Below are positions 1-64,000 of a stretch of 64,000 nt of DNA, piece by piece. Made by a program: the position numbers and the translations under genes. How positions within the stretch are numbered: the first letter of the stretch is position 1; every line of letters starts with the position of its first letter. The DNA is from Flavitalea plasmicola (GTDB lineage Bacteria > Bacteroidota > Bacteroidia > Chitinophagales > Chitinophagaceae). A model generated the notes under the pieces. It was not told the DNA's origin. It did no database searches and was given only the letters and a program-made list of their open reading frames with translations. The stretch covers positions 1-64,000 of the forward strand of contig NZ_JAUOTO010000010.1 in assembly GCF_030546645.1 (NCBI RefSeq). The letters run 5' to 3'.

Positions 1-1872
1 ACGAACACCACGATCTGCACCAACCAACTGCCCTACAGCTGGAACGGCCAGATACTGAACGCCGCTGGTACCTACACAGCGAACCTGACGAGCGCAGGCG
101 GTTGTGACTCCGTCGCTACTCTGATACTAGCCGTAACAACAACAAAAACCAGCACGACCAATACGGCCATCTGCACCAACCAACTGCCCTACACTTGGAA
201 TGGCCAGGTCATCAATGCTGCCGGTACCTATGCCGCCAACCTGACGAGTGCAGCCGGTTGTGACTCCGTCGCCACTCTCAACCTGACGGTGACAGCAACA
301 CTGACGAGCACGACGAACACCACGATCTGCACCAACCAACTGCCCTACAGCTGGAACGGCCAGATACTGAACGCCGCTGGTACCTACACTGCGAACTTGA
401 CGAGCGCAGCCGGTTGTGACTCCGTCGCCACTCTGATCCTAACCGTAACAACAACAAAAACCAGCACCACCAACACCACGATCTGCACCAACCAGCTGCC
501 CTACACCTGGAACGGCCAGGTCATCAATGCGGGAGGAACTTACACCGCCAACCTGACGAGCGCAGGCGGTTGTGATTCGATCGCCACTCTTAACCTGACA
601 GTGACAGCAACACTGACGAGCACGACGAATACCACGATCTGCACCAACCAACTGCCGTACACCTGGAACGGCCAGGTCATCAATGCGGCTGGAACTTACA
701 CCGCCAACCTGACGAGCGCAGGCGGTTGTGACTCCGTCGCTACTCTCAACCTGACGGTAACAGCAACCAAAACCAGCACGACGAATATCACGATCTGCAC
801 CAACCAGCTGCCCTACACCTGGAATGGTCAATCATTGAACACCGCTGGCACCTATACCGCCAACCTGACGAGCGCAGCCGGTTGTGATTCTATCGCCACC
901 CTGAACCTGACAGTAAAAGCAACACTGACCAGCACCACCAACACCACGATCTGCACCAACCAACTGCCCTATACCTGGAATGGTCAATCATTGAACACCG
1001 CTGGCACCTACACCGCCAACCTGACGAGCGCAGCCGGTTGTGACTCTATTGCTACCCTGAACCTGACAGTAAAAGCAACACTGACCAGCACCACCAACAC
1101 CACGATCTGCACCAACCAACTGCCCTACACCTGGAATGGCCAGGTTATCAATGCGGCTGGTACTTACACGGCCAACCTGACGAGCGCAGCCGGTTGTGAC
1201 TCTATTGCTACCCTGAACCTGACAGTAAAAGCAACACTGACCAGCACCACCAACACCACGATCTGCACCAACCAACTGCCCTACACCTGGAATGGCCAGG
1301 TTATCAATGCGGCTGGTACTTACACGGCCAACCTGACGAGCGCAGCCGGTTGTGACTCTATTGCTACCCTGAACCTGACAGTAAAAGCAACACTGACCAG
1401 CACCACCAATACCACGATCTGCACCAACCAGCTGCCTTACACCTGGAATGGTCAATCACTGAACGCCGCTGGCACCTACACGGCCAACCTGATCAGCGCA
1501 GCCGGTTGTGACTCTATCGCTACCCTGAACCTGACAGTAAAAGCAACACTGACCAGCACCACCAACACCACGATCTGCACCAACCAGCTGCCCTACACCT
1601 GGAATGGTCAATCACTGAACGCCGCTGGCACCTACACGGCCAACCTGACGAGCGCAGCCGGTTGTGACTCTATTGCTACCCTGAACCTGACAGTAAAAGC
1701 AACACTGACCAGCACCACCAACACCACGATCTGCGCCAACCAGCTGCCGTACACCTGGAATGGTCAATCACTGAATGCCACTGGTACCTACACGGCTAAC
1801 CTCACGAGCGCAGCCGGCTGTGACTCCGTCGCCGCACTTAACCTCACCGTTAACACCGGTGCAAGAACGACC
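1..1872 (+). repeat. Tandem array of twelve 156-bp coding repeats
   Basis: Units start at 1, 157, 313 and then every 156 bp to 1717. The array evidently continues upstream of the window. Units at 1093 and 1249 are practically identical in DNA, and units 1 and 3 share the variant PYSWNGQILN. In the 5' half, units alternate between a KTSTT and an LTSTT junction, giving a 312-bp higher-order period. From about base 900 the junction is uniformly KATLTS with a simple 156-bp period. Confidence 0.95.
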
Positions 1873-3294
1873 GAGAATATTTCCACCTGCCAGCCATCGT
1901 ATACCTTACCCAGCGGAATAATTGTTTCCACCAGCGGCACCTATACTTCTGTCTTAAAAACCATATCAGGCTGCGACAGCGTCATAACAACCAACCTGAA
2001 GATATTCCCGGCGCCCAACCTCGTAGTGACAGATCCGCCTACAACGTGTTCGCCGGCTGCTATTGACCTCACCGCTGCAGCGATCACCGCAGGCAGCAGC
2101 GCCGGCCTGACCTATACATATTGGCAAGACGCGGCCTGCACGATCGCGGTGGGCAATCCCGCAGCCATAAAGACCAGCGGCACCTACTATATCAAAGCCG
2201 CCAATGCCGGTGGATGCTTCCTCATGAAGCCTGTAAATGTTGCCATCACCAGCACGCCGTCCCTGGTAATAAACAACCCGGCCACAGCCTGCATGCCCTC
2301 CAGCATCGACCTGACGGCGCCTTCCATCACCGCTGGCAGCGACCCGGGCATGACCTATACTTACTGGCAAGACCCGGCCTGCACGATCGCACTTGGCAAT
2401 CCGGCCGCCATAACAACAGGAGGCACCTATTATATTAAAGCTAGCGCCGTAGGTGGATGTTTCACCATCAGGCCGGTTAAAGCCACCTTCAACCAGCTGC
2501 CTACTGCAGCCTTCAATGGCAACCAAAGCATCTGCCCGGGCGTAAACACTTCGTTGCCGGTCACCTTCACAGGCCAGGCGCCATGGACCCTGACCTATAG
2601 CGACGGCTCCAATACCTATACCATCGCTAACATACTGACGCCAAACTACGATCTGATAGTTGCCCCGGTAGCTACCACCATCTATACCATCCAATCCGTT
2701 TCTGATGCCGCCTGTTCGAACAATAGCATTGGCAGCACCGCTACGGTCGACGTAAAACCCTCGATCCCGGGTATCCGCTATCCCACGGTGGACGCCTTCG
2801 CCTTTGTTCCGACGCCATTGTCAGCACGGTCGCCCGGCAGCAACTATTCCTATAGCTGGAGCCCGGCCATCGGACTGGACCTGCCCAATATCCAGGATCC
2901 CATGTTCACGTTCGGAACAAGTGTCCAATACAAGATCACACTCATTTCCGACTCCGGCTGCGTCACCGTGGATACGATATTGGTGCGGATCATCAATCCG
3001 AATGATACCTCCCTGACGCCCGACCTGTGGGTTCCCAAAGCGTGGACGCCAAACAAGGACGGCGTAAACGACAGGCTATATCCGATCACGTACCATATCA
3101 GACAACTTAAATACTTCCGGATCTTCGACAGATGGGGTCAGCTGATGTTCGAAACAAATATCCTGCACAATGGATGGGATGGAATGTACAAAGGCCAAAA
3201 GCAGGTGATGGATGTCTACACCTGGACCGTGGAAGCCATCGGAGATGACGGAAGTGTAATAAAGAAGAGTGGTAATTCAATCTTGTTACGATAA
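1..3294 (+). CDS. Giant repeat surface protein with type IX secretion type B sorting domain (5' end outside window)
   Basis: The reading frame is open from base 1, so this is the C-terminal 1,097 residues of a larger secreted protein. It begins with twelve copies of a 52-residue unit (bases 1-1872). Each unit has a TIC and a GCDS cysteine and ends in a beta-rich LNLTV segment. A diverged thirteenth unit follows, then two 81-residue repeats with a TYTYWQD core, Ig/PKD-like segments, and a terminal domain of about 90 residues with TPNKDGVNDRLYP and FDRWGQLMFE. That last domain matches the gliding-motility-associated (CHU_C, type B) sorting domain. Such proteins are exported by the type IX system and usually need a PorP/SprF partner, and two such genes follow directly. 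A role as adhesin or gliding-surface protein is inferred. The GTG at 289 is an internal valine codon, not a start. Confidence 0.9.
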   Translation, partial: TNTTICTNQLPYSWNGQILNAAGTYTANLTSAGGCDSVATLILAVTTTKTSTTNTAICTNQLPYTWNGQVINAAGTYAANLTSAAGCDSVATLNLTVTATLTSTTNTTICTNQLPYSWNGQILNAAGTYTANLTSAAGCDSVATLILTVTTTKTSTTNTTICTNQLPYTWNGQVINAGGTYTANLTSAGGCDSIATLNLTVTATLTSTTNTTICTNQLPYTWNGQVINAAGTYTANLTSAGGCDSVATLNLTVTATKTSTTNITICTNQLPYTWNGQSLNTAGTYTANLTSAAGCDSIATLNLTVKATLTSTTNTTICTNQLPYTWNGQSLNTAGTYTANLTSAAGCDSIATLNLTVKATLTSTTNTTICTNQLPYTWNGQVINAAGTYTANLTSAAGCDSIATLNLTVKATLTSTTNTTICTNQLPYTWNGQVINAAGTYTANLTSAAGCDSIATLNLTVKATLTSTTNTTICTNQLPYTWNGQSLNAAGTYTANLISAAGCDSIATLNLTVKATLTSTTNTTICTNQLPYTWNGQSLNAAGTYTANLTSAAGCDSIATLNLTVKATLTSTTNTTICANQLPYTWNGQSLNATGTYTANLTSAAGCDSVAALNLTVNTGARTTENISTCQPSYTLPSGIIVSTSGTYTSVLKTISGCDSVITTNLKIFPAPNLVVTDPPTTCSPAAIDLTAAAITAGSSAGLTYTYWQDAACTIAVGNPAAIKTSGTYYIKAANAGGCFLMKPVNVAITSTPSLVINNPATACMPSSIDLTAPSITAGSDPGMTYTYWQDPACTIALGNPAAITTGGTYYIKASAVGGCFTIRPVKATFNQLPTAAFNGNQSICPGVNTSLPVTFTGQAPWTLTYSDGSNTYTIANILTPNYDLIVAPVATTIYTIQSVSDAACSNNSIGSTATVDVKPSIPGIRYPTVDAFAFVPTPLSARSPGSNYSYSWSPAIGLDLPNIQDPMFTFGTSVQYKITLISDSGCVTVDTILVRIINPNDTSLTPDLWVPKAWTPNKDGVNDRLYPITYHIRQLKYFRIFDRWGQLMFETNILHNGWDGMYKGQKQVMDVYTWTVEAIGDDGSVIKKSGNSILLR
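2020..2505 (+). repeat. Two 243-bp coding repeats in the adhesin
   Basis: Two 81-residue segments beginning VVTDPPTTC and VINNPATAC repeat with a period of 243 bp. They share ITAGS, TYTYWQD, GNPAAI and GTYYIKA blocks. They are diverged in DNA, so this duplication is older than the 156-bp array. Confidence 0.85.
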
Positions 3295-3306
3295 ATATAT
3301 ATTTTC

Positions 3307-4323
3307 ATGACCTGCCTTAAACACCTGAAGCTGCTGCTGCTGCTCGCCCTTACGACAGCCAGTACATACGGACAGGATCCCAGCTTTTCGCAATTCTTCG
3401 CTTCACCGCTGAATGTAAACCCGGCGCTGACAGCAAGGATCAATAGCAAGTGGCGTATGGTCTCCAACATCCGCGACGAGTGGATCAGTCCGGCCAGTCC
3501 TTATACCACCGGCACCATTTCTTTCGACAGTAAGATCCTCAGGAACAAGATACCGGAAAGCTCAGTCTTTGGCATCGGCGCCATGCTGATGTATGACCAG
3601 GCCATGGCCGGCGTTTTGAAAAGCAATTACGCCTCGCTTGATTTGTCTTATAATATAAAAATAGCCGAAGACGAAGGAGAGCATCGATTAGGTGTCGGCA
3701 TGGGATTGATCTACGGACATAAACAAATAGATTTCAACCGGCTTAATTTCTCGGAGCAATTCAACGGCCACGGATTCAACACCAACCTTCCTTCGGGCGA
3801 ATCAGCCTTATCCAATATGAAATCTTATATTTCTTCCAGTGTCGGCGTGCTCTATAGTTACGTGAGCCAATATTCGGATTTCGACTTCGGGGTGTCGGCA
3901 TTTCATCTTAACAGACCCAAACAAACAGTGGTAAGTGATCCCCGCCAATTTTTGCCGCCCCGCTATGTGGTGCACGCAAACTTCGAGAACTACCTGAACG
4001 AGAAAGTGGTGCTAAATACCAACGCTATCTATCAAACACAAGCCAATGCAAGTTATTTTTCAGTAGGAGGGGGGCTTGGGTATTTCCTGTCAAACGAGGG
4101 AGATGACGATCTCATATTGAACGGAGGCCTCTGGTATTGGTCCAATAATGCCGTAATACCTTATATCGGGCTGGTCTATAAAAAATTTCAATTCGGCTTT
4201 ACATACGATGTGACGGTTTCAAAGCTGGCTTCGGCGGCGCAAAAGCCAAGAACATTGGAAATATCAATCATCATCCGGGGAGACGACAGACCCAAAGGAG
4301 TTATTCCATGCTTCTGGAAATGA
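3307..4323 (+). CDS. PorP/SprF family type IX secretion outer-membrane protein, copy 1
   Basis: 338 residues with a signal peptide ending near YGQ (residues 20-22), then the family's typical start QDPSFSQFFASPLNVNPALT and a beta-barrel-like remainder with alternating aromatic strands. PorP/SprF proteins sit in the outer membrane and are needed to export or anchor type B-sorted adhesins. The classical case is SprF acting on SprB in Flavobacterium. The gene starts 12 bp after the adhesin stop and is probably co-transcribed with it. Copy 2 at 4638 is almost identical. The differences cluster in the signal peptide and a few single residues, while long internal DNA blocks are unchanged. Confidence 0.88.
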   Translation: MTCLKHLKLLLLLALTTASTYGQDPSFSQFFASPLNVNPALTARINSKWRMVSNIRDEWISPASPYTTGTISFDSKILRNKIPESSVFGIGAMLMYDQAMAGVLKSNYASLDLSYNIKIAEDEGEHRLGVGMGLIYGHKQIDFNRLNFSEQFNGHGFNTNLPSGESALSNMKSYISSSVGVLYSYVSQYSDFDFGVSAFHLNRPKQTVVSDPRQFLPPRYVVHANFENYLNEKVVLNTNAIYQTQANASYFSVGGGLGYFLSNEGDDDLILNGGLWYWSNNAVIPYIGLVYKKFQFGFTYDVTVSKLASAAQKPRTLEISIIIRGDDRPKGVIPCFWK

Positions 4324-4637
4324 TGCCTTCAAATTAATCCATCTTCCTATTGTAAGGGCGCAACTTCAAGTCCCGCGATTGGGTTAATTTCCCAATTAGG
4401 GACAATTTAGGGCTTCTGTATTTCGTATAATACTGATAATCAGTATTGTATAAATATGGATTTATATTGGCATTACTTGTCCGGTGACCCTGACGATTTC
4501 ACCCCAATCTCCCATGTAAAATCAATGTTTCCCTGATCTCTACATGCCATGCCAATGGAAGGGATTACTACGCTCCCAGGCAAAGTGTTAACAAAAAGAG
4601 CGGTAATTCAATCTTGTTACGATAAATATATAATATC
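4324..4637. other. 314-bp spacer between the two PorP/SprF copies
   Basis: No credible gene is present. The spacer is AT-richer than its surroundings and contains an imperfect palindrome at 4426-4450. Its last 44 bp (from about 4594) are a copy of the 3' end of the adhesin gene with its short spacer, carried along with the duplicated PorP gene. Confidence 0.7.
4426..4450. promoter_or_regulatory. Palindrome in the PorP spacer
   Basis: Arms AATACTGA (4429-4436) and TCAGTATT (4440-4447) are perfect inverse complements around a 3-bp centre, and two further outer base pairs match. It could be an operator, a weak hairpin or an element remnant. Nothing in the neighbourhood decides between these. 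Confidence 0.35.
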
Positions 4638-5654
4638 ATGACCTGTTTTAAACAACTGAAACTATTGCTGCTGACCGGCCTTACGGCAGCCTGCGCTTAC
4701 GGTCAGGATCCCAGCTTTTCGCAATTTTTCGCTTCGCCGCTGAATATAAACCCGGCGCTGACAGCAAGGATCAATAGCAAATGGCGGATGGTCTCCAATA
4801 TCCGCGACGAGTGGATCAGCCCGGCCAGCCCCTATGCCACCGGCACCATTTCTTTCGACAGTAAGATCCTCAGGAACAAGATACCCGAAAGCTCTGTCTT
4901 TGGCATTGGCGCCATGCTGATGTATGACCAGGCCATGGCCGGCGTTCTGAAAAGCAATTACGCCTCGCTCGATCTGTCTTATAATATAAAAATAGCCGAA
5001 GACGAAGGAGAGCATCGATTAGGTGTCGGCATGGGATTGATCTACGGACATAAACAAATAGATTTCAACCGGCTTAATTTCTCGGAGCAATTCAACGGCT
5101 ACGGATTCAACACCAACCTTCCTACGGGCGAATCAGCCTTATCCAATATGAAATCTTATATTTCCTCCAGCGTCGGCGTGCTCTATAGTTATGTGAGCCA
5201 ATATTCGGATTTCGACTTCGGGGTGTCGGCATTTCATCTTAACAGACCCAAACAAACAGTGGTAAGTGATCCCCGCCAATTTTTGCCGCCCCGCTATGTA
5301 GTGCACGCAAACTTCGAGAACTACCTGAACGAGAAAGTGGTGTTAAATACCAACGCTATCTATCAGACACAGGCCAATGCAAGTTATTTTTCAGTAGGAG
5401 GGGGGCTTGGGTATTTCCTGTCAAACGAGGGAGATGACGATCTCATATTGAACGGAGGCCTCTGGTATTGGTCCAATAATGCCGTAATACCTTACGTCGG
5501 GCTGGTCTATAAAAAATTTCAATTCGGCTTCACATATGATGTGACCGTTTCAAAGCTCGCTTCTGCTTCGCAAAAACCAAGAACACTTGAACTGTCGATC
5601 ATCATCCGCGGCGATGACAGGCCCAAAGGAGTTATTCCATGCTTCTGGAAATGA
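4594..5654 (+). repeat. Second copy of a 1,331-bp-offset tandem duplication
   Basis: Bases 4594-5654 repeat 3263-4323 with an offset of 1,331 bp. The copied segment includes the last codons and stop of the adhesin (GGTAATTCAATCTTGTTACG then TAA), the spacer with ATAAATATATA, and the whole PorP/SprF gene. The left boundary therefore lies inside the upstream gene's 3' end. Confidence 0.9.
4638..5654 (+). CDS. PorP/SprF family type IX secretion outer-membrane protein, copy 2
   Basis: 338 residues, the same length and layout as the gene at 3307: signal peptide to YGQ, then DPSFSQFFASPLNINPALT and a beta-barrel domain. Only about a dozen residues differ from copy 1, including LLLTGLTAACAYG in the signal peptide and H to Y in NGYGFN. 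Stretches of more than 100 bp are identical in DNA, which points to recent duplication or continued gene conversion. With copy 1 it probably serves the adhesin upstream. It ends at a strong hairpin at 5670-5698. Confidence 0.88.
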   Translation: MTCFKQLKLLLLTGLTAACAYGQDPSFSQFFASPLNINPALTARINSKWRMVSNIRDEWISPASPYATGTISFDSKILRNKIPESSVFGIGAMLMYDQAMAGVLKSNYASLDLSYNIKIAEDEGEHRLGVGMGLIYGHKQIDFNRLNFSEQFNGYGFNTNLPTGESALSNMKSYISSSVGVLYSYVSQYSDFDFGVSAFHLNRPKQTVVSDPRQFLPPRYVVHANFENYLNEKVVLNTNAIYQTQANASYFSVGGGLGYFLSNEGDDDLILNGGLWYWSNNAVIPYVGLVYKKFQFGFTYDVTVSKLASASQKPRTLELSIIIRGDDRPKGVIPCFWK

Positions 5655-5669
5655 CATCTCCGGTAATAT

Positions 5670-5698
5670 AAGGGCCGCTTCCGGAAGGAGCGGCCCTT
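5670..5698. terminator. Bidirectional terminator hairpin
   Basis: AAGGGCCGCT (5670-5679) and AGCGGCCCTT (5689-5698) form a perfect 10-bp stem with a 9-nt loop. It lies between the convergent PorP copy 2 and the small secreted-protein gene, and its outer A/T pairs serve both directions. Confidence 0.85.
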
Positions 5699-5710
5699 TA
5701 ACTACAAGTC

Positions 5711-6112
5711 TTAGTTGTGACCGGTGATGATGCACTGGCCCGAGCTTCCGTTCCAGTAGAAGTAATAATTTACGCCACCGATGATCATCGTATAGCTCGT
5801 GTTGGCGGTCAATGAAGTAACCCAGTAAGTCCACGTCGTGGTGGTTGGATCCACCCATTGGGTCACCCCCTGAAAAGTGAATGGCACCGTGCCGAGCCCG
5901 CCCTGGCTGAAAGCCGGCCAGTTAAGTGTTACCATTGGCAGGTCCTTGAAATAAGCGATACTCCAGTTGATGCCTCTCGGAAAATCCACCTGCTTGACGG
6001 CAGCAGGTTTCGCCGCTGATGCAGTGGGCGGCACGGCAGTAACTGGAGCTTTCGGATGCTGTGTAAATGACAGGCAGATGACTGCCCCAAAGAGCGTGAT
6101 GACTTTTTTCAT
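5711..6112 (-). CDS. Small secreted protein of unknown function
   Basis: 133 residues with a signal peptide (MKKVITLFGAVICLSFTQ), an Ala/Pro-rich linker to about residue 40, and a compact C-terminal part rich in Trp, Tyr and Thr (for example TTTTWTYWVTSLTANTSYTM). It ends with YFYWNGSSGQCIITGHN. The alternating aromatic pattern suggests a small beta-sandwich or beta-prism exported to the periplasm or surface. No family was recognised. It is monocistronic, reads toward the terminator at 5670-5698, and has a plausible promoter at 6134-6164. Confidence 0.7.
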   Translation of the reverse strand: MKKVITLFGAVICLSFTQHPKAPVTAVPPTASAAKPAAVKQVDFPRGINWSIAYFKDLPMVTLNWPAFSQGGLGTVPFTFQGVTQWVDPTTTTWTYWVTSLTANTSYTMIIGGVNYYFYWNGSSGQCIITGHN

Positions 6113-6610
6113 GAGATGTGTTTTTTAGTTTTGTAAACCTAAGGAACAGGATTCAGTAATCCAACGGACTTTGCAATCTTACGCAAACGTTTGTGCCATT
6201 CCGTTGTAGTGTATACGCCGGCGACCTTGCATTTCACCGACCAGGATCTACGGCGTGCGGACCATCTTTACCAGCGGCCGGATTACATTCGCCACCTACC
6301 CGGCACCGTTATCTCACCTGCGGCGCGACCTGCGAGTGATCATCTCTCCTTTATAAATGACTAAAAAAAGATACCCGATGATGCCGGAAATGAGGAGGGA
6401 TTTTCCGATGACTCCAGAGCCTATCAGGGCCGATTTTCGGTTATTGATGCCAAAATAGGCTGATATAGTGGCCTTTGTGTAAAATTGCAATTAAATGATA
6501 ATCAATTCATTAGCGGCAATTGTCGACCAATTGTCACCATGTCAACGATTTAAATATCTGCCGAAATTTGTATATTGGTTGGTATTATTAACCCATTAAT
6601 TGTATACAAC
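6113..6610. other. 498-bp intergenic region with a possible decayed gene fragment
   Basis: No intact gene is present. On the minus strand 6490-6314 stays open for 58 codons without a usable start. It reads like a real membrane-protein fragment: YFGINNRKSALIGSGVIGKS followed by a hydrophobic stretch LLISGIIGYLFLVIY. This may be the remnant of a lost gene. The 3' part (6480-6610) is AT-rich and probably holds the promoter of the SWIB gene. Confidence 0.3.
6134..6164 (-). promoter_or_regulatory. Candidate Bacteroidota promoter for the small secreted protein
   Basis: On the minus strand TTG (6164-6162) is followed after 20 bp by TAGGTTTA (6141-6134), a 7/8 match to TAnnTTTG. The predicted start point leaves a leader of about 15 nt before the ATG at 6112. 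Confidence 0.4.
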
Positions 6611-6994
6611 ATGGCAAAAACCATCAAAAAAAAGGCCGCTCCCAAGAAGGCCGCAAAGAAAGCTGCTCCTAAAAAAGCCGCAAAAAAAGCTGCCCCTAAG
6701 AAGGCTGCTGCAAAATCAGCCAGCAAGGCGCCGAAAAAGAAAAAGTCGCCTAATGCTGCATTCATGGCTGCAGTTACACCCAGCGCCGCATTGTCGGAAG
6801 TCGTCGGTAGCAAGCCGCTTCCCCGTACGGAGATCATCAAAAAGATCTGGGAATACATCAAGAAGAACAATTGCCAGGACAAGACCAACAAAAGGATGAT
6901 CAATGCAGATGCAAAACTGAAGGTACTGTTTGGCGGAAAGAGCCAGGTATCCATGTTTGATCTCGCAAAGATTGTCGGCCAGAATGTAAAATAA
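6611..6994 (+). CDS. SWIB/MDM2-domain protein with lysine-rich histone H1-like N-terminus
   Basis: 127 residues. Residues 1-55 are a basic tail built from KKAAPKKAAKKAAP-type repeats like those of histone H1. Residues of about 60-127 form a SWIB/MDM2 domain, recognisable by LSEVVGSKPLPRTEIIKKIW, YIKKNNCQDKTNKRMINAD and FGGKSQVSMFDLAKIV. In eukaryotes SWIB belongs to chromatin remodelling complexes. In Bacteroidota and Chlamydiae small SWIB proteins with basic tails are thought to be nucleoid-associated. The start at 6611 (MAKTIKKK) is preferred over an upstream in-frame codon because it gives the typical basic N-terminus. A strong terminator follows at 7001. Confidence 0.88.
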   Translation: MAKTIKKKAAPKKAAKKAAPKKAAKKAAPKKAAAKSASKAPKKKKSPNAAFMAAVTPSAALSEVVGSKPLPRTEIIKKIWEYIKKNNCQDKTNKRMINADAKLKVLFGGKSQVSMFDLAKIVGQNVK

Positions 6995-7000
6995 TGCTAC

Positions 7001-7036
7001 GGGACTTCGGGTAAAACCGAAGTCCCTTTTCTTTTC
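7001..7036 (+). terminator. Rho-independent terminator of the SWIB gene
   Basis: GGGACTTCGG (7001-7010) pairs perfectly with CCGAAGTCCC (7017-7026) around a 6-nt loop and is followed by a T-rich run to about 7036. Confidence 0.92.
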
Positions 7037-7092
7037 TTTCAGAGGGGTAACAAATCCCGGGGTCGGTTGATCTATACTAAAACCGATCGCCC

Positions 7093-7743
7093 ATGTTTGC
7101 AAAACACATTTTACCCGCCATGCTGGCGCTTTGTCTTTCCTCTGCCGCCTTTTCGCAGGAAAACAGCGGACACCAGCACGATGAACCAGGTCCCCGCATC
7201 GGCTTGAAAGGAGGCCTGAGCATCGCCACCATCATCAAGACCAACGACAACAACTTTTCATCCACGCCATTATACGGATTCAATGGAGGGGTGGTGCTGC
7301 AATTGCCACTATGTAAAGCAATCTCCTTACAGCCTGAAATACTATTCTCCCAAAAAGGATTTAGAAGCAAGGGATCGTCGTTGACAGGGGACTATGACTA
7401 CCGCCGCTATCTCAATTTCCTGGACATCCCGCTGCTGCTGAGGATCAATCCATCAAAAGAGCTGGGCTTCGTCGTTGGCCCGCAATATTCTTATCTCCTG
7501 GCGACGCATACGAAGTTCACCAGCGGCACGGCTTCCTACGAAGAGACAGTTAAAAATGAAAATGACAATATCACAAAGAATATTTTCGGAGGAGTGATCG
7601 GTCTGGACATCAATCTCAACGACAATGTATTCCTTTACGGTCGTTATACGATGGATTTCAGGCGCAACAACGGGGATGGGACCTCATCCACCCCTGCGTA
7701 CAGGAACCAGGTCATTCAGATTGGTTTGGGGGTGCTCTTTTAA
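7093..7743 (+). CDS. Small outer-membrane beta-barrel protein (PorT/OMP_b-brl type)
   Basis: 216 residues with a signal peptide ending near AAFSQ. The mature part opens with RIGLKGGLSIATI, continues with Gly/aromatic-alternating strands such as LQPEILFSQKGF and LGFVVGPQYSYLL, and ends VIQIGLGVLF with a terminal Phe, typical of an outer-membrane barrel of about eight strands. A His-rich stretch (SGHQHDEPGPR) follows the signal peptide. No substrate or partner is evident. It stands alone between the terminator at 7001 and the broken gene at 7862. Confidence 0.8.
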   Translation: MFAKHILPAMLALCLSSAAFSQENSGHQHDEPGPRIGLKGGLSIATIIKTNDNNFSSTPLYGFNGGVVLQLPLCKAISLQPEILFSQKGFRSKGSSLTGDYDYRRYLNFLDIPLLLRINPSKELGFVVGPQYSYLLATHTKFTSGTASYEETVKNENDNITKNIFGGVIGLDINLNDNVFLYGRYTMDFRRNNGDGTSSTPAYRNQVIQIGLGVLF

Positions 7744-7861
7744 ACAGGCGCCGGTGCCGTGACCCCGTAAGGTCATTGGTTCACCGGTTCTCCTCCACCG
7801 TTGGCAGCGCTGTAATGCGTTTTTTTTGCCGTAAATGCATATTGATATATATTTACGACCA

Positions 7862-8581
7862 ATGGAACATGAAATCACAGGCCATAGTCTTAAGGCCTAT
7901 AGAATTTGGAAAAATCCCGATATGACCCCCTGGAAAAAAGTTAGAGAGATCGCTGTCGAGATACTTATCATCGTTTTTGCCGTTTCGCTGGCAGCCTTCC
8001 TGGAAAGACGGCGGGAAGTATCGAATGAGCAGCATCAGGTGAAGGAATTCCTGCTGGGATAAAGGACGGACCTGAAAAGCGATATCGCTGAGATGCAAGA
8101 AGATTTGAAAGCATATCAAAGGTACAATGCCTTGTTTACTTATCTCGCGGGCGTAAAAGGCACGGATAAGCCGCTGTTGGACTCTGTTCATAAATATGAG
8201 CGGGGTTTGTGGAGCATGGCGGAATTCATCGTCAACAACGGCAGATATGAGGGCTTCAAGTCCAGCGGGAAGGTCATCCAGATCTCGAACCTGGGACTTC
8301 AAAATGACATTCTTGACCTCTACCAGGAAAATATACCCGTATTGATAGCATCTACGAGTGTCTACAGAGAAAATAAGCTCTTATTATTCCGGTATTTGAA
8401 TGAGAATACCCGCCGGCATGCGGATGGATCGACCAATCTGTTGGATGTGCTTGGATCCGACGTGGTCAAGAATATGAGTGTCTTACTTTCATCGACGGAA
8501 GAAATTACCGGGAGGTACAATGAGGTGATTGACAAGTCAAAAAAAATTATGGATGAGATCGGGAAGGAATATCCTGAATGA
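7862..8581 (+). pseudogene. Single-pass membrane protein (DUF6090-like) interrupted by one in-frame stop
   Basis: The frame runs from MEHEITGHSLKAY through a membrane segment (VEILIIVFAVSLAAFLERRR) to EFLLG and hits TAA at 8060-8062. It then continues in the same frame as RTDLKSDIAEMQEDLK to the stop at 8579-8581, with no shift and good coding character on both sides. Relatives recalled for this family read roughly EFLxxLxxDLxxD, so the stop most likely replaces a leucine codon (TTA to TAA). The product would be about 239 residues: an inner-membrane anchor with a helical periplasmic domain of unknown function. An ATG at 8093 could restart a truncated soluble form. A sequencing error cannot be excluded. 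Confidence 0.75.
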
Positions 8582-8600
8582 AACCATTGTATGGGGCTTT

Positions 8601-8645
8601 AGTCCGGGCGAAAGCCGCCACTGTACAAGCGGCGGCTTCCGGACT
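8601..8645. terminator. Long intergenic hairpin
   Basis: AGTCCGG (8601-8607) and AAGCCGCC (8612-8619) pair with GGCGGCTT (8631-8638) and CCGGACT (8639-8645), giving 15 bp interrupted by a 4-nt bulge. It lies between the convergent broken membrane-protein gene and the secreted-protein gene. It lacks a clear T-run, so termination is inferred from position and stability. Confidence 0.6.
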
Positions 8646-8680
8646 GCAGACCAGAGAAAGGTGGATCTCTGCGGACCGCG

Positions 8681-10126
8681 TCACCTGCTTACGATGATCT
8701 TGCTAATATCCGTCTGATTGTTTGAATTGTCTATGACTTTTAAGATATAAATGCCTCCCCGTAATCCTGACAAGAGATAACGGGTGGTGGCGACTTCTTG
8801 CACTTTTTTCACGATCCTTCCACTGATATCGCTTACAAGAATGTCTTTAGGTCCCGCGTCCCCGAATGACAACGTTACGGCTCCGTTCTGGCTGGGTGTA
8901 GGGTAGACGGACAATAGCAATGACCTTTCTTTCCCCTTGACGACTACCAGCGGGCTGTAATGTTTTTGTCCGTCGATGTCGATCTGGACGAGGCGATATT
9001 CCCCATTACCTTCATAGGAGCCGGCATCCAGGAAATCGTAGGAAAGGGGCAGGCTGCTGTTGCCTTCAGGCGCCTTCGACGAAATAAAAGCGATATCCTG
9101 GAAATCTCCGGTTCCCGTCTTGCGCTGGACCTCGAACCCTTTGTCGTTTTGCTCCATGGCTGTCCCCCAGGAGAGCATGACGCCGGAGCCCTCCATCCTT
9201 TGCCCCTTGAAGTAAACGAAATTCACCGGTAAAGTGACGGGGCATGTGTTGGTGATCAGCCCAAAGGTGGATATGGGATTGCCCGCCACCTGGACCACGA
9301 CGATCAGGTTGTCCCTGGAATAGGACGAATAGCTGATCGGCCCCGAGGTAAAGTTCGCACCATTGGTGGCTGTGCCGGAACCCGAATAGATCAATGGATC
9401 CGAGGGGTCATAGCTACTCGTGTGGGCTTCATCCGCATATACCTGGTAGTTGAAGCTGACAACCCCGGGACTGGAAGTGCTGATGGTAGTATTGAATTGG
9501 CGGGGAGTAGTGCAGCTGATCTGGCCGGCGATGTTTACGTCGGCCGTTGCGAATGTGCCATTGGTGGTGAAACACTGCACCGTCTGGTCGCTGCTGGATT
9601 GACCGGACCAAACGTCGGCCTTCAGAATGAAATGACTGGAGCAGCTCACCGTACTGGACAGCGTGATGAGGACATTGCTTACATTGAAGCTATCCATTCC
9701 GGCAGCAGGGACGTTGGGCGTCTTGGATACCACCGTCGATGCCGTTTGAGCGATCAGGGGAACGCCGGCAGCCGGTGGATAGCCGCTGTCGAGCGTTGGA
9801 TTGCTGCTGCCCGGGTTGTCGATCACAAAAGTACCGAGGGAATTCGCCAGGTCTGCGGGCGAAGGCGGCTTTGAATAGCTGATGAGCAGGCTGGGATAGT
9901 TGGCTCCGGTCCAGATATGAAAATTGGTGAACTTGTTTGCGCTGTTGGATTGCTGGATCCAACTAATGGTGGCGTTGACCTGGCAGCTGGAGCCGGTCGA
10001 AATGATATTGTTCACCTTGATCCGGAGCTTAGATACATTACATGCCTGGGAATGGACTTTTGCCGGATGTGCCAACATGAGAAAAGCAACGACTAACAAC
10101 GTCGCTGAGGGTAAAAATGCTTTCAT
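8681..10126 (-). CDS. Secreted protein with type IX secretion type A sorting domain
   Basis: 481 residues with a signal peptide to about residue 27 (KVHSQ). A beta-rich N-terminal part of about 270 residues contains several cysteines (QACNVSKL, SCQVNATISW, VSCSSHFIL). A segment beginning LPVNFVYFKGQRM with MEQNDKGFEVQRK is common just before sorting domains in this phylum. The last 75 residues (SVYPTPSQNGAVTLSF to KIIVSR) are a Por-secretion type A sorting domain with ISGRIVKK and LRGGIYILKV. The protein should be exported through type IX and released or attached to surface lipopolysaccharide. No catalytic domain was recognised, and the N-terminal part may bind a ligand. Confidence 0.85.
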   Translation of the reverse strand: MKAFLPSATLLVVAFLMLAHPAKVHSQACNVSKLRIKVNNIISTGSSCQVNATISWIQQSNSANKFTNFHIWTGANYPSLLISYSKPPSPADLANSLGTFVIDNPGSSNPTLDSGYPPAAGVPLIAQTASTVVSKTPNVPAAGMDSFNVSNVLITLSSTVSCSSHFILKADVWSGQSSSDQTVQCFTTNGTFATADVNIAGQISCTTPRQFNTTISTSSPGVVSFNYQVYADEAHTSSYDPSDPLIYSGSGTATNGANFTSGPISYSSYSRDNLIVVVQVAGNPISTFGLITNTCPVTLPVNFVYFKGQRMEGSGVMLSWGTAMEQNDKGFEVQRKTGTGDFQDIAFISSKAPEGNSSLPLSYDFLDAGSYEGNGEYRLVQIDIDGQKHYSPLVVVKGKERSLLLSVYPTPSQNGAVTLSFGDAGPKDILVSDISGRIVKKVQEVATTRYLLSGLRGGIYILKVIDNSNNQTDISKIIVSR

Positions 10127-10478
10127 AAAGTTTCATTTTTGTGGGTAAGAGCAATGATGAAATAAAATCTGGTTCTCAGGGGGGCATGAGATTTCGACGG
10201 ATCTTTAAAGAATATAGGAATTGACGAGATAGGACATTATAAATCCTATGAATGTTTAGCTAATTCATTGCCAATTGCTACGAACTTGCTTTTCAAGACA
10301 TTAGTTTTTTTACTACAAGGGAATGTTTCCCTGAATGGGATTTTACGGCCTATTTTGGGAGAAAACCGGGAGGGCTGGCATCAACTGTGGAGCAGCCGTC
10401 AAAAAAAACTTAATTTCACCGTTGCCTTACTCCTGCGGACATCCAACTGTATTACCGGACTTTTGTAGCAAATAAAAA
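10127..10478. other. 352-bp divergent intergenic region
   Basis: It separates the minus-strand secreted-protein gene from the first ECF sigma gene and should hold both promoters, but no clear consensus pair was found. A small hairpin AGGGAA/TTCCCT lies at 10318-10332. A 66-codon open frame at 10268-10468 has no coding character. Confidence 0.5.
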
Positions 10479-11030
10479 ATGGCATCTGTACTTACAATAA
10501 AGGAGTATGAAATAATGTTCAGGCGGCATTACAGATTCCTTTGTATGGTGGCTTTCGGGATCATAAAGGACGAGGATGCGGCCGAAGACATCGTCCAGGA
10601 TTTCTTCCTCAATCTATGGCAGCGTCGTATGGATATTCCTGAGATCCTCTCGTTCCAGGCATATGCCGCCCGGGCGGTGAGAAATCTCTCCATCAGCTGG
10701 TTACGCAAGCAGCAGGCATCCTCCGGAGAACAACTGCATGCAGTTACGGATGCGGCGGATCCCCACGAAGAAAAAGAGGTCTTTAATTCGGGCGAAGCCA
10801 TCACCGCCAGGGTAATGGAAATAGTGGAACTGCTTCCCACGGAAAGAAAGAAGATCTTTCTCCTGCATGTGATCGACCGGCTCAGCTATGCCCAGATAGC
10901 CGAAAAGCACGACATCTCCCTCAACACGGTGAAAACCCAGATGAAAAAGGCTTATGCCTTTATCCGGGCGCAGGTGGCGGATGACAAGCTGGGGGTTATA
11001 TTTCTCGCGCTGCTGTTACGGCAGCTTTAA
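10479..11030 (+). CDS. ECF RNA polymerase sigma factor (FecI-like), system 1
   Basis: 183 residues. Region 2 covers about residues 10-80 with EDIVQDFFLNLWQRR, the core-binding and -10 recognition part. Region 4 covers about 117-165 with LLPTERKKIFLLHVIDRLSY and IAEKHDISLNTVKTQMKKAY, a helix-turn-helix. This is the Bacteroidota family-1 ECF type, normally held inactive by a membrane FecR until a SusC/TonB receptor signals substrate. A FecR gene and a SusC gene with an STN domain follow in the same direction, so it probably controls the transport block starting at 12557. It may also act on its own FecR promoter in 11031-11337. Confidence 0.93.
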   Translation: MASVLTIKEYEIMFRRHYRFLCMVAFGIIKDEDAAEDIVQDFFLNLWQRRMDIPEILSFQAYAARAVRNLSISWLRKQQASSGEQLHAVTDAADPHEEKEVFNSGEAITARVMEIVELLPTERKKIFLLHVIDRLSYAQIAEKHDISLNTVKTQMKKAYAFIRAQVADDKLGVIFLALLLRQL

Positions 11031-11337
11031 GCCTTCCGTCGCTGTACATTCGGTACCACTGGACATTTGTTCGTCATTGAGCGGGTGTCCTATGGGCAGT
11101 TGTGGCTGAATGCGCAATCCGAATGTAAGGCTCCTTCAGGCTATAGCTGATCGGATGCCCGCGGAGGGGGCTAGTGGGGATTTGACAAATGAGACGAGTT
11201 CGAAGGGGTAAAGTTGACGCCTTGCCATTCAGGGGCCTTGAGGTCGACCCAAGCCCCCCAATCCAAAAACTTTTTTAAAAAAACTTCGAAAACCGATCAC
11301 CCCGCAGGCACATACCTGCGACATACATACACAGACC
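11031..11337 (+). promoter_or_regulatory. 307-bp ECF-FecR intergenic region with promoter-like layout
   Basis: No gene is present. The 3' part has an A/T run (AACTTTTTTAAAAAAACTT, from 11269), a G/C-rich stretch with a small hairpin GCAGG/CCTGC (11304-11319), and GCGACATACATAC directly before the FecR ATG. The same order (A/T run, G/C box, then GAC or GTC followed by ATA or TATA) is seen in the two other ECF-FecR junctions of the window. Confidence 0.4.
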
Positions 11338-12510
11338 ATGGACAGACAACCACTATTATGGGAAGAAGTGCTCAAAGCCGTCAACAAGGGACAGCAACCG
11401 ACACAGTCGCAATGGCATGCCTTGACGTCCGATGAGCAGGAATTGATCGCGAGCTTGCAGCAGCAGGCATTGACGGAAGGGGCCGTGGCTTTCCTGGACC
11501 GTATTACAGAAGATAAGGCGTGGGCAGCGTTGAGATCGAAAGCCGACATGCGCACGATGTGGCCCGTCAGGAGCGTACCCATACGCTTGCTCCGGTATGC
11601 CGCGGTATTTGCCGGTGTCCTTGTACTGGGTGCGGCAGCCGTATTGTTCCTGACAAAAGGCAAAGCTCCTCAGCCGGTGATAGCCGGCACCTATATAACG
11701 CCTCCCGCCAATCACAAGCGGGCCACGCTGGTATTGGATGATGGCCGGAGCATCGAGCTCGACAAAAAGCCCGATTCCAGGATCCAGCAGGGGCAGGCCG
11801 AGGTCGTCAATGTCGACACCTCCTTGCTCAGGTACACGGCAGCTTCAGGAGCCGAAAAACCCGCGGGCTTCAACACGCTGATCATCCCCAGGGGCGGGGA
11901 ATATAAGATCGAGCTGGCCGACGGATCCGAAGTATGGCTGAACGCGGAAACCCAGCTGCGGTATCCCACGCACTTCGGGGGAGTGGCTAACCGGGTAGTT
12001 TACCTCGAGAGCGGAGAAGCCTATTTCAAGGTCAGGCCGGATGCCAGGCAGCCATTTGTGGTGGTGGCCGGTGGAATGGATATCCATGTCCTGGGGACGG
12101 AGTTCAATGTCAATACCTATACAAGAGCGCTCGCGACGACACTGGTCAATGGCTCTGTGAGGCTGAATGCGGGCGCCGCCGTCACCATGCTGCGGCCGGA
12201 TCAGCAGGCTGTATATGACAAAGGCGACTTCACCAGGAAAGAGGTGGATGTAGAGACCTACACCGCCTGGAAAGAAGGCCAGATGATCTTCGTAGAGTCG
12301 ACATTGGAGGACGTGATGACCGTCATTGGCCGGCAGTATGATTTTAAGGTGGAGTTTGCATCGGCGCAGCTGAAAGACCGGCAATTTGGCGGGCGGCTCA
12401 GAAGATCGCAGCATATCGAGGATGTGCTGGCCGTCATAGGAAAAGTCGGTGGTGTGCAATTCAGCATCAGGGGGAAAACAATTTTCGTGGATAAGGCCTT
12501 GAAACAATAA
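11338..12510 (+). CDS. FecR family anti-sigma factor, system 1
   Basis: 390 residues. A cytoplasmic N-terminal part of about 80 residues binds the sigma factor. One membrane helix follows at about 84-106 (LLRYAAVFAGVLVLGAAAVL). The periplasmic FecR domain starts near residue 178 with FNTLIIPRGGEYKIELADGS and includes VWLNAETQLRYP and GEAYFKV. A C-terminal DUF4974-like STN-interacting domain ends GGVQFSIRGKTIFV. The protein passes a substrate signal from the N-terminal STN domain of the SusC partner at 12557 to the ECF factor at 10479. Its gene ends 46 bp before that SusC gene. Confidence 0.93.
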   Translation: MDRQPLLWEEVLKAVNKGQQPTQSQWHALTSDEQELIASLQQQALTEGAVAFLDRITEDKAWAALRSKADMRTMWPVRSVPIRLLRYAAVFAGVLVLGAAAVLFLTKGKAPQPVIAGTYITPPANHKRATLVLDDGRSIELDKKPDSRIQQGQAEVVNVDTSLLRYTAASGAEKPAGFNTLIIPRGGEYKIELADGSEVWLNAETQLRYPTHFGGVANRVVYLESGEAYFKVRPDARQPFVVVAGGMDIHVLGTEFNVNTYTRALATTLVNGSVRLNAGAAVTMLRPDQQAVYDKGDFTRKEVDVETYTAWKEGQMIFVESTLEDVMTVIGRQYDFKVEFASAQLKDRQFGGRLRRSQHIEDVLAVIGKVGGVQFSIRGKTIFVDKALKQ

Positions 12511-12556
12511 ATACGCCGTAACAACGGACAAACTAACCAAAACTAAACGCAATCTC

Positions 12557-15500
12557 ATGAACAATCTTGTGCATGGGGCGCTTCGCAGTCTGCTGCTCGC
12601 TGCGGGAGTCCTTCTAATGCTTTCGGGGAAAGCCCAGGACACAGAGAAACTCGTGTCCCTCGATCTAAAGAATGCCCGCCTTTCGGATGCGGTGAAAGAG
12701 GTGAGGAAACAATCCGACATGAACTTTTTTTACAGTGTCGACGATTTGAACAAGTATCCCAATGTTACGATCAATGTCAGTAAGAAGCCACTGTCCGAAG
12801 TGCTAGACCTGTTGCTGGCGGGCACGGACATGCAGTATTCCATCGAGAAGAATACCGTGGTCATCAAACGGAAGATCATTGCCAACCCCGCAAAGCAGAA
12901 CATTGATTCAATCATCACTGTCAGTGGCGTAGTGCTCTCACCCGGCGGAAGCCCCTTGTCCGGGGCCAGCGTAACGGAAATATTGTCCCGAAAATCCACG
13001 ATCAGCGATGCCGCGGGCAAATACACACTTTCTGTCCCCCGCCGGGCTATCCTGAAAATTACCTATGTGGGTATGAAACCGCAGCAGCTCACCGTGCACG
13101 CGGAAGGGGCGAATGCCGTGACTCAGAATGTCCGGATGCAGACGGCGCCTGTGGAGATGGGCGAAGCGGTGATCACAGGATACCAGACGATCCGGCGGTC
13201 GGAAATGGTGGGTTCTGCGAATACCGTTAATCGAAAAGACCTCTTTTATGATGGTACGAATACCCTCGAACAGATGCTGCAAGGCAAGCTGCCTGGCGTA
13301 GTGGTCACCAATCAAAACGGAGAGATAGGCACACGGCAAAAAGTACGGGTGCGGGGCACTTCCACCTTGTTGAGCAACCAGGAGCCCGTGTGGGTGGTGG
13401 ACGGCATCATACAGGAGGACCCCATTCCTTTTGAAGCGCAGGCCCTGAATGACCTGGGAGGCAATTTTGACATGATACGCAATTACATAGGAAATGGCAT
13501 CGCCTGGCTCAATCCTAATGACATCGAGGACGTCACGGTGCTGAAAGACGCTGCTGCTACGGTATTGTATGGCGTAAAGGCTGCCAATGGCGTCATCGTG
13601 ATCAAGACCAAGAAGGGCAAGCAGGGGCGTATGTCCGTTAATTACAGCGGCGGGATGGCTATTACGGAACGCTTGAATTACGACCGGCTGAACCTGATGA
13701 ACTCCAAGGAGAGGATCGATGTCTCCCGGGAGATCTATGAGAAGAGGTTGCTGGGCACGCCCGAGACGGCTGCTGTGGGTTATGAATATGCCTTGAACCA
13801 ATACCTGAACAAACAGATCAGCTATGACGAGTTCAACAGTATGGTAAAGCAGATGGAAGTGATGAACACGGACTGGATAAAGATATTATACCGTACGCCC
13901 TTTAGCCATAACCATAGCCTGAGCCTTTCCGGCGGTACGGACAAGGTGACCTACTATACTTCCATTTCGGGCAGTGAGCGGTTCGGCACGGCCAAGGGCA
14001 ATGATTCCCGCCTCCTGGGTGCCGTACTCAACCTGGATGCGAAATTGAGCGATAAGTTGACCGTAGGCGTAAGGCTGAACACCAATTATACAAAGACAAA
14101 CGGGTTTAATACGATCGACCCTTATACGTATGCCCAGGAGACCAGCCGGGCCATTCCTGCCGTCGATGCGCAGGGAAAGCCCGTGTTTTATGATAAACCC
14201 TACAATGGTGAAGATCTGAAATTCAATATCCTGAACGAACTGGCCGAGACTGGCAATACCAACGATCAGCGCAGCTTCAACGGGAATGTCAACATGAGCT
14301 ATGTGATCCTGCCCGGGCTGAGGCTCGAGAGCTTGTTCGGCGCCACTTCCACCAATGCAGTTGGCGAGGCATACGCTTCGGAATACAGCTATTACATCGC
14401 CAGAAATTTCCGTGGATATGAATACGGAAAGTACGGCGTGGGAAATGACCTCTACCAGCGGGCTCAACTACCGCATGGCGGGGAGTTCAAGTCCACGGAG
14501 AACCGTTCTACTACCATTACGTGGAGGAATAGCCTGGCGTATAACAAACTGGTGGGACGCCACCGGTTCGGCGCGCTGGTAGGAGAGGAGACGCGCAGTG
14601 CAAAGCAGAACGGCATCTCCACGCTGACTTATGGCTATTTTCCCGACAGGGGCCGGAATATCACGCTGCCGCCGAGAACGATCGTTTACAACGGTGTCTC
14701 CGCCAATCCCATTTATAACAGCATGGGGACGACGATCCTGGACAGGCAGTCTAATTTCCTGTCGTATTATGGGAGCATGACCTATTCGTATGACGAGCGC
14801 TATGTGTGGACGGGCAGCCTGCGTTCGGATGCATCCAACCGGTTTGGGCAGGACAAGCGGCATCGTTTTCTGCCGGTGTGGGCCACGGGCGTACGATGGA
14901 ATGTGCATAATGAACCCTGGATGGCCGATCAGAAGTGGGTCAGCGAGCTGAATCTCCGCGCTTCTTATGGCTGGCAGGGGAATGTCGCAGAGAACTTCGG
15001 CCCTGACCTGATCGCCAAGCTTCCATCCAGCGTCGTGAACCCTACCACGGGGGAATATGAGCTGACGATCAAGTCCCTGCCCTATGCCGACCTGCGGTGG
15101 GAGAAAACAAAAACGTTGAACCTGGGACTCGACTTCGGGTTTGCGAAAAATCGTTTTATCATGTCGGTGGAATACTACCACAAGCGGACGGAGGACATGA
15201 TCATCTATAAGGATATTCCGGTGTCCTATGGCACCCCCTCTCTGCCCGTGAATGCAGGAACGATGCTGAACAAGGGCCTGGAGCTGACCGTCAGTGGTAC
15301 ATTGGTCAGGAGTAAAGACTTCGTATGGAACATGTCCCTGAACACATCCCGGAATACGAACACCCTGAACACACAGGTGCAGAACACCAATACCTGGCAG
15401 ACGGCGGCGAATGGCAAATGGTATAAGAACGGATATGCCGTATCCTCTTTCTGGGTATGGCCGCTGCAAGGGCTGGACCCCACTAATGGATACCCCATAT

Positions 15501-16138
15501 TCCATATGCCTACAAAGGCAGAGGACCCGAACCTGGACACAGATCCTACTTCGTATATGAAATATGCCGGAAAGCTGGACCCGGATTTTCAGGCGGGGAT
15601 ATCCAGCTCGTTCCGCTACAAATGGCTGACCTTATCAACTTCCTTCACGTGGCAGGTGGGCGGTAAGAAGTTCTTGTATAAGATGTTCAATCTGCCCTTT
15701 GGACAGCTCCCCAGCGCATATTCCAACCTGCCCAAGGAGTTTGTGAAGAGGTGGCGTCAACCGGGAGATGAAAAAAAGACGAATATCCCCAGCATCCCCT
15801 CGCTGATCTATTATCCGGCCAATAACGATTGGTACCCGCCGTACATCCTCGGTGTACCGAATGGCACCGGTGAGGCGGAGTATGTGTACGACATGTATAA
15901 CTATTCGGATGCACGGGTGGTAAGCGCCGCCTTCCTGCGGTGTAACAATATTTCATTGACCTACAATGTGTCGGAGAAGCTGCTGGGTCATGCATTGAAA
16001 AATGTGTCCCTGACGGCTGCTGTCAGCAGTCCTTTTATCATCGTAAGCAAAGATTTCAAAGGCATGGACCCCGAGGTGGCCACGGGCAACCAGCCCATAC
16101 CACGCGTGTACTCAGCTATATTAAATGTAAGTTTTTAA
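12557..16138 (+). CDS. SusC/RagA TonB-linked outer-membrane transporter with STN domain, system 1
   Basis: 1,193 residues. Signal peptide to about residue 26 (SGKAQ), STN signalling domain at about 33-95 (LVSLDLKNARLSDAVKEVRK), carboxypeptidase-like fold at about 120-200, then a plug with GSANTVNRKDL, LQGKLPGVVV, VRVRGTSTL, WVVDGIIQED and DVTVLKDAAATVLYGVKAAN, and a barrel ending ILNVSF. It imports a substrate across the outer membrane with energy from TonB and reports to FecR through STN. It is the first gene of a tightly packed block (18-bp gap to SusD) that runs through an ABC complex and two MutS-like ATPases to 24587. The substrate is unknown. Confidence 0.95.
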   Translation: MNNLVHGALRSLLLAAGVLLMLSGKAQDTEKLVSLDLKNARLSDAVKEVRKQSDMNFFYSVDDLNKYPNVTINVSKKPLSEVLDLLLAGTDMQYSIEKNTVVIKRKIIANPAKQNIDSIITVSGVVLSPGGSPLSGASVTEILSRKSTISDAAGKYTLSVPRRAILKITYVGMKPQQLTVHAEGANAVTQNVRMQTAPVEMGEAVITGYQTIRRSEMVGSANTVNRKDLFYDGTNTLEQMLQGKLPGVVVTNQNGEIGTRQKVRVRGTSTLLSNQEPVWVVDGIIQEDPIPFEAQALNDLGGNFDMIRNYIGNGIAWLNPNDIEDVTVLKDAAATVLYGVKAANGVIVIKTKKGKQGRMSVNYSGGMAITERLNYDRLNLMNSKERIDVSREIYEKRLLGTPETAAVGYEYALNQYLNKQISYDEFNSMVKQMEVMNTDWIKILYRTPFSHNHSLSLSGGTDKVTYYTSISGSERFGTAKGNDSRLLGAVLNLDAKLSDKLTVGVRLNTNYTKTNGFNTIDPYTYAQETSRAIPAVDAQGKPVFYDKPYNGEDLKFNILNELAETGNTNDQRSFNGNVNMSYVILPGLRLESLFGATSTNAVGEAYASEYSYYIARNFRGYEYGKYGVGNDLYQRAQLPHGGEFKSTENRSTTITWRNSLAYNKLVGRHRFGALVGEETRSAKQNGISTLTYGYFPDRGRNITLPPRTIVYNGVSANPIYNSMGTTILDRQSNFLSYYGSMTYSYDERYVWTGSLRSDASNRFGQDKRHRFLPVWATGVRWNVHNEPWMADQKWVSELNLRASYGWQGNVAENFGPDLIAKLPSSVVNPTTGEYELTIKSLPYADLRWEKTKTLNLGLDFGFAKNRFIMSVEYYHKRTEDMIIYKDIPVSYGTPSLPVNAGTMLNKGLELTVSGTLVRSKDFVWNMSLNTSRNTNTLNTQVQNTNTWQTAANGKWYKNGYAVSSFWVWPLQGLDPTNGYPIFHMPTKAEDPNLDTDPTSYMKYAGKLDPDFQAGISSSFRYKWLTLSTSFTWQVGGKKFLYKMFNLPFGQLPSAYSNLPKEFVKRWRQPGDEKKTNIPSIPSLIYYPANNDWYPPYILGVPNGTGEAEYVYDMYNYSDARVVSAAFLRCNNISLTYNVSEKLLGHALKNVSLTAAVSSPFIIVSKDFKGMDPEVATGNQPIPRVYSAILNVSF

Positions 16139-16156
16139 CCCGCAACATATATCTAT

Positions 16157-17677
16157 ATGAACAAGCAATATAAGATCATGATAGGGTTGCTGCTCTGCCT
16201 GGGTCTATCCGGATGCAGCAAACATTTCCTGGATGAGAAGAGCCAGGACGAAGTTAAGCCAAGCACGGTCACCGAGCTGCAGGAGCTGTTGATGGGAGAG
16301 GTCTATCCGGCGGGTCAGACGAACACGAGCTTTCTGGCTTACCTGGACCTGATGACGGACGATATGACCAGCAATTTCAATCCCGATGACGGTGCTTTGG
16401 GACTGTACAATTTTTATGGAGGTCCGTTCACCTGGCAGGCGGATATGTATGAGACCATGGCGGCGGCCGGAAAATACAGCGCCATCGATACGTACGAGCA
16501 TTATTACCGCAGGATCCTGGGATGTAATGCCGTCCTGGACCTGATCGACAAAGTGAGGGGAGAGGCGGATGCCAGGGAGAATGTACGGGGGCAGGCGTTG
16601 GCGATGCGGGCCTATTTTTATTTCATGCTGGTGAATATATACGGACAGCCTTATAACGCGAAAGGCGTGGATATTTCCACCAGCCCCGGCGTGGAGCTGA
16701 TGCTGTCTTCCACCGTCCATGACGACTACCCAAAAAGGGAGTCGGTGGCGCGTATATACCAGCAAGTGGAGGAAGACCTGCTGAAGGCCATGCCACTGCT
16801 GGAACAGTATGGGGCGGATAACAGCAAGTTCAGGGCGACGGATATGTTCGTTTACACGCTCCTATCCCGCATGTACCTGTACATGGAAAAATGGGACAAG
16901 GCGCAGCAATATGCCACCAAAGCTTTAGAGCATAATTCCAAACTGGTGAACCTGGCCAGCATCCCTTATCCCGGCACTTTTTCCAACCCTGCAACGGGTG
17001 TGTACAGCATCAATAGCAAGGAAGCTATCTGGTTCGGTTATGCATCCCAGTACGAGTATGATCCTTTGAGCCGTTTTAGACCCTATGGCCCCGTACCCTT
17101 TGTCATCTCGTCGGACCTGCAGAGTAAATACCAGTTCGATAGGAAGAATACCACCAACCGGGGCGACCTGCGCATGCGGTATTTTTATTACTGGGATTTC
17201 GAGGATTATGACTGGACGATATACAGGGCCATATACGGACAAAAGCTTGACCAGGCCAGCAGTGGCGTCATCAAAGGTATGCGGGTGGCCGAACTGTATC
17301 TCAATCGGGCCGAAAGCTATATTCAACAATACCTGAAGAATGGGGACGAGTCCATGCGGACGGCTGCCCTGGCGGACCTGAATTATTTGCGCTCAAATCG
17401 TTATGACACGCGTAACGTGCCATATGTGAATGTGGATTACAGTGGTCAGCCGTTACTTGATTTCTGCCGGGATGAGCGGCGGCGGGAGCTGAGCTTCGAA
17501 GACCATCGCTGGTTCGACCTGCGGCGGTACGGCATGCCCGAGATCCACCACACCTTCCAGACGACAGCCGGCCAAAGCCCGGTGGAATATGTGCTGCACC
17601 AGGGCGACAAACGCTATGTGCTGCCCATTCCCAGGTCCGTCCTGTTGAAGAACCCTGCCATGCAGCCCAATCCTTAA
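16157..17677 (+). CDS. SusD/RagB-type surface lipoprotein, system 1
   Basis: 506 residues with a lipoprotein signal (LGLSGC, lipidated Cys20). Typical SusD features follow: early FLDEKSQDEVKPSTVTELQ, TPR-like helices including MRAYFYFMLVNIYGQPY and KWDKAQQYATKAL, and a C-terminal block LNRAESYIQ then RDERRRELSFEDHRWFDLRRYG, close to the signature of the family. SusD proteins cap the SusC barrel and capture substrate at the cell surface. The gene sits 18 bp after SusC and 18 bp before the lipoprotein gene at 17696. Confidence 0.94.
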   Translation: MNKQYKIMIGLLLCLGLSGCSKHFLDEKSQDEVKPSTVTELQELLMGEVYPAGQTNTSFLAYLDLMTDDMTSNFNPDDGALGLYNFYGGPFTWQADMYETMAAAGKYSAIDTYEHYYRRILGCNAVLDLIDKVRGEADARENVRGQALAMRAYFYFMLVNIYGQPYNAKGVDISTSPGVELMLSSTVHDDYPKRESVARIYQQVEEDLLKAMPLLEQYGADNSKFRATDMFVYTLLSRMYLYMEKWDKAQQYATKALEHNSKLVNLASIPYPGTFSNPATGVYSINSKEAIWFGYASQYEYDPLSRFRPYGPVPFVISSDLQSKYQFDRKNTTNRGDLRMRYFYYWDFEDYDWTIYRAIYGQKLDQASSGVIKGMRVAELYLNRAESYIQQYLKNGDESMRTAALADLNYLRSNRYDTRNVPYVNVDYSGQPLLDFCRDERRRELSFEDHRWFDLRRYGMPEIHHTFQTTAGQSPVEYVLHQGDKRYVLPIPRSVLLKNPAMQPNP

Positions 17678-17695
17678 CATATTAAACATGTATTT

Positions 17696-18607
17696 ATGAA
17701 GCGACTATTCTATATACTGGCCCTGACTTCCTTGTGGATGACAGGATGCAAAAAAGAAGCAAAGCTGACGCCTTCGGCAAAGCCGGAGGATATATATGGA
17801 GATCCCACTTTGCCTCAAGGCAATCATCCTTATGATGCGGAGATCCTGCAGCTCTTCAAGGACTATCGTACCCTATTCCTCTATAAATATAAGCCCCACG
17901 ACCTTTATTATAATATCACCTATGATCTGGCAGGGGTCTATGATACGGCTGCCGACAAGACTACGAAGGGAGGGTATTTCGACGTGCCGGCGGATGAGGC
18001 GTATGTCGGCCAGCAACTGGATTTGCTGAAGGAGCTTTGGCTGCACTATTATCCGGACTCCCTGCTGAGAAAAGGCCTGCCTCAAAAAGTGTTCCTGGTG
18101 GACAGCTTTTATTTCGTCGCTTATCCGGGGCCGGGCAAGCCCACCGATAACTGGCCGGAAATGCATGATGCCTTTGACGGCGGCGATTATATACTCGCCG
18201 GGTGGGGCGGCCCCCGGATAGCGAATATCACGCCGGAAGATAAATATGCGATGAAGGGACAGCTGAATGCAGCCTTCCTCCTCTTTACGCATAAACAGGG
18301 CGCCATAAAACCCATTGCTGCATTCAAGGCGCAAACCGATTATGGTGGGGTCAACCCGACCAACTACTATGAGCAGGGGCTCATCGAATATGACTACAAT
18401 GGCGGAAATACCCCGGACAGGGACTGGGATGCCTATACCACGATCATCGTATCCAACTCCTACGATGTATTGACGTCTCCCGGGAATATACTGTCGCCCG
18501 ATGTGGATACACAGGGTGTGATCCGGAAGAAATATGACATTTTGATCGCTTATTTCAAAACAACATTCGGCGTAGACCTCCAGGCCATCGGTAACGCAGG
18601 TATATAG
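17696..18607 (+). CDS. Metallohydrolase-like lipoprotein of SusC/SusD loci, catalytic motif lost
   Basis: 303 residues with a lipoprotein signal (LWMTGC, Cys18). Length, position after SusD and the overall pattern (IYGDPTLPQGNHPYDAEI, LLKELWLHYYPDSLLRKGLP, KVFLVDSFYF, and the late TIIVSNSYDVL and VIRKKYDILIAYFKTTFGVD) recall the substrate-import-associated zinc metallohydrolase lipoproteins. Those carry HExxH where this protein reads HKQGA (residues 199-203). The catalytic Glu and second His are therefore absent, and the protein is probably a non-catalytic surface component. The family assignment is from memory; the missing motif is read directly. A 16-bp tandem duplication (AGGTATATAGTCACAC, 18598-18629) spans its stop codon. 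Confidence 0.65.
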   Translation: MKRLFYILALTSLWMTGCKKEAKLTPSAKPEDIYGDPTLPQGNHPYDAEILQLFKDYRTLFLYKYKPHDLYYNITYDLAGVYDTAADKTTKGGYFDVPADEAYVGQQLDLLKELWLHYYPDSLLRKGLPQKVFLVDSFYFVAYPGPGKPTDNWPEMHDAFDGGDYILAGWGGPRIANITPEDKYAMKGQLNAAFLLFTHKQGAIKPIAAFKAQTDYGGVNPTNYYEQGLIEYDYNGGNTPDRDWDAYTTIIVSNSYDVLTSPGNILSPDVDTQGVIRKKYDILIAYFKTTFGVDLQAIGNAGI

Positions 18608-18634
18608 TCACACAGGTATATAGTCACCAGACAT

Positions 18635-19561
18635 ATGGAAGAACCAATCATAAAAGTAGAAAAACTGTCACACCGGTATAGCTCCCAGTGGGCCATCCGG
18701 GACATTGGATTCGAGATCACAAAGAATGGGATCTATGGGTTGCTGGGCTCCAACGGGGCCGGTAAATCCACCACCATGAACATCATGTGTGGCGTTTTAA
18801 AACAAACGGAAGGGAACGTCTATGTAAGGGGCGTCAATATGCGGGACAACCCTGTGGAAGCCAAACGCCGTATCGGCTTTCTCCCCCAAAAGCCACCCCT
18901 GCATACCGACCTGACTGTGGAAGAGTACCTGAAGTACTGTGCCCGGCTGAGACATATTCCGTCCCGGGAAATGGACAAGGCGGTGGCCAGCGTAATGGAT
19001 CGCTGCGCCATCGCTCATTTCCGGAGACGACTGATCCGCAATCTGTCCGGTGGCTATCAGCAACGGGTTGGCATTGCACAGGCCATCATCCATAACCCTG
19101 AGTTCGTCGTGCTGGACGAGCCGACCAATGGCCTCGACCCCAACCAGATCATAGAGATCCGCGCCCTCGTGAAAGAGATCGCCGAGCAGCGGACGGTGAT
19201 CCTGTCCACCCACATATTATCCGAAGTGCAGGCTACCTGCGATTATATCCGCATGATCGAGCAGGGGCGGGTGGTATTCGCCGGTACGGTGGACGAGTTC
19301 GATAATTACATCGTCCCGAGTACCCTCATCGTTACCATGATCTCCATGCCTCCCGCAGAGGAGCTGCGGAGCATCCCTGGCGTGGTGGGCGTAGAGGAGC
19401 TGGGAGGCCCGAAGTACAGGCTGAAGTTCTCGGATGGACAGGATGTGAAGGAGCGGGTCGTCGAGACCAGCGTCGCAAGGGGCTGGAGACTCACGGAGAT
19501 CTTCGCGGAAAAGAGCTCCCTGGACGCCATTTTTGCCGAATTGTCGAAAAAAACTGTTTAA
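18635..19561 (+). CDS. ABC transporter ATP-binding protein, GldA-like
   Basis: 308 residues. Walker A GSNGAGKST at 38-46, a Q-loop region near LPQKPPLHTDLTVEEYL, signature LSGGYQQRVG from residue 137, Walker B VVLDEPTNGLDP near 155-167, and the H-loop STHILSEV. The C-terminal 80 residues form the extra domain seen in GldA and similar gliding or exporter ATPases. The next gene is a GldF-GldG-type permease fusion 17 bp downstream, so the two form one complex in the inner membrane. In Flavobacterium GldAFG is required for gliding, but here the pair sits inside a SusC/SusD operon, which suggests a transport or signalling role tied to that system. Confidence 0.9.
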   Translation: MEEPIIKVEKLSHRYSSQWAIRDIGFEITKNGIYGLLGSNGAGKSTTMNIMCGVLKQTEGNVYVRGVNMRDNPVEAKRRIGFLPQKPPLHTDLTVEEYLKYCARLRHIPSREMDKAVASVMDRCAIAHFRRRLIRNLSGGYQQRVGIAQAIIHNPEFVVLDEPTNGLDPNQIIEIRALVKEIAEQRTVILSTHILSEVQATCDYIRMIEQGRVVFAGTVDEFDNYIVPSTLIVTMISMPPAEELRSIPGVVGVEELGGPKYRLKFSDGQDVKERVVETSVARGWRLTEIFAEKSSLDAIFAELSKKTV

Positions 19562-19578
19562 TAAATCGGAAAAGTACA

Positions 19579-21876
19579 ATGAAGACCATATTTACGATAG
19601 CGCGAGCGGAACTACAAACCTTGTTTTATTCACCAGTGGCCTGGTTGATCATCATCATTTTTACTTTCCAGGTGAGCATGGGATACTCCACTTCGATGGA
19701 AGGTTGGGTACAGTACTTTGCCCAGGGATATAAGCTGAACGGTGTTTCCATGGATGTGTTTGCCAATCAGCAGAATGGAACGCTTACCAACGTACTGGGT
19801 TACCTGTACCTGTATATTCCTTTGTTGACAATGGGGTTGATGAGCCGGGAGTTTGCCAGCGGCTCGATCAAATTGCTGTATTCCTCCCCCGTGACGAATA
19901 CCCAGATCATTCTCGGCAAGTACCTGTCGATGATGATCTATGCCCTGATCCTGATCGCCATTTTGCTGGTATATGTGGCAATATCGTGGTGGTTGGTCCC
20001 TGATTTCGAATTGAAAGCAATATTGGTAGGCGTCCTGGGCATTTACCTGCTGATCTGTGCCTATGCGGCCATCGGTTTGTTCATGTCCAGCCTGACGGCC
20101 TACCAGGTAGTGGCTGCCATGTGCACGCTGGCCATCCTGGCTTTGTTGAATTATGTTGGGAGTCTCTGGCAGGATATTGAATTTGTAAGGGACCTTACAT
20201 TTTGGTTGTCCATGTCCGGCCGCGCAGGCACCTTCCTCTTCGGCCTCCTCGGGAGCGAAGACTTTCTTTATTTCATCATCGTGGTGGCCCTGTTCCTGAC
20301 GCTGGCGTCCATCCGCCTGCAGGCGGCCCGGCAGAAGAGCCGCTGGACGGCATCCTTATGGAAATATGCGGCAGTGGTCAGTGTGACGATGTTGCTGGGC
20401 TATGCCACGTCCCGTCCTATGCTGATGGGATACTACGATGCGACCTCCACTAAAGCCAATACCCTGACTCCCAACAGCCAGAAGGTCATCAGCCAGTTAA
20501 AAGGCGACCTGACGATCACCACCTACACGAATATGCTGGACGATAAGAATTTATGGATCGCCCTTCCCAGCGCTGTCAATTATGACCTGTACCGGTTCAA
20601 GCAATACGTCCGGTTCAAGCCGGAAACAAAGCTGAAATATGTGTATTACTACGACACGCTGAATAACCCGGGGCTGGAAAAACGCTATCCCCGTTTGACG
20701 GACAAACAACGCATGGAGAAGATCATCGATATCTATAACATGAAAGAAAAGATGGTCAGGTCGCCGGAAGAGATAAGGAAAGAGATCGACCTGTCACCGG
20801 AGGGCAACCAATTTGTTCGTTCGATCAAAAGGGCGAGTGGAGAACAGACCTTCCTGCGCGTGTTTGACGACCAGATGATCCTGCCGGGGGAGACGGAGAT
20901 CACCGCCGCGCTGAAGCGATTGGCCATGCATCTTCCAAAGGTCGGGTTCCTGCGCGGTCATGGAGAGCGGGATAACCATAAGGAAGGAGACAGGAACTAC
21001 AATCGCTTTGCCCAGGACAAGCCGTTCCGCTACGCATTGATCAACCAGGGCTTTGATGTGGCGGATGTCAGCCTGGAAAAGGAAGTGCCCGGGGATGTCA
21101 ATATCATGGTGGTCGCGGATATGAAGAATGGATTGTCGGTTGCTGAAAAGGCCAACTTAGACAAATATATAGCCAGGGGAGGAGATCTCCTGATAGCAGG
21201 GGAGGCCCGGCGGCAGCACGCCATGGACGAGCTGATCGAACCGCTGGGCGTACGTTTTGTCCCGGGCATGCTGGTGACGCCCAGCGAGACTTCCCTGGCG
21301 GATTTTATTGTTTCAAAGCCCACAAAGGAGGCCGGGGACCTGATCTATATTTATGGTCAGATGTACAAAGCCAAAAGAGTGGTGACGATGCCCACCGCCG
21401 TGGGCCTGGAATATACGACAGATAAAGGATTTGACGTCACGCCGCTGTTCATGTCCGACTCGGCGGCCTGGAATGAAATGGAGACGAAGGATTTCATCGA
21501 CGATACAGCGAAGCTGAACCCGGCTGCCGGCGAAGTGCAAAAGTCTTATCCGACAGGGTTGGCTCTTTCCCGGAAAGTAGGGAACAAGGTTCAGAAGATC
21601 ATGGTCCTGGGCGACGCGGACTGCATCAGCAACGGGGAGATCAGCATCAGCAGGAAGGGGCTGCCGGCGGCGAATTATTCCGTTATAACGGGCGCATTCT
21701 ACTGGATGTCGGATAATGAAGTGCCCATCGACGTACGCAGACCCGACTCTAAGGACGGTAAGATCTCCCTGGACAAGGCGGGTATGTCGACCACCAAGGT
21801 CCTGTTGATGTGGGCGTTCCCTGGTTTGCTGGCCTTATGCGCCATCGTGCTTTGGATCAGGAGAAGAGGAAGATAA
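19579..21876 (+). CDS. GldF-GldG fusion ABC permease and auxiliary protein
   Basis: 765 residues. The first about 255 residues are an ABC-2 permease with six hydrophobic helices (IARAELQTLFYSPVAWLIII, LMSREFASGSIKLLYSSPV, LSMMIYALILIAILLVYVAI). A further helix near 262-275 leads into a large extracytoplasmic GldG/ABC-auxiliary domain (LTPNSQKVISQLKGDLTITT, VGFLRGHGE). A last helix at the C-terminus (VLLMWAFPGLLALCAIVLWI) precedes a basic tail. In most gliding bacteria GldF and GldG are separate genes; here they form one chain. With the ATPase at 18635 it makes a complete complex. The mechanism and cargo are unknown. Confidence 0.88.
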   Translation: MKTIFTIARAELQTLFYSPVAWLIIIIFTFQVSMGYSTSMEGWVQYFAQGYKLNGVSMDVFANQQNGTLTNVLGYLYLYIPLLTMGLMSREFASGSIKLLYSSPVTNTQIILGKYLSMMIYALILIAILLVYVAISWWLVPDFELKAILVGVLGIYLLICAYAAIGLFMSSLTAYQVVAAMCTLAILALLNYVGSLWQDIEFVRDLTFWLSMSGRAGTFLFGLLGSEDFLYFIIVVALFLTLASIRLQAARQKSRWTASLWKYAAVVSVTMLLGYATSRPMLMGYYDATSTKANTLTPNSQKVISQLKGDLTITTYTNMLDDKNLWIALPSAVNYDLYRFKQYVRFKPETKLKYVYYYDTLNNPGLEKRYPRLTDKQRMEKIIDIYNMKEKMVRSPEEIRKEIDLSPEGNQFVRSIKRASGEQTFLRVFDDQMILPGETEITAALKRLAMHLPKVGFLRGHGERDNHKEGDRNYNRFAQDKPFRYALINQGFDVADVSLEKEVPGDVNIMVVADMKNGLSVAEKANLDKYIARGGDLLIAGEARRQHAMDELIEPLGVRFVPGMLVTPSETSLADFIVSKPTKEAGDLIYIYGQMYKAKRVVTMPTAVGLEYTTDKGFDVTPLFMSDSAAWNEMETKDFIDDTAKLNPAAGEVQKSYPTGLALSRKVGNKVQKIMVLGDADCISNGEISISRKGLPAANYSVITGAFYWMSDNEVPIDVRRPDSKDGKISLDKAGMSTTKVLLMWAFPGLLALCAIVLWIRRRGR

Positions 21877-21892
21877 TACTAAAACCCGGATC

Positions 21893-23242
21893 ATGGCTTT
21901 TATCATTGATAAGCAGACTTTGGATGACCTGAATATTATAGGCAAGCGCCGGGGAGACGCGATCTACAGCCTGTTCAATAAGACACAGACCAGGGGAGGA
22001 GCGCAAGTGCTGGAGGAGATGTTCCTGTATCCCCTGGCAGACAGGCAGAAGATCCATCAGCGGAGCGAGATCATTCAATACTTCCAGGAAAAGAACGTCG
22101 CTTTCCCTTTCGGGAACGAGGCCTTCGATGCCATCGAGCATTATCTGGAGAACACGGATCAGCGGACCCGGATCGCGGCCGAGGAGGATACGCTGAAGCG
22201 AAAGCTGCGTGGCTACGTGGGGGCGGACACCGAATATGAGATGCTGCATAAAGGGATCGTCGCTGCTATTGAAATTTTCAACGGCCTGCACGATTTCCTG
22301 AGGACAATAGACACGGAACATACTACCCGGGCTTACAGGCTGGAGGCCAGGGAAATGCAAACGCTGCTGGCAGACGAACAATTTGCCTGGATGTATGAGG
22401 AAAAAGGGAGCAGGAAGCTGGCTTATGCCAGGGCGGCGGAGTACGACCAGACATTGCGGTTCGTGGCCAGGGACAAGATGAAAAAGCTGCTGTATTACAT
22501 CTATCATATAGATGTATATATTGCCGTCGCCCGGGTGGCGGCGGCCCGTGGCTTCGCCTTTGCCCATGCTTTGGAGACAGGAGAGAACACCCTGTCCATA
22601 GAAGGCATGTTCCATCCCCTGCTGACAAACCCGGTGTCCAATCGTTTGCAGGTGGATCGCAGCAGCAATGTGATCTTCCTCACCGGGGCCAATATGGCGG
22701 GCAAATCGACTTTTATGAAGACGCTGGGCGTTGTCATGTTCCTGGCGCACATGGGCTTCCCGGTGCCGGCGGGAAGCATGGCGTTCTCCGTGCGCAGCGG
22801 CATGTTCACCACCATCAACCTTGCCGATAACCTCAACATGGGGTACAGTCATTTTTATGCGGAAGTGCTGCGTCTTAAAAAAGTAGCCGAACAGGTAAGC
22901 CGCACGGAGGACCTGTTCGTCATTTTTGACGAACTGTTCCGCGGCACCAACGTGAAGGACGCTTACGATGCGACCGTAGCCGTGACGGAGGCCTTTGCCG
23001 AAAAGCGGAATTGCATATTTATCATTTCTACACACATTATCGAGGCCGGAGAGACATTACGGGAAAAATGTGACAATATCAATTTTGTCTATTTCCCCAC
23101 CGTGATGAAAGGCAATATCCCCGGCTATACTTATCAGTTAACACCTGGTATTACGAATGACCGGCATGGCATGATGATCATCAATAACGAACGGATCATT
23201 GATATTATCAAAGGCCGCCGGCATCATCTAAAATTAGTTTGA
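21893..23242 (+). CDS. MutS-like ATPase, tandem copy 1
   Basis: 449 residues. The C-terminal half is a MutS domain V: Walker A TGANMAGKST near residues 264-273, DNLNMGYSHFYAEVLRLK, Walker B with IFDELFRGTNVKDAYDA, and the His loop ISTHIIEAGETL. The N-terminal half is helical (QTLDDLNI, TRGGAQVLEEMFLYPLADRQ, then a long IAAEEDTLKRKLRGYV helix), like the MutS core and lever. The MutS mismatch-recognition domain I, the connector, the C-terminal helix-turn-helix and a MutS2 Smr domain are all missing. It is therefore not a normal mismatch-repair MutS. It starts 16 bp after the GldFG fusion and ends 1 bp before its paralog. Confidence 0.9.
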   Translation: MAFIIDKQTLDDLNIIGKRRGDAIYSLFNKTQTRGGAQVLEEMFLYPLADRQKIHQRSEIIQYFQEKNVAFPFGNEAFDAIEHYLENTDQRTRIAAEEDTLKRKLRGYVGADTEYEMLHKGIVAAIEIFNGLHDFLRTIDTEHTTRAYRLEAREMQTLLADEQFAWMYEEKGSRKLAYARAAEYDQTLRFVARDKMKKLLYYIYHIDVYIAVARVAAARGFAFAHALETGENTLSIEGMFHPLLTNPVSNRLQVDRSSNVIFLTGANMAGKSTFMKTLGVVMFLAHMGFPVPAGSMAFSVRSGMFTTINLADNLNMGYSHFYAEVLRLKKVAEQVSRTEDLFVIFDELFRGTNVKDAYDATVAVTEAFAEKRNCIFIISTHIIEAGETLREKCDNINFVYFPTVMKGNIPGYTYQLTPGITNDRHGMMIINNERIIDIIKGRRHHLKLV

Positions 23243-23243
23243 T

Positions 23244-24587
23244 ATGGCTTTTAAGGTGGATAAACAGACGCTGGACGACCTGAATATACCCGGTAAGTAT
23301 AAGGGAGATTCTATCTTCAATTTATTTGACCATACACGATCCCGGGGTGGGGGACAATTGCTGGAATCCATGTTCCATCATCCCCTTTCCGATGCAGAGG
23401 CGATCAATGCCCGGAGCGGTATATTGCAATATTTTCAGGAAAGGGAGATCGAATTCCCCGTCAGCAGGGAGCAATGCGAAGAGGCGGAACAGTACCTCGG
23501 CAGCGCCGGCAGCAATAGCATGGCTGGCGCCACGCTGACGATCGTGCGGAAGAAAATACTGCGTGTCATTGCGTCCGGTAAGGAATATGACACGATCCAT
23601 GACGGCATACGGTCGCTGATCGGGTTCATGCACGCGGTGAACGATTTTTTTACGCAGCTTGGATCGCACTTGTTCCAATACCCTTACCGCGAGACCATCC
23701 AGGAGGTGAAACAGATCTTCAACCATGCCAGCCTGCGGCAATTGCTCGCAGAGCAGGCAACTGCAAAGCTGCCCCTGGCAAAAGTTATTAAATATCACCA
23801 CCTGTTACGCACCGTTCACCAGCAGGCGCTCCGGCGGGTGTTGCAGATCCTGTACGAGACAGACGTATACATCGCCGTCTCCCGGGTGGCGCGGGAACGT
23901 AAATTTGCCTATGCCTGGGCGACGCCATTCGTGGAGGGCGAGAACCGGATCGACATCACCCGTGTTTTTCATCCCCGATTGAACGGAGCCGTCTCCAACA
24001 ACGTCCGCCTGGATCATGGAAGCAACATGATCTTCCTGACGGGGGCCAATATGGCGGGCAAATCCACTTTGATGAAGTCGGTGGGTATTGCCGTCTACCT
24101 GGCGCACATGGGATTTCCCGTCGCGGCGGAAGGCATGGCGTTCTCCGTCCAGGACGGAATGTACACCTCTATCAATGTCCCGGACAACCTGGATAAAGGA
24201 TACAGTCATTTTTATGCGGAAGTGCTCCGGGTAAAGGAGGTGGCCGAAGAAGTGGGCCAGGGCAGGAACCTGGTGATCATCTTCGACGAGCTGTTCAAAG
24301 GCACCAATGTTAAGGACGCCTATGATGCAACGGTGGCTGTCACTGCCGCCTTTGCAGAGAACAGGAACAGCGCATTCATCGTCTCCACCCATATCACCGA
24401 GGCGGGACAGACCCTCCAGGAGCAGCACGCCAATATGAAGTTCGTCTATTTCCCCACGATCCTGGAGAAAGGCATCCCCCGGTATACCTTCCGGCTACAG
24501 GAAGGCATATCCAGCGACAGGCATGGCATGATGATCATAGTCAATGAAGGGATCCTGGATATTATAAGAGGAAAGGTCGCGACATGA
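23244..24587 (+). CDS. MutS-like ATPase, tandem copy 2
   Basis: 447 residues, clearly paralogous to the gene at 21893: both start MAF then DKQTLDDLNI, share GGxQxLExMFxxPL, TGANMAGKST (near 266), DELFKGTNVKDAYDA and ISSDRHGMMII. The many differences show an old duplication, so the two may form a heterodimer as MutS proteins act in pairs. Domain I, connector, helix-turn-helix and Smr parts are also missing here. Only 1 bp separates the genes, indicating translational coupling. The next gene, a parvulin, is convergent and ends 1 bp away, so this is the end of the block starting at 12557. Confidence 0.9.
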   Translation: MAFKVDKQTLDDLNIPGKYKGDSIFNLFDHTRSRGGGQLLESMFHHPLSDAEAINARSGILQYFQEREIEFPVSREQCEEAEQYLGSAGSNSMAGATLTIVRKKILRVIASGKEYDTIHDGIRSLIGFMHAVNDFFTQLGSHLFQYPYRETIQEVKQIFNHASLRQLLAEQATAKLPLAKVIKYHHLLRTVHQQALRRVLQILYETDVYIAVSRVARERKFAYAWATPFVEGENRIDITRVFHPRLNGAVSNNVRLDHGSNMIFLTGANMAGKSTLMKSVGIAVYLAHMGFPVAAEGMAFSVQDGMYTSINVPDNLDKGYSHFYAEVLRVKEVAEEVGQGRNLVIIFDELFKGTNVKDAYDATVAVTAAFAENRNSAFIVSTHITEAGQTLQEQHANMKFVYFPTILEKGIPRYTFRLQEGISSDRHGMMIIVNEGILDIIRGKVAT

Positions 24588-24588
24588 C

Positions 24589-25209
24589 CTATCGCCCATT
24601 CGCCTTCAACACCGTAATGTCTTTTTTGTCGTCATCGTCATACGTCTTCTTGACGATGTAATGCCATTGCTTTTCCGACACGTCCACAAAGAAGATCTCG
24701 TCTTTTTTATGAGCGGCCACGGCATCCTGGAACTCCTTCGGCATCATCTCCTCCCCGAAGAACCAACCCGTGTCACCGTGCGTGGTATTGCCATCCATGG
24801 TATACTGGTCGGACAGCTGATCGAAAGGAGTGCCGGCAGCGGCCTTTTGCGTGATGAGCTTTTTAAGGCTGTCGATCTGGGAGACGGATAATGACCCGCC
24901 GTCCAAAAAGATATAGTTTGCGCGGTATTTGACAGTCTCCGTATGCTCCAGGACCTTATAGGTCACATAACCCACCGAAAAGATATCACCTTTGTTTTGC
25001 CTTAGCAACCGTTTGTCGATCAGGCTGGTATCCTTCCCTGCGGACAGATGGAGCAAGGCGGGCTTCAGCGTTTTGTTAGCATCCATCCATGCCTGCGCCT
25101 GCTGAACGGTCCCGATAGCTTTAAACTGGTCCGTTACGGTTGCCTGTGCGAATGTTGACGATGAAGCAAGCAGCAATAACCCTGCAAGAACATTTTTACT
25201 CACGTTCAT
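24589..25209 (-). CDS. Exported parvulin-type peptidyl-prolyl isomerase
   Basis: 206 residues with a signal peptide to about residue 22 (SSTFAQ). The second half (residues about 97-190) fits a PpiC/parvulin domain: RANYIFLDGG, SQIDSLKKLITQKAAAGTPFDQLSDQY, then HGDTGWFFGEEMMPKEFQDAV and FFVDVSEKQWHYIVKKT. Such proteins help fold outer-membrane or secreted proteins in the periplasm. It is short compared with SurA or PpiD and has no membrane anchor. It is convergent with the MutS-like pair (1-bp gap), and its start lies 189 bp from the divergent SusC gene at 25399. Confidence 0.8.
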   Translation of the reverse strand: MNVSKNVLAGLLLLASSSTFAQATVTDQFKAIGTVQQAQAWMDANKTLKPALLHLSAGKDTSLIDKRLLRQNKGDIFSVGYVTYKVLEHTETVKYRANYIFLDGGSLSVSQIDSLKKLITQKAAAGTPFDQLSDQYTMDGNTTHGDTGWFFGEEMMPKEFQDAVAAHKKDEIFFVDVSEKQWHYIVKKTYDDDDKKDITVLKANGR

Positions 25210-25398
25210 AATTAATGGCCGATTTTAAGTTTATGAAGATAGTATATTTTGTAGTACACCTCTTGTAAGGACATACGCTGCTTTGGGCGGTTTAGTTGCC
25301 TGGATCCGCGGTAGCATGCCCGCTTTATTTCCCATTTTTGCGTTTTTTAGCGGTTTTTTGCGTAAACCAACGTAAATTAAACATCCAAATAACTAATT

Positions 25399-28300
25399 AT
25401 GCAGAAAACCCAGCTTATCAGCCATCCAAGGTGGCCATTCATCATTTGTCTCCTGCTGCTACATTTGTCGGCGCTCAGCCTCCGGGCGCAGGTGAAGATC
25501 ACGGGCACCGTCACCGACGCGCAGGCCAAACCGGTCGCTTCTCTCACCGTCAGGCTCAGGTCAGGCTCTCCCGGCGGCACGACCACTGGCGCAGACGGCA
25601 GCTATGTCCTGACCGCCAATATCAAGCCGGGCAATTACACCCTCGTCTTCTCGGGGGTAGGTTATAAAACAATGGAAAAACCCCTGGTCGTTGGCTCGGC
25701 GGCGGCCTACACGGTTGACGCCCAGCTGGAAGAAAACGTGTCGAAGCTGGATGAAGTAGTGGTCACGGGTACTTCCCAGGGTACCACCCGCCGGCAGCTG
25801 GGCAGCTACATCAGCACGGTCAAGGCGGACGAACTGACCAAAGGCTCCACTGCCAACGTCCTGTCGGCGTTGCAGGGCAAGACGGCCGGCGCCCAGATCT
25901 CCCAGAACTCCGGCGATCCGGCCGGTGGTATGTCCGTCAGGCTCAGGGGGATCAGCAGCCTGTCCTCCGGCGAACCCCTCTATATCGTGGACGGCGTCAT
26001 CGTCAGCAATGCCACTACCCGGGTGACCAATGCCTCCCCCGAATATTCGGGCAGTAACTTCGTTGGCACCGTGGGGCAGAACAGGATGTCGGATATCAAC
26101 CCTGCCGATATCGAACGCATAGAAGTCCTCAATGGCGCCGCCGCCGCCGCCATCTACGGCTCCCGTGCCAATGCGGGCGTCATCCAGATCTTTACGAAGA
26201 AAGGCAGCTCCGGCGTTCCCCAGGTGAATTTCTCTACCAGTGTGAATATGAACCAGCTTCGGAAGAAGCTGGAGGTGAACAAGGCGCCCGTGAAATTCGG
26301 CGGCTCGCCCGACTCGATAACACAAACGATCCTGACGCCGGCACTTACCTCCACGACCCCCGTGAGCCGCTATAACTACCAGGATTATATTTTCCGCACC
26401 GCGCTGGGCACGGACAACAATATTTCCGTCAGTGGCGGAAGGGATAAGACGAAATATTATGTCTCCGGCTCCTATTTCTACAACGGCGGCATCGTCCGTC
26501 ACACCGATTTTTCCCGCTATAGTTTCCGGGCCAACCTGGACCAGGAGCTGAGCAAATGGGCCACCTTCAATGTCACCGCCAACTATATCTACAGCAAGTC
26601 CAATGAAAAGCCGGATGGCAACACTTTTTTCTCGCCCATGAACGCGGTGACCATCATCGGTAACTATTACAATATCTGGCAAAGGGATGCTTTCGGCAAC
26701 CTGAAGGCGGTGGGAGAGCGGGGCCGCGTCAATCCCGTCTCCGTGATCGAAGATTTCAGGCAGCAGGAACAGACCAGCCGTATCATCACCGGCGCAGGGC
26801 TGAAGCTGACACCCGTCAAAAACCTGACGGTGGACTATCACCTGGGGATCGACAACTATAGCCAGACGGGCAACACGTTTATCCCTCCTTATGCCTATAA
26901 TGTCAGCTCGGGTTTTTATGGCGGCGGCCCCAACCTGGACGCGACGCAGAATGGCTATGCCAGTGCAGCCAATTATACCTTTCTGCAGCTGAATCATGAC
27001 CTGAACCTTACCTATAACTGGAAGCTCACCGATGATCTCTCTTCGGTGACCCAGGTAGGTTATTCCCTGCAATACCAGAAAGACCGTTACCTGCTGTCCC
27101 AGGGCAGGGGTCTGGCGCCCATTATCCAGACGGTGGACGGAGCGAGCACCATTTTGCAGGGCTCGGATGCCAGGAGTGAATTTTCCATCTGGGGCCAATA
27201 TCTGCAGCAGAACTTCAAGTATCGCAACCAGCTCTTCGTCACCGGGGCTATTCGCGTGGACGGGTCCTCCGTCTTTGGGAAGGACCAGCGCAACCAGGTC
27301 TATAAGAAACTCAGCGGTAGCTATGTATTGTCCGGTACGGACTACTGGAGCAAATTCAGCGTGTCCAAATGGTGGGACCTGTTCAAGGTACGTGCGGCTT
27401 ACGGCGAGTCCGGCAACCTGACGGGCATCGGCGCCTATGACCGGTTCAACACCTATACGCCCGCTTCTTTCCTGGGTACCTCCTCGTTTGAAGGTTCCAC
27501 CCGGCTCAGCGATACTGCAGTGAAGCCGGAACGTCAGCAGGAATTGGAGATAGGCACGGATCTCGCTTTCCTGAACAATAGGGTAGGCGTTTCCTTCAAT
27601 TACTATCATAAAAAGGTGAGCGACCTGGTCCTCATCCAGCAGATTGCTCCCACCAACGGCTATTCCAGCCTGCTGGACAACATCGGCTCCTTACAGAACA
27701 CGGGTTATGAAGTGGTGCTGAACCTGACCCCCGTAAAGACACAGCATTTCAGCTGGGATCTGACAGCGATCTACAACCATAATAAGAACAAGGCATTGAA
27801 TACGGGCAAGTCCGCCGTTATTTATTCCACCAATGGTGGCGCCCCAGTGGCCATCATCCAGGGCCAGCCCATCGGTGTCTTCTATGGCAGCTTCTTCGCC
27901 AGGAACACAGACGGTTCGCTGTTGAAGAATCAATTGGGCATTCCCAGGGCGGAACTGGGCGTCCAGAACAGTACGCTCACGTATACGCCTGGCCGCGATG
28001 CGGCCGGCCTGCCCTCCGGACCCACCACGCTGCAAAAGGTCATTGGCGACCCCAATCCCAAATACACGGCCACCCTCACTTCCGACTTCTCCTATGACAG
28101 GCTTGCCTTGCATGTTCAGCTGGATGACGTACATGGCGGCAATGTATTCAATGCCGATTTCCGCACCCGCCAGGGGGTGGATAATGGCAAGGTGGCCGAA
28201 CAGGAAGATCTCGGGAAATTACCCCGCGGCTATATCGCCGGCGTCTACAACATCCTGGAATGGCGGATCGACGATGGCTCCTTTGTCAAGCTGCGGGAGG

Positions 28301-28509
28301 TGAGCCTCAGCTATTCCCTGGGAAAATTCAAATGCTTTAACGATCTCTCCTTCAGCCTCGGTGGCAGGAACCTCGTCAGCTGGGACCATTACAAGGGCTA
28401 CGACCCGGAAGTGAACGCGGCAGGCCAGAGCACCATCCTGCGCGGCATTGATTTCGGCGCCGTTCCCGCTCCCAGGACCTACACTGTTTCCATTCACGCT
28501 AAATTCTAA
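25399..28509 (+). CDS. SusC/RagA TonB-linked outer-membrane transporter, system 2 (no STN)
   Basis: 1,036 residues. A signal peptide ends near residue 30 (SLRAQ), followed directly by the carboxypeptidase-like domain (VKITGTVTDAQAKPVASLTV). The plug has LSALQGKTAGAQISQNSGDP, VRLRGISSLSSGEPLYIVDG and IERIEVLNGAAAAAIYGSRA, and the barrel ends TYTVSIHAKF. The STN signalling domain is missing, and no ECF/FecR pair precedes it, so this system must be controlled in another way. It imports glycans together with the SusD at 28530. The GH9-CE4 enzyme at 29862 suggests a beta-linked, partly acetylated polysaccharide. A long open frame on the opposite strand is a codon-bias shadow. Confidence 0.94.
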   Translation: MQKTQLISHPRWPFIICLLLLHLSALSLRAQVKITGTVTDAQAKPVASLTVRLRSGSPGGTTTGADGSYVLTANIKPGNYTLVFSGVGYKTMEKPLVVGSAAAYTVDAQLEENVSKLDEVVVTGTSQGTTRRQLGSYISTVKADELTKGSTANVLSALQGKTAGAQISQNSGDPAGGMSVRLRGISSLSSGEPLYIVDGVIVSNATTRVTNASPEYSGSNFVGTVGQNRMSDINPADIERIEVLNGAAAAAIYGSRANAGVIQIFTKKGSSGVPQVNFSTSVNMNQLRKKLEVNKAPVKFGGSPDSITQTILTPALTSTTPVSRYNYQDYIFRTALGTDNNISVSGGRDKTKYYVSGSYFYNGGIVRHTDFSRYSFRANLDQELSKWATFNVTANYIYSKSNEKPDGNTFFSPMNAVTIIGNYYNIWQRDAFGNLKAVGERGRVNPVSVIEDFRQQEQTSRIITGAGLKLTPVKNLTVDYHLGIDNYSQTGNTFIPPYAYNVSSGFYGGGPNLDATQNGYASAANYTFLQLNHDLNLTYNWKLTDDLSSVTQVGYSLQYQKDRYLLSQGRGLAPIIQTVDGASTILQGSDARSEFSIWGQYLQQNFKYRNQLFVTGAIRVDGSSVFGKDQRNQVYKKLSGSYVLSGTDYWSKFSVSKWWDLFKVRAAYGESGNLTGIGAYDRFNTYTPASFLGTSSFEGSTRLSDTAVKPERQQELEIGTDLAFLNNRVGVSFNYYHKKVSDLVLIQQIAPTNGYSSLLDNIGSLQNTGYEVVLNLTPVKTQHFSWDLTAIYNHNKNKALNTGKSAVIYSTNGGAPVAIIQGQPIGVFYGSFFARNTDGSLLKNQLGIPRAELGVQNSTLTYTPGRDAAGLPSGPTTLQKVIGDPNPKYTATLTSDFSYDRLALHVQLDDVHGGNVFNADFRTRQGVDNGKVAEQEDLGKLPRGYIAGVYNILEWRIDDGSFVKLREVSLSYSLGKFKCFNDLSFSLGGRNLVSWDHYKGYDPEVNAAGQSTILRGIDFGAVPAPRTYTVSIHAKF

Positions 28510-28529
28510 CCCAGCTAAATTATTATAGT

Positions 28530-29825
28530 ATGCAACAACAGCTCAATCGAAATACGCTCCGGCTGCTGGCCCTCCTCTTCGTCATGGGCGGCGTGGCCTG
28601 TAAGAAAGACTATGCTCCGGAAGGCGCCGCACCCAAAGGCGCCGTGCTCAACAACGTGAAGGCGCTGACCAGCGTGGCCATCGGCTTGCAGCAGTGGTAT
28701 ACCTCCGCCAGGACCGGCCTGGTGTACACCCGGGTGACGGCCAGCGGTCTGCTGACAGGAGAGATCTATGTGGTCAATCCCGGCAATACCGATGAAGCCC
28801 AACTGGGTACGGGCGGTAATGCCATCCCCAATACCAATGGTATGGTGACAGGCATCTGGACAGTGTCCAACAAGATCATTTTCGATGCAGACAATATCAT
28901 GAACAACCTGGATGTTGTGACCGTTCCCGGCTATGCCAGCGGCCTGGTGGCCTATGCCTCCATCTTCAAGGCGCTGGCATTGGGCGATATGGCCATGTTC
29001 TATGATCATGTGCCGGATACCACGGGCGCCAATGTACATTTCATCACCAGCGCCGAAGCGTATACGAAGGCGGTCGCCGTCCTGGACAAGGCCCTGGCTG
29101 CCATCGCCGCCAATCCGGTCACCGCCAATTTCCTCTCCTCCGTCCCCGCAGGCATCGATATCACCAATACGCTGTATGCACTGAAGGCCCGCTATGCCCT
29201 GCTGGCGGGTGATAACGCTACTGCCCTGGATGCCGCCGGGAAAGTAAACCTGTCTGTCAGATCCGTATTCAACTACAGCGCCACCTTTCCCAACCCCATC
29301 TTTTCACTGGCCGCCTCTACCAATAATATCTTCCAGCCGGTGGATTCCGCCATGGGACTTCCCGCCGGACTGACGCCGGATGCCGCCGATAAAAGGGAAC
29401 CTTTCTATATTGCCGTCAAAAGCAGCCCCCGATTCCGCATCGCCGGCTTTGACACGGCTTTGCTGGCAGGCCGGCCCATCTATCTGCCCGGGGAGATCAT
29501 GCTCATCAAAGCAGAAGCCTATACCCGACAGGATGACCTGACCAACGGCCTGGACCAGCTGAACGGGGTGGTGACCAAGCAGCCTTCCGCCGACCTGTAT
29601 AAAGTAGGCGCAGCACTGCCGGCCATTGCAGGTCCGCTGTCGAAGGACGACCTCCTTACGCAGATCTACCGGAACAGGTGCATCGAGCTCTTCATGTCCG
29701 GGCTGAAGCTGGCTGACGAAAAACGCTTTGGTCGCCCCGACAGCGAAAGGAAGCGCAGCTACCTGCCCTTCCCTTATGTTGAACGTAACGGTAATCCAAA
29801 TACGCCGGTGGATCCGGTGTTTTAA
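28530..29825 (+). CDS. SusD-like surface lipoprotein, system 2
   Basis: 431 residues, shorter than most SusD proteins. A lipoprotein signal ends MGGVACKKDY (Cys25). Family features are the helical repeats with YASIFKALALGDMAMFYDHV, LYALKARYALLAGD, the block ILPGEIMLIKAEAY-like PGEIMLIKAEAYTRQ, and the late IYRNRCIELFMSGLKLADEKR replacing the usual RRxEL block. It lies 20 bp after its SusC partner and would bind the glycan at the surface. The gene for the secreted or surface enzyme follows 36 bp downstream. Confidence 0.88.
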   Translation: MQQQLNRNTLRLLALLFVMGGVACKKDYAPEGAAPKGAVLNNVKALTSVAIGLQQWYTSARTGLVYTRVTASGLLTGEIYVVNPGNTDEAQLGTGGNAIPNTNGMVTGIWTVSNKIIFDADNIMNNLDVVTVPGYASGLVAYASIFKALALGDMAMFYDHVPDTTGANVHFITSAEAYTKAVAVLDKALAAIAANPVTANFLSSVPAGIDITNTLYALKARYALLAGDNATALDAAGKVNLSVRSVFNYSATFPNPIFSLAASTNNIFQPVDSAMGLPAGLTPDAADKREPFYIAVKSSPRFRIAGFDTALLAGRPIYLPGEIMLIKAEAYTRQDDLTNGLDQLNGVVTKQPSADLYKVGAALPAIAGPLSKDDLLTQIYRNRCIELFMSGLKLADEKRFGRPDSERKRSYLPFPYVERNGNPNTPVDPVF

Positions 29826-29861
29826 CCGCCGCCCGATGAACGGCATGCTAATCACAGCCTG

Positions 29862-32591
29862 ATGATGATGCTTAAAAAATTAATGACATTCCTGGCGCTG
29901 CTGGCTATATCGACAGCCGGCAGCGCTCAATTGGACGGCATCCTGTCCGGTAACATCCGGCCCGGTAATACTCAGTCTGGTAACACCACGTCCGACTACA
30001 CCCGCTCCGGCAACATCCCATCCGACACCACCGCCTGGATCCGTATTAACCTGCTGGGCTATACGCCCGGAGGCATCAAGGTCGCCGTCTACGCCTCCCT
30101 GGACCCCCTGCGTCCATCCACCTCTGACCATCTTCCTCCATCCACTTCCGACCACCTTCCTCCGTCCACCTCCGACCACCTCCCTCCGTCCACCTCCGAC
30201 GGCCTTCCCTCCTCCACCTTCGAACTGGTGGACGCGAAATCCCTGAAAGTCGTTTACAAGGGGGCCTCGGACAAGGACTTCGGTGCATACGGCCCTTTTA
30301 CACACAGCCGCCGGCTGGATTTTTCCGTCTTCCGCCGGGAAGGAACTTTCTTCCTCCGTTGCGGCAAAGCCCTTTCTCCCGTCTTTCGCATCGCCGCCGA
30401 CATCTATGCAGGCTCCGCGGACTTTATCCTCCGCTACCTGCGACAGCAACGCAGCGGCTACAATCCTTTCCTGCAGGATTCCTGCCATAGCCATGACGGT
30501 TATACCATGTATGGCCCCATGCCGGACACCACCCGCATCGACGTAGCAGGGGGCTGGCACGACGCAACGGATTATTTGCAGTACGTCACCACCTCCGCCA
30601 ATGCCACTTACCACCTGCTGGCCGCTTATCGCGATTTCCCCGAAGTCTTCGCGGATGCTTATCTGGCCAATGGCCGCGATGGTCGCAACGGCCTGCCGGA
30701 CGTGCTGGACGAAGCCGACTGGGGGCTTCAATGGCTGGAAAAGATGCATCCCCGTGACGGCTGGCTTTTTCACCAGCTGGCCGACGACCGTGACCACCAC
30801 GGATTCAGGCTGCCTACAAAAGATTCCGTGGACTACGGCGTCGGACCCGGCATGGGCCGCCCCGTCTACTTTGCCACCGGCAAGCCACAGGGCCTGGGGA
30901 AATACCAGAATCGCAGTGACGGGGTCGCCAACATCGCCGGCAAGTTTGCCAGCGCCTTCGCCCTGGGCGCCTGGCTACACCGTGGCCGGGACACGGCTTA
31001 TGCCCGCCGGCTGCGGAACAAAGCCTTCACCGCCTACCGCATGGGTCTGGCGCAGCCCGGCGTCTGCCAGACGGCCCCCAACCGCGAACCTTATTTCTAC
31101 GAGGAAGAGAACTGGACGGATGATATGGAGCTGGCGGCTGCCGCCCTGTTCCGCCTCACTGGCGATAGTGCCTACTACCGTCAGTCTGTCCGCTTCAGCA
31201 CGCAGGAGAAAGTCACCCCCTGGATGGGCGCCGACACCGCCCGTCACTATCAATGGTATCCCTTTCACAATTTCGGACACTACGAGCTGGCAAATGCTAC
31301 CACGAATGCTGACAAAGCCCTCCCGGAAAGCCGTACCGATAAAACCATCCTGGCAACCTATTACCGCGACGGCATCGAAAGGGTCTGGCGCAAGGCCCGG
31401 CAAAATGCTTTTTTCCGGGGCGTTCCCTTTATCTGGTGCTCCAACAACCTCACCGTCTCCTTCGCCATCCAATGTTATCTGTACAGGCAGCTGTCCGGCG
31501 ACAGGCAATTCGCGGGTCTGGAACAAGCCTGCTTCGACTGGATCTTCGGCTGCAATCCCTGGGGCAGATCCATGGTGTATGGCCTGCCAGCCACGGGCGA
31601 CAGCCCGCAGCACCCTCATTCTTCCCTGTCTTACCTGTATCATTACCCGCTGGATGGCGGCATGGTCGACGGACCGGTATCTGGGTCCATTTACGACCAC
31701 CTGCGCGGGCTCCGGCTTTACCAGCCGGACCGCTTTGCCGCCTTCCAATCCGCCACAGCAGTCTACCATGATGACGCGGGCGATTACAGCACCAATGAGC
31801 CCACCACCGACGGCAGCGCATCCCTGGTCTACCTCCTGGCGGCCCGCCAGCGCGAGGCGGAACAGACGGAGAATGGGAAGATACTGGTCACCAGCCACGG
31901 CGCCATCGTCAGGGGCGACCCTCGCCGGAAATTGATCGCCCTGGTCTTTACAGCCGATAGCTTCGGCGACGGAGTGGCCTCCATTGCCCGCACGCTGGAC
32001 AAAGAAAAAGTCCATGCTTCTTTTTTCTTCACGGGCAATTTTCTCCGGGACCCTGCCAACAGACAGGTGATACGTCGGCTGCAGCAGCAGGACAATTATC
32101 TGGGATCTCATTCGGACAGGCACCTGCTGTATAACGATTGGTCCCGGCGGGACAGCCTGCTGGTGACCCATCGCGCATTTGATGAAGACCTGGCGGCGTC
32201 ATATAGTGAACTGAAAAAATTCAATATCGACAAAAGGACAGCCGCCTGGTTCCTGCCTCCTTATGAATGGTACAACGATTCCATCGCGGCCTGGACGGCA
32301 CAGGCCGGCCTGCACCTGGTGAATTTCACTCCGGGCACCCGCAGCAATGCGGATTACACCTACCCGGAGATGGGCGTGTCCTATCTTTCCAGCGACAGCA
32401 TCTTTCAATCTATCCTGCAATATGAGATAAGTACTCCCGCCGGCCTCAACGGGTTTATCCTGTTGTCGCACGCCGGCGTCGATCCGCGGCGCAGGGATAA
32501 GTTCTATGATCATCTGCCCGCGCTGATAAAGGAGCTGAAGGTGCGTGGCTACCGGTTCGTAAAGATCGGGCAACTTGCCGCCCCGGAATAG
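29862..32591 (+). CDS. Glycoside hydrolase family 9 fused to a CE4-type polysaccharide deacetylase
   Basis: 909 residues. Signal peptide to about residue 22. A Thr/Ser/Gly-rich linker leads to an N-terminal Ig-like (CelD_N) domain that contains an inserted octapeptide repeat at about 81-117. The GH9 (alpha/alpha)6 domain has GGWHDATDY at 230-238, where D234 and D237 occupy the catalytic-base motif, and NEP with E646 as likely general acid. A NodB-like domain (about 690-905) has HSDRH at 750-754 for metal binding and PPYEWYN at 799-805. Its first motif reads TADSFGDG (697-704) instead of TFDDGP, as recalled for other GH9-CE4 fusions. It probably cuts and deacetylates a beta-glucan-like or amino-sugar polymer imported by the SusC/D pair upstream. 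Confidence 0.88.
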   Translation: MMMLKKLMTFLALLAISTAGSAQLDGILSGNIRPGNTQSGNTTSDYTRSGNIPSDTTAWIRINLLGYTPGGIKVAVYASLDPLRPSTSDHLPPSTSDHLPPSTSDHLPPSTSDGLPSSTFELVDAKSLKVVYKGASDKDFGAYGPFTHSRRLDFSVFRREGTFFLRCGKALSPVFRIAADIYAGSADFILRYLRQQRSGYNPFLQDSCHSHDGYTMYGPMPDTTRIDVAGGWHDATDYLQYVTTSANATYHLLAAYRDFPEVFADAYLANGRDGRNGLPDVLDEADWGLQWLEKMHPRDGWLFHQLADDRDHHGFRLPTKDSVDYGVGPGMGRPVYFATGKPQGLGKYQNRSDGVANIAGKFASAFALGAWLHRGRDTAYARRLRNKAFTAYRMGLAQPGVCQTAPNREPYFYEEENWTDDMELAAAALFRLTGDSAYYRQSVRFSTQEKVTPWMGADTARHYQWYPFHNFGHYELANATTNADKALPESRTDKTILATYYRDGIERVWRKARQNAFFRGVPFIWCSNNLTVSFAIQCYLYRQLSGDRQFAGLEQACFDWIFGCNPWGRSMVYGLPATGDSPQHPHSSLSYLYHYPLDGGMVDGPVSGSIYDHLRGLRLYQPDRFAAFQSATAVYHDDAGDYSTNEPTTDGSASLVYLLAARQREAEQTENGKILVTSHGAIVRGDPRRKLIALVFTADSFGDGVASIARTLDKEKVHASFFFTGNFLRDPANRQVIRRLQQQDNYLGSHSDRHLLYNDWSRRDSLLVTHRAFDEDLAASYSELKKFNIDKRTAAWFLPPYEWYNDSIAAWTAQAGLHLVNFTPGTRSNADYTYPEMGVSYLSSDSIFQSILQYEISTPAGLNGFILLSHAGVDPRRRDKFYDHLPALIKELKVRGYRFVKIGQLAAPE
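30106..30213 (+). repeat. 24-bp coding repeat inside the GH9 N-terminal domain
   Basis: Four consecutive 24-bp units encode the octapeptide PSTSDHLP (last copy PSTSDGLP), followed by a partial PSST. They are inserted between two strands of the Ig-like domain (before TFELVDAKSLKVVYKG). The near-identity of the units indicates recent expansion. The preceding stretch 29943-30024 has looser SGN-type repeats. Confidence 0.9.
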
Positions 32592-32600
32592 TTGTTCATA

Positions 32601-32695
32601 GCCGACAGCCGGATAACGGTAGTCAGCTCCGTTACCCGGATAACCGCATAGGCAGCTCCGTTACCCGGAGAATCGAATAGCCAGCCCCGTTAGGG
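32601..32695. repeat. Short repeats and hairpin between convergent operons
   Basis: About three imperfect 29-30-bp units of the type CAGCTCCGTTACCCGGA fill the space between the GH9-CE4 gene and the PQQ dehydrogenase gene. CCGGATAACGG (32609-32619) pairs with CCGTTACCCGG (32629-32639) with one mismatch that becomes a G-U pair on the minus strand, so the array may end transcription from both sides. Confidence 0.6.
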
Positions 32696-34876
32696 CAGCG
32701 CAAAAACCATGATCGTACCCGCAGGGTCCTGCTTATTCCCCGCTACGGAAAGAGCAATATATTGTTTCCCATTTTCCATATAGGTGCAGGGAGTGGAGGA
32801 CCCTATTCCGGGCAGCACCGTTTCCCATAGCAGCCTGCCGCTGTCCTTATCAAAAGCGCTGAGCTTATTATCTTTCCCACCTGCGATGAATACCAATCCG
32901 CCGGCGGTTGCCATCGGGCCGGGGGACCCCGTAAGACCCGTAGGCTGTCCGTATTTTTGGGCCAGCAGGCTGTCATTGCCCACCGGGATCCGCCATACAT
33001 ACTCCCCCGTGCTGAGATCGATGGCATTCAGCGTCCCCCAGGGCGGCTTAATGGCCGGTTCGTTGCCGGCGCCTCTGAAAGGAGCATAAGCCAACACATT
33101 GAGATAGGTGGAGGCCGTGTCTGCCGCGGCATTTTTTCCATTGCCCAGCGCAGCCCTGTTCTGCCGGATCTCCTGCAGATCGGATTCCTGCTGTAATTCC
33201 TTCCTTTCCTCTCTGCGGGACAACAGGAAAGCCGTGATCGCCGCTTCCTTTCCTTGTATCACGCCTGCGAAGGGCGGCATCTTTCCACCTCCCTGCCTGA
33301 TCTTGCTCACCACCTGTTCCGGAGTCATCCTTTTTTCCAGCCCGATGAGAGAAGGGTAGAGGGGTTCGTCTCCGCTCCTGTCAGCTTTGTGACAGCCCGC
33401 ACAATAGTTCATATAGATCGCGCTTCCCGAGCGGAAAGGCGAAGGAGCCGCCGCCGCACCTGCAGGCTCGATTTTTTTCAGCTGGTCGATCTCCGGCGAG
33501 TTGTTCGACTTGAGATAAAGGATATGAGTGGTGGGATCATAGGCAGCGCCTCCCCATTCCGAACCTCCAATGGTTCCCGGGAAATTCAGGGAGCCTCTTA
33601 CAGACGGAGGAGTGAACAAACCCTCATATCTCAGCGATTTGAACAATGCCACCAAAGAATCGTGCGCCGCCGGCGTGTCACCGGCAAGGTCTTCCTCCGT
33701 CAGGGACTGTCGGGCGTAGGGAGCCGGCTTTTGCGGGAATGGCTGCGTGGGCCATGCCGCTTCTCCCGGCACATCGGACGCCGGCACTGTACGTTCCTCG
33801 ATAGGAAAGAGGGGCGCTCCCGTTTCTCTGTTCAGCACATACAGAAATCCCACCTTGGAAGTCTGCGCCACCGCATCCACCTCTTTACCATCCTTCATCA
33901 GGGTCACCAGGTTGGGCGGAGCGGGAAGATCATAATCCCACAGGTCATGGTGAATGGTTTGAAAATGCCAGATATGCTTTCCCGTTGCTGCATCCAGCGC
34001 GACGATGCAATTGCCGTAAAGGTTCTGTCCCTTCCGGTCCGCCCCGTAGAAATCATAGGAAGGCGACCCCAGTGCCAGGAAGACCATCCCTCTTTTTTCA
34101 TCCAGGCTCATACCGGACCAGTCATTGGCGCCTCCGGCATATTTCCAGGCGCCTTCAGGCCAGGTCTCATAGCCTGCTTCCCCGGGCTTGGGGATCGTGT
34201 GAAAGGTCCATTCCAGCCAGCCCGTGCGAATATTATAGGCCCGGATATAACCAGGCTGGGCGCCATATAATTCGGACACTTCGTTCCCGATGATCAGGAG
34301 GTCTTTATAGACGATCCCCGGTGAGGTGGGCTTGATGGAAATGGTTTGGGGATCATCGCGGATGCCGATATTCATGCTTACCTTGCCGGCCTTTCCGAAC
34401 CCGGGCACCGGCTTCCCCGTCCGGGCATCCAATGCGAATAGGATATCTCCCCCTGTAAATAATATACGTTTGTCGTCCCCGTCCTGCCAGTAGGTGACGC
34501 CGCGGCATACGCCGCCGCCCGCGCCTCCATTGAAAGGATCGAAGGACCAGATCATTTTCCCCGACGTCGCCGAGACGGCATAGACCCTATGCCTGGCCGA
34601 AGTGGCATACATCACCCCGTCTATCACGATGGGATTGCATTCGCTGTTGCCGGGCCGCGCACCCGGCAGGGCGTCGCCCGGATGAAAGGTCCACGCCGGC
34701 TTCAGGTCCCGCACATTTTCTTTATTGATCTGGGAAAGGCCGGAATAGCTGCTGCTCAACGCATCTGCTTTATACATGGCCCAATTGGCGCTCCCACTAT
34801 GGCAGCCGGCGCCGAAGATCGCAAGGAAAAGAATATAGGCCGGCCATCGTAGCAGCTGGTAATGCCTACATTGCAT
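32690..34876 (-). CDS. PQQ-dependent dehydrogenase with inserted cytochrome c domain
   Basis: 728 residues. A lipoprotein-type signal (AIFGAGCHSG) points to the periplasm or outer membrane. Quinoprotein beta-propeller repeats include SATSGKMIWSFDPFNGG, ALDAATGKHIWHFQTIHHDLWDYDLPAPP, NAIDLSTGEYVWRIPVG and FDKDSGRLLWETVLPG. A cytochrome c domain is inserted late in the propeller, with CAGCH at 492-496 and a KMPPF segment that supplies the axial Met. The family oxidises sugars or alcohols in the periplasm and passes electrons to the respiratory chain. It is the last gene of the minus-strand block, and its ATG overlaps the end of the PLP-enzyme gene by 11 bp, indicating coupling. The exact substrate is unknown. 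Confidence 0.92.
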   Translation of the reverse strand: MQCRHYQLLRWPAYILFLAIFGAGCHSGSANWAMYKADALSSSYSGLSQINKENVRDLKPAWTFHPGDALPGARPGNSECNPIVIDGVMYATSARHRVYAVSATSGKMIWSFDPFNGGAGGGVCRGVTYWQDGDDKRILFTGGDILFALDARTGKPVPGFGKAGKVSMNIGIRDDPQTISIKPTSPGIVYKDLLIIGNEVSELYGAQPGYIRAYNIRTGWLEWTFHTIPKPGEAGYETWPEGAWKYAGGANDWSGMSLDEKRGMVFLALGSPSYDFYGADRKGQNLYGNCIVALDAATGKHIWHFQTIHHDLWDYDLPAPPNLVTLMKDGKEVDAVAQTSKVGFLYVLNRETGAPLFPIEERTVPASDVPGEAAWPTQPFPQKPAPYARQSLTEEDLAGDTPAAHDSLVALFKSLRYEGLFTPPSVRGSLNFPGTIGGSEWGGAAYDPTTHILYLKSNNSPEIDQLKKIEPAGAAAAPSPFRSGSAIYMNYCAGCHKADRSGDEPLYPSLIGLEKRMTPEQVVSKIRQGGGKMPPFAGVIQGKEAAITAFLLSRREERKELQQESDLQEIRQNRAALGNGKNAAADTASTYLNVLAYAPFRGAGNEPAIKPPWGTLNAIDLSTGEYVWRIPVGNDSLLAQKYGQPTGLTGSPGPMATAGGLVFIAGGKDNKLSAFDKDSGRLLWETVLPGIGSSTPCTYMENGKQYIALSVAGNKQDPAGTIMVFALP

Positions 34877-36071
34877 GTTGCAGCACCTGCTTTACACGTT
34901 GCGCCACAATATCGATCTGGTCCGGCCGCAGCAAGACAACCCCGATCATCAGCCGCTGGCCGTGACCGCCGGTAACAATGCTCGGAGTGCCTTCCTGCAG
35001 GGCTTTGAACGCTTCCTGAGGAGTGGTCTTCACCCGCTGCCTGTCCCAGTCGACCATCAGGCTGGGGAATGCATTCGCAGGCCCGGGGTCGACGACTATC
35101 TCCGTCTTCACCGTCGGCACAGTCGCCAGGATGCCGGCAATATGTTTTGCCCTGTCGAGCCAGTCGTTCCACTCTTTTTTATGGTCCCTCTCCAGATAGG
35201 ATTTCAATGCCGCATACATGCCGAACATCTCTTCCTTGTTCACTTTCATCGGCCTGCCGATGGGCGCCTCATGCGGGCTGTGATTGAGCTTGGCAGCTTC
35301 TATCAGGTCTTTGCGACCGAACAGCAGTCCCGCGCTTTGCGGCCCGCGTATCATTTTGCCGCCCGAAAAAGTCACCAGGTCAAAGCCCATCTGCTGGAAT
35401 TTAAAAAGGTTTTCCACCGGGGGGACGTCCGCAGCCGCATCCAGGAAAGTTGGGATCTGATGTTTTTTGGCGATGGACAAAAAAGTTTCATGCGGGATGC
35501 TGTGCTTTTCCGCAGCGTTGAAGAACAGCGCCATGACAGTCTGCACGGAAAAAGCCTTTTCCATTTCGTCGGGCCCCTCGACCTCCACGATCTTAGCCCC
35601 GGTGGTGGTCACCGCCTGGTCGAAGAGATACCGGTGGCTCTTTTGCATGATGACCTCGGGCCGGGGACCGGGCAGATTCGGTATCTGCCGGATCTTCTCC
35701 TTATCCGTTCCGGTGATGGAAGCCGCCGTACCCAGGAGGATCGCGCAGGCCGCGCCGGAAGTCACCATGGCCGCCTCCACCTTCAGCATTTCGGCGATCT
35801 TAGCGCCTACCTTGTCCTGCAAGTCGAACATATTCGCAAAATCATGGGACGTGGAATTGATCGCTTCCAGCACTTCGGGCAGCATCAGCGACCCGGATAA
35901 GAAGGTCATCGTGACATTGGCATTGATCACTTTGGTGACGCCCAGCTCTGCAAAAAGGTCCCTGGTGACCTTTGGCGCTGGCTGTTCGGCGGACGCCTCC
36001 GCCATGGAGGGGACAGCGGTGGCTGCCAGCGGTAACAAGGAAAGTCTTTTAATGATATCTCTGCGATGCAT
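34866..36071 (-). CDS. Exported PLP-dependent enzyme, SelA / glucosaminate-lyase-like fold
   Basis: 401 residues. The N-terminus (MHRRDIIKRLSLLPLAATAVPSMAEA) looks like a twin-arginine signal, as expected for export of a folded cofactor enzyme. The rest follows the fold-type I pattern of SelA-like proteins such as D-glucosaminate-6-phosphate ammonia-lyase: VINANVTMTFLSGSLMLPEV, VTSGAACAILLGTAA, FLDAAADVPPVENL and the lysine motif FSGGKMIRGPQSAG, with K239 the likely PLP Schiff base. Its gene lies in the same operon as SusC, SusD and the PQQ dehydrogenase and overlaps the latter. A role in eliminating ammonia from an oxidised amino sugar or amino acid is inferred. An own promoter is predicted at 36088-36118. 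Confidence 0.82.
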   Translation of the reverse strand: MHRRDIIKRLSLLPLAATAVPSMAEASAEQPAPKVTRDLFAELGVTKVINANVTMTFLSGSLMLPEVLEAINSTSHDFANMFDLQDKVGAKIAEMLKVEAAMVTSGAACAILLGTAASITGTDKEKIRQIPNLPGPRPEVIMQKSHRYLFDQAVTTTGAKIVEVEGPDEMEKAFSVQTVMALFFNAAEKHSIPHETFLSIAKKHQIPTFLDAAADVPPVENLFKFQQMGFDLVTFSGGKMIRGPQSAGLLFGRKDLIEAAKLNHSPHEAPIGRPMKVNKEEMFGMYAALKSYLERDHKKEWNDWLDRAKHIAGILATVPTVKTEIVVDPGPANAFPSLMVDWDRQRVKTTPQEAFKALQEGTPSIVTGGHGQRLMIGVVLLRPDQIDIVAQRVKQVLQHAM

Positions 36072-36087
36072 GTTAGTTGGATTTGAT

Positions 36088-36118
36088 CAAATTTATTTTT
36101 AATTCCTCAGCTTGCAAA
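36088..36118 (-). promoter_or_regulatory. Internal promoter before the exported PLP enzyme
   Basis: On the minus strand TTTG (36118-36115), a 19-bp spacer, and TAAATTTG (36095-36088) match the Bacteroidota consensus exactly. The intergenic stretch is markedly AT-rich with repeated AATTTGCAA boxes. The leader would be short, about 10 nt before the ATG at 36071. Confidence 0.6.
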
Positions 36119-36151
36119 TTTTTATTATCAACTTTGCAAAAAATTTGCAAA

Positions 36152-37729
36152 TTAGTTCTTGTCCCACCACACCCGGGTGGTGAAAAGATCCGGTCCCTGG
36201 GCCTGCACGGCCGCCTTATAATTTTCCGTATTAAGGCTTGCTTCCGATTGAGGGTAGGGTAGTCGCCGCGAAATAGTGCCCCCGGTGGCATTGCCCGGAT
36301 AATTGACGGGTACCAGCACCGGGTAGCCCGTACGCCGCCAGTTGGCATATACTTCGATATTGTTCATGAAAAGAGAGACCCAGAGTTGGGTATGTATCTG
36401 CTGCATCTGCTGGTCGAATGTGCCGCCCGTATAGGGATTGGCCGTCAGGTAATCACTGATCTTCGTGTCAGAGATGCTCATTCCGCCGGGGTAGAGGGTC
36501 TCCATCTGCATGGAAGCCTTGACGCCATTCTCGTAATATGTTTTAGGATCGCCCGGGTCCCATCCGCGCAGGGCCGCTTCCGCCATGTAGAACTGCACCT
36601 CGGCATAGCTTTGGAAAATGCTGGGTGTCGAATTACTGGCGATGGTATTGAGGTTGATCTCGGAATATTCCGCCAGCATATCGTCCGTCCAGCCGGGGAT
36701 CAGCGTTTTGATGGAGCTGTAGTCATACCCGTTGGGAAGCCCTTTCTGGATGGCCGGTTGCGTACTGGTGGGTAATTGGGAAGGGTCCGCATTGCCCGGC
36801 CATAAAGTGATATAGAACGGCAATCTCGGATCGTTGGTGTTCTTCAGATAGTTGACAAAGGTCTGGCCCATTTTGCCATATCCCAGTCCTTTTGCCGAAG
36901 GCGGGACGCCCTCTCCGCCTCTGAGCTCTTCTCCATCCCAGTAGAAATTGAGCTCGCTGCCATCGGTGTGGTCCAGCTTCGCGATATCCGCGTTGCTCTG
37001 CATGACCCCGCCGGCGATCGCTTTCTTTACCCAGGTTTCAGCCAACGCTGCATCCACCTTCGTCAGCCGCATGCCCAGTCTGAGCATCAGGGAATAGGCA
37101 AAGCGCTTCCAGGCCGCGGGGTCCCCGCCATAGAGGTAATCCGCCGCGCCAAAGGAAGATTTGGACGGGTCCAGGTCGCCAGCCGCCGAATCCAGCAGCT
37201 TCAGCATGGCAGGATAAATATCCGATTGCAGGTCATATTTCGGCTTGTAGATCCCGGCGATATATCCCTGGCCGGCCTGGAAATACGGCACATTCCCATA
37301 CATGTCCGTCACACGGTGCATGATATAGACATGCCAGATCCGGGCGATGGCATATTCATTGATCAGGTCCGGCTTGTCCTTTGTCAGCGCAAGGATCTGT
37401 CCGTTCTCCTTCAGCTCGACATTGAATACGGCGTTGAAAAGCCCGTCGGAATACCCCGGCTTGACCAGGTATTTATCGCCCGTCCATTGATAAGGATTGA
37501 GGGAAGCAAAATATTGCATCATGGCGCCTGAAAGCTTGTCATTCGGATACAGCGTATTGTCGTCATCGCTGCCCGCGGTCTTTATGATGTTGTAGGAAAA
37601 GAGACTGCCGATCACCGGCGAATTATAGGCATTGGGATTCACGTTCATGTCTTTGAATCCCTTATCGCAGGAGGAAAGCAGGAAAGAGGTGCACAGGACG
37701 GCTGTTATTGTTCTGGTTATATAGTTCAT
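36152..37729 (-). CDS. SusD-like surface lipoprotein, system 3
   Basis: 525 residues with a lipoprotein signal (FLLSSC, Cys21) and the SusD-like start FKDMNVNPNAYNSP. Further family signs are AIARIWHVYIMHRVTDMYGNVPYFQAGQ (helix and conserved GNVPY), WKRFAYSLMLRLGMRLTKVD, and a C-terminal EVYANWRRTGYPVLVPVNYP then RRLPYPQSEASLN and TRVWWDKN, typical of the SusD-like_2 subgroup. It lies 14 bp after the SusC gene and captures the same substrate. The protein at 59119 belongs to the same subgroup. Confidence 0.93.
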   Translation of the reverse strand: MNYITRTITAVLCTSFLLSSCDKGFKDMNVNPNAYNSPVIGSLFSYNIIKTAGSDDDNTLYPNDKLSGAMMQYFASLNPYQWTGDKYLVKPGYSDGLFNAVFNVELKENGQILALTKDKPDLINEYAIARIWHVYIMHRVTDMYGNVPYFQAGQGYIAGIYKPKYDLQSDIYPAMLKLLDSAAGDLDPSKSSFGAADYLYGGDPAAWKRFAYSLMLRLGMRLTKVDAALAETWVKKAIAGGVMQSNADIAKLDHTDGSELNFYWDGEELRGGEGVPPSAKGLGYGKMGQTFVNYLKNTNDPRLPFYITLWPGNADPSQLPTSTQPAIQKGLPNGYDYSSIKTLIPGWTDDMLAEYSEINLNTIASNSTPSIFQSYAEVQFYMAEAALRGWDPGDPKTYYENGVKASMQMETLYPGGMSISDTKISDYLTANPYTGGTFDQQMQQIHTQLWVSLFMNNIEVYANWRRTGYPVLVPVNYPGNATGGTISRRLPYPQSEASLNTENYKAAVQAQGPDLFTTRVWWDKN

Positions 37730-37743
37730 GATGATTTTTATTT

Positions 37744-40700
37744 TTAGAACTTTACCATTAAGTTTAATCCATAGCTGCGGGTAGGTGGAACACCGAAGTT
37801 CTCCAGCCCCTGCCCGTTGGATGTGTTGTAATTGGATTCGGGGTCGACGTTCTTCACCTGGCTGTACAGCAACAGCAGGTTGCGGGCCACCAGCGACAGG
37901 CTGGCGGATTGGAAAGGCGTCTTCGCCAGGAGGGTCCTGGGGAAATTATAGCCCAGCGTCAGTTGCCGCAATTTGATAAATCCCGCGTCCGACACGAACT
38001 GATCCGTCAGCGAGAAAGCGATCCCCTGGTAATAGTCCTGCGCCGCAAGGGTCTGGCTGAAGGCATTGCCGTCCTCGTCGACGCCTTTCACCGCCACGCC
38101 GTTCTCCCTTACATTGCCGGCCACGGTTCGTTTATCCAGTCCGTAATACGTCCCGTATGCATTGGTGGAAGTGTACAGCTTCGCCCCGAATTTGGCGTCC
38201 ACTAAGAACCCCAGTGTGAAATGCTGGTATGCGAACGTATTCGACAGTCCCAGCGTCAAAGGGGGAACGCCCCGCCCCAATGCCATGAAATCGCTTTGAA
38301 TAGGCAGGCCGTTATCCTTGCTGTAGACCGTATTGCCTTTGAGGTCCTGCTTGGCCTTATACCCCGCGATCATCCCAAAAGGCATGTTCTCAAAATGGTA
38401 GACGAAACCATTCTCCGTCCTGGCCTCGGCTCCCGGCAAGGCAAGGCTGGTGAGGCCGTCCGCGATCCTGATCACCTTGTTGTCATTGTAAGCCATGTTG
38501 AAGCTGACATCCCAATTGAATCCGGTGAGGGATCTTACAGGGGCCCCGGTCAGCAGCAGCTCGATGCCTTTATTGCGCATCTTGCCTACATTCAACAACA
38601 CGCTGGTGTAGGAGGAAGACAAAGGGACCGAAGCGCTTACGATGTCATTGGTCGTCGTGCGGTCATACAGGGTGATGTCGGCCCCGACACGGCTATTCAA
38701 TGCACGCAGCTCGACGCCCAGCTCGATGGTGGTGGAAGTGTAAGGCTCCAATGCGCTGTTAGGAATGGTATTGCCGGAGATATTCATCAGGGGCTGCCCT
38801 AAATGCGAAGAAGAGGGCGCTACATACGCCAGGCTTAGCCCATATGGATCGGGCGCTCCACCTCCCACCTGGGCCCAGGAGCCGCGCACCTTGCCGTAGT
38901 TCAGCCAGGAAGGTTTGGAATGCCAGATGTCCGAAAAGATAAAGCTGAGCCCGGCCGATGGATAGAACAGGTTATTGCTGCTCTTTGCCAGGGTGGAGAA
39001 CCAGTCCTTGCGGCCCGTGAGGTTCAGAAAGAGGTAGCTGTTGTACGCGACATCGGCAGATGCGAACAGGGAGTTGATGGCCGACTCCCGGTAGCTTTCG
39101 GTGAACACCGGGTTCTTTCCATTGGTGACGAAATAAGTGAACGGCACGTTGAACAGGCCGCTGGAAATGTCGATACCTGTTAGTTTATTATGCATCTGGT
39201 TGCCGCCGGCGATGGCGTTCACCGTAAAATGGCCGAACTTTTTGTCGAAGCCCAGCAAGGCTTCCGCATTCGTCTCCCAGGTGGTGCTCCGGCTGGTGGT
39301 CATGCTGCCGTCGGGATTATACAGCAGCCCCGTGGGCTCTATATCCGACGCATTGATATTGAAATAGTCGATGCCGACGCGGGCGCGGGCATACAAAAAA
39401 TCGGTGATGTTATACCGGGCGCTGAAAGAGCCGATAAACCGGCGGCGTTCGTCCTGGTTCTTTACTTTACTCGTGGCGAAATAAGGATTGACCACAAAAA
39501 CATAATCGCTCCAGGGCGTCTCATATCCCTGCGCATCATAGCCCGGCGCCAGCGTACGCACATCGATGTTCGTGGCCACCAGTCCTACGGACGCATTAGG
39601 GTTCTTTGAAAAATCCGCGATATAGGTGCGGTTGTGGTTCTGCTCGATATTGTACTGGGCCCTTCCCTCGAAGATCAGTTTCCTGGCGAGATTGGCGCTT
39701 ACACTGAGATTGAATGTCTTCCTGTTGAGGGAGGAGTTCGGGACGATGCCCTTGTTCTCCATATTGGATACGGAGAAACGGAAATTGATGTTCTCATTTC
39801 CTCCGGTCATGGCCAGTGTGTTGGAAAAGGTGGTGCCATTGTTATAGAAGTTCCGGGTATTATGCTTTTGAGCGCTATAGGGCCTGGATACGCCGTCCGG
39901 GTTGACCACCGGCGTGCCGTCCAGCTTTGCCCCCCAGGAGATCCGGCCATTGGCGATGGCATCGGACTTCGAGGTGGGTTTAGCGCCCCTGCTGCCTGAC
40001 CCGTATTCGTACTGCCAGTCTGGAATGTCCAGGGGATCTTCCTGCGTATAGGTGGAGCTGTATTCCACACCGACGCCTTTCTGCGCCCTGCCGGATTTGG
40101 TCGTTATCAGGATCACGCCGTTGGCCGCCCTTGAACCGTACAACGCTGCCGCGGTACCGCCTTTCAGCACGGAGATTGTTTCGATGTCGTCCGGGTTGAT
40201 GCTGACCAGCCCATCCCCTCTGTCTATTCCGCCATAGGTGCTGGGAGCCGTACCCTGGACGGCATTGTTGATGGGGACGCCATTGACGATGTATAAAGGC
40301 TGGTTGTCCCCGCTGAGACTTCCGTTGCCCCTGATGATCACACGGCTCGAACCACCGGGGCCCGTGGCCGTGCTGGAAGCATTCACACCCGCGATCTTCC
40401 CCGACAAAGCATTGCCCAGATTATTTTCCCTCGCCTGGGTGAATTCGCTGCCATTGATCTCCGTCACCGCATAGGTCAGCGCCTTTTTCTCTTTTCTGAT
40501 ACCCAGGGCCGTTACGACGGCTTCGTTAAGGGACTGTGTTTGATCTTCCAGTTGCACCTTGAAGCCACTCCTGCCTTTCACGGCTACTTCCATCGTCCTG
40601 AAGCCGACGAAGCTGAAGACGAGGACGCCATTCTCGGGAACACTGATCGAGAACTTTCCTTCGGCGTCGGTAGCCGTTCCGATGGCGCTGCCTTTCAGTG

Positions 40701-41172
40701 TGATGCTTACTCCGCCCAGCGGTTCTCCCCGGGCATTCGTCACCTGGCCCCTGATCTCCCTGTCGTAGGTCGCAGCGACGGTAGTAAGGGCGCTGGCAGC
40801 AGCCGGAGGACGCTGACTTTCCCGCTTGACGAGGATATGGTTATCGACCTGGCGAAATACCAGGGAAGTATTGGCCAGCAATAGCTTTAAACATTCGGCC
40901 ACAGTGTGCTTGCCGGGCGCCAGGTTCAGGTTGCGGATATTCCTGATATCCTCGTCCCGGTACATGAAATGGAAGGGGCTTTGCGCCTCTATTTTCGAGA
41001 ACGCCTGCACGAGCGATACGTGCCTGAGCTCGATGGTGATCTCCACCTCGTCGATGGTCTGGCTTTTGACTGAGCCGGCAAACAACAACTGAACGGAGGT
41101 GATCAGCAGCCCTGCTATTCCTGCCCCAATACGCAAAATGTGTTTGGTTTTTAGATTTTCATAAAAAATCAT
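37744..41172 (-). CDS. SusC/RagA TonB-linked outer-membrane transporter with STN domain, system 3
   Basis: 1,142 residues. A long signal region ends near residue 39 (GSVKSQT). The STN domain is at about 44-115 (ITIELRHVSLVQAFSKIEAQ, then LAPGKHTVAECLKLLLANTS). The carboxypeptidase-like domain (IRGQVTNARGEPLGGVSITL) and plug follow (ALSGKIAGVNASSTATGPGG, VIIRGNGSL, LYIVNGVPINN, IETISVLKGGTAAALYGSRA), and the barrel ends YGLNLMVKF. The FecR gene lies 131 bp upstream, with a hairpin at 41233-41264 between them. Through STN the transporter reports to that FecR. Substrate is inferred from the operon partners only: an exported PLP enzyme and a PQQ dehydrogenase. Confidence 0.95.
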   Translation of the reverse strand: MIFYENLKTKHILRIGAGIAGLLITSVQLLFAGSVKSQTIDEVEITIELRHVSLVQAFSKIEAQSPFHFMYRDEDIRNIRNLNLAPGKHTVAECLKLLLANTSLVFRQVDNHILVKRESQRPPAAASALTTVAATYDREIRGQVTNARGEPLGGVSITLKGSAIGTATDAEGKFSISVPENGVLVFSFVGFRTMEVAVKGRSGFKVQLEDQTQSLNEAVVTALGIRKEKKALTYAVTEINGSEFTQARENNLGNALSGKIAGVNASSTATGPGGSSRVIIRGNGSLSGDNQPLYIVNGVPINNAVQGTAPSTYGGIDRGDGLVSINPDDIETISVLKGGTAAALYGSRAANGVILITTKSGRAQKGVGVEYSSTYTQEDPLDIPDWQYEYGSGSRGAKPTSKSDAIANGRISWGAKLDGTPVVNPDGVSRPYSAQKHNTRNFYNNGTTFSNTLAMTGGNENINFRFSVSNMENKGIVPNSSLNRKTFNLSVSANLARKLIFEGRAQYNIEQNHNRTYIADFSKNPNASVGLVATNIDVRTLAPGYDAQGYETPWSDYVFVVNPYFATSKVKNQDERRRFIGSFSARYNITDFLYARARVGIDYFNINASDIEPTGLLYNPDGSMTTSRSTTWETNAEALLGFDKKFGHFTVNAIAGGNQMHNKLTGIDISSGLFNVPFTYFVTNGKNPVFTESYRESAINSLFASADVAYNSYLFLNLTGRKDWFSTLAKSSNNLFYPSAGLSFIFSDIWHSKPSWLNYGKVRGSWAQVGGGAPDPYGLSLAYVAPSSSHLGQPLMNISGNTIPNSALEPYTSTTIELGVELRALNSRVGADITLYDRTTTNDIVSASVPLSSSYTSVLLNVGKMRNKGIELLLTGAPVRSLTGFNWDVSFNMAYNDNKVIRIADGLTSLALPGAEARTENGFVYHFENMPFGMIAGYKAKQDLKGNTVYSKDNGLPIQSDFMALGRGVPPLTLGLSNTFAYQHFTLGFLVDAKFGAKLYTSTNAYGTYYGLDKRTVAGNVRENGVAVKGVDEDGNAFSQTLAAQDYYQGIAFSLTDQFVSDAGFIKLRQLTLGYNFPRTLLAKTPFQSASLSLVARNLLLLYSQVKNVDPESNYNTSNGQGLENFGVPPTRSYGLNLMVKF

Positions 41173-41232
41173 AGCTTTGGTTGTTTTAAGTAATGAATAT
41201 CCCGCCCCAAGCGAGGTAAAATTTGAAACATG

Positions 41233-41264
41233 CGCTTTGGACCGAGTGCCTTCGGGACAAAGCG
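41233..41264 (-). terminator. Hairpin between FecR and SusC (possible attenuator)
   Basis: CGCTTTG (41233-41239) pairs with CAAAGCG (41258-41264), with a second inner stem CCGA/TCGG. No T-run follows on the minus strand (one follows on the plus strand), so it is more likely a processing or attenuation point between regulators and transport genes than a full terminator. Confidence 0.45.
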
Positions 41265-41303
41265 TTTTTATTTGTGCATATGTATACTAGGTCGTAGGTT
41301 TAT

Positions 41304-42296
41304 TTATTTATCACTATCACTGATCGTTACTGCACGGCTCTCTTTGTCGTAATTGAACACCGCCTCATTGAACGCGCAAATACTTTTCAATGCTTCTTCC
41401 AGCGTTTCGTTCCTGGGGAAAGTGGTGGTAAAGCGCCTGGTCCTGATCGAGGGGCTGCTGATGGATATTTTGACGTTGAATCTTTCTTCCAGCAGCCGGG
41501 CAGCCTCTTCCACCGTCAGGTTGTCGAACAGCAGGTCCCTTTGTTTCCAATCGAGGTAGTTGTCATCAGCCACTTCTTTTTGTATGGAGTTGGATTTTTG
41601 CTTATTATAAATGATCTGTTGATCCGGCCTGATGATGCCAAGGGTCTTATGCTGATCGCTGACCCGCACCGCCCCTTTTTTGACGGTGACCGTAATATCC
41701 ATATCTCCCGGATAGGCCTTTATATTGAACGCTGTGCCCAGTACGGTGGTCGTCAATTTACCGGTGTGCACGATAAAAGACCTGGTCGCGTTTTTCCGGA
41801 TATCAAAAAAAGCCTGTCCTGTCAGATATACTTCCCGTTTTGCCAAACCTTCAAAAGAAGAAGGATAATCCAGCTTGCTGCCATAGCTCAGCACCACCGT
41901 GCTGCCGTCAGGAAGGGCCACCAGGTGATTTTCTTTCAGTTCCACCACCGCTGTGCTGACCACGGGCTCGGCTTTCTTCACAGCGGGCGTAGTGCTTTTG
42001 AAGAACAGGCCGCCGACGGTTACGACGAGCAGTATGGCCGCAGCAGCGACCATTACCCGCCGCCTGGCCATGGATCTTACTTTCCCGGCCTGGAACTCAT
42101 CCTTTGAAATAGTATCCCAGATAGCGCGCTGCATGCTTTCTTTGAGTGCTTCTTTTTTTTCGGGGCTTAATAGTTCCAATACCTCGGGCTCGTTCCCGAA
42201 CAGGTGGTAATAGCTGATGATGAATTGCTCTTCCTCTTTTGTTGACGTGCCGTGAAGGTATTTTTGCAACAATCCAATAAAATAAGGCTTGTCCAT
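41304..42296 (-). CDS. FecR family anti-sigma factor, system 3
   Basis: 330 residues. The cytoplasmic part (about 80 residues, with FIISYYHLFGNEPEVLELL) precedes a membrane helix near 82-100 (VMVAAAAILLVVTVGGLFF). The periplasmic FecR domain contains HLVALPDGSTVVLSYGSKLD, REVYLTGQAFFDI and TVLGTAFNIKAYP. A C-terminal DUF4974-like domain (LTVEEAARLLEERFNVKISI) ends in AVTISDSDK. It relays the signal of the SusC at 37744 to the ECF factor at 42370. It lies 73 bp from the sigma gene, a gap with the same layout as the other two ECF-FecR junctions. Confidence 0.93.
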   Translation of the reverse strand: MDKPYFIGLLQKYLHGTSTKEEEQFIISYYHLFGNEPEVLELLSPEKKEALKESMQRAIWDTISKDEFQAGKVRSMARRRVMVAAAAILLVVTVGGLFFKSTTPAVKKAEPVVSTAVVELKENHLVALPDGSTVVLSYGSKLDYPSSFEGLAKREVYLTGQAFFDIRKNATRSFIVHTGKLTTTVLGTAFNIKAYPGDMDITVTVKKGAVRVSDQHKTLGIIRPDQQIIYNKQKSNSIQKEVADDNYLDWKQRDLLFDNLTVEEAARLLEERFNVKISISSPSIRTRRFTTTFPRNETLEEALKSICAFNEAVFNYDKESRAVTISDSDK

Positions 42297-42320
42297 TGGT
42301 TTGCTGAGCGTTTGGTTATA

Positions 42321-42353
42321 GATATGACCCGGAAAAGAGAGAATGTCCCACCC
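42321..42353 (-). promoter_or_regulatory. ECF-FecR junction, promoter-like boxes
   Basis: On the minus strand an AAAATTTTTTTTCA run is followed by GGGTGGGACATTC (42353-42341) and GGGTCATATC (42330-42321), 25 bp before the FecR ATG. Comparable boxes precede the FecR genes at 11338 and 54337. Confidence 0.4.
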
Positions 42354-42369
42354 GAAGTGAAAAAAAATT

Positions 42370-42963
42370 TTACTTAATGATCATCGACAGCAGTACCAAT
42401 ACTGCAGAGAGCAGATGTGACAACGAAACTCTGAGCTTCTCGATCGCCTTACCCAGCTGGTTTTGAACAGTTTTCCTGGAAAGGCCCAGCTTCGCGGCGA
42501 TGTCTTTTGTGGGAAGGTCCTCATGGAAATGAAGCCGGAAGATCGCCTGGCGTTTGGTGGGCAGCGATTGTAAAAGGGCCTCATAGGAACGGAAGAATTC
42601 CTTCCATAGCACATCGGCGTCGGCCTGCAGTTTTTTTTCCGCCAGGCTTTCCAGGGCATCGAAAAAAGGATGGGTCAGGTTTTGCCGGGCTGCCGACTTG
42701 ATGACCTTGTTACGGATGGCCGTATGTAAATAGGCGGGAAAATTCTCTATGTGGAGGGTCGTCCTGTTAAGCCAGATATGGGTGAAGATATCCTGTACGA
42801 TGTCCTTTGCCAGATCATTTTCTTTCAGGCGTTTATAAGCATCGGAATACGCCCTTTCCCAGTGTTTTGCATACAATGCATTGAACGCCTCCTTGCTGCC
42901 TTGCGCTATCTGTTGCAGCAACAATAAGTCAACTGACTGATGGGAAGAGTCTGAAGCGTTCAT
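42370..42963 (-). CDS. ECF RNA polymerase sigma factor (FecI-like), system 3
   Basis: 197 residues. Region 2 lies at about 25-90 (GSKEAFNALYAKHWERAYSD, DLAKDIVQDIFTHIWLNR). Region 4 lies at about 130-180 (LPTKRQAIFRLHFHEDLPTK, IAAKLGLSRKTVQNQLGKAI). A hydrophobic C-terminal tail (LSHLLSAVLVLLSMIIK) follows, as in many Bacteroidota ECF factors. It is the first gene of the minus-strand block down to 32690 and should respond to the FecR/SusC relay. A -7 element lies 14 bp upstream of its start. Confidence 0.93.
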   Translation of the reverse strand: MNASDSSHQSVDLLLLQQIAQGSKEAFNALYAKHWERAYSDAYKRLKENDLAKDIVQDIFTHIWLNRTTLHIENFPAYLHTAIRNKVIKSAARQNLTHPFFDALESLAEKKLQADADVLWKEFFRSYEALLQSLPTKRQAIFRLHFHEDLPTKDIAAKLGLSRKTVQNQLGKAIEKLRVSLSHLLSAVLVLLSMIIK

Positions 42964-42976
42964 AAGCAGTGTTGAT

Positions 42977-42984
42977 CAAATATA
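42977..42984 (-). promoter_or_regulatory. -7 element of the system 3 ECF gene
   Basis: TATATTTG on the minus strand is an exact match to TAnnTTTG. The -33 element is weak (GTTTA about 20 bp upstream). The divergent helicase promoter lies 47 bp away. Confidence 0.45.
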
Positions 42985-43030
42985 ATTTTTTTTCTTCAAT
43001 TTTTAAACATGCTGTTCCCTGCAGCTTATT

Positions 43031-43038
43031 TACTTTTG
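43031..43038 (+). promoter_or_regulatory. -7 element of the UvrD-like helicase gene
   Basis: TACTTTTG matches TAnnTTTG exactly. A start point about 7 bp downstream excludes the ATG at 43040 and supports the ATG at 43076 as the real start. Confidence 0.5.
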
Positions 43039-43075
43039 CATGCTCGCAGGGGAAAAAAAGAAAAATTTGTGCTTT

Positions 43076-44776
43076 ATGCTGACCAGGGAACAGAAGGATA
43101 TCGTCGACAGCTCCGGAAATATCAAGATAAATGCAGTAGCGGGCTCGGGAAAAACCACCACCCTTATCGAGTATGCCAGGGCCCGGCCCGGCGGGAAAAT
43201 ATTATATCTGGCTTTCAACAGGGCGGTAAAGCTGGAGGCGGAAAAGAAATTTGCTGAAAAAGGGGTTTCCAATGTACGGATCGAGACCGCTCACTCATTG
43301 GCCTTTTCCCGCATCGTCAAGGGGACGGACTATACGATCAAGGCCGACAGCTATAAGACGCCCGAGATCGCCGGGATACTGGGCCTGGATCATTTCGATG
43401 GGAAGCACACCGCCTATATTGTAGCTACGCATATCAATGCCTTTGTCGCTTATTTCTGCAATAGCGATAAGGCGAGGGTCCAGGAGCTGGACTATGAAGC
43501 CGTGATCGGAGACCCCGCCGCCAGGCAATTCGCCATCAGCTTTAAAGAGGAAATATCCCATCAGACCCGCCTGTTCCTTGATAAAATGAATAAGGGAGAG
43601 ATCCCCATCATCCACGACTTTTACTTGAAGAAGTTCCAGCTGAGCAAGCCGGCACTCCCCTTCGACACGATCCTGTTTGACGAGGGACAGGACGCCTCGG
43701 CGGCCATGCTGGACATTTTTCTTTGCCAGCGGGCGACAAAAGTGATAGTAGGGGATAGCCATCAGCAGATCTATGGATGGCGGTATGCCGTGAATTCCCT
43801 GGAAAAAGTGGATTACCCATCCTTCGATCTCAGCGCCAGCTTCCGGTTTGACCAGGACGTCGCACAGCTGGCGCGAAGTGTGATCAGCTGGAAGCGGCAT
43901 TTGAAGATCCCGTCGGCCCTCACCATCTCGGGGTCGGGGAAGCCGGGGCGGATCAAAACCCGGGCAGTGATCGCAAGGACCAATACAGGGCTGCTGGTGA
44001 AAGCCATCGAGCTGTTGATCGAGAAAAAGGAGATCGCGTCGGTTTATTTCGAAGGGCGGATCGAAAATTATACGTACGCCAATGAGGGGGCATCCATCTA
44101 TGATGTATTGAACCTTTATAATGGAGAAAAAGAGCGGGTGAGGGACAAAATGATCGCTTCCATGAAGGATATGGACGAGCTGGAAGAATACATAGAGCAC
44201 ACGGGCGATGCACAGCTGCGCATGTTGGTGGAGGTCGTAAAGGAATATGGCAAAAAGATCCCCGGCTATATAAAAAAATTGAAGGAATGCCACCTGGACC
44301 ATGACCAGAAGGACAAGGCGGATATGATCTTTTCGACGGTGCACCGGTGTAAGGGAATGGAATATGACGAAGTGACGCTGGCCGACGATTTCATTACGGA
44401 GGCAAAAGTCCAGGACGCTTCATCAGCTGATGAGGGCGACGGTACATCCAGGTTATATGAAGAGATCAATCTTTTGTATGTGGCGATCACCCGGGCGAAA
44501 AGCGTGCTCTATGTTCCGCAGCATATTTTCCCGGAAGTGGAGAAGAGTGGCAAGACCCTGAAGATCATTAAACCCGTGAAGACTTCTGCAAAGGGATACG
44601 ACCTGCAATCGGCCAAAGAGCGGAACAAAAGCGCCTACGCGCCATGGTCAAGCGATGAGGACAGCAGGCTGATGGAGCTGTTCAATAAGGGGAAGTCGCC
44701 TAACCAGCTGGCGAAGATTTTTGACAGGACGGCAGGGGCAATCGTGGCGAGGGTAAAGAAGTTGAATTTGGATTGA
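43076..44776 (+). CDS. UvrD/FBH1-like superfamily 1 helicase with Myb-like C-terminal tail
   Basis: 566 residues from the ATG at 43076, chosen over 43040 because of the promoter position and the typical start LTREQKDIVDSSGNIKINAV. Motif I is AGSGKTT at 22-28, motif II is DEGQD at 202-206 (Gly where Ala is usual), with GDSHQQIYGWR as motif III and NLLYVAITRAK as motif VI. The compact form and the opening KILYLAFNRAVKLEAEKKF resemble bacterial FBH1-like helicases that remodel recombination intermediates. The last 45 residues (YAPWSSDEDSRLMELFNKGK, AGAIVARVKKL) form a SANT/Myb-like DNA-binding tail. It is monocistronic and divergent from system 3. Confidence 0.88.
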   Translation: MLTREQKDIVDSSGNIKINAVAGSGKTTTLIEYARARPGGKILYLAFNRAVKLEAEKKFAEKGVSNVRIETAHSLAFSRIVKGTDYTIKADSYKTPEIAGILGLDHFDGKHTAYIVATHINAFVAYFCNSDKARVQELDYEAVIGDPAARQFAISFKEEISHQTRLFLDKMNKGEIPIIHDFYLKKFQLSKPALPFDTILFDEGQDASAAMLDIFLCQRATKVIVGDSHQQIYGWRYAVNSLEKVDYPSFDLSASFRFDQDVAQLARSVISWKRHLKIPSALTISGSGKPGRIKTRAVIARTNTGLLVKAIELLIEKKEIASVYFEGRIENYTYANEGASIYDVLNLYNGEKERVRDKMIASMKDMDELEEYIEHTGDAQLRMLVEVVKEYGKKIPGYIKKLKECHLDHDQKDKADMIFSTVHRCKGMEYDEVTLADDFITEAKVQDASSADEGDGTSRLYEEINLLYVAITRAKSVLYVPQHIFPEVEKSGKTLKIIKPVKTSAKGYDLQSAKERNKSAYAPWSSDEDSRLMELFNKGKSPNQLAKIFDRTAGAIVARVKKLNLD

Positions 44777-44833
44777 TCGATAGGGGATTTATGGCAATCG
44801 ATCCCCCAATGGAATATATCAAGGAAATATATG

Positions 44834-44865
44834 CGAAATGAATTTTAATTTTGTACTTCATTTCG
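44834..44865 (+). promoter_or_regulatory. Palindromic operator framing a -7 element
   Basis: CGAAATGAA (44834-44842) and TTCATTTCG (44857-44865) are a perfect 9-bp inverted repeat. The 14-bp centre holds TAATTTTG (44846-44853), an exact -7 element, 26 bp before the ATG at 44880. A dimeric repressor bound here would cover the promoter. No regulator gene was found beside it. Confidence 0.6.
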
Positions 44866-44879
44866 AATTTGACCTTGGT

Positions 44880-45064
44880 ATGAGCAACAAGATAGGTAAG
44901 AGGGGTGAAAGCATATTTTCGACTATTATCAGCCGAAATATTCCGAATAGGGGTTTTCTAAATATCCCATTGATAATGTGAATGTCAAACTACTTTGGAA
45001 AGAGGTCGCAGACTATTGGGATAATAGCCGGAAAATGACGAAATTTGTATCAACCTTCAATTAG
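44880..45064 (+). pseudogene. Remnant of a DUF4365-family gene (internal deletion)
   Basis: The first 33 codons (MSNKIGKRGESIFSTIISRN then IPNRGFLNIP) match the recalled N-terminus of DUF4365 proteins, which are nuclease-like and found in mobile or defence contexts. Translation stops at 44979-44981. A second frame from 44978 to 45064 encodes a piece that looks like the family's C-terminus (VNVKLLWKEVADYWDNSRKM, ending FVSTFN). The middle of about 100 residues is missing, so one deletion with a frame change explains both ends. The composition is AT-rich compared with neighbours. The upstream promoter and palindrome are intact. Confidence 0.6.
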
Positions 45065-45069
45065 CGACG

Positions 45070-45498
45070 ATGGAAAATAAAAAGGACTTTGGTAAATGGC
45101 GAGCTGAAAAGTTGGGATACGTCTATTTTTCCCGTCTATCTGACCTGATCATTAATGAGCCTAATTTGCCCTTATTTGATTATCTGATTGATATTGGTGA
45201 AAACCATAAACAAACCGGTCGGCTTTTTGGCGTAGAAGTAAAGCCATATAATAATGAGACCAGGAAGTTAAATGGTTCTTTCAGTAATGATTATAAGAAC
45301 ATTGCTTTTCCCGCCCTATTGGTGATGTTTGATAATAATGATGACCATGGGTATTATAGGTGGATCAAAAAACCAGTGAAGGACGGTCATCTTGCTTTGG
45401 ACTCCTCCGGTAATGACGTAGTAGAATTGAATGATCATAGCCTGAATGAGATCGTCGCCGAAGTAAAGGATTGGTACTCCCGCCAGCATATAGCCTAA
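45070..45498 (+). CDS. Small PD-(D/E)xK nuclease-like protein (DUF4365-like)
   Basis: 142 residues. LFDYLIDIG (with D37) followed by RLFGVEVKPY (E56, K58) fits the D...ExK core of PD-(D/E)xK nucleases and the DUF4365 group. FGKWRAEKLGYVYFSRL forms the leading helix, and SLNEIVAEVKDWYSRQ a closing helix. The usual catalytic surroundings are short, so activity is uncertain. The gene starts 5 bp after the decayed DUF4365 fragment, and both seem to share the palindromic promoter at 44834. The low GC content suggests acquisition by transfer. A role in DNA defence is inferred only from the family. Confidence 0.55.
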   Translation: MENKKDFGKWRAEKLGYVYFSRLSDLIINEPNLPLFDYLIDIGENHKQTGRLFGVEVKPYNNETRKLNGSFSNDYKNIAFPALLVMFDNNDDHGYYRWIKKPVKDGHLALDSSGNDVVELNDHSLNEIVAEVKDWYSRQHIA

Positions 45499-45680
45499 CT
45501 TTTTTGTATAAATATCTCCAGTAAGAACTCACCGCCGCTCACTTGTTTTCGGCCCGTTCAGACCGGCCTTTATCCTCATCCCCCTGGTAACCCCGACACC
45601 AGCCTTGCCCGTTTATTTACCTTAAGGAAATAAGGACCCGCCATTAGGAAGATGGCAGTCGCCGGATTGCCGGCGCCCAT

Positions 45681-45688
45681 TACTTTTG
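45681..45688 (+). promoter_or_regulatory. -7 element of the Cys-rich peptide gene
   Basis: TACTTTTG matches TAnnTTTG exactly and is preceded by a small inverted repeat GCCGG/CCGGC (45661-45674). The leader to the ATG at 45730 would be about 35 nt. No clear -33 element is visible. Confidence 0.45.
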
Positions 45689-45729
45689 TTTTGCATTGAA
45701 TCATATTTCATCACATTAAAGCTTCATCT

Positions 45730-45909
45730 ATGAAAAAGTTCTTTCTCTTTTTCCTTGTCTTGACCATGGGTGTTGGCATCGCCGCAACGGTGAAAGCCAA
45801 CAAAAGCGCAGTTATACGTTGCTGCAATGATTTCGGAAGCGTATGCGCAGTAGTAAATGGGGTAACCTTATTGGGACCCGTTCCTACACCTAAAAGCCCA
45901 TGTCCATAA
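45730..45909 (+). CDS. Short secreted Cys-rich peptide (59 residues)
   Basis: A signal peptide (MKKFFLFFLVLTMGVGIAAT, cleavage near VKA at residues 21-23) is followed by a mature part of about 36 residues with four cysteines (31, 32, 39 and 58) in RCCNDFGSVCAVVNG and the end PTPKSPCP. The even number allows two disulfides. The arrangement resembles the NVEAL-type peptide genes that precede 6-bladed propeller proteins in Bacteroidales, but the sequence is different and no family was recognised. It has its own promoter and is followed by a hairpin at 45939-45968, so it can be made in excess over the downstream propeller and MauE genes. Confidence 0.65.
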   Translation: MKKFFLFFLVLTMGVGIAATVKANKSAVIRCCNDFGSVCAVVNGVTLLGPVPTPKSPCP

Positions 45910-45938
45910 TCCCGGGCAGGGACATTCGTAAGCGTAAA

Positions 45939-45968
45939 AGACTAAGGCTGCGACTGCAGCTTTAGTCT
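45939..45968 (+). terminator. Hairpin between peptide and propeller genes (partial terminator)
   Basis: AGACTAAGGCTGC (45939-45951) pairs with GCAGCTTTAGTCT (45956-45968) over 13 bp with one G-U pair and a 4-nt loop. It ends 8 nt before the next ATG, with only a weak T-run. It probably reduces read-through to the propeller gene or controls its translation. Confidence 0.6.
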
Positions 45969-45975
45969 AAAATTT

Positions 45976-46992
45976 ATGAAAAAAAACGTCATAATATCAT
46001 CTGTCATTGTGTTGGGGGCATTATGCTTCATACTGGCATCAGTCCTCCGGTCGGATCCGGAGCAGCTGATGATCAATGTTCCCAGGAACTACGACGGGAT
46101 GTATGCCAGCCCGGAAGATACCATCCGGTTTCCGGGAACAATAAGCGCCATGAGAGCGGAAGGCGGCTTATTATTCGGGTATGCGCATGGACTTAGGAAG
46201 TTATACCAATATAACCTTGGAGATCATACAACAGATACCCTGGTTGATACCCGCTCTTTTTTATCCGGCATACTCAGCGGATTTGACTTCGATCCTGTTT
46301 CGGGCACTTTTTATTTTTTAAATACGAATACGAACAGGATCTATTTGTTCCATCCTAAGGATTCGATGAAGGACAGTCTTTATTTCAAACATCTCCATTT
46401 CGCGGCCGGGGAAAAATGTTGTAGAAGCGCCGACTTTTTTATCCGGGCAATAGATGATGCCACCAGCCTCACCAGTCTTAAGAAAGTGGATCAGAGCCGG
46501 GGTGCCGACACCACGCTTTATACGTTTACGCATTACGCTGACGGCGGCATTTCCGCGGACGGGTTCTTTATCAAAGACAGGTCGTCAGAGAAGCAATTCT
46601 TCATCCCATATTATAATGCAGAGATCATTCAATACGACGAAGCGGGGAATAAGATATCAAAAATAATTACGATTGACAAAACGATGCCTCATAATAACGT
46701 CGTTCCCGCAAACCATGGATATACCATTTCCAGCAAGTCCAGGATCATCAACATTGCTGCGGCAGCCGATAGCGCCCATTTATTCGTGCTCTCTTTCGCC
46801 TCCTCACCCGGGAAGAACGAACCTCCAGGGACAGTAATAGATGTATACTCTACTATCACCGGGCAATACGAAAGAAGTGTGCAGCTTCCATTTTTCCAAG
46901 GCCGCCGGGCGGCCCTGTTGGAGAGATCAGGGGATAGGCTTTTTGTTGCGTTCGATAATGATGTTCTATGCTATAAGATCAAATACAAATGA
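45976..46992 (+). CDS. Membrane-anchored propeller-like protein of the peptide cassette
   Basis: 338 residues. One N-terminal membrane helix or uncleaved signal (VIISSVIVLGALCFILASVL) is followed by a beta-rich domain of repeating blades: GYAHGLRKLYQYNLGD, FDFDPVSGTFYFLNTNTNRI, YYNAEIIQYDEAGNKISKII, and VYSTITGQYERSVQLPFFQG. This resembles BF3164-like 6-bladed beta-propellers, which often follow small secreted peptides in this phylum. A Cys pair (EKCCRSADFF) mirrors the CC of the peptide. Its stop overlaps the start of the MauE gene (ATGA), so both are translated together. Function unknown; a receptor or carrier for the peptide is possible. Confidence 0.6.
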   Translation: MKKNVIISSVIVLGALCFILASVLRSDPEQLMINVPRNYDGMYASPEDTIRFPGTISAMRAEGGLLFGYAHGLRKLYQYNLGDHTTDTLVDTRSFLSGILSGFDFDPVSGTFYFLNTNTNRIYLFHPKDSMKDSLYFKHLHFAAGEKCCRSADFFIRAIDDATSLTSLKKVDQSRGADTTLYTFTHYADGGISADGFFIKDRSSEKQFFIPYYNAEIIQYDEAGNKISKIITIDKTMPHNNVVPANHGYTISSKSRIINIAAAADSAHLFVLSFASSPGKNEPPGTVIDVYSTITGQYERSVQLPFFQGRRAALLERSGDRLFVAFDNDVLCYKIKYK

Positions 46993-47426
46993 AGCGGAAT
47001 ACGATCATTACTATTCTAAGTTATGCACTAAGCATACTGTTTGTGTATGCGGCATCAGCAAAAGCGATGGTGTACACCGATTTTATGGCAGATATCGCTA
47101 AATCTCCATTGCTGGTGAATTATAACAAGGCCATAATCGCTCCCGGCATTCTGGGGCTGGAGTTTTCGACGGTGATCCTGCTGCAATTTAAGGCGACCCT
47201 CAAGCTGGGCTTTTATTTGTCATCCTTCCTCATGCTGATGTTTACCTTATATCTCAGCACCTTATATTTTTTCTATACAAATATACCTTGTTCCTGCGGC
47301 GGTGTTTTGGGAAGAATACCTTATCCGGTGCATATCGTATTTAATTTGCTGTTTACCATTCTTTCCTTCACGGGCGCCTTTCTCTGTTCCAAGCCGGAAA
47401 ATCGTCCCCAGACTGCAGTCGTATAA
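46989..47426 (+). CDS. MauE/DoxX-like redox-associated membrane protein
   Basis: 145 residues with four membrane helices (TIITILSYALSILFVYAASA, AIIAPGILGLEFSTVILLQF, FYLSSFLMLMFTLYLSTLYF, HIVFNLLFTILSFTGAFL) and the motif PCSCGG, with Cys101 and Cys103, between the third and fourth helix. This pattern is that of the MauE family, which supports disulfide formation or electron transfer for secreted cysteine proteins. It overlaps the propeller gene by 4 bp. Together with the four-Cys peptide at 45730 it suggests a dedicated oxidation system for that peptide. Confidence 0.78.
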   Translation: MKRNTIITILSYALSILFVYAASAKAMVYTDFMADIAKSPLLVNYNKAIIAPGILGLEFSTVILLQFKATLKLGFYLSSFLMLMFTLYLSTLYFFYTNIPCSCGGVLGRIPYPVHIVFNLLFTILSFTGAFLCSKPENRPQTAVV

Positions 47427-47517
47427 TATCGATCAGGGTGACAAAACTCATATCCTTCCTTAACCTGGGTCATACCCCAACGGCAGGCAGGCGAGTAGCT
47501 TTATCAAAAATTAAATC

Positions 47518-47952
47518 ATGAAAAAGCTACTTATCCTGGCCATTGCATCCTTCATCATTTCTCCGGCCCTCATCGCCCAGACCAAAGCAGGCCGCGTAGA
47601 CACCGCGAAGCATCACACATTTTACACCTGTCCTAAGCACAGCGATTTCGTCAGCTACAAGCCCGGTAAATGCCCCAAGTGTGGAATGGACCTGAGCCTG
47701 TCCCCGAAAGAACAAATGAAGGCAGGCGAAACCAGGAGTTACCAATGCCCCATTCACCTGGCCGTCACCAGCCATGACCCTGCTAAGTGCCCCCAGTGCG
47801 GAAGGAAAATGAACCTGTCCCCGAAAGAACAGATGAAAGCCGAGGTGGCAAGGACTTACACCTGTCCTATGCATCCGGGCGTGGCCCTCGATAAAGACGG
47901 GAAATGTCCTAAATGCGGTACGGCCCTGGTGGAAAAGAAGAAAAGCAGGTAG
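47518..47952 (+). CDS. Periplasmic protein with three heavy-metal-binding domains
   Basis: 144 residues with a signal peptide to about residue 20 (ALIAQ) and three consecutive copies of the heavy-metal-binding motif: YTCPKHSDFV...CPKCGMDL, YQCPIHLAV...CPQCGRKM, and YTCPMHPGV...CPKCGTAL. Each has CPxH and CPxCG, joined by nearly identical LSPKEQMKA linkers. Such domains bind Cu, Ag or Zn and usually occur singly in efflux proteins (CusB, CopA). Here they form a free exported chain, perhaps a metal sponge or chaperone. The end reads KKKSR. No efflux gene lies nearby. Confidence 0.88.
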   Translation: MKKLLILAIASFIISPALIAQTKAGRVDTAKHHTFYTCPKHSDFVSYKPGKCPKCGMDLSLSPKEQMKAGETRSYQCPIHLAVTSHDPAKCPQCGRKMNLSPKEQMKAEVARTYTCPMHPGVALDKDGKCPKCGTALVEKKKSR

Positions 47953-47969
47953 GGCTGCATGGCTGGCGA

Positions 47970-49778
47970 CTAATTCGTCAGCTCCCGCAACCTGAACGCA
48001 TCTGTCAGATCTACACCTCCTTCCTCCCGGAGGATCCGCACCATATCCCTGAAAGGCCCGCTATTCCCCGCCAGGTTGGAAAAATAAACGATGCTCCATT
48101 CATCCCCCGGCACCTGTATCACAAAATTTGCAAATCCGCAGGTGCTGCCCGAATGAAACAGGATCAGGGGAGACCGCCCCGTCATAAACCAGCCCCCGGC
48201 ATAATAGCTGTCCGCCATCCCGGCAATGGGCATGCGAAGGCGCTTAAGTACAGCCGGCAGCTGCACCAGCCGCCCCTGCTGTAATGCCCGCATCCACCTG
48301 GAATAGTCCGCCAGTGAAGTGTACACCCCTCCGTCTCCCTTCGTCGCACTGGTAATGCTTTGGTCGGATGGAATGATCTTGCCCGTACTGTCCCTGGCAT
48401 ACCCCATCGCCCTGAAACTGATAGGCTGCCCGTCCTCATATACAGTGGAATGATCCATCCCCAATGGCTGAAAGATCCTGTCCCGGAGGAAAGCGCCGAA
48501 GCTTTGATGCGACACCCTTTCAATGATCAGCGCCAGCAGGCAAAACCCTGAATTGCTGTAGCGGAACTTCGTCCCGGGCGGGAAATACGTCGAGTCGTGC
48601 AGAGACAGCATTCTCAATACGTCCGCATCCAACACCTGCCGGGTAGTAGTGTCGGGGATCAGCCATTCATAGTCCGGCAATCCGGAGCTGTGTGTCAGCA
48701 GATGCCGGATCAACACCGATCGTCCAACCCGGGCCGGCAATTCCGGTAACCAACGTCCGACCGGGTCGTCAAAACCCAGCCGCCCTTCCTTTTCCAGCAG
48801 AAAGATACCCATGGCCGTGAACTGCTTGGTAACAGAGGCCATACGGAAATTGCTCGATGTGTCCAACCGGGTGCCTTCATCCGCCCAACCCACTGCATTG
48901 TGGTACATCACCGTTCCTTTTTTCTCGATAGACACCACGAAACCCGGCCCCTTTGACGGATAAGCGCCAAACAGGGAGTCCAGTCTCGCAGCCAGCCGGC
49001 CACCCTGGGAAAAGGTAACGCCAGGGACGTTAAAGAGACTGTCTGCTAATTGACATTCCTTTATTTCTTTGATCTGGAGGACCGCAGTCCCTTTAGAAGG
49101 TGTTCCATCATTATTTGTCCAATCTGTTGCACTTTCAAGCCTCATTACACTGTAAGGAAAGTTCGCCGGCATAAATCCATTCAGGGGAGACCGTACTTTC
49201 AACGGATCCGCCGAATAATAAAAAGTAAATGCTTCGCCGGTCTTTGTCGTAGCATTTCCCTTAAGACATTTCCTGCCAGCAATGTAAAGAGGGCGGCCCT
49301 TTCCAAGAGACGTGATAATGGTTCGATTACTGTCCATCGCCCGATAAAAAAGTTCTGATGTCTCCTTTGCCAGATCTTTTCCGGAGACACTACCTTTCGT
49401 TCCTTGAAAATATACTTTTCGATTTGTCCAATCGATCAGATAGCTTGGATGCAGCATTTGCACCTTCATAGTCATTTGAACAGGTGCTCCATTTTCGTCA
49501 GCGAGGTTGCTGACAGACGAAGCATTGATGAGACTGCTGTCGCATCCGTCATTCCTGTATATCTTTTTGCCTTTTATATAGTAAGTGAAATAGTTGAATG
49601 GGTTGGTGTGCAGAATAGCGGCGGGATCCTCGGGGACTGGAACGTTCGGGGCAAATGCGTATAAATTGATGGTAACGATACCTTCTCCAAAACTGCCATC
49701 AGTGGGACTGTGCTGAGCATACGCCGTGGATAGGCAAAAAGCAAAAACAAATAAAAGGATCTTCCGGAAATTCTTCAT
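47970..49778 (-). CDS. Beta-lactamase-like serine hydrolase with N-terminal DUF4412/GLPGLI-like domain
   Basis: 602 residues. A signal peptide ends near TAYAQ. Residues of about 25-250 form a beta-rich domain (YYIKGKKIYRNDGCD, YLIDWTNRKVYFQGTKG, GRKCLKGNATTKTGEAFTFYY) similar to the DUF4412 or GLPGLI outer-membrane-linked families. From about 265 a class C beta-lactamase/D-alanyl-carboxypeptidase domain follows: MASVTKQF supplies the catalytic Ser and Lys, FRYSNSGF the Tyr and Asn, and LFHSGSTCG the HSG triad. Such proteins act on peptides or esters in the periplasm. The first part is clearly less GC-rich than the second, as if joined from two sources. The gene is convergent with the metal-binding gene at 47518. 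Confidence 0.82.
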   Translation of the reverse strand: MKNFRKILLFVFAFCLSTAYAQHSPTDGSFGEGIVTINLYAFAPNVPVPEDPAAILHTNPFNYFTYYIKGKKIYRNDGCDSSLINASSVSNLADENGAPVQMTMKVQMLHPSYLIDWTNRKVYFQGTKGSVSGKDLAKETSELFYRAMDSNRTIITSLGKGRPLYIAGRKCLKGNATTKTGEAFTFYYSADPLKVRSPLNGFMPANFPYSVMRLESATDWTNNDGTPSKGTAVLQIKEIKECQLADSLFNVPGVTFSQGGRLAARLDSLFGAYPSKGPGFVVSIEKKGTVMYHNAVGWADEGTRLDTSSNFRMASVTKQFTAMGIFLLEKEGRLGFDDPVGRWLPELPARVGRSVLIRHLLTHSSGLPDYEWLIPDTTTRQVLDADVLRMLSLHDSTYFPPGTKFRYSNSGFCLLALIIERVSHQSFGAFLRDRIFQPLGMDHSTVYEDGQPISFRAMGYARDSTGKIIPSDQSITSATKGDGGVYTSLADYSRWMRALQQGRLVQLPAVLKRLRMPIAGMADSYYAGGWFMTGRSPLILFHSGSTCGFANFVIQVPGDEWSIVYFSNLAGNSGPFRDMVRILREEGGVDLTDAFRLRELTN

Positions 49779-49815
49779 TACAGTAGGATTTAGTTTGATT
49801 GTTGAATAAATGTAA

Positions 49816-49846
49816 TAAAAAAAGCCGCAGGTCTATACCCGCGGCT
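49816..49846 (-). terminator. Rho-independent terminator of the tandem DUF4242 gene
   Basis: On the minus strand AGCCGCGGG and CCTGCGGCT (49846-49838 and 49831-49823) pair over 9 bp with one G-U pair and a 6-nt loop, followed by a run of seven T. Confidence 0.88.
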
Positions 49847-49877
49847 GAATTACAACATACACATGAGAGAATATCTT

Positions 49878-50477
49878 CTATTGCCCTTGCTTCACTTTCT
49901 CGATGTACGCAGGCACCAGCCCGTGCGCTTCTTTGTGGGTGTTGATCACTGCGCTGGAGTCGGGCGCCTGGGAGAGACAGACTACGCGACCGTCCTTCTC
50001 GTCCACCCAGTAATTGATGAAATTTACCCCATATTTGCCTTGCACGGCCAGGTCCTTGGCGTGCGCTCCCGCAACGTCCTGGGCGGTAACCTTTCCTGCT
50101 CCCAGCTCATGCACGTCCAGGTAGAAATCCTTCCCTTCCTGGATAGCGGCTTCCTTTCCCCCTGTCACCATGTAGATGTCGTCCGGCAGCAGGCCATGGG
50201 CTTCACCATGGGTCTTACGAATGGACTGGGTGTCGGCGGCGGAGGAAAGACAATAGACATCCCCCTCTCTTTCGTCCACCCAGTACTTAATGAATTGAAC
50301 ACCATACTTTTTTTCGGTTGCCAGGTCCTTGGCATGGGCGTCGGCGACGGCTGCTGCAGTTACTTTTCCGGCGCCGAGATGGTGTACGTCTATATAATAG
50401 TGCTTCGTTTGAGCGGATAAGGCAGTTGAACAGAAAGACACAGCAGCAAGTGCGGCAACAACAGATAAAAGCTTCAT
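49878..50477 (-). CDS. Secreted protein with two DUF4242 (nickel-binding SCO4226-like) domains
   Basis: 199 residues. A signal peptide ends near ALSAQ. Two homologous domains follow: HYYIDVHHLGAGKVTAAAVADAHAKDL (about 26-105) and DFYLDVHELGAGKVTAQDVAGAHAKDL (about 117-193). Each continues with a YGVxFIxYWVDExxG strand, a V(Y)CLSxAxD segment and a xTHxEAHGLxP helix, as in DUF4242 proteins. Some members bind nickel, and here the conserved His (THGEAHG, THKEAHG) could serve that. It lies on the other side of the LuxR-type regulator gene, with the same regulatory box as the single-domain DUF4242 gene at 53318. A terminator follows at 49816. Confidence 0.85.
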   Translation of the reverse strand: MKLLSVVAALAAVSFCSTALSAQTKHYYIDVHHLGAGKVTAAAVADAHAKDLATEKKYGVQFIKYWVDEREGDVYCLSSAADTQSIRKTHGEAHGLLPDDIYMVTGGKEAAIQEGKDFYLDVHELGAGKVTAQDVAGAHAKDLAVQGKYGVNFINYWVDEKDGRVVCLSQAPDSSAVINTHKEAHGLVPAYIEKVKQGQ

Positions 50478-50528
50478 GATTGCTTGATTTAACGATGATT
50501 AAAGATGATTAAAATGGTAATTAGAAGA

Positions 50529-50601
50529 CAAAGGAACTGGCATTTTTTCGCTTGGATATGGGGTATTTTCCCTATTTTAGCAGTACCTCCACCTCATTTT
50601 A
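50529..50601 (-). promoter_or_regulatory. Activator box and promoter of the tandem DUF4242 gene
   Basis: On the minus strand TAAAATAGGGAA (50579-50568) lies exactly 31 bp before TTCCTTTG (50536-50529), a 7/8 match to TAnnTTTG. A weaker copy TAAAATGAGG (50601-50592) lies 22 bp further upstream. The same layout precedes the DUF4242 gene at 53318. The box also lies 35 bp before the LuxR-type regulator gene, so autoregulation is possible. Confidence 0.65.
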
Positions 50602-50613
50602 CAATTAGAAATC

Positions 50614-53208
50614 ATGGAACTGATCGAACGGGCCGGGTTCCTGTCCCTGCTAAAGTCGAAGTTTGACGCTATTGAGAGCGAGGGGCATTGCATTCTTGTC
50701 AGCGGAGAGGCGGGCATTGGTAAAACCTCCCTGATAAGGGCATTTTGTAAGGAGCAAAAGGATGAGTGCAATATCTACCTGGGGACCTGCGATGCGCTGT
50801 TCACCCCCAGACCGCTGGCGCCCCTGTATGATATTGTCTGGCAGATGGGCAGCGATCTCCCCAACAACAGTGAAAACCTGGCGGACAGGGCCGGATTGTT
50901 TGCCCGGATATTGCATGAACTGGCGAGCCAAAGACGGCGGACCCTCATTGTCTTCGAGGATGTACATTGGGCGGACGAAGCTACCCTTGATTTTATAAAA
51001 TTCCTGGCAAGACGCATCACCCGCATTCAATGTCTTTTCGTGCTGACTTACCGCGACGATGAAGTTAATTCCTTCAATCAGTTGAGAAATGTGCTGGGCC
51101 AGCTGCCCCCCGACTCCTTCACGCGGATGCAGCTGGTACCCCTGTCCCGGGAGGCAGTGGAAAAAATGGCGGAGGAGAAGGGATACAAGGGAGAAGACGT
51201 ATACAGCATTTCCGGCGGCAACCCTTTTTATGTCAACGAGATCCTTGCCAGCTACAGTCTGGGCGTACCCGAAAATGTAAAAGATTCCATTTTGTCCGTA
51301 TACAACAGGATGGATGAAAGATCAAAACAGGTGTGGCAGGTACTATCGGTGCTGCCTACGGGCCTTGAGCTCAAATACCTGGTGCAGATGGACCCCGCGT
51401 ATGCCACTGCCATCGAACCATGCCTGGAGGCGAGGATACTGCTCCTGCAGGACGGCCTGGTCAGGTTTAAGCACGAACTTTATAGAAGGACCATCGAAGT
51501 TTCGCTGTCACCGCTGTTGCGGGTGGACCTCAATAAAAGGATACTGGAGCTTTTCCGGGAAAATTTTGAGCAAAACCATGAGACGGAGCGGATCATCCAT
51601 CATGCGAAGAACGCCAATGAGTATGACGTGGTAATACAGTATGCACCGCTGGCGGCCAAACAGGCCGCCGCCCTGGGCGCACATACAGAAGCGTCAAAAT
51701 TATATTACACCGCCATTGAGTATTACCAGGGCAGCGATAAGGACAAGCTGCTGGAATTTTATGAGCCCTATGCCTACGAATGCTATCTCACCAGCAGGGT
51801 AAAGGAAGCCATCGTCTACCAGGGAAAGGCCTTGCGGATCTGGAAGGAAAGGAATGATATTGAAAAAATGGGGAACTGTATGCGCTTCCTGTCCCGCCTC
51901 TGGTGGTTCAGCGGCAACAGGAAACAGGCGGAAAACTATGCCTTCCAGGCGATCGAAGTGCTGGAGGATCAGCCTTCCTCCACCGTGAAGGCGATGGCGT
52001 TCAGCAATCTGTCCCAGCTGAAAATGATGGCCCACCAGGCCGAAGAATGTATGGCCTGGGGTGAAAAGGCGATCGCTATTGCAAAGGAACTGGGGGATGA
52101 GGAAACCCTGGCCCACGCTTTGAACAACATCGGCACGATGCAGATGAAGACGCTGTCGTCCAGGCAGCAGGGCATCGACATGCTGCGGCAAAGCCTGGAG
52201 ATCGCGCTGAGAAACTCTTTTCACGAGCATGCTGCCCGGGCCTATACCAACCTTGGCAGTGTGAACGTGGTGCTGAAAAACTATGCAATGGCAGGGGAAG
52301 CGTTGGAGACGGGTATCCAATACTGTGAGGAAAAGGACCTGGGCTCATGGATGGCTTACATGCTGGCCACCAAAGCCAGGATGCTCCTGGAAACAGGTCA
52401 TTGGCAGGAAGCGTCCCGCATCGCCGGCAATCTGCTGAAGAATGAAAGCCTGACCTCCATTGTCAAGATCGGCGCCTTGTCCGTCATGGCCAGGATAAAA
52501 ATGAGAAGCGGCGATGCCAATGTGCTACCCCTGCTGATGGAGGCAAAAGAAAAGGCGTTCGATACCATGGAGCTGCAAAGGATCATCCCTGCGCTGGCAG
52601 CTTTCCTCGAATATGAATGGCTCACCGGCAAGGTCTTCATCGAAGACGAAGCCATCGGCCGCACCGTGGAAATGATCGGCCAATCGGGCAATATGTACGA
52701 AACGAATGAATTTGCTTTCTGGCTCCTGAAGGCGAGAAAGCAGTGTATGGAGGTCCCTGAGCCATTCGAGGGCTATCAGCTCCAGGATCCTGCGGCTGCT
52801 GCCAGGGCCGTCGGCATATGGGGACAGATGGGCTGCCCCTATGAACAGGCGCTGGCCTTGTTCGAAGGCGGGGAAGAGGATAAAGGAAAAGCGCTCACCG
52901 CCGTCAGGAAGCTGGGCGCGAACGCGGTATATGAAAAATTGAAGCGGGAAATGCGGACTTCCGGTATCAGGAGCATTCCCCGGGGTATCAGGAAGACCAC
53001 CCAGTCCAACCCGGCGCTGTTGACGGAAAGAGAGCTGGGGGTCCTGCAATTGCTAAAGGAGGGTATGCAGAACAAGGAGATCGCCACCCGGCTATTTATC
53101 TCGGCTAAAACAGTCGATCATCATATTTCGGCTATACTATTCAAACTGGATGTAAGCTCCCGTTTAAAGGCCGTCCAGGAGGCTAAGCACCTGGGGATCC
53201 TAAAATAG
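50614..53208 (+). CDS. Large LuxR-family transcriptional regulator with AAA ATPase and TPR region
   Basis: 864 residues. The AAA/NB-ARC-like ATPase has Walker A GEAGIGKT at 31-38 and Walker B LIVFEDVHWADEA near 112-124. A long helical TPR-like region follows from about 340 to 640 (AALGAHTEASKLYYTAIEYY, EAIVYQGKALRIWKERNDIE, HALNNIGTMQM). A C-terminal LuxR helix-turn-helix covers about residues 800-860 (LLTERELGVLQLLKEGMQNK, ISAKTVDHHISAILFKLDV). This is the MalT-like STAND regulator layout, in which a ligand and ATP allow oligomer formation on repeated sites. The two flanking DUF4242 genes carry a shared box at identical distance from the promoter, so they are the likely targets. The ligand is unknown. 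Confidence 0.9.
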   Translation: MELIERAGFLSLLKSKFDAIESEGHCILVSGEAGIGKTSLIRAFCKEQKDECNIYLGTCDALFTPRPLAPLYDIVWQMGSDLPNNSENLADRAGLFARILHELASQRRRTLIVFEDVHWADEATLDFIKFLARRITRIQCLFVLTYRDDEVNSFNQLRNVLGQLPPDSFTRMQLVPLSREAVEKMAEEKGYKGEDVYSISGGNPFYVNEILASYSLGVPENVKDSILSVYNRMDERSKQVWQVLSVLPTGLELKYLVQMDPAYATAIEPCLEARILLLQDGLVRFKHELYRRTIEVSLSPLLRVDLNKRILELFRENFEQNHETERIIHHAKNANEYDVVIQYAPLAAKQAAALGAHTEASKLYYTAIEYYQGSDKDKLLEFYEPYAYECYLTSRVKEAIVYQGKALRIWKERNDIEKMGNCMRFLSRLWWFSGNRKQAENYAFQAIEVLEDQPSSTVKAMAFSNLSQLKMMAHQAEECMAWGEKAIAIAKELGDEETLAHALNNIGTMQMKTLSSRQQGIDMLRQSLEIALRNSFHEHAARAYTNLGSVNVVLKNYAMAGEALETGIQYCEEKDLGSWMAYMLATKARMLLETGHWQEASRIAGNLLKNESLTSIVKIGALSVMARIKMRSGDANVLPLLMEAKEKAFDTMELQRIIPALAAFLEYEWLTGKVFIEDEAIGRTVEMIGQSGNMYETNEFAFWLLKARKQCMEVPEPFEGYQLQDPAAAARAVGIWGQMGCPYEQALALFEGGEEDKGKALTAVRKLGANAVYEKLKREMRTSGIRSIPRGIRKTTQSNPALLTERELGVLQLLKEGMQNKEIATRLFISAKTVDHHISAILFKLDVSSRLKAVQEAKHLGILK

Positions 53209-53272
53209 GGAACGTTTGTGTTTAAATAGGGAATACTTCCGTCATCGGATCGGAGGGTTGCCCCGAACTTTG
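53202..53272 (+). promoter_or_regulatory. Paired activator boxes and promoter of the single DUF4242 gene
   Basis: AAAATAGGGAA (53202-53212) and TAAATAGGGAA (53223-53233) are direct repeats spaced 21 bp, about two helix turns. The second ends exactly 31 bp before GAACTTTG (53265-53272), a 7/8 match to TAnnTTTG. The first box includes the stop codon of the LuxR-type gene. The placement fits an activator bound just upstream of the -33 region. Confidence 0.7.
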
Positions 53273-53317
53273 CAAAGACCATATCTATCAAACCAATGTA
53301 GACCTAAAAGTATTTGT

Positions 53318-53599
53318 ATGAAAAAATTTGTTGTGGAGAGGATCCTTCCCGGCGCAGGCAATCTTACGGCGGAAGAACTACAAGCGATCTCTCAGGCCTC
53401 CATCGAAGCCATCAAAAGAATAGGGAAGCCTTACCACTGGATAACTTCCTACGTCACCGAGGATAAGATCTACTGCATCCATATAGCTGAGAGCGAGGAA
53501 GTGGTCCGCGAACATGCCCGGCTGGGGAAATTTCCCGTCAATACGATCTCGGAAGTTAAGACGATCATCGATCCGTTGACGAGCAACCCGCTCCATTGA
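53318..53599 (+). CDS. Single-domain DUF4242 protein
   Basis: 93 residues starting MKKFVVERILPGAGNLTAEE. It has one DUF4242 domain: AISQASIEAIKRIG helix, HWITSYVTEDKIYCIHIAES strands, and EEVVREHARLGKFPVNTISE with the conserved EHARLGKFP helix. It has no signal peptide and so is cytoplasmic, unlike the two-domain protein at 49878. The start at 53318 is chosen because the promoter at 53265 excludes the longer open frame from 53216. The last codons lie inside a 20-bp tandem repeat, so the C-terminus may vary. It is probably regulated by the LuxR-type protein directly upstream. Confidence 0.85.
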   Translation: MKKFVVERILPGAGNLTAEELQAISQASIEAIKRIGKPYHWITSYVTEDKIYCIHIAESEEVVREHARLGKFPVNTISEVKTIIDPLTSNPLH

Positions 53600-53635
53600 T
53601 GGGCAACCCGCCCCATTGACGGGCAACCCGCTGTA
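53576..53635 (+). repeat. Three 20-bp tandem repeats across a stop codon
   Basis: Units TTGACGAGCAACCCGCTCCA, TTGATGGGCAACCCGCCCCA and TTGACGGGCAACCCGCTGTA start at 53576, 53596 and 53616. The first encodes the C-terminal LTSNPL of the DUF4242 protein, and the stop codon is formed at the start of unit 2. Units 2 and 3 carry short CGGG/CCCG-type hairpins. Confidence 0.9.
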
Positions 53636-53710
53636 AGGTATTTAAATAAATCTGCTTAATTTTACGCCCCGGCGCACCATCCGGTAGTCACACGCGCTGG
53701 CGTAAGAATA

Positions 53711-54271
53711 ATGCAAAATCTTGATGACGATAGGCTTGTAGGCCTGCTGCAGACGGGCAGCGATGCCGCATTTACAGAGATCTACCATCGATACTGGAAC
53801 AGGCTTTTTTCAGTCGCCGCACATAAGCTGAATTATGACCTGAAGCTGGCCGAGGAGCTGACACAGGACATTTTCCTCGATCTCTGGCAAAGGAGGGAGA
53901 CCCTGGCCCTCCGGAGCAGCTTGTCCCTCTACCTGGCTGCGGCAATGAAATACAAGGTCATCGACGCCAGATTAAAGAAAAAACGTATAAAAGAATACGC
54001 TGATAAGATAGCTTCACAAACCATCGACAGCGACACCTCGACGGAGAAGCAGCTGAGCTTTGAAGAGCTCCGGCATCAGCTTACCGCCCTTGTCAGCCAT
54101 CTGCCCGGGAAATGTCAGCTCGTTTATAAGCTCAGCAGGGAAGCAGGTTATTCCCAAAAAGAGATCGCCCGCCATCTCTCCATCTCCGAAAAGACGGTGG
54201 AATCCCATCTTTCCCGTGCCATCAAGGCCCTTCGCCTGGGACTGAAAAATTTCCTGACGCACCTTTTTTAA
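53711..54271 (+). CDS. ECF RNA polymerase sigma factor (FecI-like), system 4
   Basis: 186 residues. Region 2 at about 20-85 (DAAFTEIYHRYWNRLFSVAA, LAEELTQDIFLDLWQRRETL) and region 4 at about 125-175 (LPGKCQLVYKLSREAGYSQK, IARHLSISEKTVESHLSRAI). The typical short C-terminus is LGLKNFLTHLF. It is followed by FecR, SusC and SusD in the same direction and probably controls that block. In sequence it is distant from the two other ECF factors of the window, so the systems should not cross-talk freely. Confidence 0.93.
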   Translation: MQNLDDDRLVGLLQTGSDAAFTEIYHRYWNRLFSVAAHKLNYDLKLAEELTQDIFLDLWQRRETLALRSSLSLYLAAAMKYKVIDARLKKKRIKEYADKIASQTIDSDTSTEKQLSFEELRHQLTALVSHLPGKCQLVYKLSREAGYSQKEIARHLSISEKTVESHLSRAIKALRLGLKNFLTHLF

Positions 54272-54290
54272 CTTTTTTTTATTTCAATGC

Positions 54291-54320
54291 AGGGATTCAT
54301 CCCATCCGCCCGACTATAGG
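54291..54320 (+). promoter_or_regulatory. ECF-FecR junction, promoter-like boxes (system 4)
   Basis: After a T-rich run, GGGATTCATCCC (54292-54303, a GGGAT/ATCCC palindrome) and CGACTATAGG (54311-54320) precede the FecR ATG at 54337. The order of boxes matches the other two junctions. Confidence 0.4.
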
Positions 54321-54336
54321 ATGAAATAGCTGTTAT

Positions 54337-55509
54337 ATGCCATTCATTCCGGATGAGAAAAGACTGAGCGAGCTGGAGGCCAAATGGCTGAACGGGACGA
54401 TCACAGAGGCGGAAGCAAAAGAATATGCCAGCTGGTACAACGAAGGCCAGGATCTTCCTGTCAGGATACCGGAAGAGATCGCCGGATCGGAAGAGGCGCA
54501 CCGGCAGCGGATGCTGGACAGCATCAATACCCGCCGCAACATGCCGGAACGCACCGGCGCCCGGCGGAAGGGACCGCTGCCCGCAACCATCCGGCTTTTG
54601 CGGGCGGGGGCAGTTGCCGCGACGCTGATCCTGTTGATGGGGGCCCTGTACCTGTATTATACGAAAAACACCCGCCAGGCGAAAGAGATCGTTCGGACAC
54701 CCATTCCCCAACAACCCCATGACATCGCTCCCGGTAAGACCCGGGCGACGCTTACGCTGAGCAATGGCCAGACCATCGCGCTGGATCCGGCCTCCAATGG
54801 ACTGTTAGGACATGACAGCGGCGTGAACATATCGAATATGGACAGTGTCCTTACCTATAAGGGCAACAGCGAAAGCAGATCCCTGGCTTATAACACGCTT
54901 AGTACGGCAAAGGGAGAGCAATACAGCGTCACCCTGTCCGACGGGACCAAAGTATGGCTGAATGCGGCGTCGGTCCTCCGTTTTCCCATCCAGTTCACCG
55001 GCGGCGACCGGCGGGTGGAAGTCTCCGGTGAAGCGTATTTCGAAGTCGCCAGGGATGCGGCAAAGCCATTCTTCATTTCCTCCGGGGACATGAACGTACA
55101 GGTGCTGGGCACCCGCTTCGATATCAATGCTTATGCCAACGAGCCGATCGTCAGGACCACCCTGCTGGAAGGCGCCGTGCGGATCAATCATCGTGTCGAC
55201 CTTTCGCCGGGGCAGCAGTCAAGGATCGAAAAGGACGGGGCCATCAAAGTCCTCAAAGACATCGATGTGGATGAAGTGGTGGCCTGGAAGAACGGCGCTT
55301 TCAGCTTTAACAATGCGGATATCACCACCGTTATGCGGCAGTTGGAAAGATGGTATGATATTGAAGTGGTCTATGAAGGCAGCAAGCCGGCCGATGTATT
55401 TTATGGGGGCATTTCACGCTCCTCCACCTTAATGGAAGTATTAAAGATCTTACAGGCAAGTAAAGTGCGATTCAGGCTGGAAGGAAAAAGGCTGATCGTA
55501 TTGTCATAG
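54337..55509 (+). CDS. FecR family anti-sigma factor, system 4
   Basis: 390 residues. The cytoplasmic part starts MPFIPDEKRLSELEAKWLNG. The membrane helix is near 88-108 (LRAGAVAATLILLMGALYLY). The periplasmic FecR domain starts with YNTLSTAKGEQYSVTLSDGT and has VWLNAASVLRFP, GEAYFEV and VLGTRFDINAYANEP. The C-terminal DUF4974-like domain (FNNADITTVMRQLERWYDIE) ends KRLIVLS. It links the SusC at 55629 to the ECF factor at 53711. Lengths and domain order are the same as in the FecR at 11338. Confidence 0.93.
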   Translation: MPFIPDEKRLSELEAKWLNGTITEAEAKEYASWYNEGQDLPVRIPEEIAGSEEAHRQRMLDSINTRRNMPERTGARRKGPLPATIRLLRAGAVAATLILLMGALYLYYTKNTRQAKEIVRTPIPQQPHDIAPGKTRATLTLSNGQTIALDPASNGLLGHDSGVNISNMDSVLTYKGNSESRSLAYNTLSTAKGEQYSVTLSDGTKVWLNAASVLRFPIQFTGGDRRVEVSGEAYFEVARDAAKPFFISSGDMNVQVLGTRFDINAYANEPIVRTTLLEGAVRINHRVDLSPGQQSRIEKDGAIKVLKDIDVDEVVAWKNGAFSFNNADITTVMRQLERWYDIEVVYEGSKPADVFYGGISRSSTLMEVLKILQASKVRFRLEGKRLIVLS

Positions 55510-55628
55510 TCGAAAGGATGGCTATTAAAAAACCGAAAGTGGTTACGACACTTCCGGCTATAGGTTGGTCGTCCAATAAAAATAAAAATTGCGTTAGAAT
55601 TTTCATTGTAAACCAAACACCCAAATGT

Positions 55629-58600
55629 ATGCATTCGATTGCTAATTGCAAAGGTTTGCCCTTGCAACCGTGTAGAAAAAGAACTATCCCTCTTAAAGTG
55701 CTGCTAATTATGAAGTTGACAGCGTTTTTTATTGTAGCCTGCCTGCATGTAAGCGCCGCCGGTAATGCCCAGAACATTACCTTGTCGGTGAGGAACAAAA
55801 GTCTCCAGTCCGTCTTCAAAGAGATCAGGAAGCAGAGTGGCTATGAATTCTTTTATAACCAAAGCATTTTATCCAAAGTTTCCCCGATCACCGTGGATAT
55901 AAGGAATGTCCCCATCACCGAGGCGTTGAATGCCTGTTTGAAGGACCAGCAGATCACCTATGAGATCATTGGAAAGAACATTGTGATAAAGGACCGCGAT
56001 ACGCCCGCCAGGTCGGCAACACCGCCGCCCGCTGAAAAGCCCGCTCCGCCTGTTCAGGGGAAGGTGTACATAGGGAGTAATACCCCGGCCACCGGGGCCA
56101 CCGTCGCCATAAAGAAAGAAGGCCACCTGGTCAAAGGAACGAGCACCGATGAAAATGGGAATTTCACGATCGATGCTTCCCCGGGTGATGTCCTGTCCAT
56201 ATCTTTTGTCGGCTATGTTACACAGGAAATAAAATTCACCGGCCAGTCCGAGCTGAGGATCACCCTTGTCCCCGACGACAAGGAGATCAAGGCAGTGGTC
56301 GTTACAGCCCTGGGCATCAAGCGGTCTTCACAGTCCATCACCTATTCCACCCAGCAGGTGGATGGCAGCGAGCTCACCCGGGTGAAGAACACCAACCTGG
56401 TCAATTCGCTCAGCGGTAAAGTGGCCGGTCTGAATATCTCCTCCAACGGATCGGGCATTGGCGGTTCGGCCAAAGTGATCCTGCGCGGCTCCAAATCTCT
56501 CCTGGGCAATAACCAGGCGTTGTATGTAATTGACGGGGTGCCCGTCAACAATGCCGTCACCAATCAGCCGACGACGGTCTATGGGGGCTCCACGGCGTAT
56601 GATGGGGGCGACCCGGTGTCCACGTTGAACCCGGATGACATCGAGAACGTATCCGTGCTGAAAGGTGCATCCGCTGCTGCGCTGTACGGTAGCCAGGGCG
56701 CTAATGGCGTCATCGTCATCACCACCCGGAGCGGCAAGGCGGGAAAACCACAGATCAACTTCTCCTCCGGCGCCGCATTTGATAATGCAGCCTATAAGAC
56801 TAAATTCCAAAATTCCTACGGGCCCGCAAACCCTGCTTCCCTGCAAAGCTGGGGGAATGAAACGCCTGCGGCCGGGGACAACCTGGATAAGTTCTTTCAA
56901 ACGGGAAATAATTTTAGCAATTCCCTCAGCCTGTCAGCAGGCTCCGCTGCCGCGCAAAGCTATTTCTCTTATGCCAATACAACAGGAAGAGGAATAGAAC
57001 CCGGTAATAAGCTTACGAGAAATAATTTTAATTTTCGCGAGATAGGCCATTTCCTGAACAACAAGCTGACAGTGGATGTAAATACGAATTACGTCACGCA
57101 AACAATCGATAATTCCCCCATGGCGGGATTTTATTTCAATCCGCTGACAGGTCTGTACCTGTTCCCCAGGGGTGTAGATATATCCCCGTATAAGTCAGGG
57201 TACGAAAAATTGAACCCGAAAACATTATTGCAGCAACAGCAGTGGATCGGCGTTACGGAAAACGCCGATGGTACGCTCAAATTCAATGATGACGTGCAGC
57301 AAAATCCCTGGTGGATCATCAACAGGAACCTGAATACGCTCAATCGCAACAGGATCTTACTCAATGCCAGCATCAAATACGAATTTACGCCATGGCTGAA
57401 TATCCAGGCCAGGGGCAGCATCGACAGGATCAATGATATATATGATCAGAAGTTGTACGCCAGCACTTCGCAGTATGTTTCAAAGGCCAACGGCAACTAT
57501 TATTATTCCAATGGTGTCAGCACGCAGAAATATGGTGACGTCATAGCGAATGTCAATATTCCTGCCATCGGCCAATGGAAGATCTCCGGGCTCGTGGGCA
57601 CCAGCATCCGGGATACAAAGACCGATGGCCTTTATTACGGTTCCTCCGGAAACCCTCCGGGAACAGGATTGTACTTTCCCAATATATTTAACCTGCAAAA
57701 TACCATCACCGATCCCGGGACGTCCTCGGACATGCCACATAACCATACGCAATTCCAATCGCTGTTCGGGAGCGTAAGCCTCGCCTGGAACGACGCCCTT
57801 TATCTTGATCTGACGGGACGTAATGACTGGGCTTCGCCGCTTACCAACACCACAGGAGGCGTTTCGTTCTTTTATCCGTCGGTAGGCGCCAATGCTATCT
57901 TAAGCAACCTGATCAGCTTCCCCGAAGTGGTCAGCTTTGCCAAGGTACGCGCTTCTTACGCCGAAGTGGGCAACGCGCCGCTGGCCTATCAAAGCAATCC
58001 TCCGCTGTTCACCGTGGGGGCAGGCGGGAATCCCGTGTTCAATAATACGTCTCCCTTCTCCGCCCTTGAGCCTGAAAAGACAAAGTCACTTGAAATAGGT
58101 ACGGCATGGCGGTTCTTAGAAGACAAGCTGAGCCTGGATCTTACCTACTACAATACACATACGCATAACCAAACCATCCTGATCCAGCAGGGGAATGCCA
58201 GCTATTACGACAATGGTTATATAAGGGCCGGCAATATTCAAAACCAGGGCATCGAGCTGATGGTAAACTACCAGGTGCTAAGGACCGATAAGTTCCGCTG
58301 GAACACCGGTATCAATTATTCCTTCAATAAGAACAAGGTCCTGGAACTGGCGCCCGGCGTCAAGCAATCGGTGATCAGCGGTGCTTCGGGAGCAAATTAT
58401 GTATCCCAGGTAAAGGTCGGCGGATCCATCGGGGACATCTACGGGACAGTGTTGCGGCGGGACGCTTCAGGACGGCTGCTGATCAATACGGCCATGGCGC
58501 CCAGCGGCACGGAGTTCCATACGCCGAAACCGACCACCGCGGATACTTCGCTCCTGGGCAACCCCAACCCCAGGTGGCAGCTGGGTTGGAGCAACAGCTT

Positions 58601-59081
58601 CACCTATGGCAATTTTGTCCTCTCGGTCCTGGTCGACGGGAAATTTGGCGGCAAGGTATTATCCGTGACGCAGCAGCTGCTGGATTCCTATGGCGTCTCC
58701 GAGGCTACGGGCAATGCACGCAAAGCGGGTGGCGTTGCGGTAAATGGGATCGATCAGAACAACAAAGGCGTTAATACGGTGGGTGCGGAGACATGGTACA
58801 CCACCATCGGCGGACGCAACGGCGTTTCGGGAGAATATATGTACGATGCCACGGTGGTGCGGTTGCGCGAAGCGGCGCTGGGCTACAATATCCCATTCAA
58901 GAGCACTGTCATCAGGAATCTCAGGGTCAGTCTGACAGGAAGGAACCTGTTCTACTTCAGCAAAAAAGCGCCCTTTGATCCTGAGCTCACCATGTCCACC
59001 GGCAATGGAATGTCAGGCGTGGACATTTTTATGCCGCCCGCGACCCGCAGCTTTGGAATTAGTTTGAACGCAGGTTTTTAA
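55629..59081 (+). CDS. SusC/RagA TonB-linked outer-membrane transporter with STN domain, system 4
   Basis: 1,150 residues from the ATG at 55629. This start is preferred because MHSIANCKGLPLQPCRKRTI followed by LKVLLIMKLTAFFIVACLHV is the usual extended signal region of Chitinophagaceae SusC proteins. A longer open frame from 55518 adds residues of no coding character. The STN domain follows (ITLSVRNKSLQSVFKEIRKQ), then the carboxypeptidase-like domain, and the plug with LVNSLSGKVAGLNISSNGSG, VILRGSKSLLGNNQALYVID and VSVLKGASAAALYGSQGANG. The barrel ends GISLNAGF. It sits between its FecR (119 bp upstream) and its SusD. A promoter of its own in the AT-rich gap 55510-55628 is possible. Confidence 0.94.
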   Translation: MHSIANCKGLPLQPCRKRTIPLKVLLIMKLTAFFIVACLHVSAAGNAQNITLSVRNKSLQSVFKEIRKQSGYEFFYNQSILSKVSPITVDIRNVPITEALNACLKDQQITYEIIGKNIVIKDRDTPARSATPPPAEKPAPPVQGKVYIGSNTPATGATVAIKKEGHLVKGTSTDENGNFTIDASPGDVLSISFVGYVTQEIKFTGQSELRITLVPDDKEIKAVVVTALGIKRSSQSITYSTQQVDGSELTRVKNTNLVNSLSGKVAGLNISSNGSGIGGSAKVILRGSKSLLGNNQALYVIDGVPVNNAVTNQPTTVYGGSTAYDGGDPVSTLNPDDIENVSVLKGASAAALYGSQGANGVIVITTRSGKAGKPQINFSSGAAFDNAAYKTKFQNSYGPANPASLQSWGNETPAAGDNLDKFFQTGNNFSNSLSLSAGSAAAQSYFSYANTTGRGIEPGNKLTRNNFNFREIGHFLNNKLTVDVNTNYVTQTIDNSPMAGFYFNPLTGLYLFPRGVDISPYKSGYEKLNPKTLLQQQQWIGVTENADGTLKFNDDVQQNPWWIINRNLNTLNRNRILLNASIKYEFTPWLNIQARGSIDRINDIYDQKLYASTSQYVSKANGNYYYSNGVSTQKYGDVIANVNIPAIGQWKISGLVGTSIRDTKTDGLYYGSSGNPPGTGLYFPNIFNLQNTITDPGTSSDMPHNHTQFQSLFGSVSLAWNDALYLDLTGRNDWASPLTNTTGGVSFFYPSVGANAILSNLISFPEVVSFAKVRASYAEVGNAPLAYQSNPPLFTVGAGGNPVFNNTSPFSALEPEKTKSLEIGTAWRFLEDKLSLDLTYYNTHTHNQTILIQQGNASYYDNGYIRAGNIQNQGIELMVNYQVLRTDKFRWNTGINYSFNKNKVLELAPGVKQSVISGASGANYVSQVKVGGSIGDIYGTVLRRDASGRLLINTAMAPSGTEFHTPKPTTADTSLLGNPNPRWQLGWSNSFTYGNFVLSVLVDGKFGGKVLSVTQQLLDSYGVSEATGNARKAGGVAVNGIDQNNKGVNTVGAETWYTTIGGRNGVSGEYMYDATVVRLREAALGYNIPFKSTVIRNLRVSLTGRNLFYFSKKAPFDPELTMSTGNGMSGVDIFMPPATRSFGISLNAGF

Positions 59082-59118
59082 TTAGCCGTCACCGGTGCAT
59101 CATTTAAAATCATCAACA

Positions 59119-60771
59119 ATGACAACTTATCTGAATCGATATATATCTTTCCGCCTGTTGCCCGTATTTGCAGCGCTTGTGCTGCTGTCTACAGGCTGTA
59201 CCAAGAAATTCCAGGAATACAATACCAGTAACCTCTCCGCCAATATAGATCTGGCGGCTGCCTACAGGCACATCGCCATGGGGGTGTATAATTTTTCAGG
59301 CGGAGGAGATCCCAATTCTTACCAGCTGCAGCAAAATCTGAACGCGGACTGTTATTCCGGCTATTTCATGAGCCAGATAAATTTTGCCAGCGGGACCAAC
59401 AACCTGAACTATGCGCTGGTGCAGGGCTGGAATGGAGAGCCATTTAAAGTAGGCTATCTCGACATCATGCGGTATGTAGCCGTTATAAAAGGCATGGGCA
59501 CGGACCAAAACTATCCCGGTATCTGGGCCATCGCCCAGATCATACAGGTGGAAGCCATGAGCCGCCTCACCGACATATACGGCCCCACGCCATACAGCAA
59601 GGCAGGACCGCTGGCGAATGGCGCCACCGGCACGCCTTATGACAGCCAGCAGGCTATCTACACCAGCTTCTTTAGTGACCTGGATGCGGCAACGGCCGCG
59701 TTGAAGACCTTTATTGCCGCGGGAGGTGTGAAGACGTTACCGTTTGATTTTCCTCCCATGGACCTCATCTACGGCGGAGATGAGAGCACAGAACTTCAGA
59801 ACTGGCTGCATTTCGCCAACGCGCTCCGGCTGCGGCTGGCCCTGCGCCTGGTGAAAGTAGATGCCGCCACCGCAAAGACGCAGGGAGAAAAAGCGCTGGA
59901 CCCTGCCAACGGAGGCGTGATCACTGCTAATTCGGAGATCCCACGCGTCACCGTCCCCAGCGGCAACTTCAGCAACCCGCTGGCAGCCATCACCATCAAC
60001 TGGGCCAATATCTGCATCGGCGCATCCATTCAATGTTATATGACAGGGTACAATGACCCGCGCATCGGCAAATATTTTGATGTGTCCACCGATGCTGCCT
60101 CTGCCGGACAATACAAAGGCATTCGCATCGGGTCCAATGTCGGCCTCTTTAATTATGGCAATTACTCCACCATCAATTTCAAAGATGGCGCAACGCCTTC
60201 TTACAATTTGCACACCGCTCCCGTATTAATGACGGCTGCGGAAGTGTATTTCCTGCGGGCCGAGGCCGCCTTGAGAGGCTGGAACAATGCAGGCGGAACG
60301 CCCCAGGCGCTGTATGAGCAGGGGATCACTACCTCCTTTGCGCAATGGGGCGTTGCCTCATCCACCTATATCACGGATGGCGCCAGCGTTCCCGATGCTT
60401 ATACCGACCCGCTGAACGCAGCGAACAATGCTCCTTCTCCTTCGGCCATCACCGTCAAATGGGACGATGGGGCCTCCAACGAAGAAAAGCTGGAGCGTAT
60501 CATCACGCAAAAATGGATCGCCAATTTCCCCGAAGGCCAGGAAGCCTGGAGCGAGTTCCGCCGGACGGGCTACCCGAAATTGTTCCCCGTCGTACAGAAC
60601 AACAGCGGGGGAGCGATCAGCACGACCGTCCAGATCAGGCGGCTGCCTTTTTCGCAGAACGAATACAATACGAATAACGCCGAGGTACAAAAGGCCATTC
60701 AATTGTTGAGTGTTCCGGCGGACAATGGAGGCACTCGTCTCTGGTGGGATGTGGATAAAGGGAATTTTTAG
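59119..60771 (+). CDS. SusD-like surface lipoprotein, system 4
   Basis: 550 residues from the ATG at 59119; an in-frame GTG at 59095 is less likely. The lipoprotein signal is VLLSTGCTKKFQ. SusD-like_2 features include WAIAQIIQVEAMSRLTDIYG with TPYSKAG, WLHFANALRLRLALRLVKVD, MTAAEVYFLRAEAALRGWNN, and a C-terminal EAWSEFRRTGYPKLFPVVQN then RRLPFSQNEYN and TRLWWDV. The protein at 36152 shows the same ending, so both systems belong to one subgroup. The operon ends here with a strong terminator at 60791. Confidence 0.94.
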   Translation: MTTYLNRYISFRLLPVFAALVLLSTGCTKKFQEYNTSNLSANIDLAAAYRHIAMGVYNFSGGGDPNSYQLQQNLNADCYSGYFMSQINFASGTNNLNYALVQGWNGEPFKVGYLDIMRYVAVIKGMGTDQNYPGIWAIAQIIQVEAMSRLTDIYGPTPYSKAGPLANGATGTPYDSQQAIYTSFFSDLDAATAALKTFIAAGGVKTLPFDFPPMDLIYGGDESTELQNWLHFANALRLRLALRLVKVDAATAKTQGEKALDPANGGVITANSEIPRVTVPSGNFSNPLAAITINWANICIGASIQCYMTGYNDPRIGKYFDVSTDAASAGQYKGIRIGSNVGLFNYGNYSTINFKDGATPSYNLHTAPVLMTAAEVYFLRAEAALRGWNNAGGTPQALYEQGITTSFAQWGVASSTYITDGASVPDAYTDPLNAANNAPSPSAITVKWDDGASNEEKLERIITQKWIANFPEGQEAWSEFRRTGYPKLFPVVQNNSGGAISTTVQIRRLPFSQNEYNTNNAEVQKAIQLLSVPADNGGTRLWWDVDKGNF

Positions 60772-60790
60772 TACACATGAGGAAAGATGA

Positions 60791-60822
60791 AAAGGGGGAG
60801 TGGATATGCTCCCCCTTTATTA
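60791..60822 (+). terminator. Rho-independent terminator of system 4
   Basis: AAAGGGGGAG (60791-60800) pairs perfectly with CTCCCCCTTT (60809-60818) around an 8-nt loop, followed by ATTATT. Confidence 0.9.
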
Positions 60823-60883
60823 TTTACCACACAATCCTTGAATTACACCATTGCGCGCTGTGAAAGCCGGTTACTTTTGAGTC

Positions 60884-61294
60884 ATGGAGCAAAAACATCC
60901 TTTACCACCTTTCACACTGGAAACAGCCAAACAAAAAGTCCAGCTGGCGGAAGACGCCTGGAACAGCCAGGATCCCCACCGGGTATCCCTCGCTTACACG
61001 ATAGACACAGAATGGCGCAACCGCTCCCAATTCATCAACGGGCGGGAAGAAGTGGTCCGGTTCCTCACGGGCAAATGGCAGAGCGAACTGAACTACAAGC
61101 TCAAAAAAGAGCTATGGGCCTTTATGGACAATCGCATTGCCGTGCGATTCGAATATGAATATCACAATAAAGAAGGACAATGGTTTCGCGCCTATGGCAA
61201 TGAGAATTGGGAATTTGACGAGCATGGGCTGATGCGTCGGCGATATGCCAGCATCAACGATCTGCCTATCCGGGAAGACGAACGCCGGCTGTAA
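60884..61294 (+). CDS. DUF1348 family NTF2-like protein
   Basis: 136 residues without a signal peptide. Helix [20 protein letters not shown], then [40 protein letters not shown], and the strands [20 protein letters not shown] and [20 protein letters not shown] are the standard DUF1348 pattern, a SnoaL/NTF2 fold with a cavity. The function of the family is unknown. The end is PIREDERRL. It stands alone, convergent with the MDR gene at 61317. Confidence 0.9.
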
Positions 61295-61316
61295 GACCCC
61301 GGGCCCGGCCCTCATT

Positions 61317-62309
61317 TTATCCCATGCTGAAAAGTGTCTTGCCCGCCGTGCTGCCCGGACTGGAATAAAAACTGTTCTGCACCGCCGTACTATATTCCTC
61401 AAGGTCATACCGTCCGCTGACAGGCATGATAAAGGAAGGGTCGCTGCTGAGGTCGATGATCCGCCGGATCGTCTCCCGCTCCTCCGGCGCGGGAGGCCTG
61501 AAGAAATAACGATAGACATAGGACTCGATCATAAGACCCTTCAGGTAGATGTCACCATTATGCAGCTGGAAAGGCAGCTCGCTGAGACCCCCGTATAGGA
61601 TCACTTTGGCGCCGAACCCGGCGCTCTGCACCAGCTCCGTCAGGACGGGGCCGCCCACCGCTTCGATGATGGCGTTCACGCCTTTACCCCCTGTTATTTC
61701 CCGGATGCGGGGACCTACGGTCTCCCCGGTGACGGAGAGATCGATGACGGCCGCTGCGCCCAGGGCGCGTAAATCAAGTCCGGCGGGCATTTTCCGGACA
61801 ATAGAGATGACCCGGATGCCTTTGCGCGCCGCCATCTGCGTGGCCATGACAGCGTTGCTGGAGTTGCCCGCCGTGATCACCATCCAATCTCCCGGCCTTG
61901 CCCCGGATGCTTCCACGAGGTCCCATCCTGTGATGAGGGTCATCAACTGACCAGCCTTCTCCCGTGGATAATCCACGGGCAGCGGGATCGCCCATTCTTC
62001 GGGGACTGCGACGTATGCTGCCCAGGTGTTGTAGTAATAAATGTCCACCAGGGTTCCTATGGCCAGGCTGGCGCCGGGGCCTTTTTCCACGACCACTCCG
62101 GCGCCGCTGTTGCCTGCGATCTGCCCGGGCAGGGACGGTTTCTTCGGATCAGGATAGAGACTTTGGATAAAGAGAAAATCACCGGGATTGATGGGCGCGC
62201 TCAACATTTTTACCAGGACCTCACCGGGACCGGGTCGCGGTCTTTCTACTTCCCGGAGCTGCAATACTTCAGTTGGCAGTGCCGACTTGTCAAATACGAT
62301 CGCTTGCAT
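61317..62309 (-). CDS. MDR-family NAD(P)H oxidoreductase (quinone/enoyl reductase type), copy 1
   Basis: 330 residues. A GroES-like domain (VLVKMLSAPINPGDFLFIQS, IAGNSGAGVVVEKGP) and a Rossmann domain (GDWMVITAGNSSNAVMATQM, GIRVISIVRK, ALGAAAVIDLS, GGKGVNAIIEAVGGP). No structural or catalytic zinc ligands of alcohol dehydrogenases are present, so it is of the quinone-oxidoreductase or mitochondrial enoyl-reductase-like type. It lies 12 bp after a paralog at 62322 and is transcribed with it. The gene pair is divergent from an HxlR regulator, which suggests a response to reactive carbonyls or quinones. The natural substrate is unknown. Confidence 0.85.
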   Translation of the reverse strand: MQAIVFDKSALPTEVLQLREVERPRPGPGEVLVKMLSAPINPGDFLFIQSLYPDPKKPSLPGQIAGNSGAGVVVEKGPGASLAIGTLVDIYYYNTWAAYVAVPEEWAIPLPVDYPREKAGQLMTLITGWDLVEASGARPGDWMVITAGNSSNAVMATQMAARKGIRVISIVRKMPAGLDLRALGAAAVIDLSVTGETVGPRIREITGGKGVNAIIEAVGGPVLTELVQSAGFGAKVILYGGLSELPFQLHNGDIYLKGLMIESYVYRYFFRPPAPEERETIRRIIDLSSDPSFIMPVSGRYDLEEYSTAVQNSFYSSPGSTAGKTLFSMG

Positions 62310-62321
62310 AAAAAGAATGCT

Positions 62322-63299
62322 TTAATTTATTTTAAGTAAAATTTTTCCGCCGCGTCCACTCCGGTCATTCTCCCGGATCGCCTCCTTGAATTGATCCAAC
62401 CTATACGATTGCGCTACGGGCAATTGAAAGGCCGGATCCCCGAGGGCTTCGACCAGGCCTTTTATCATAGCTGCCCGCTGGCTGGCGGTCTGGTCATTCA
62501 GATAAGCCCGAACGCCGAAACCTTTTACCAGGAGATTCTTGTACACCATCTGCGCATTGAAGTATTGCGCCGGCTCTTTTTTCGTCGATCCATACAGGAC
62601 AAACCTTCCGAATGGTGCGATGAGCTCGAAGATCTTCGTGCCGATGGCGCCGCCGATAGCATCCAGCGCCACGTTAAAGCCTTTGCCGCCCGTCAGTTCC
62701 TGCACGCGCTTACCAAGGCCTTGATCTTCTATATCCAACACTTCATCCGCGCCCAACGCACGCAACCCATCCGCCTGCGCGAGGTCACGCACCAGCGCGA
62801 TGATCCGCACGCCGCTTCGATGCGCCAGCTGTATGAGGATCTGCGATACGGAGGAGTTGGCGCCTGTCAGCAGCATCCATTCCCCGGCAACGGGACGGGC
62901 CGTCTCCAGCAATCCCCAGGCAGTAAATGGATTGAGGCTGAACTGCGCGGCTTTTTCCACGGGAAAGCCGGCGGGCAGCACGGCCAGCTCCCCAGCCGGT
63001 ACCGTGACATATTCCGCCCAGGCTCGCCTGCCAAAAAAAGCCACCAACGACCCGGCAGCGACCGTAACGCCTTTGCCTACCCGCTCTACGATACCCGCAC
63101 CTTCAAAGCCCGCCGTCTCATCGGGGAATTCGGGCTGGAAACGATAGGTGCCCTGGATGAAAAAAGTATCGGCCGGATGGATCGGGCTTGCCAGCATCTT
63201 TACCAGCACTTCGCCCTCCGCCGGAACGGGCTGCTCCTTTTCGATGAGGGTCAACACTTCTGCCGGTGAGCCCACTTTATTAAACGCGATTGCTTGCAT
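62322..63299 (-). CDS. MDR-family NAD(P)H oxidoreductase, copy 2
   Basis: 325 residues, paralog of the gene at 61317. The same start MQAI(A/V)F and order: VLVKMLASPIHPADTFFIQG, TAGFEGAGIVERVGKG, GEWMLLTGANSSVSQILIQL, GVRIIALVRDLAQADGLRAL, GGKGFNVALDAIGGAIGTKI and FGRFVLYGSTKKE. Zinc ligands are also absent. It is the first gene of the pair, with a promoter at 63319-63349 shared with the divergent HxlR regulator at 63390. The two copies have diverged clearly, so they probably differ in substrate. Confidence 0.85.
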   Translation of the reverse strand: MQAIAFNKVGSPAEVLTLIEKEQPVPAEGEVLVKMLASPIHPADTFFIQGTYRFQPEFPDETAGFEGAGIVERVGKGVTVAAGSLVAFFGRRAWAEYVTVPAGELAVLPAGFPVEKAAQFSLNPFTAWGLLETARPVAGEWMLLTGANSSVSQILIQLAHRSGVRIIALVRDLAQADGLRALGADEVLDIEDQGLGKRVQELTGGKGFNVALDAIGGAIGTKIFELIAPFGRFVLYGSTKKEPAQYFNAQMVYKNLLVKGFGVRAYLNDQTASQRAAMIKGLVEALGDPAFQLPVAQSYRLDQFKEAIRENDRSGRGGKILLKIN

Positions 63300-63318
63300 A
63301 ATTCCATTTTTAGAACCT

Positions 63319-63387
63319 CGAAATTATTTAGTTTGTATCTTTATAACAAGTATGCACCAAATAGTGATCTACACACCAAAAAGATAC
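63319..63387 (-). promoter_or_regulatory. Divergent promoter region with HxlR-type inverted repeat
   Basis: On the minus strand TTG (63349-63347), a 20-bp spacer and TAATTTCG (63326-63319), a 7/8 match to TAnnTTTG, form the promoter of the MDR pair. GTATCTTT (63335-63342) and AAAGATAC (63380-63387) are a perfect 8-bp inverted repeat, one arm inside this promoter and the other just before the regulator's ATG. This is a plausible operator. Confidence 0.5.
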
Positions 63388-63389
63388 TA

Positions 63390-63791
63390 ATGCTGAAAAC
63401 CAATACAATAAAAAATGAAAAAGTGCCGGTGGCACCCGGCCGGCCGGAGCAATGCAGCGTCGATTACGCCTTTCAGCGGATAGGGGGGAAGTACAAGGCC
63501 CGCATCCTCTGGCACCTGTACGACGGCACGAAAAGATACGGGGAGCTGCGGCGGCATCTGCCGGACATCACCGCTAAAATGCTGACCCAGGCCCTACGCG
63601 AGCTGGAAGCCGATCAGCTGATAAAAAGACAGGTTTATCTCGAAGTGCCTCCGAAGGTGGAGTACAGCCTGGACGGCAGCGGCAGGGACCTCGTTCCCGC
63701 CATCGAGCTCCTCAGTGGCTGGGCAAGGATCCAGATGGAAAAAAATAATATCCCCGTAATGCCATACAAGCACAGGGCTATTTCTTCTTAG
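63390..63791 (+). CDS. HxlR family winged-helix transcriptional regulator
   Basis: 133 residues from the ATG at 63390. Core motifs are YAFQRIGGKYKARILWHLYD, RYGELRRHLPDITAKMLTQA, LRELEADQLIKRQVYLEVPP and KVEYSLDGSGRDLVPAIELL, all typical of HxlR. The usual N-terminal cysteine is present (EQCSVDYAF, Cys23), which in relatives senses aldehydes, quinones or thiol stress. It is divergent from the MDR oxidoreductase pair and probably controls it. Its 3' end overlaps the convergent peptidase gene by 14 bp. Confidence 0.9.
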   Translation: MLKTNTIKNEKVPVAPGRPEQCSVDYAFQRIGGKYKARILWHLYDGTKRYGELRRHLPDITAKMLTQALRELEADQLIKRQVYLEVPPKVEYSLDGSGRDLVPAIELLSGWARIQMEKNNIPVMPYKHRAISS

Positions 63792-64000
63792 CCGGCGTCG
63801 AATAAGGCGGATGTTCCACAGTAGGGGTGGGCTCCTTTTCCAGCAAACGCAGGCATTCCTGCACGGCCTTTGCCAACTGGGGATCGACCCCTTTTGAAAG
63901 AGATATTGCATCCAGCCGCTGTTCGATGTCGGGAGCGATCCCTTCATTTTCGCCTATCCATATATGTTGTACAGGATCGAATACGGCATTGTCCGGCGCT
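63778..64000 (-). CDS. C-terminal part of an S41/tricorn-like peptidase (truncated by window end)
   Basis: The frame is open from base 64000 down to the stop at 63780-63778 and gives about 73 residues. GENEGIAPDIEQRLDAISLS followed by KGVDPQLAKAVQECLRLLEK is the typical end of PDZ/S41 tricorn-like peptidases, where a VAPDIEV strand precedes GxDPQLxxAV. The tail is short and basic (PYSTPAKKK). The catalytic part lies outside the window. The gene is convergent with HxlR and overlaps its 3' end. Confidence 0.6.
   Translation of the reverse strand, partial: APDNAVFDPVQHIWIGENEGIAPDIEQRLDAISLSKGVDPQLAKAVQECLRLLEKEPTPTVEHPPYSTPAKKK

Follow-up and report, generated by a model that had tools for sequence, protein, structure and literature searches.

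A conserved Bacteroidota operon joins SusC/SusD uptake genes to a GldA/GldFG-type pump and a MutS-like ATPase pair

Why a SusC/SusD uptake system should share an operon with an inner membrane pump and two MutS-like ATPases is the question raised by a locus of Flavitalea plasmicola, studied here within a 64,000-nucleotide stretch of contig NZ_JAUOTO010000010.1 (the window). Nine open frames, all on the + strand, begin with an ECF sigma factor (10479..11030; PF08281 and PF04542 above cut-off) and a FecR-type anti-sigma factor (11338..12510; PF04773, PF16344). These precede a SusC/RagA TonB-dependent channel with an N-terminal STN signalling domain (12557..16138; TIGR04056, PF07660, PF07715), a SusD/RagB lid lipoprotein (16157..17677; PF14322, PF07980) and a lipoprotein that looks like a pseudo-metallopeptidase (17696..18607). 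The operon closes with a GldA-type ABC ATPase (18635..19561; PF00005), a GldF-GldG fusion (19579..21876; PF12679, PF09822) and MutS-like ATPases A (21893..23242) and B (23244..24587), each with PF05192 and PF00488 matches. From the ECF gene onwards the intergenic gaps measure 307, 46, 18, 18, 27, 17, 16 and 1 bp, the last lying between the two MutS-like genes. The earlier note on this DNA had placed the same genes here and listed the last six gaps; positions and gaps agree with our measurements, and Pfam or NCBIfam matches back the ECF, FecR, SusC, SusD, ABC and MutS assignments. A scan for sigma-70-like promoters showed no excess (15 found against a shuffle mean of 15.5) and one Bacteroidota-like promoter pattern gave 0 hits. 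A plasmid-borne origin was rejected, as a plasmid collection gave no match.

The earlier note treated these genes as one system, and the neighbourhood check bears this out by conserved linkage; the outcome that the note said would refute it, a lack of such linkage among related genomes, did not arise. With GldFG as query, SusC lies nearby in 57/59 informative loci and a MutS-like pair lies directly downstream in 41/56. Gene order is conserved across several orders of Bacteroidota. The grouping exceeds chance, with nine such operons in the genome of the window, whereas GldA and GldFG lie beside none of the 40 SusC loci used as controls (0/20 in the same genome and 0/20 in four relatives; one control stretch, L244, spans just 8 kb). 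MutS-like matches are absent from most sampled genomes. The 7.8 Mb genome of one relative has 112 of them, approximately 56 pairs, and the whole operon is present at 19 of 20 loci picked there by the analyst. The MutS pair is not indispensable, since 11 GldA-GldFG loci lack a MutS gene within the fetched stretch. Distance correlations across 94 loci are 0.81 for SusC-SusD, 0.85 for both GldA-GldFG and MutA-MutB, 0.68 for MutA-GldA and 0.32 for MutA-SusC, showing that pump and MutS genes form a unit co-inherited more tightly than with the SusCD unit. Lipoprotein type also tracks the GldFG tree, needing 19 changes where shuffled data average 59. Our literature searches found no description of this system; PMC5458099 was considered and rejected, its retrieved passages concerning unrelated mutS mutations and the word susceptibility. 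Among 120 listed relatives, the name given by a source, where there is one, is usually DNA mismatch repair or MutS-related protein, and annotation of this kind may conceal the system.

Both MutS-like proteins retain the MutS lever and ATPase domains. Pfam and NCBIfam searches identify MutS_III and MutS_V only, with domains I, II and IV found in neither protein. The mismatch repair equivalog score falls short (141.8 against 480), and the domains not found include the mismatch-reading domain I and the clamp domain IV. Elsewhere in the genome of the window, PF05190 has one matching site. Median pI is near neutral for both A and B. The ATPase motifs are invariant in 20/20 sequences. The predicted structure of A (pLDDT 88.4) has MutS cores as its best PDB matches. 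The two genes fall into separate clades according to position, with 93/94 first genes in clade A and 91/97 second genes in clade B, and by this phylogeny A and B are old paralogues. In 11 proteins A and B are fused, requiring a parsimony minimum of seven state changes. Such ancient pairing and repeated fusion suggest that A and B probably form a heterodimer. Adjacent MutS genes overlap by 4 bp in 47/111 pairs (duplicates kept), whereas the window pair is separated by its 1 bp gap. An origin from a KamC-type B12 reactivase was also weighed, since NF052383 ranks among the best matches. A lysine 5,6-aminomutase reactivase is rejected on score (121.1 against 300) and on context, as the nine genes of the window operon match families other than aminomutases. 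The orphan MutS-like relatives examined lie beside dihydroorotase/YifB or argG/argC/argD-type genes rather than aminomutase genes.

At the outer membrane, SusC exceeds the cut-offs of TIGR04056 (626.2 against 368.25) and of the signature TIGR04057 (53.3 against 46.2), and SusD those of PF14322 (91.2 bits) and PF07980 (73.5 bits). The nearest solved chains of both are 8ypt/8ypu, and no SusCD specificity is drawn from them. The predicted fold of the neighbouring lipoprotein matches 4l7a, a putative zinc metallopeptidase of Bacteroides caccae (E 2.8e-05), yet HExxH is absent throughout: none of 19 hits of the lipoprotein profile carries it, a set that includes the protein of the window and a truncated hit. 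Because the fold is kept and the motif is absent, the lipoprotein looks like a catalytically dead metallopeptidase relative. The earlier note's label of metallohydrolase-like lipoprotein calls for revision, PF15890 and TIGR04549 both scoring below cut-off (22.4 against 75 for the latter). PMC5429918 lists a related Riemerella lipoprotein locus as altered under iron limitation. Such a response would suit a metal-linked substrate and counts against a peptide. Passages of PMC10434189 searched for the lipoprotein families gave no hit.

In the inner membrane, the GldF-GldG fusion combines an ABC2 permease and a GldG-type domain. Five of its hydrophobic segments fall within residues 10 to 247, and a sixth lies towards the C-terminus at 742-760. 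GldA and GldF are the closest named families of ATPase and permease. To call the complex gliding-type, as had been proposed, is nevertheless too strong, since every gliding equivalog cut-off is missed (TIGR03522 275.1/402.6, TIGR03518 70.6/288.5, TIGR03521 18.8/389.85). Among solved chains, ABCA lipid transporters come closest to GldA, a match too generic for use. ABC-2 pumps of this type are exporters for the most part, so import fits poorly.

Clues to the substrate come from accessory genes. Of the nine largest neighbour clusters, four are peptidase families, four are families of lipoprotein type and one is a TlpA thioredoxin; no nuclease or competence family is among them. An M16 peptidase lies near 23/109 loci against 0/40 controls (Fisher p 5.6e-4), a contrast that is only indicative because loci of the system itself supplied the profile, and because the controls, high-scoring SusC genes from five genomes, were unmatched for ECF/FecR. 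By profile detection, M16, S9, S41 or Met-zincin peptidases occur near 32/109 loci, with no peptidase at the other 77/109 and none linked to the nine operons of the window's own genome (0/9). M1 and M23 peptidase genes are present in two examined loci. TlpA was dropped as a mark of the system, not being clearly commoner (13/109 loci) than in control stretches (3/40, one of the three on the opposite strand).

We propose, with a probability of about 0.5, a conserved trans-envelope system in which SusCD peptide handling is served by its own inner membrane ATP engine of GldA, GldFG and a MutS-like heterodimer. This model takes gene content, conserved linkage, multi-copy expansion, the old pairing and repeated fusion of A and B, their absence of recognisable DNA-reading domains and the co-inheritance of pump and MutS genes as its basis; from these we infer the heterodimer, a peptide substrate, a transport direction and the action of the MutS pair. 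SusC, SusD and variable surface lipoproteins would catch the substrate and pass it to the periplasm on TonB energy. From what is known of their families, the STN domain of SusC, FecR and the ECF sigma factor would activate the operon in response to substrate. GldA may combine with the GldFG fusion into an ABC-2-type machine, its GldG part receiving or moving peptide on the periplasmic side. In the cytoplasm the A/B heterodimer may use ATP to switch or remodel this machine or its cargo, rather than work as mismatch repair clamps, and of the readings offered by the earlier note we favour this one. An excerpt of PMC10897456 describes the splitting of stalled ribosomes by MutS2, which indicates that a MutS fold is able to act on a target other than a mismatch.

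Other explanations share parts of this evidence. SusCD might import a membrane-active peptide that GldA-GldFG clears from the inner membrane, like lantibiotic-immunity pumps, while peptidases destroy it and the MutS pair tunes the pump. Such antimicrobial peptide detoxification and scavenging would account for the linked peptidases, for the GldA match to the lantibiotic-protection ATPase TIGR03740 (182 bits, below the cut-off of 310) and for a Butyricimonas locus that continues into OEP, HlyD and MacB genes and another GldA-GldFG. We consider it unlikely, as resistance alone has no need of a SusCD importer, efflux genes occur in one locus and GldA-type matches are generic. The GldA and GldF affinities might instead denote a secretion, surface-assembly or gliding-type machine with SusCD as docking partner. 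This is rather improbable with three of three Gld equivalog cut-offs failed, and up to approximately 56 copies per genome suit substrate-specific receptors more than a single motility apparatus.

SusCD with ECF/FecR is typical of glycan loci, and a GH106 rhamnosidase follows L045, one of the operons in the window's own genome. That the locus is an ordinary glycan-use locus, its pump and MutS-like genes picked up without joint function, is nonetheless very doubtful given gene order conserved in several orders, co-inheritance and the 0/40 controls; there is also no glycan-active enzyme among the nine operon genes of the window. Least credible is the idea, also raised by the earlier note, that the system takes up or handles DNA or some DNA-damaging substrate, its MutS-like clamps acting on DNA. 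Both proteins do belong to the MutS superfamily, and at locus L119 a SNF2-type helicase lies downstream of the MutS pair, past an opposite-strand frame, the one DNA-related neighbour seen. The missing domains I, II and IV, the near-neutral median pI and the peptidase, lipoprotein and TlpA character of the largest neighbour clusters leave this idea little support.

SusCD importers are understood to draw their energy from shared TonB/ExbBD. In the trans-envelope system proposed here, each SusCD copy brings its own ABC pump, usually with a paired MutS-type ATPase, which would put the MutS fold to a novel use and add a further layer to uptake in Bacteroidota. In the 7.8 Mb genome, with its approximately 56 MutS pairs, a large uncharacterised share serves one kind of system. 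More tentatively, and somewhat short of an even chance, GldA-GldFG and the MutS A/B heterodimer may be an undescribed inner membrane ATP engine in which MutS-type clamps work off DNA as transporter switches, a standard drive unit fitted to dozens of SusCD receptors and occupying about a tenth of the genome in some soil Bacteroidota.

The system resembles several known ones in part. Its SusC and SusD belong by family score with the SusC/SusD and RagA/RagB uptake complexes, and differ in having GldA/GldFG alongside, absent from 40/40 control SusC loci. PMC11817032 reports peptide import by RagAB; in the present system, the sign of a possible peptide cargo is peptidase linkage. The lipoprotein shares its fold with LP_HExxH_w_tonB (TIGR04549) and 4l7a and its place after SusD with the Riemerella locus, but differs in its lost HExxH and low score. 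The gliding motility transporter GldA-GldF-GldG is the closest named relative of ATPase and permease, whereas here cut-offs are missed, the permease and GldG part are fused and SusCD is linked. MutS, MutS2 and KamC ATPases share the lever and ATPase domains and the core fold, while the proteins described here score below all cut-offs, have no domain I, II or IV that was found, and occur as a conserved A/B pair within a transport operon.

The nine-gene operon at 10479-24587, which lies entirely on the plus strand of the window, represents a system. Family searches assign its genes in order to an ECF sigma factor, FecR, an STN-containing SusC, SusD, a lipoprotein, a GldA-type ATPase, a fusion of an ABC2 permease with a GldG-type domain (GldFG) and two MutS-like proteins in which III and V are the only MutS domains found; the genes are separated by gaps of 307, 46, 18, 18, 27, 17, 16 and 1 bp. 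The first gene after it encodes a peptidyl-prolyl isomerase domain by the same search and lies on the opposite strand (24589-25209). The earlier note joined the MutS-like pair to GldA/GldFG and SusC in one block, and this linkage is conserved in other Bacteroidota. At the 60 loci retrieved with GldFG as query, 57 of the 59 informative cases have SusC nearby, and the same count holds for SusD and for FecR; directly downstream, 41 of the 56 with enough sequence have a MutS pair or a fusion of the two. Together with nine own-genome loci and 40 others, found mostly via MutS and hence biased towards it, these form a deduplicated set of 109 loci with GldA and GldFG. MutS is not directly downstream in 17 loci of the whole set, six of which are explained: four carry MutS-like genes upstream of the operon (L074, L077, L078 and, on the opposite strand, L075), L111 meets a contig end and L120 has the MutS pair after a second GldFG. 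The fetched stretch holds no MutS gene in the other 11. Counted from the MutS side with duplicates kept, a GldFG on the same strand is found within 6 kb for 176 of 224 single MutS-like frames; of the remaining 48, 11 are taken to be cut or upstream pairs belonging to this system and 37 to be of an orphan type. GldA, GldFG and MutS occur at none of 20 control SusC loci of the same genome, and GldA or GldFG at none of 20 from four relatives, all drawn from high-scoring SusC genes, many without ECF/FecR. The L244 control, from a relative and only 8 kb long, includes one MutS-like frame close to the contig end, in the opposite orientation.

Elsewhere in the window, directly behind another SusC-type gene and a frame of 431 aa, a 909-aa frame (29862-32591) encodes a GH9 cellulase, including CelD_N, joined to a polysaccharide deacetylase domain; a 24-bp tandem repeat is present close to the start of this frame. 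A SWIB/MDM2-domain protein (6575-6994) has an N-terminal lysine/alanine-rich stretch encoded by a 27-bp repeat, and a 156-bp tandem repeat (4-1826; 11.7 copies, 88% match) lies within a protein bearing a CHU_C type IX secretion signal.

Distribution of the system across the phylum is patchy. In an even phylum sample of 394 genomes, with up to four candidates per genome scored, full-length MutS-like matches of at least 45% identity are confined to three: the Flavitalea plasmicola genome itself, G388 of the same genus and G099. Other matches have about 30% identity or cover the ATPase part alone. GldFG has hits in 33 of the 344 family genomes sampled (up to three hits per genome scored, 60 of 68 non-own hits fetched); of the 8 genomes listed for the genus, 2 have a hit. 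A MutS-alignment scan of named genomes yielded at least 78 loci. All are titled Bacteroidota, apart from one MAG of Chlorobiota that carries an orphan-type gene, and the scan located the module in Butyricimonas, Robertkochia, Pedobacter, Mucilaginibacter, Sphingobacterium, Chitinophaga and Flavivirga, the last with its SusCD genes running on the other strand. In the window's own 8.7 Mb genome there are 23 matches to the MutS-like protein, and the match sites fetched include eight further operons of the same plan, giving nine in total. Among these, L041 has both MutS-like genes joined in one frame of 879 aa, L042 has them separated by a TlpA-type thioredoxin gene and L045 has two GldFG genes. 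Eight picked relatives have 112, 49, 22, 8, 8, 8, 4 and 4 matches at an E-value limit of 1e-70, halves of fused genes being counted separately. The relative with 112 has one contig of 7,797,595 bases; SusC, SusD, GldA, GldFG and the MutS pair are co-directional at 19 of its 20 chosen loci, and at the 20th (L220) the MutS pair is upstream of ECF-FecR-SusC and pump genes would fall outside the stretch. Some 56 copies, if each is as long as the window operon, would occupy near a tenth of that genome. A subtype comprising L045 (6623-8232), L224, L225, L227, L229, L231 and L232 carries an additional ECF-like gene, which Pfam confirms for L045 only, along with an unknown protein, about 300-336 aa long, between SusD and GldA, and often has more than one GldFG gene.

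In a tree of 208 MutS-like sequences, 93 of 94 first-position genes fall in one clade (support 0.98) and 91 of 97 second-position genes in another (support 0.92), with three frames lacking a visible partner also within these clades. The exceptions are L159 at the first position and six Bacteroidales or Bacteroidia MAG loci at the second. The N halves of 11 fused proteins group with first-position genes and the C halves with second-position genes, and separate trees require a minimum of seven changes between fused and separate states. Of 111 pairs of adjacent MutS-like genes, 47 have a 4-bp overlap, with duplicates kept and the first start codon taken as start. This split by position, the fusions and the overlaps point to a putative MutS heterodimer that has been long maintained. 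The Walker A and Walker B motifs and the histidine of the ATPase show no variation across the 20 sequences aligned, and the structural model (mean pLDDT 88.4) matches MutS cores in the PDB. The MutS_I, MutS_II and MutS_IV domains were not found in either protein by family search. Median pI values are 7.3 and 6.7 (ranges 5.2-9.0 and 5.6-9.3). More distant relatives of 28-38% identity occupy other gene contexts. A single small MutS-like gene lies between dihydroorotase and YifB in the window's own genome (L048, 9460-13828), and several family relatives have a similar layout as judged by gene length alone. At L173 (10001-12695) a pair of small MutS-like genes is located amid genes for arginine synthesis (argG, argC and one for an argD-type transaminase), which is another context of the family still to be explained; gene lengths at L167, L169 and L187 resemble those at L173, the only one of the four where arginine-synthesis genes were identified.

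Across 94 loci, pairwise distances correlate within SusC-SusD (0.81), GldA-GldFG (0.85) and the two MutS-like genes (0.85), well (0.53-0.68) between pump and MutS, and weakly (0.25-0.38) between either and SusCD, shared ancestry contributing part of every such value. A rerun including FecR (77 loci) agrees, and all six tested pairs lie above 300 of 300 permutations. Lipoprotein type also tracks the GldFG tree over 110 loci, with 19 changes vs a shuffled mean of 59 and minimum of 52 (200 shuffles). Thus the pump and MutS genes are inherited together as a unit that is joined to different SusCD pairs.

Among unlabelled operon genes, the nine largest clusters correspond to DUF4843, PKD_2, M16 peptidase, TlpA, DUF4397, S9 peptidase, DUF4953 Met-zincin, a weak Mfa-like family and S41 peptidase; smaller clusters and 63 single genes mostly gave no identification. 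Lipoprotein-type families near the 109 loci are DUF4843 (19), PKD_2 (19), the dead metallopeptidase of the window operon (18) and DUF4397 (15). The profile of the dead metallopeptidase has 19 hits, among them the window protein and a truncated one, and all 19 lack HExxH, but the window model (mean pLDDT 83.8) matches 4l7a, a putative zinc metallopeptidase, with a best E of 2.8e-05 and TM-scores of 0.44-0.57 across its two chains. A peptidase is near 32 of the 109 loci (M16 23, S41 4, Met-zincin 4, S9 1). M16 occurs at 23 of 109 loci vs 0 of 40 controls (Fisher p 5.6e-4), using a profile derived from the system's own loci; TlpA, near 13 of the 109 loci and in 3 of 40 control stretches, is thus not clearly enriched. 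Ten further neighbours include M1 (L084) and M23 (L158) peptidases, a TonB-dependent barrel and histidine kinase (both L075) and three genes with no family match. The peptidase families, the M16 contrast and the M1 and M23 neighbours favour peptides as the probable substrate. Counting against this are the GH106 rhamnosidase beside L045, also among the ten, and the detection of a peptidase in none of the nine own-genome operons. In Butyricimonas (L120, 12685-20790) the MutS pair is followed by an outer-membrane efflux protein (OEP), HlyD, an ABC ATPase (assigned with the GldA profile), a MacB permease and then another GldA-GldFG. At L119 a SNF2-type helicase gene (13412-16255) lies downstream of a GldA-GldFG-MutS-MutS block, with SusCD not seen within the fetched stretch.

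In the most likely model, SusCD would admit a peptide, the ABC unit of GldA and GldFG at the inner membrane would act on this peptide, and a MutS heterodimer would serve that unit as an ATP switch or remodeller. Since the MutS pair can be absent, it is suggested to assist the pump rather than to be the pump. Far less likely, the pair would act on DNA, a reading that draws on membership of the MutS superfamily and on the single SNF2 neighbour at L119. MutS2, which splits stalled ribosomes (PMC10897456), shows that a MutS fold is able to act on something other than a mismatch. Uptake by SusCD belongs to a known type. No description of the pump-plus-MutS unit attached to it, and no paper on the SusCD, pump and MutS combination, was found in the searched literature, which is largely outside subscription journals.
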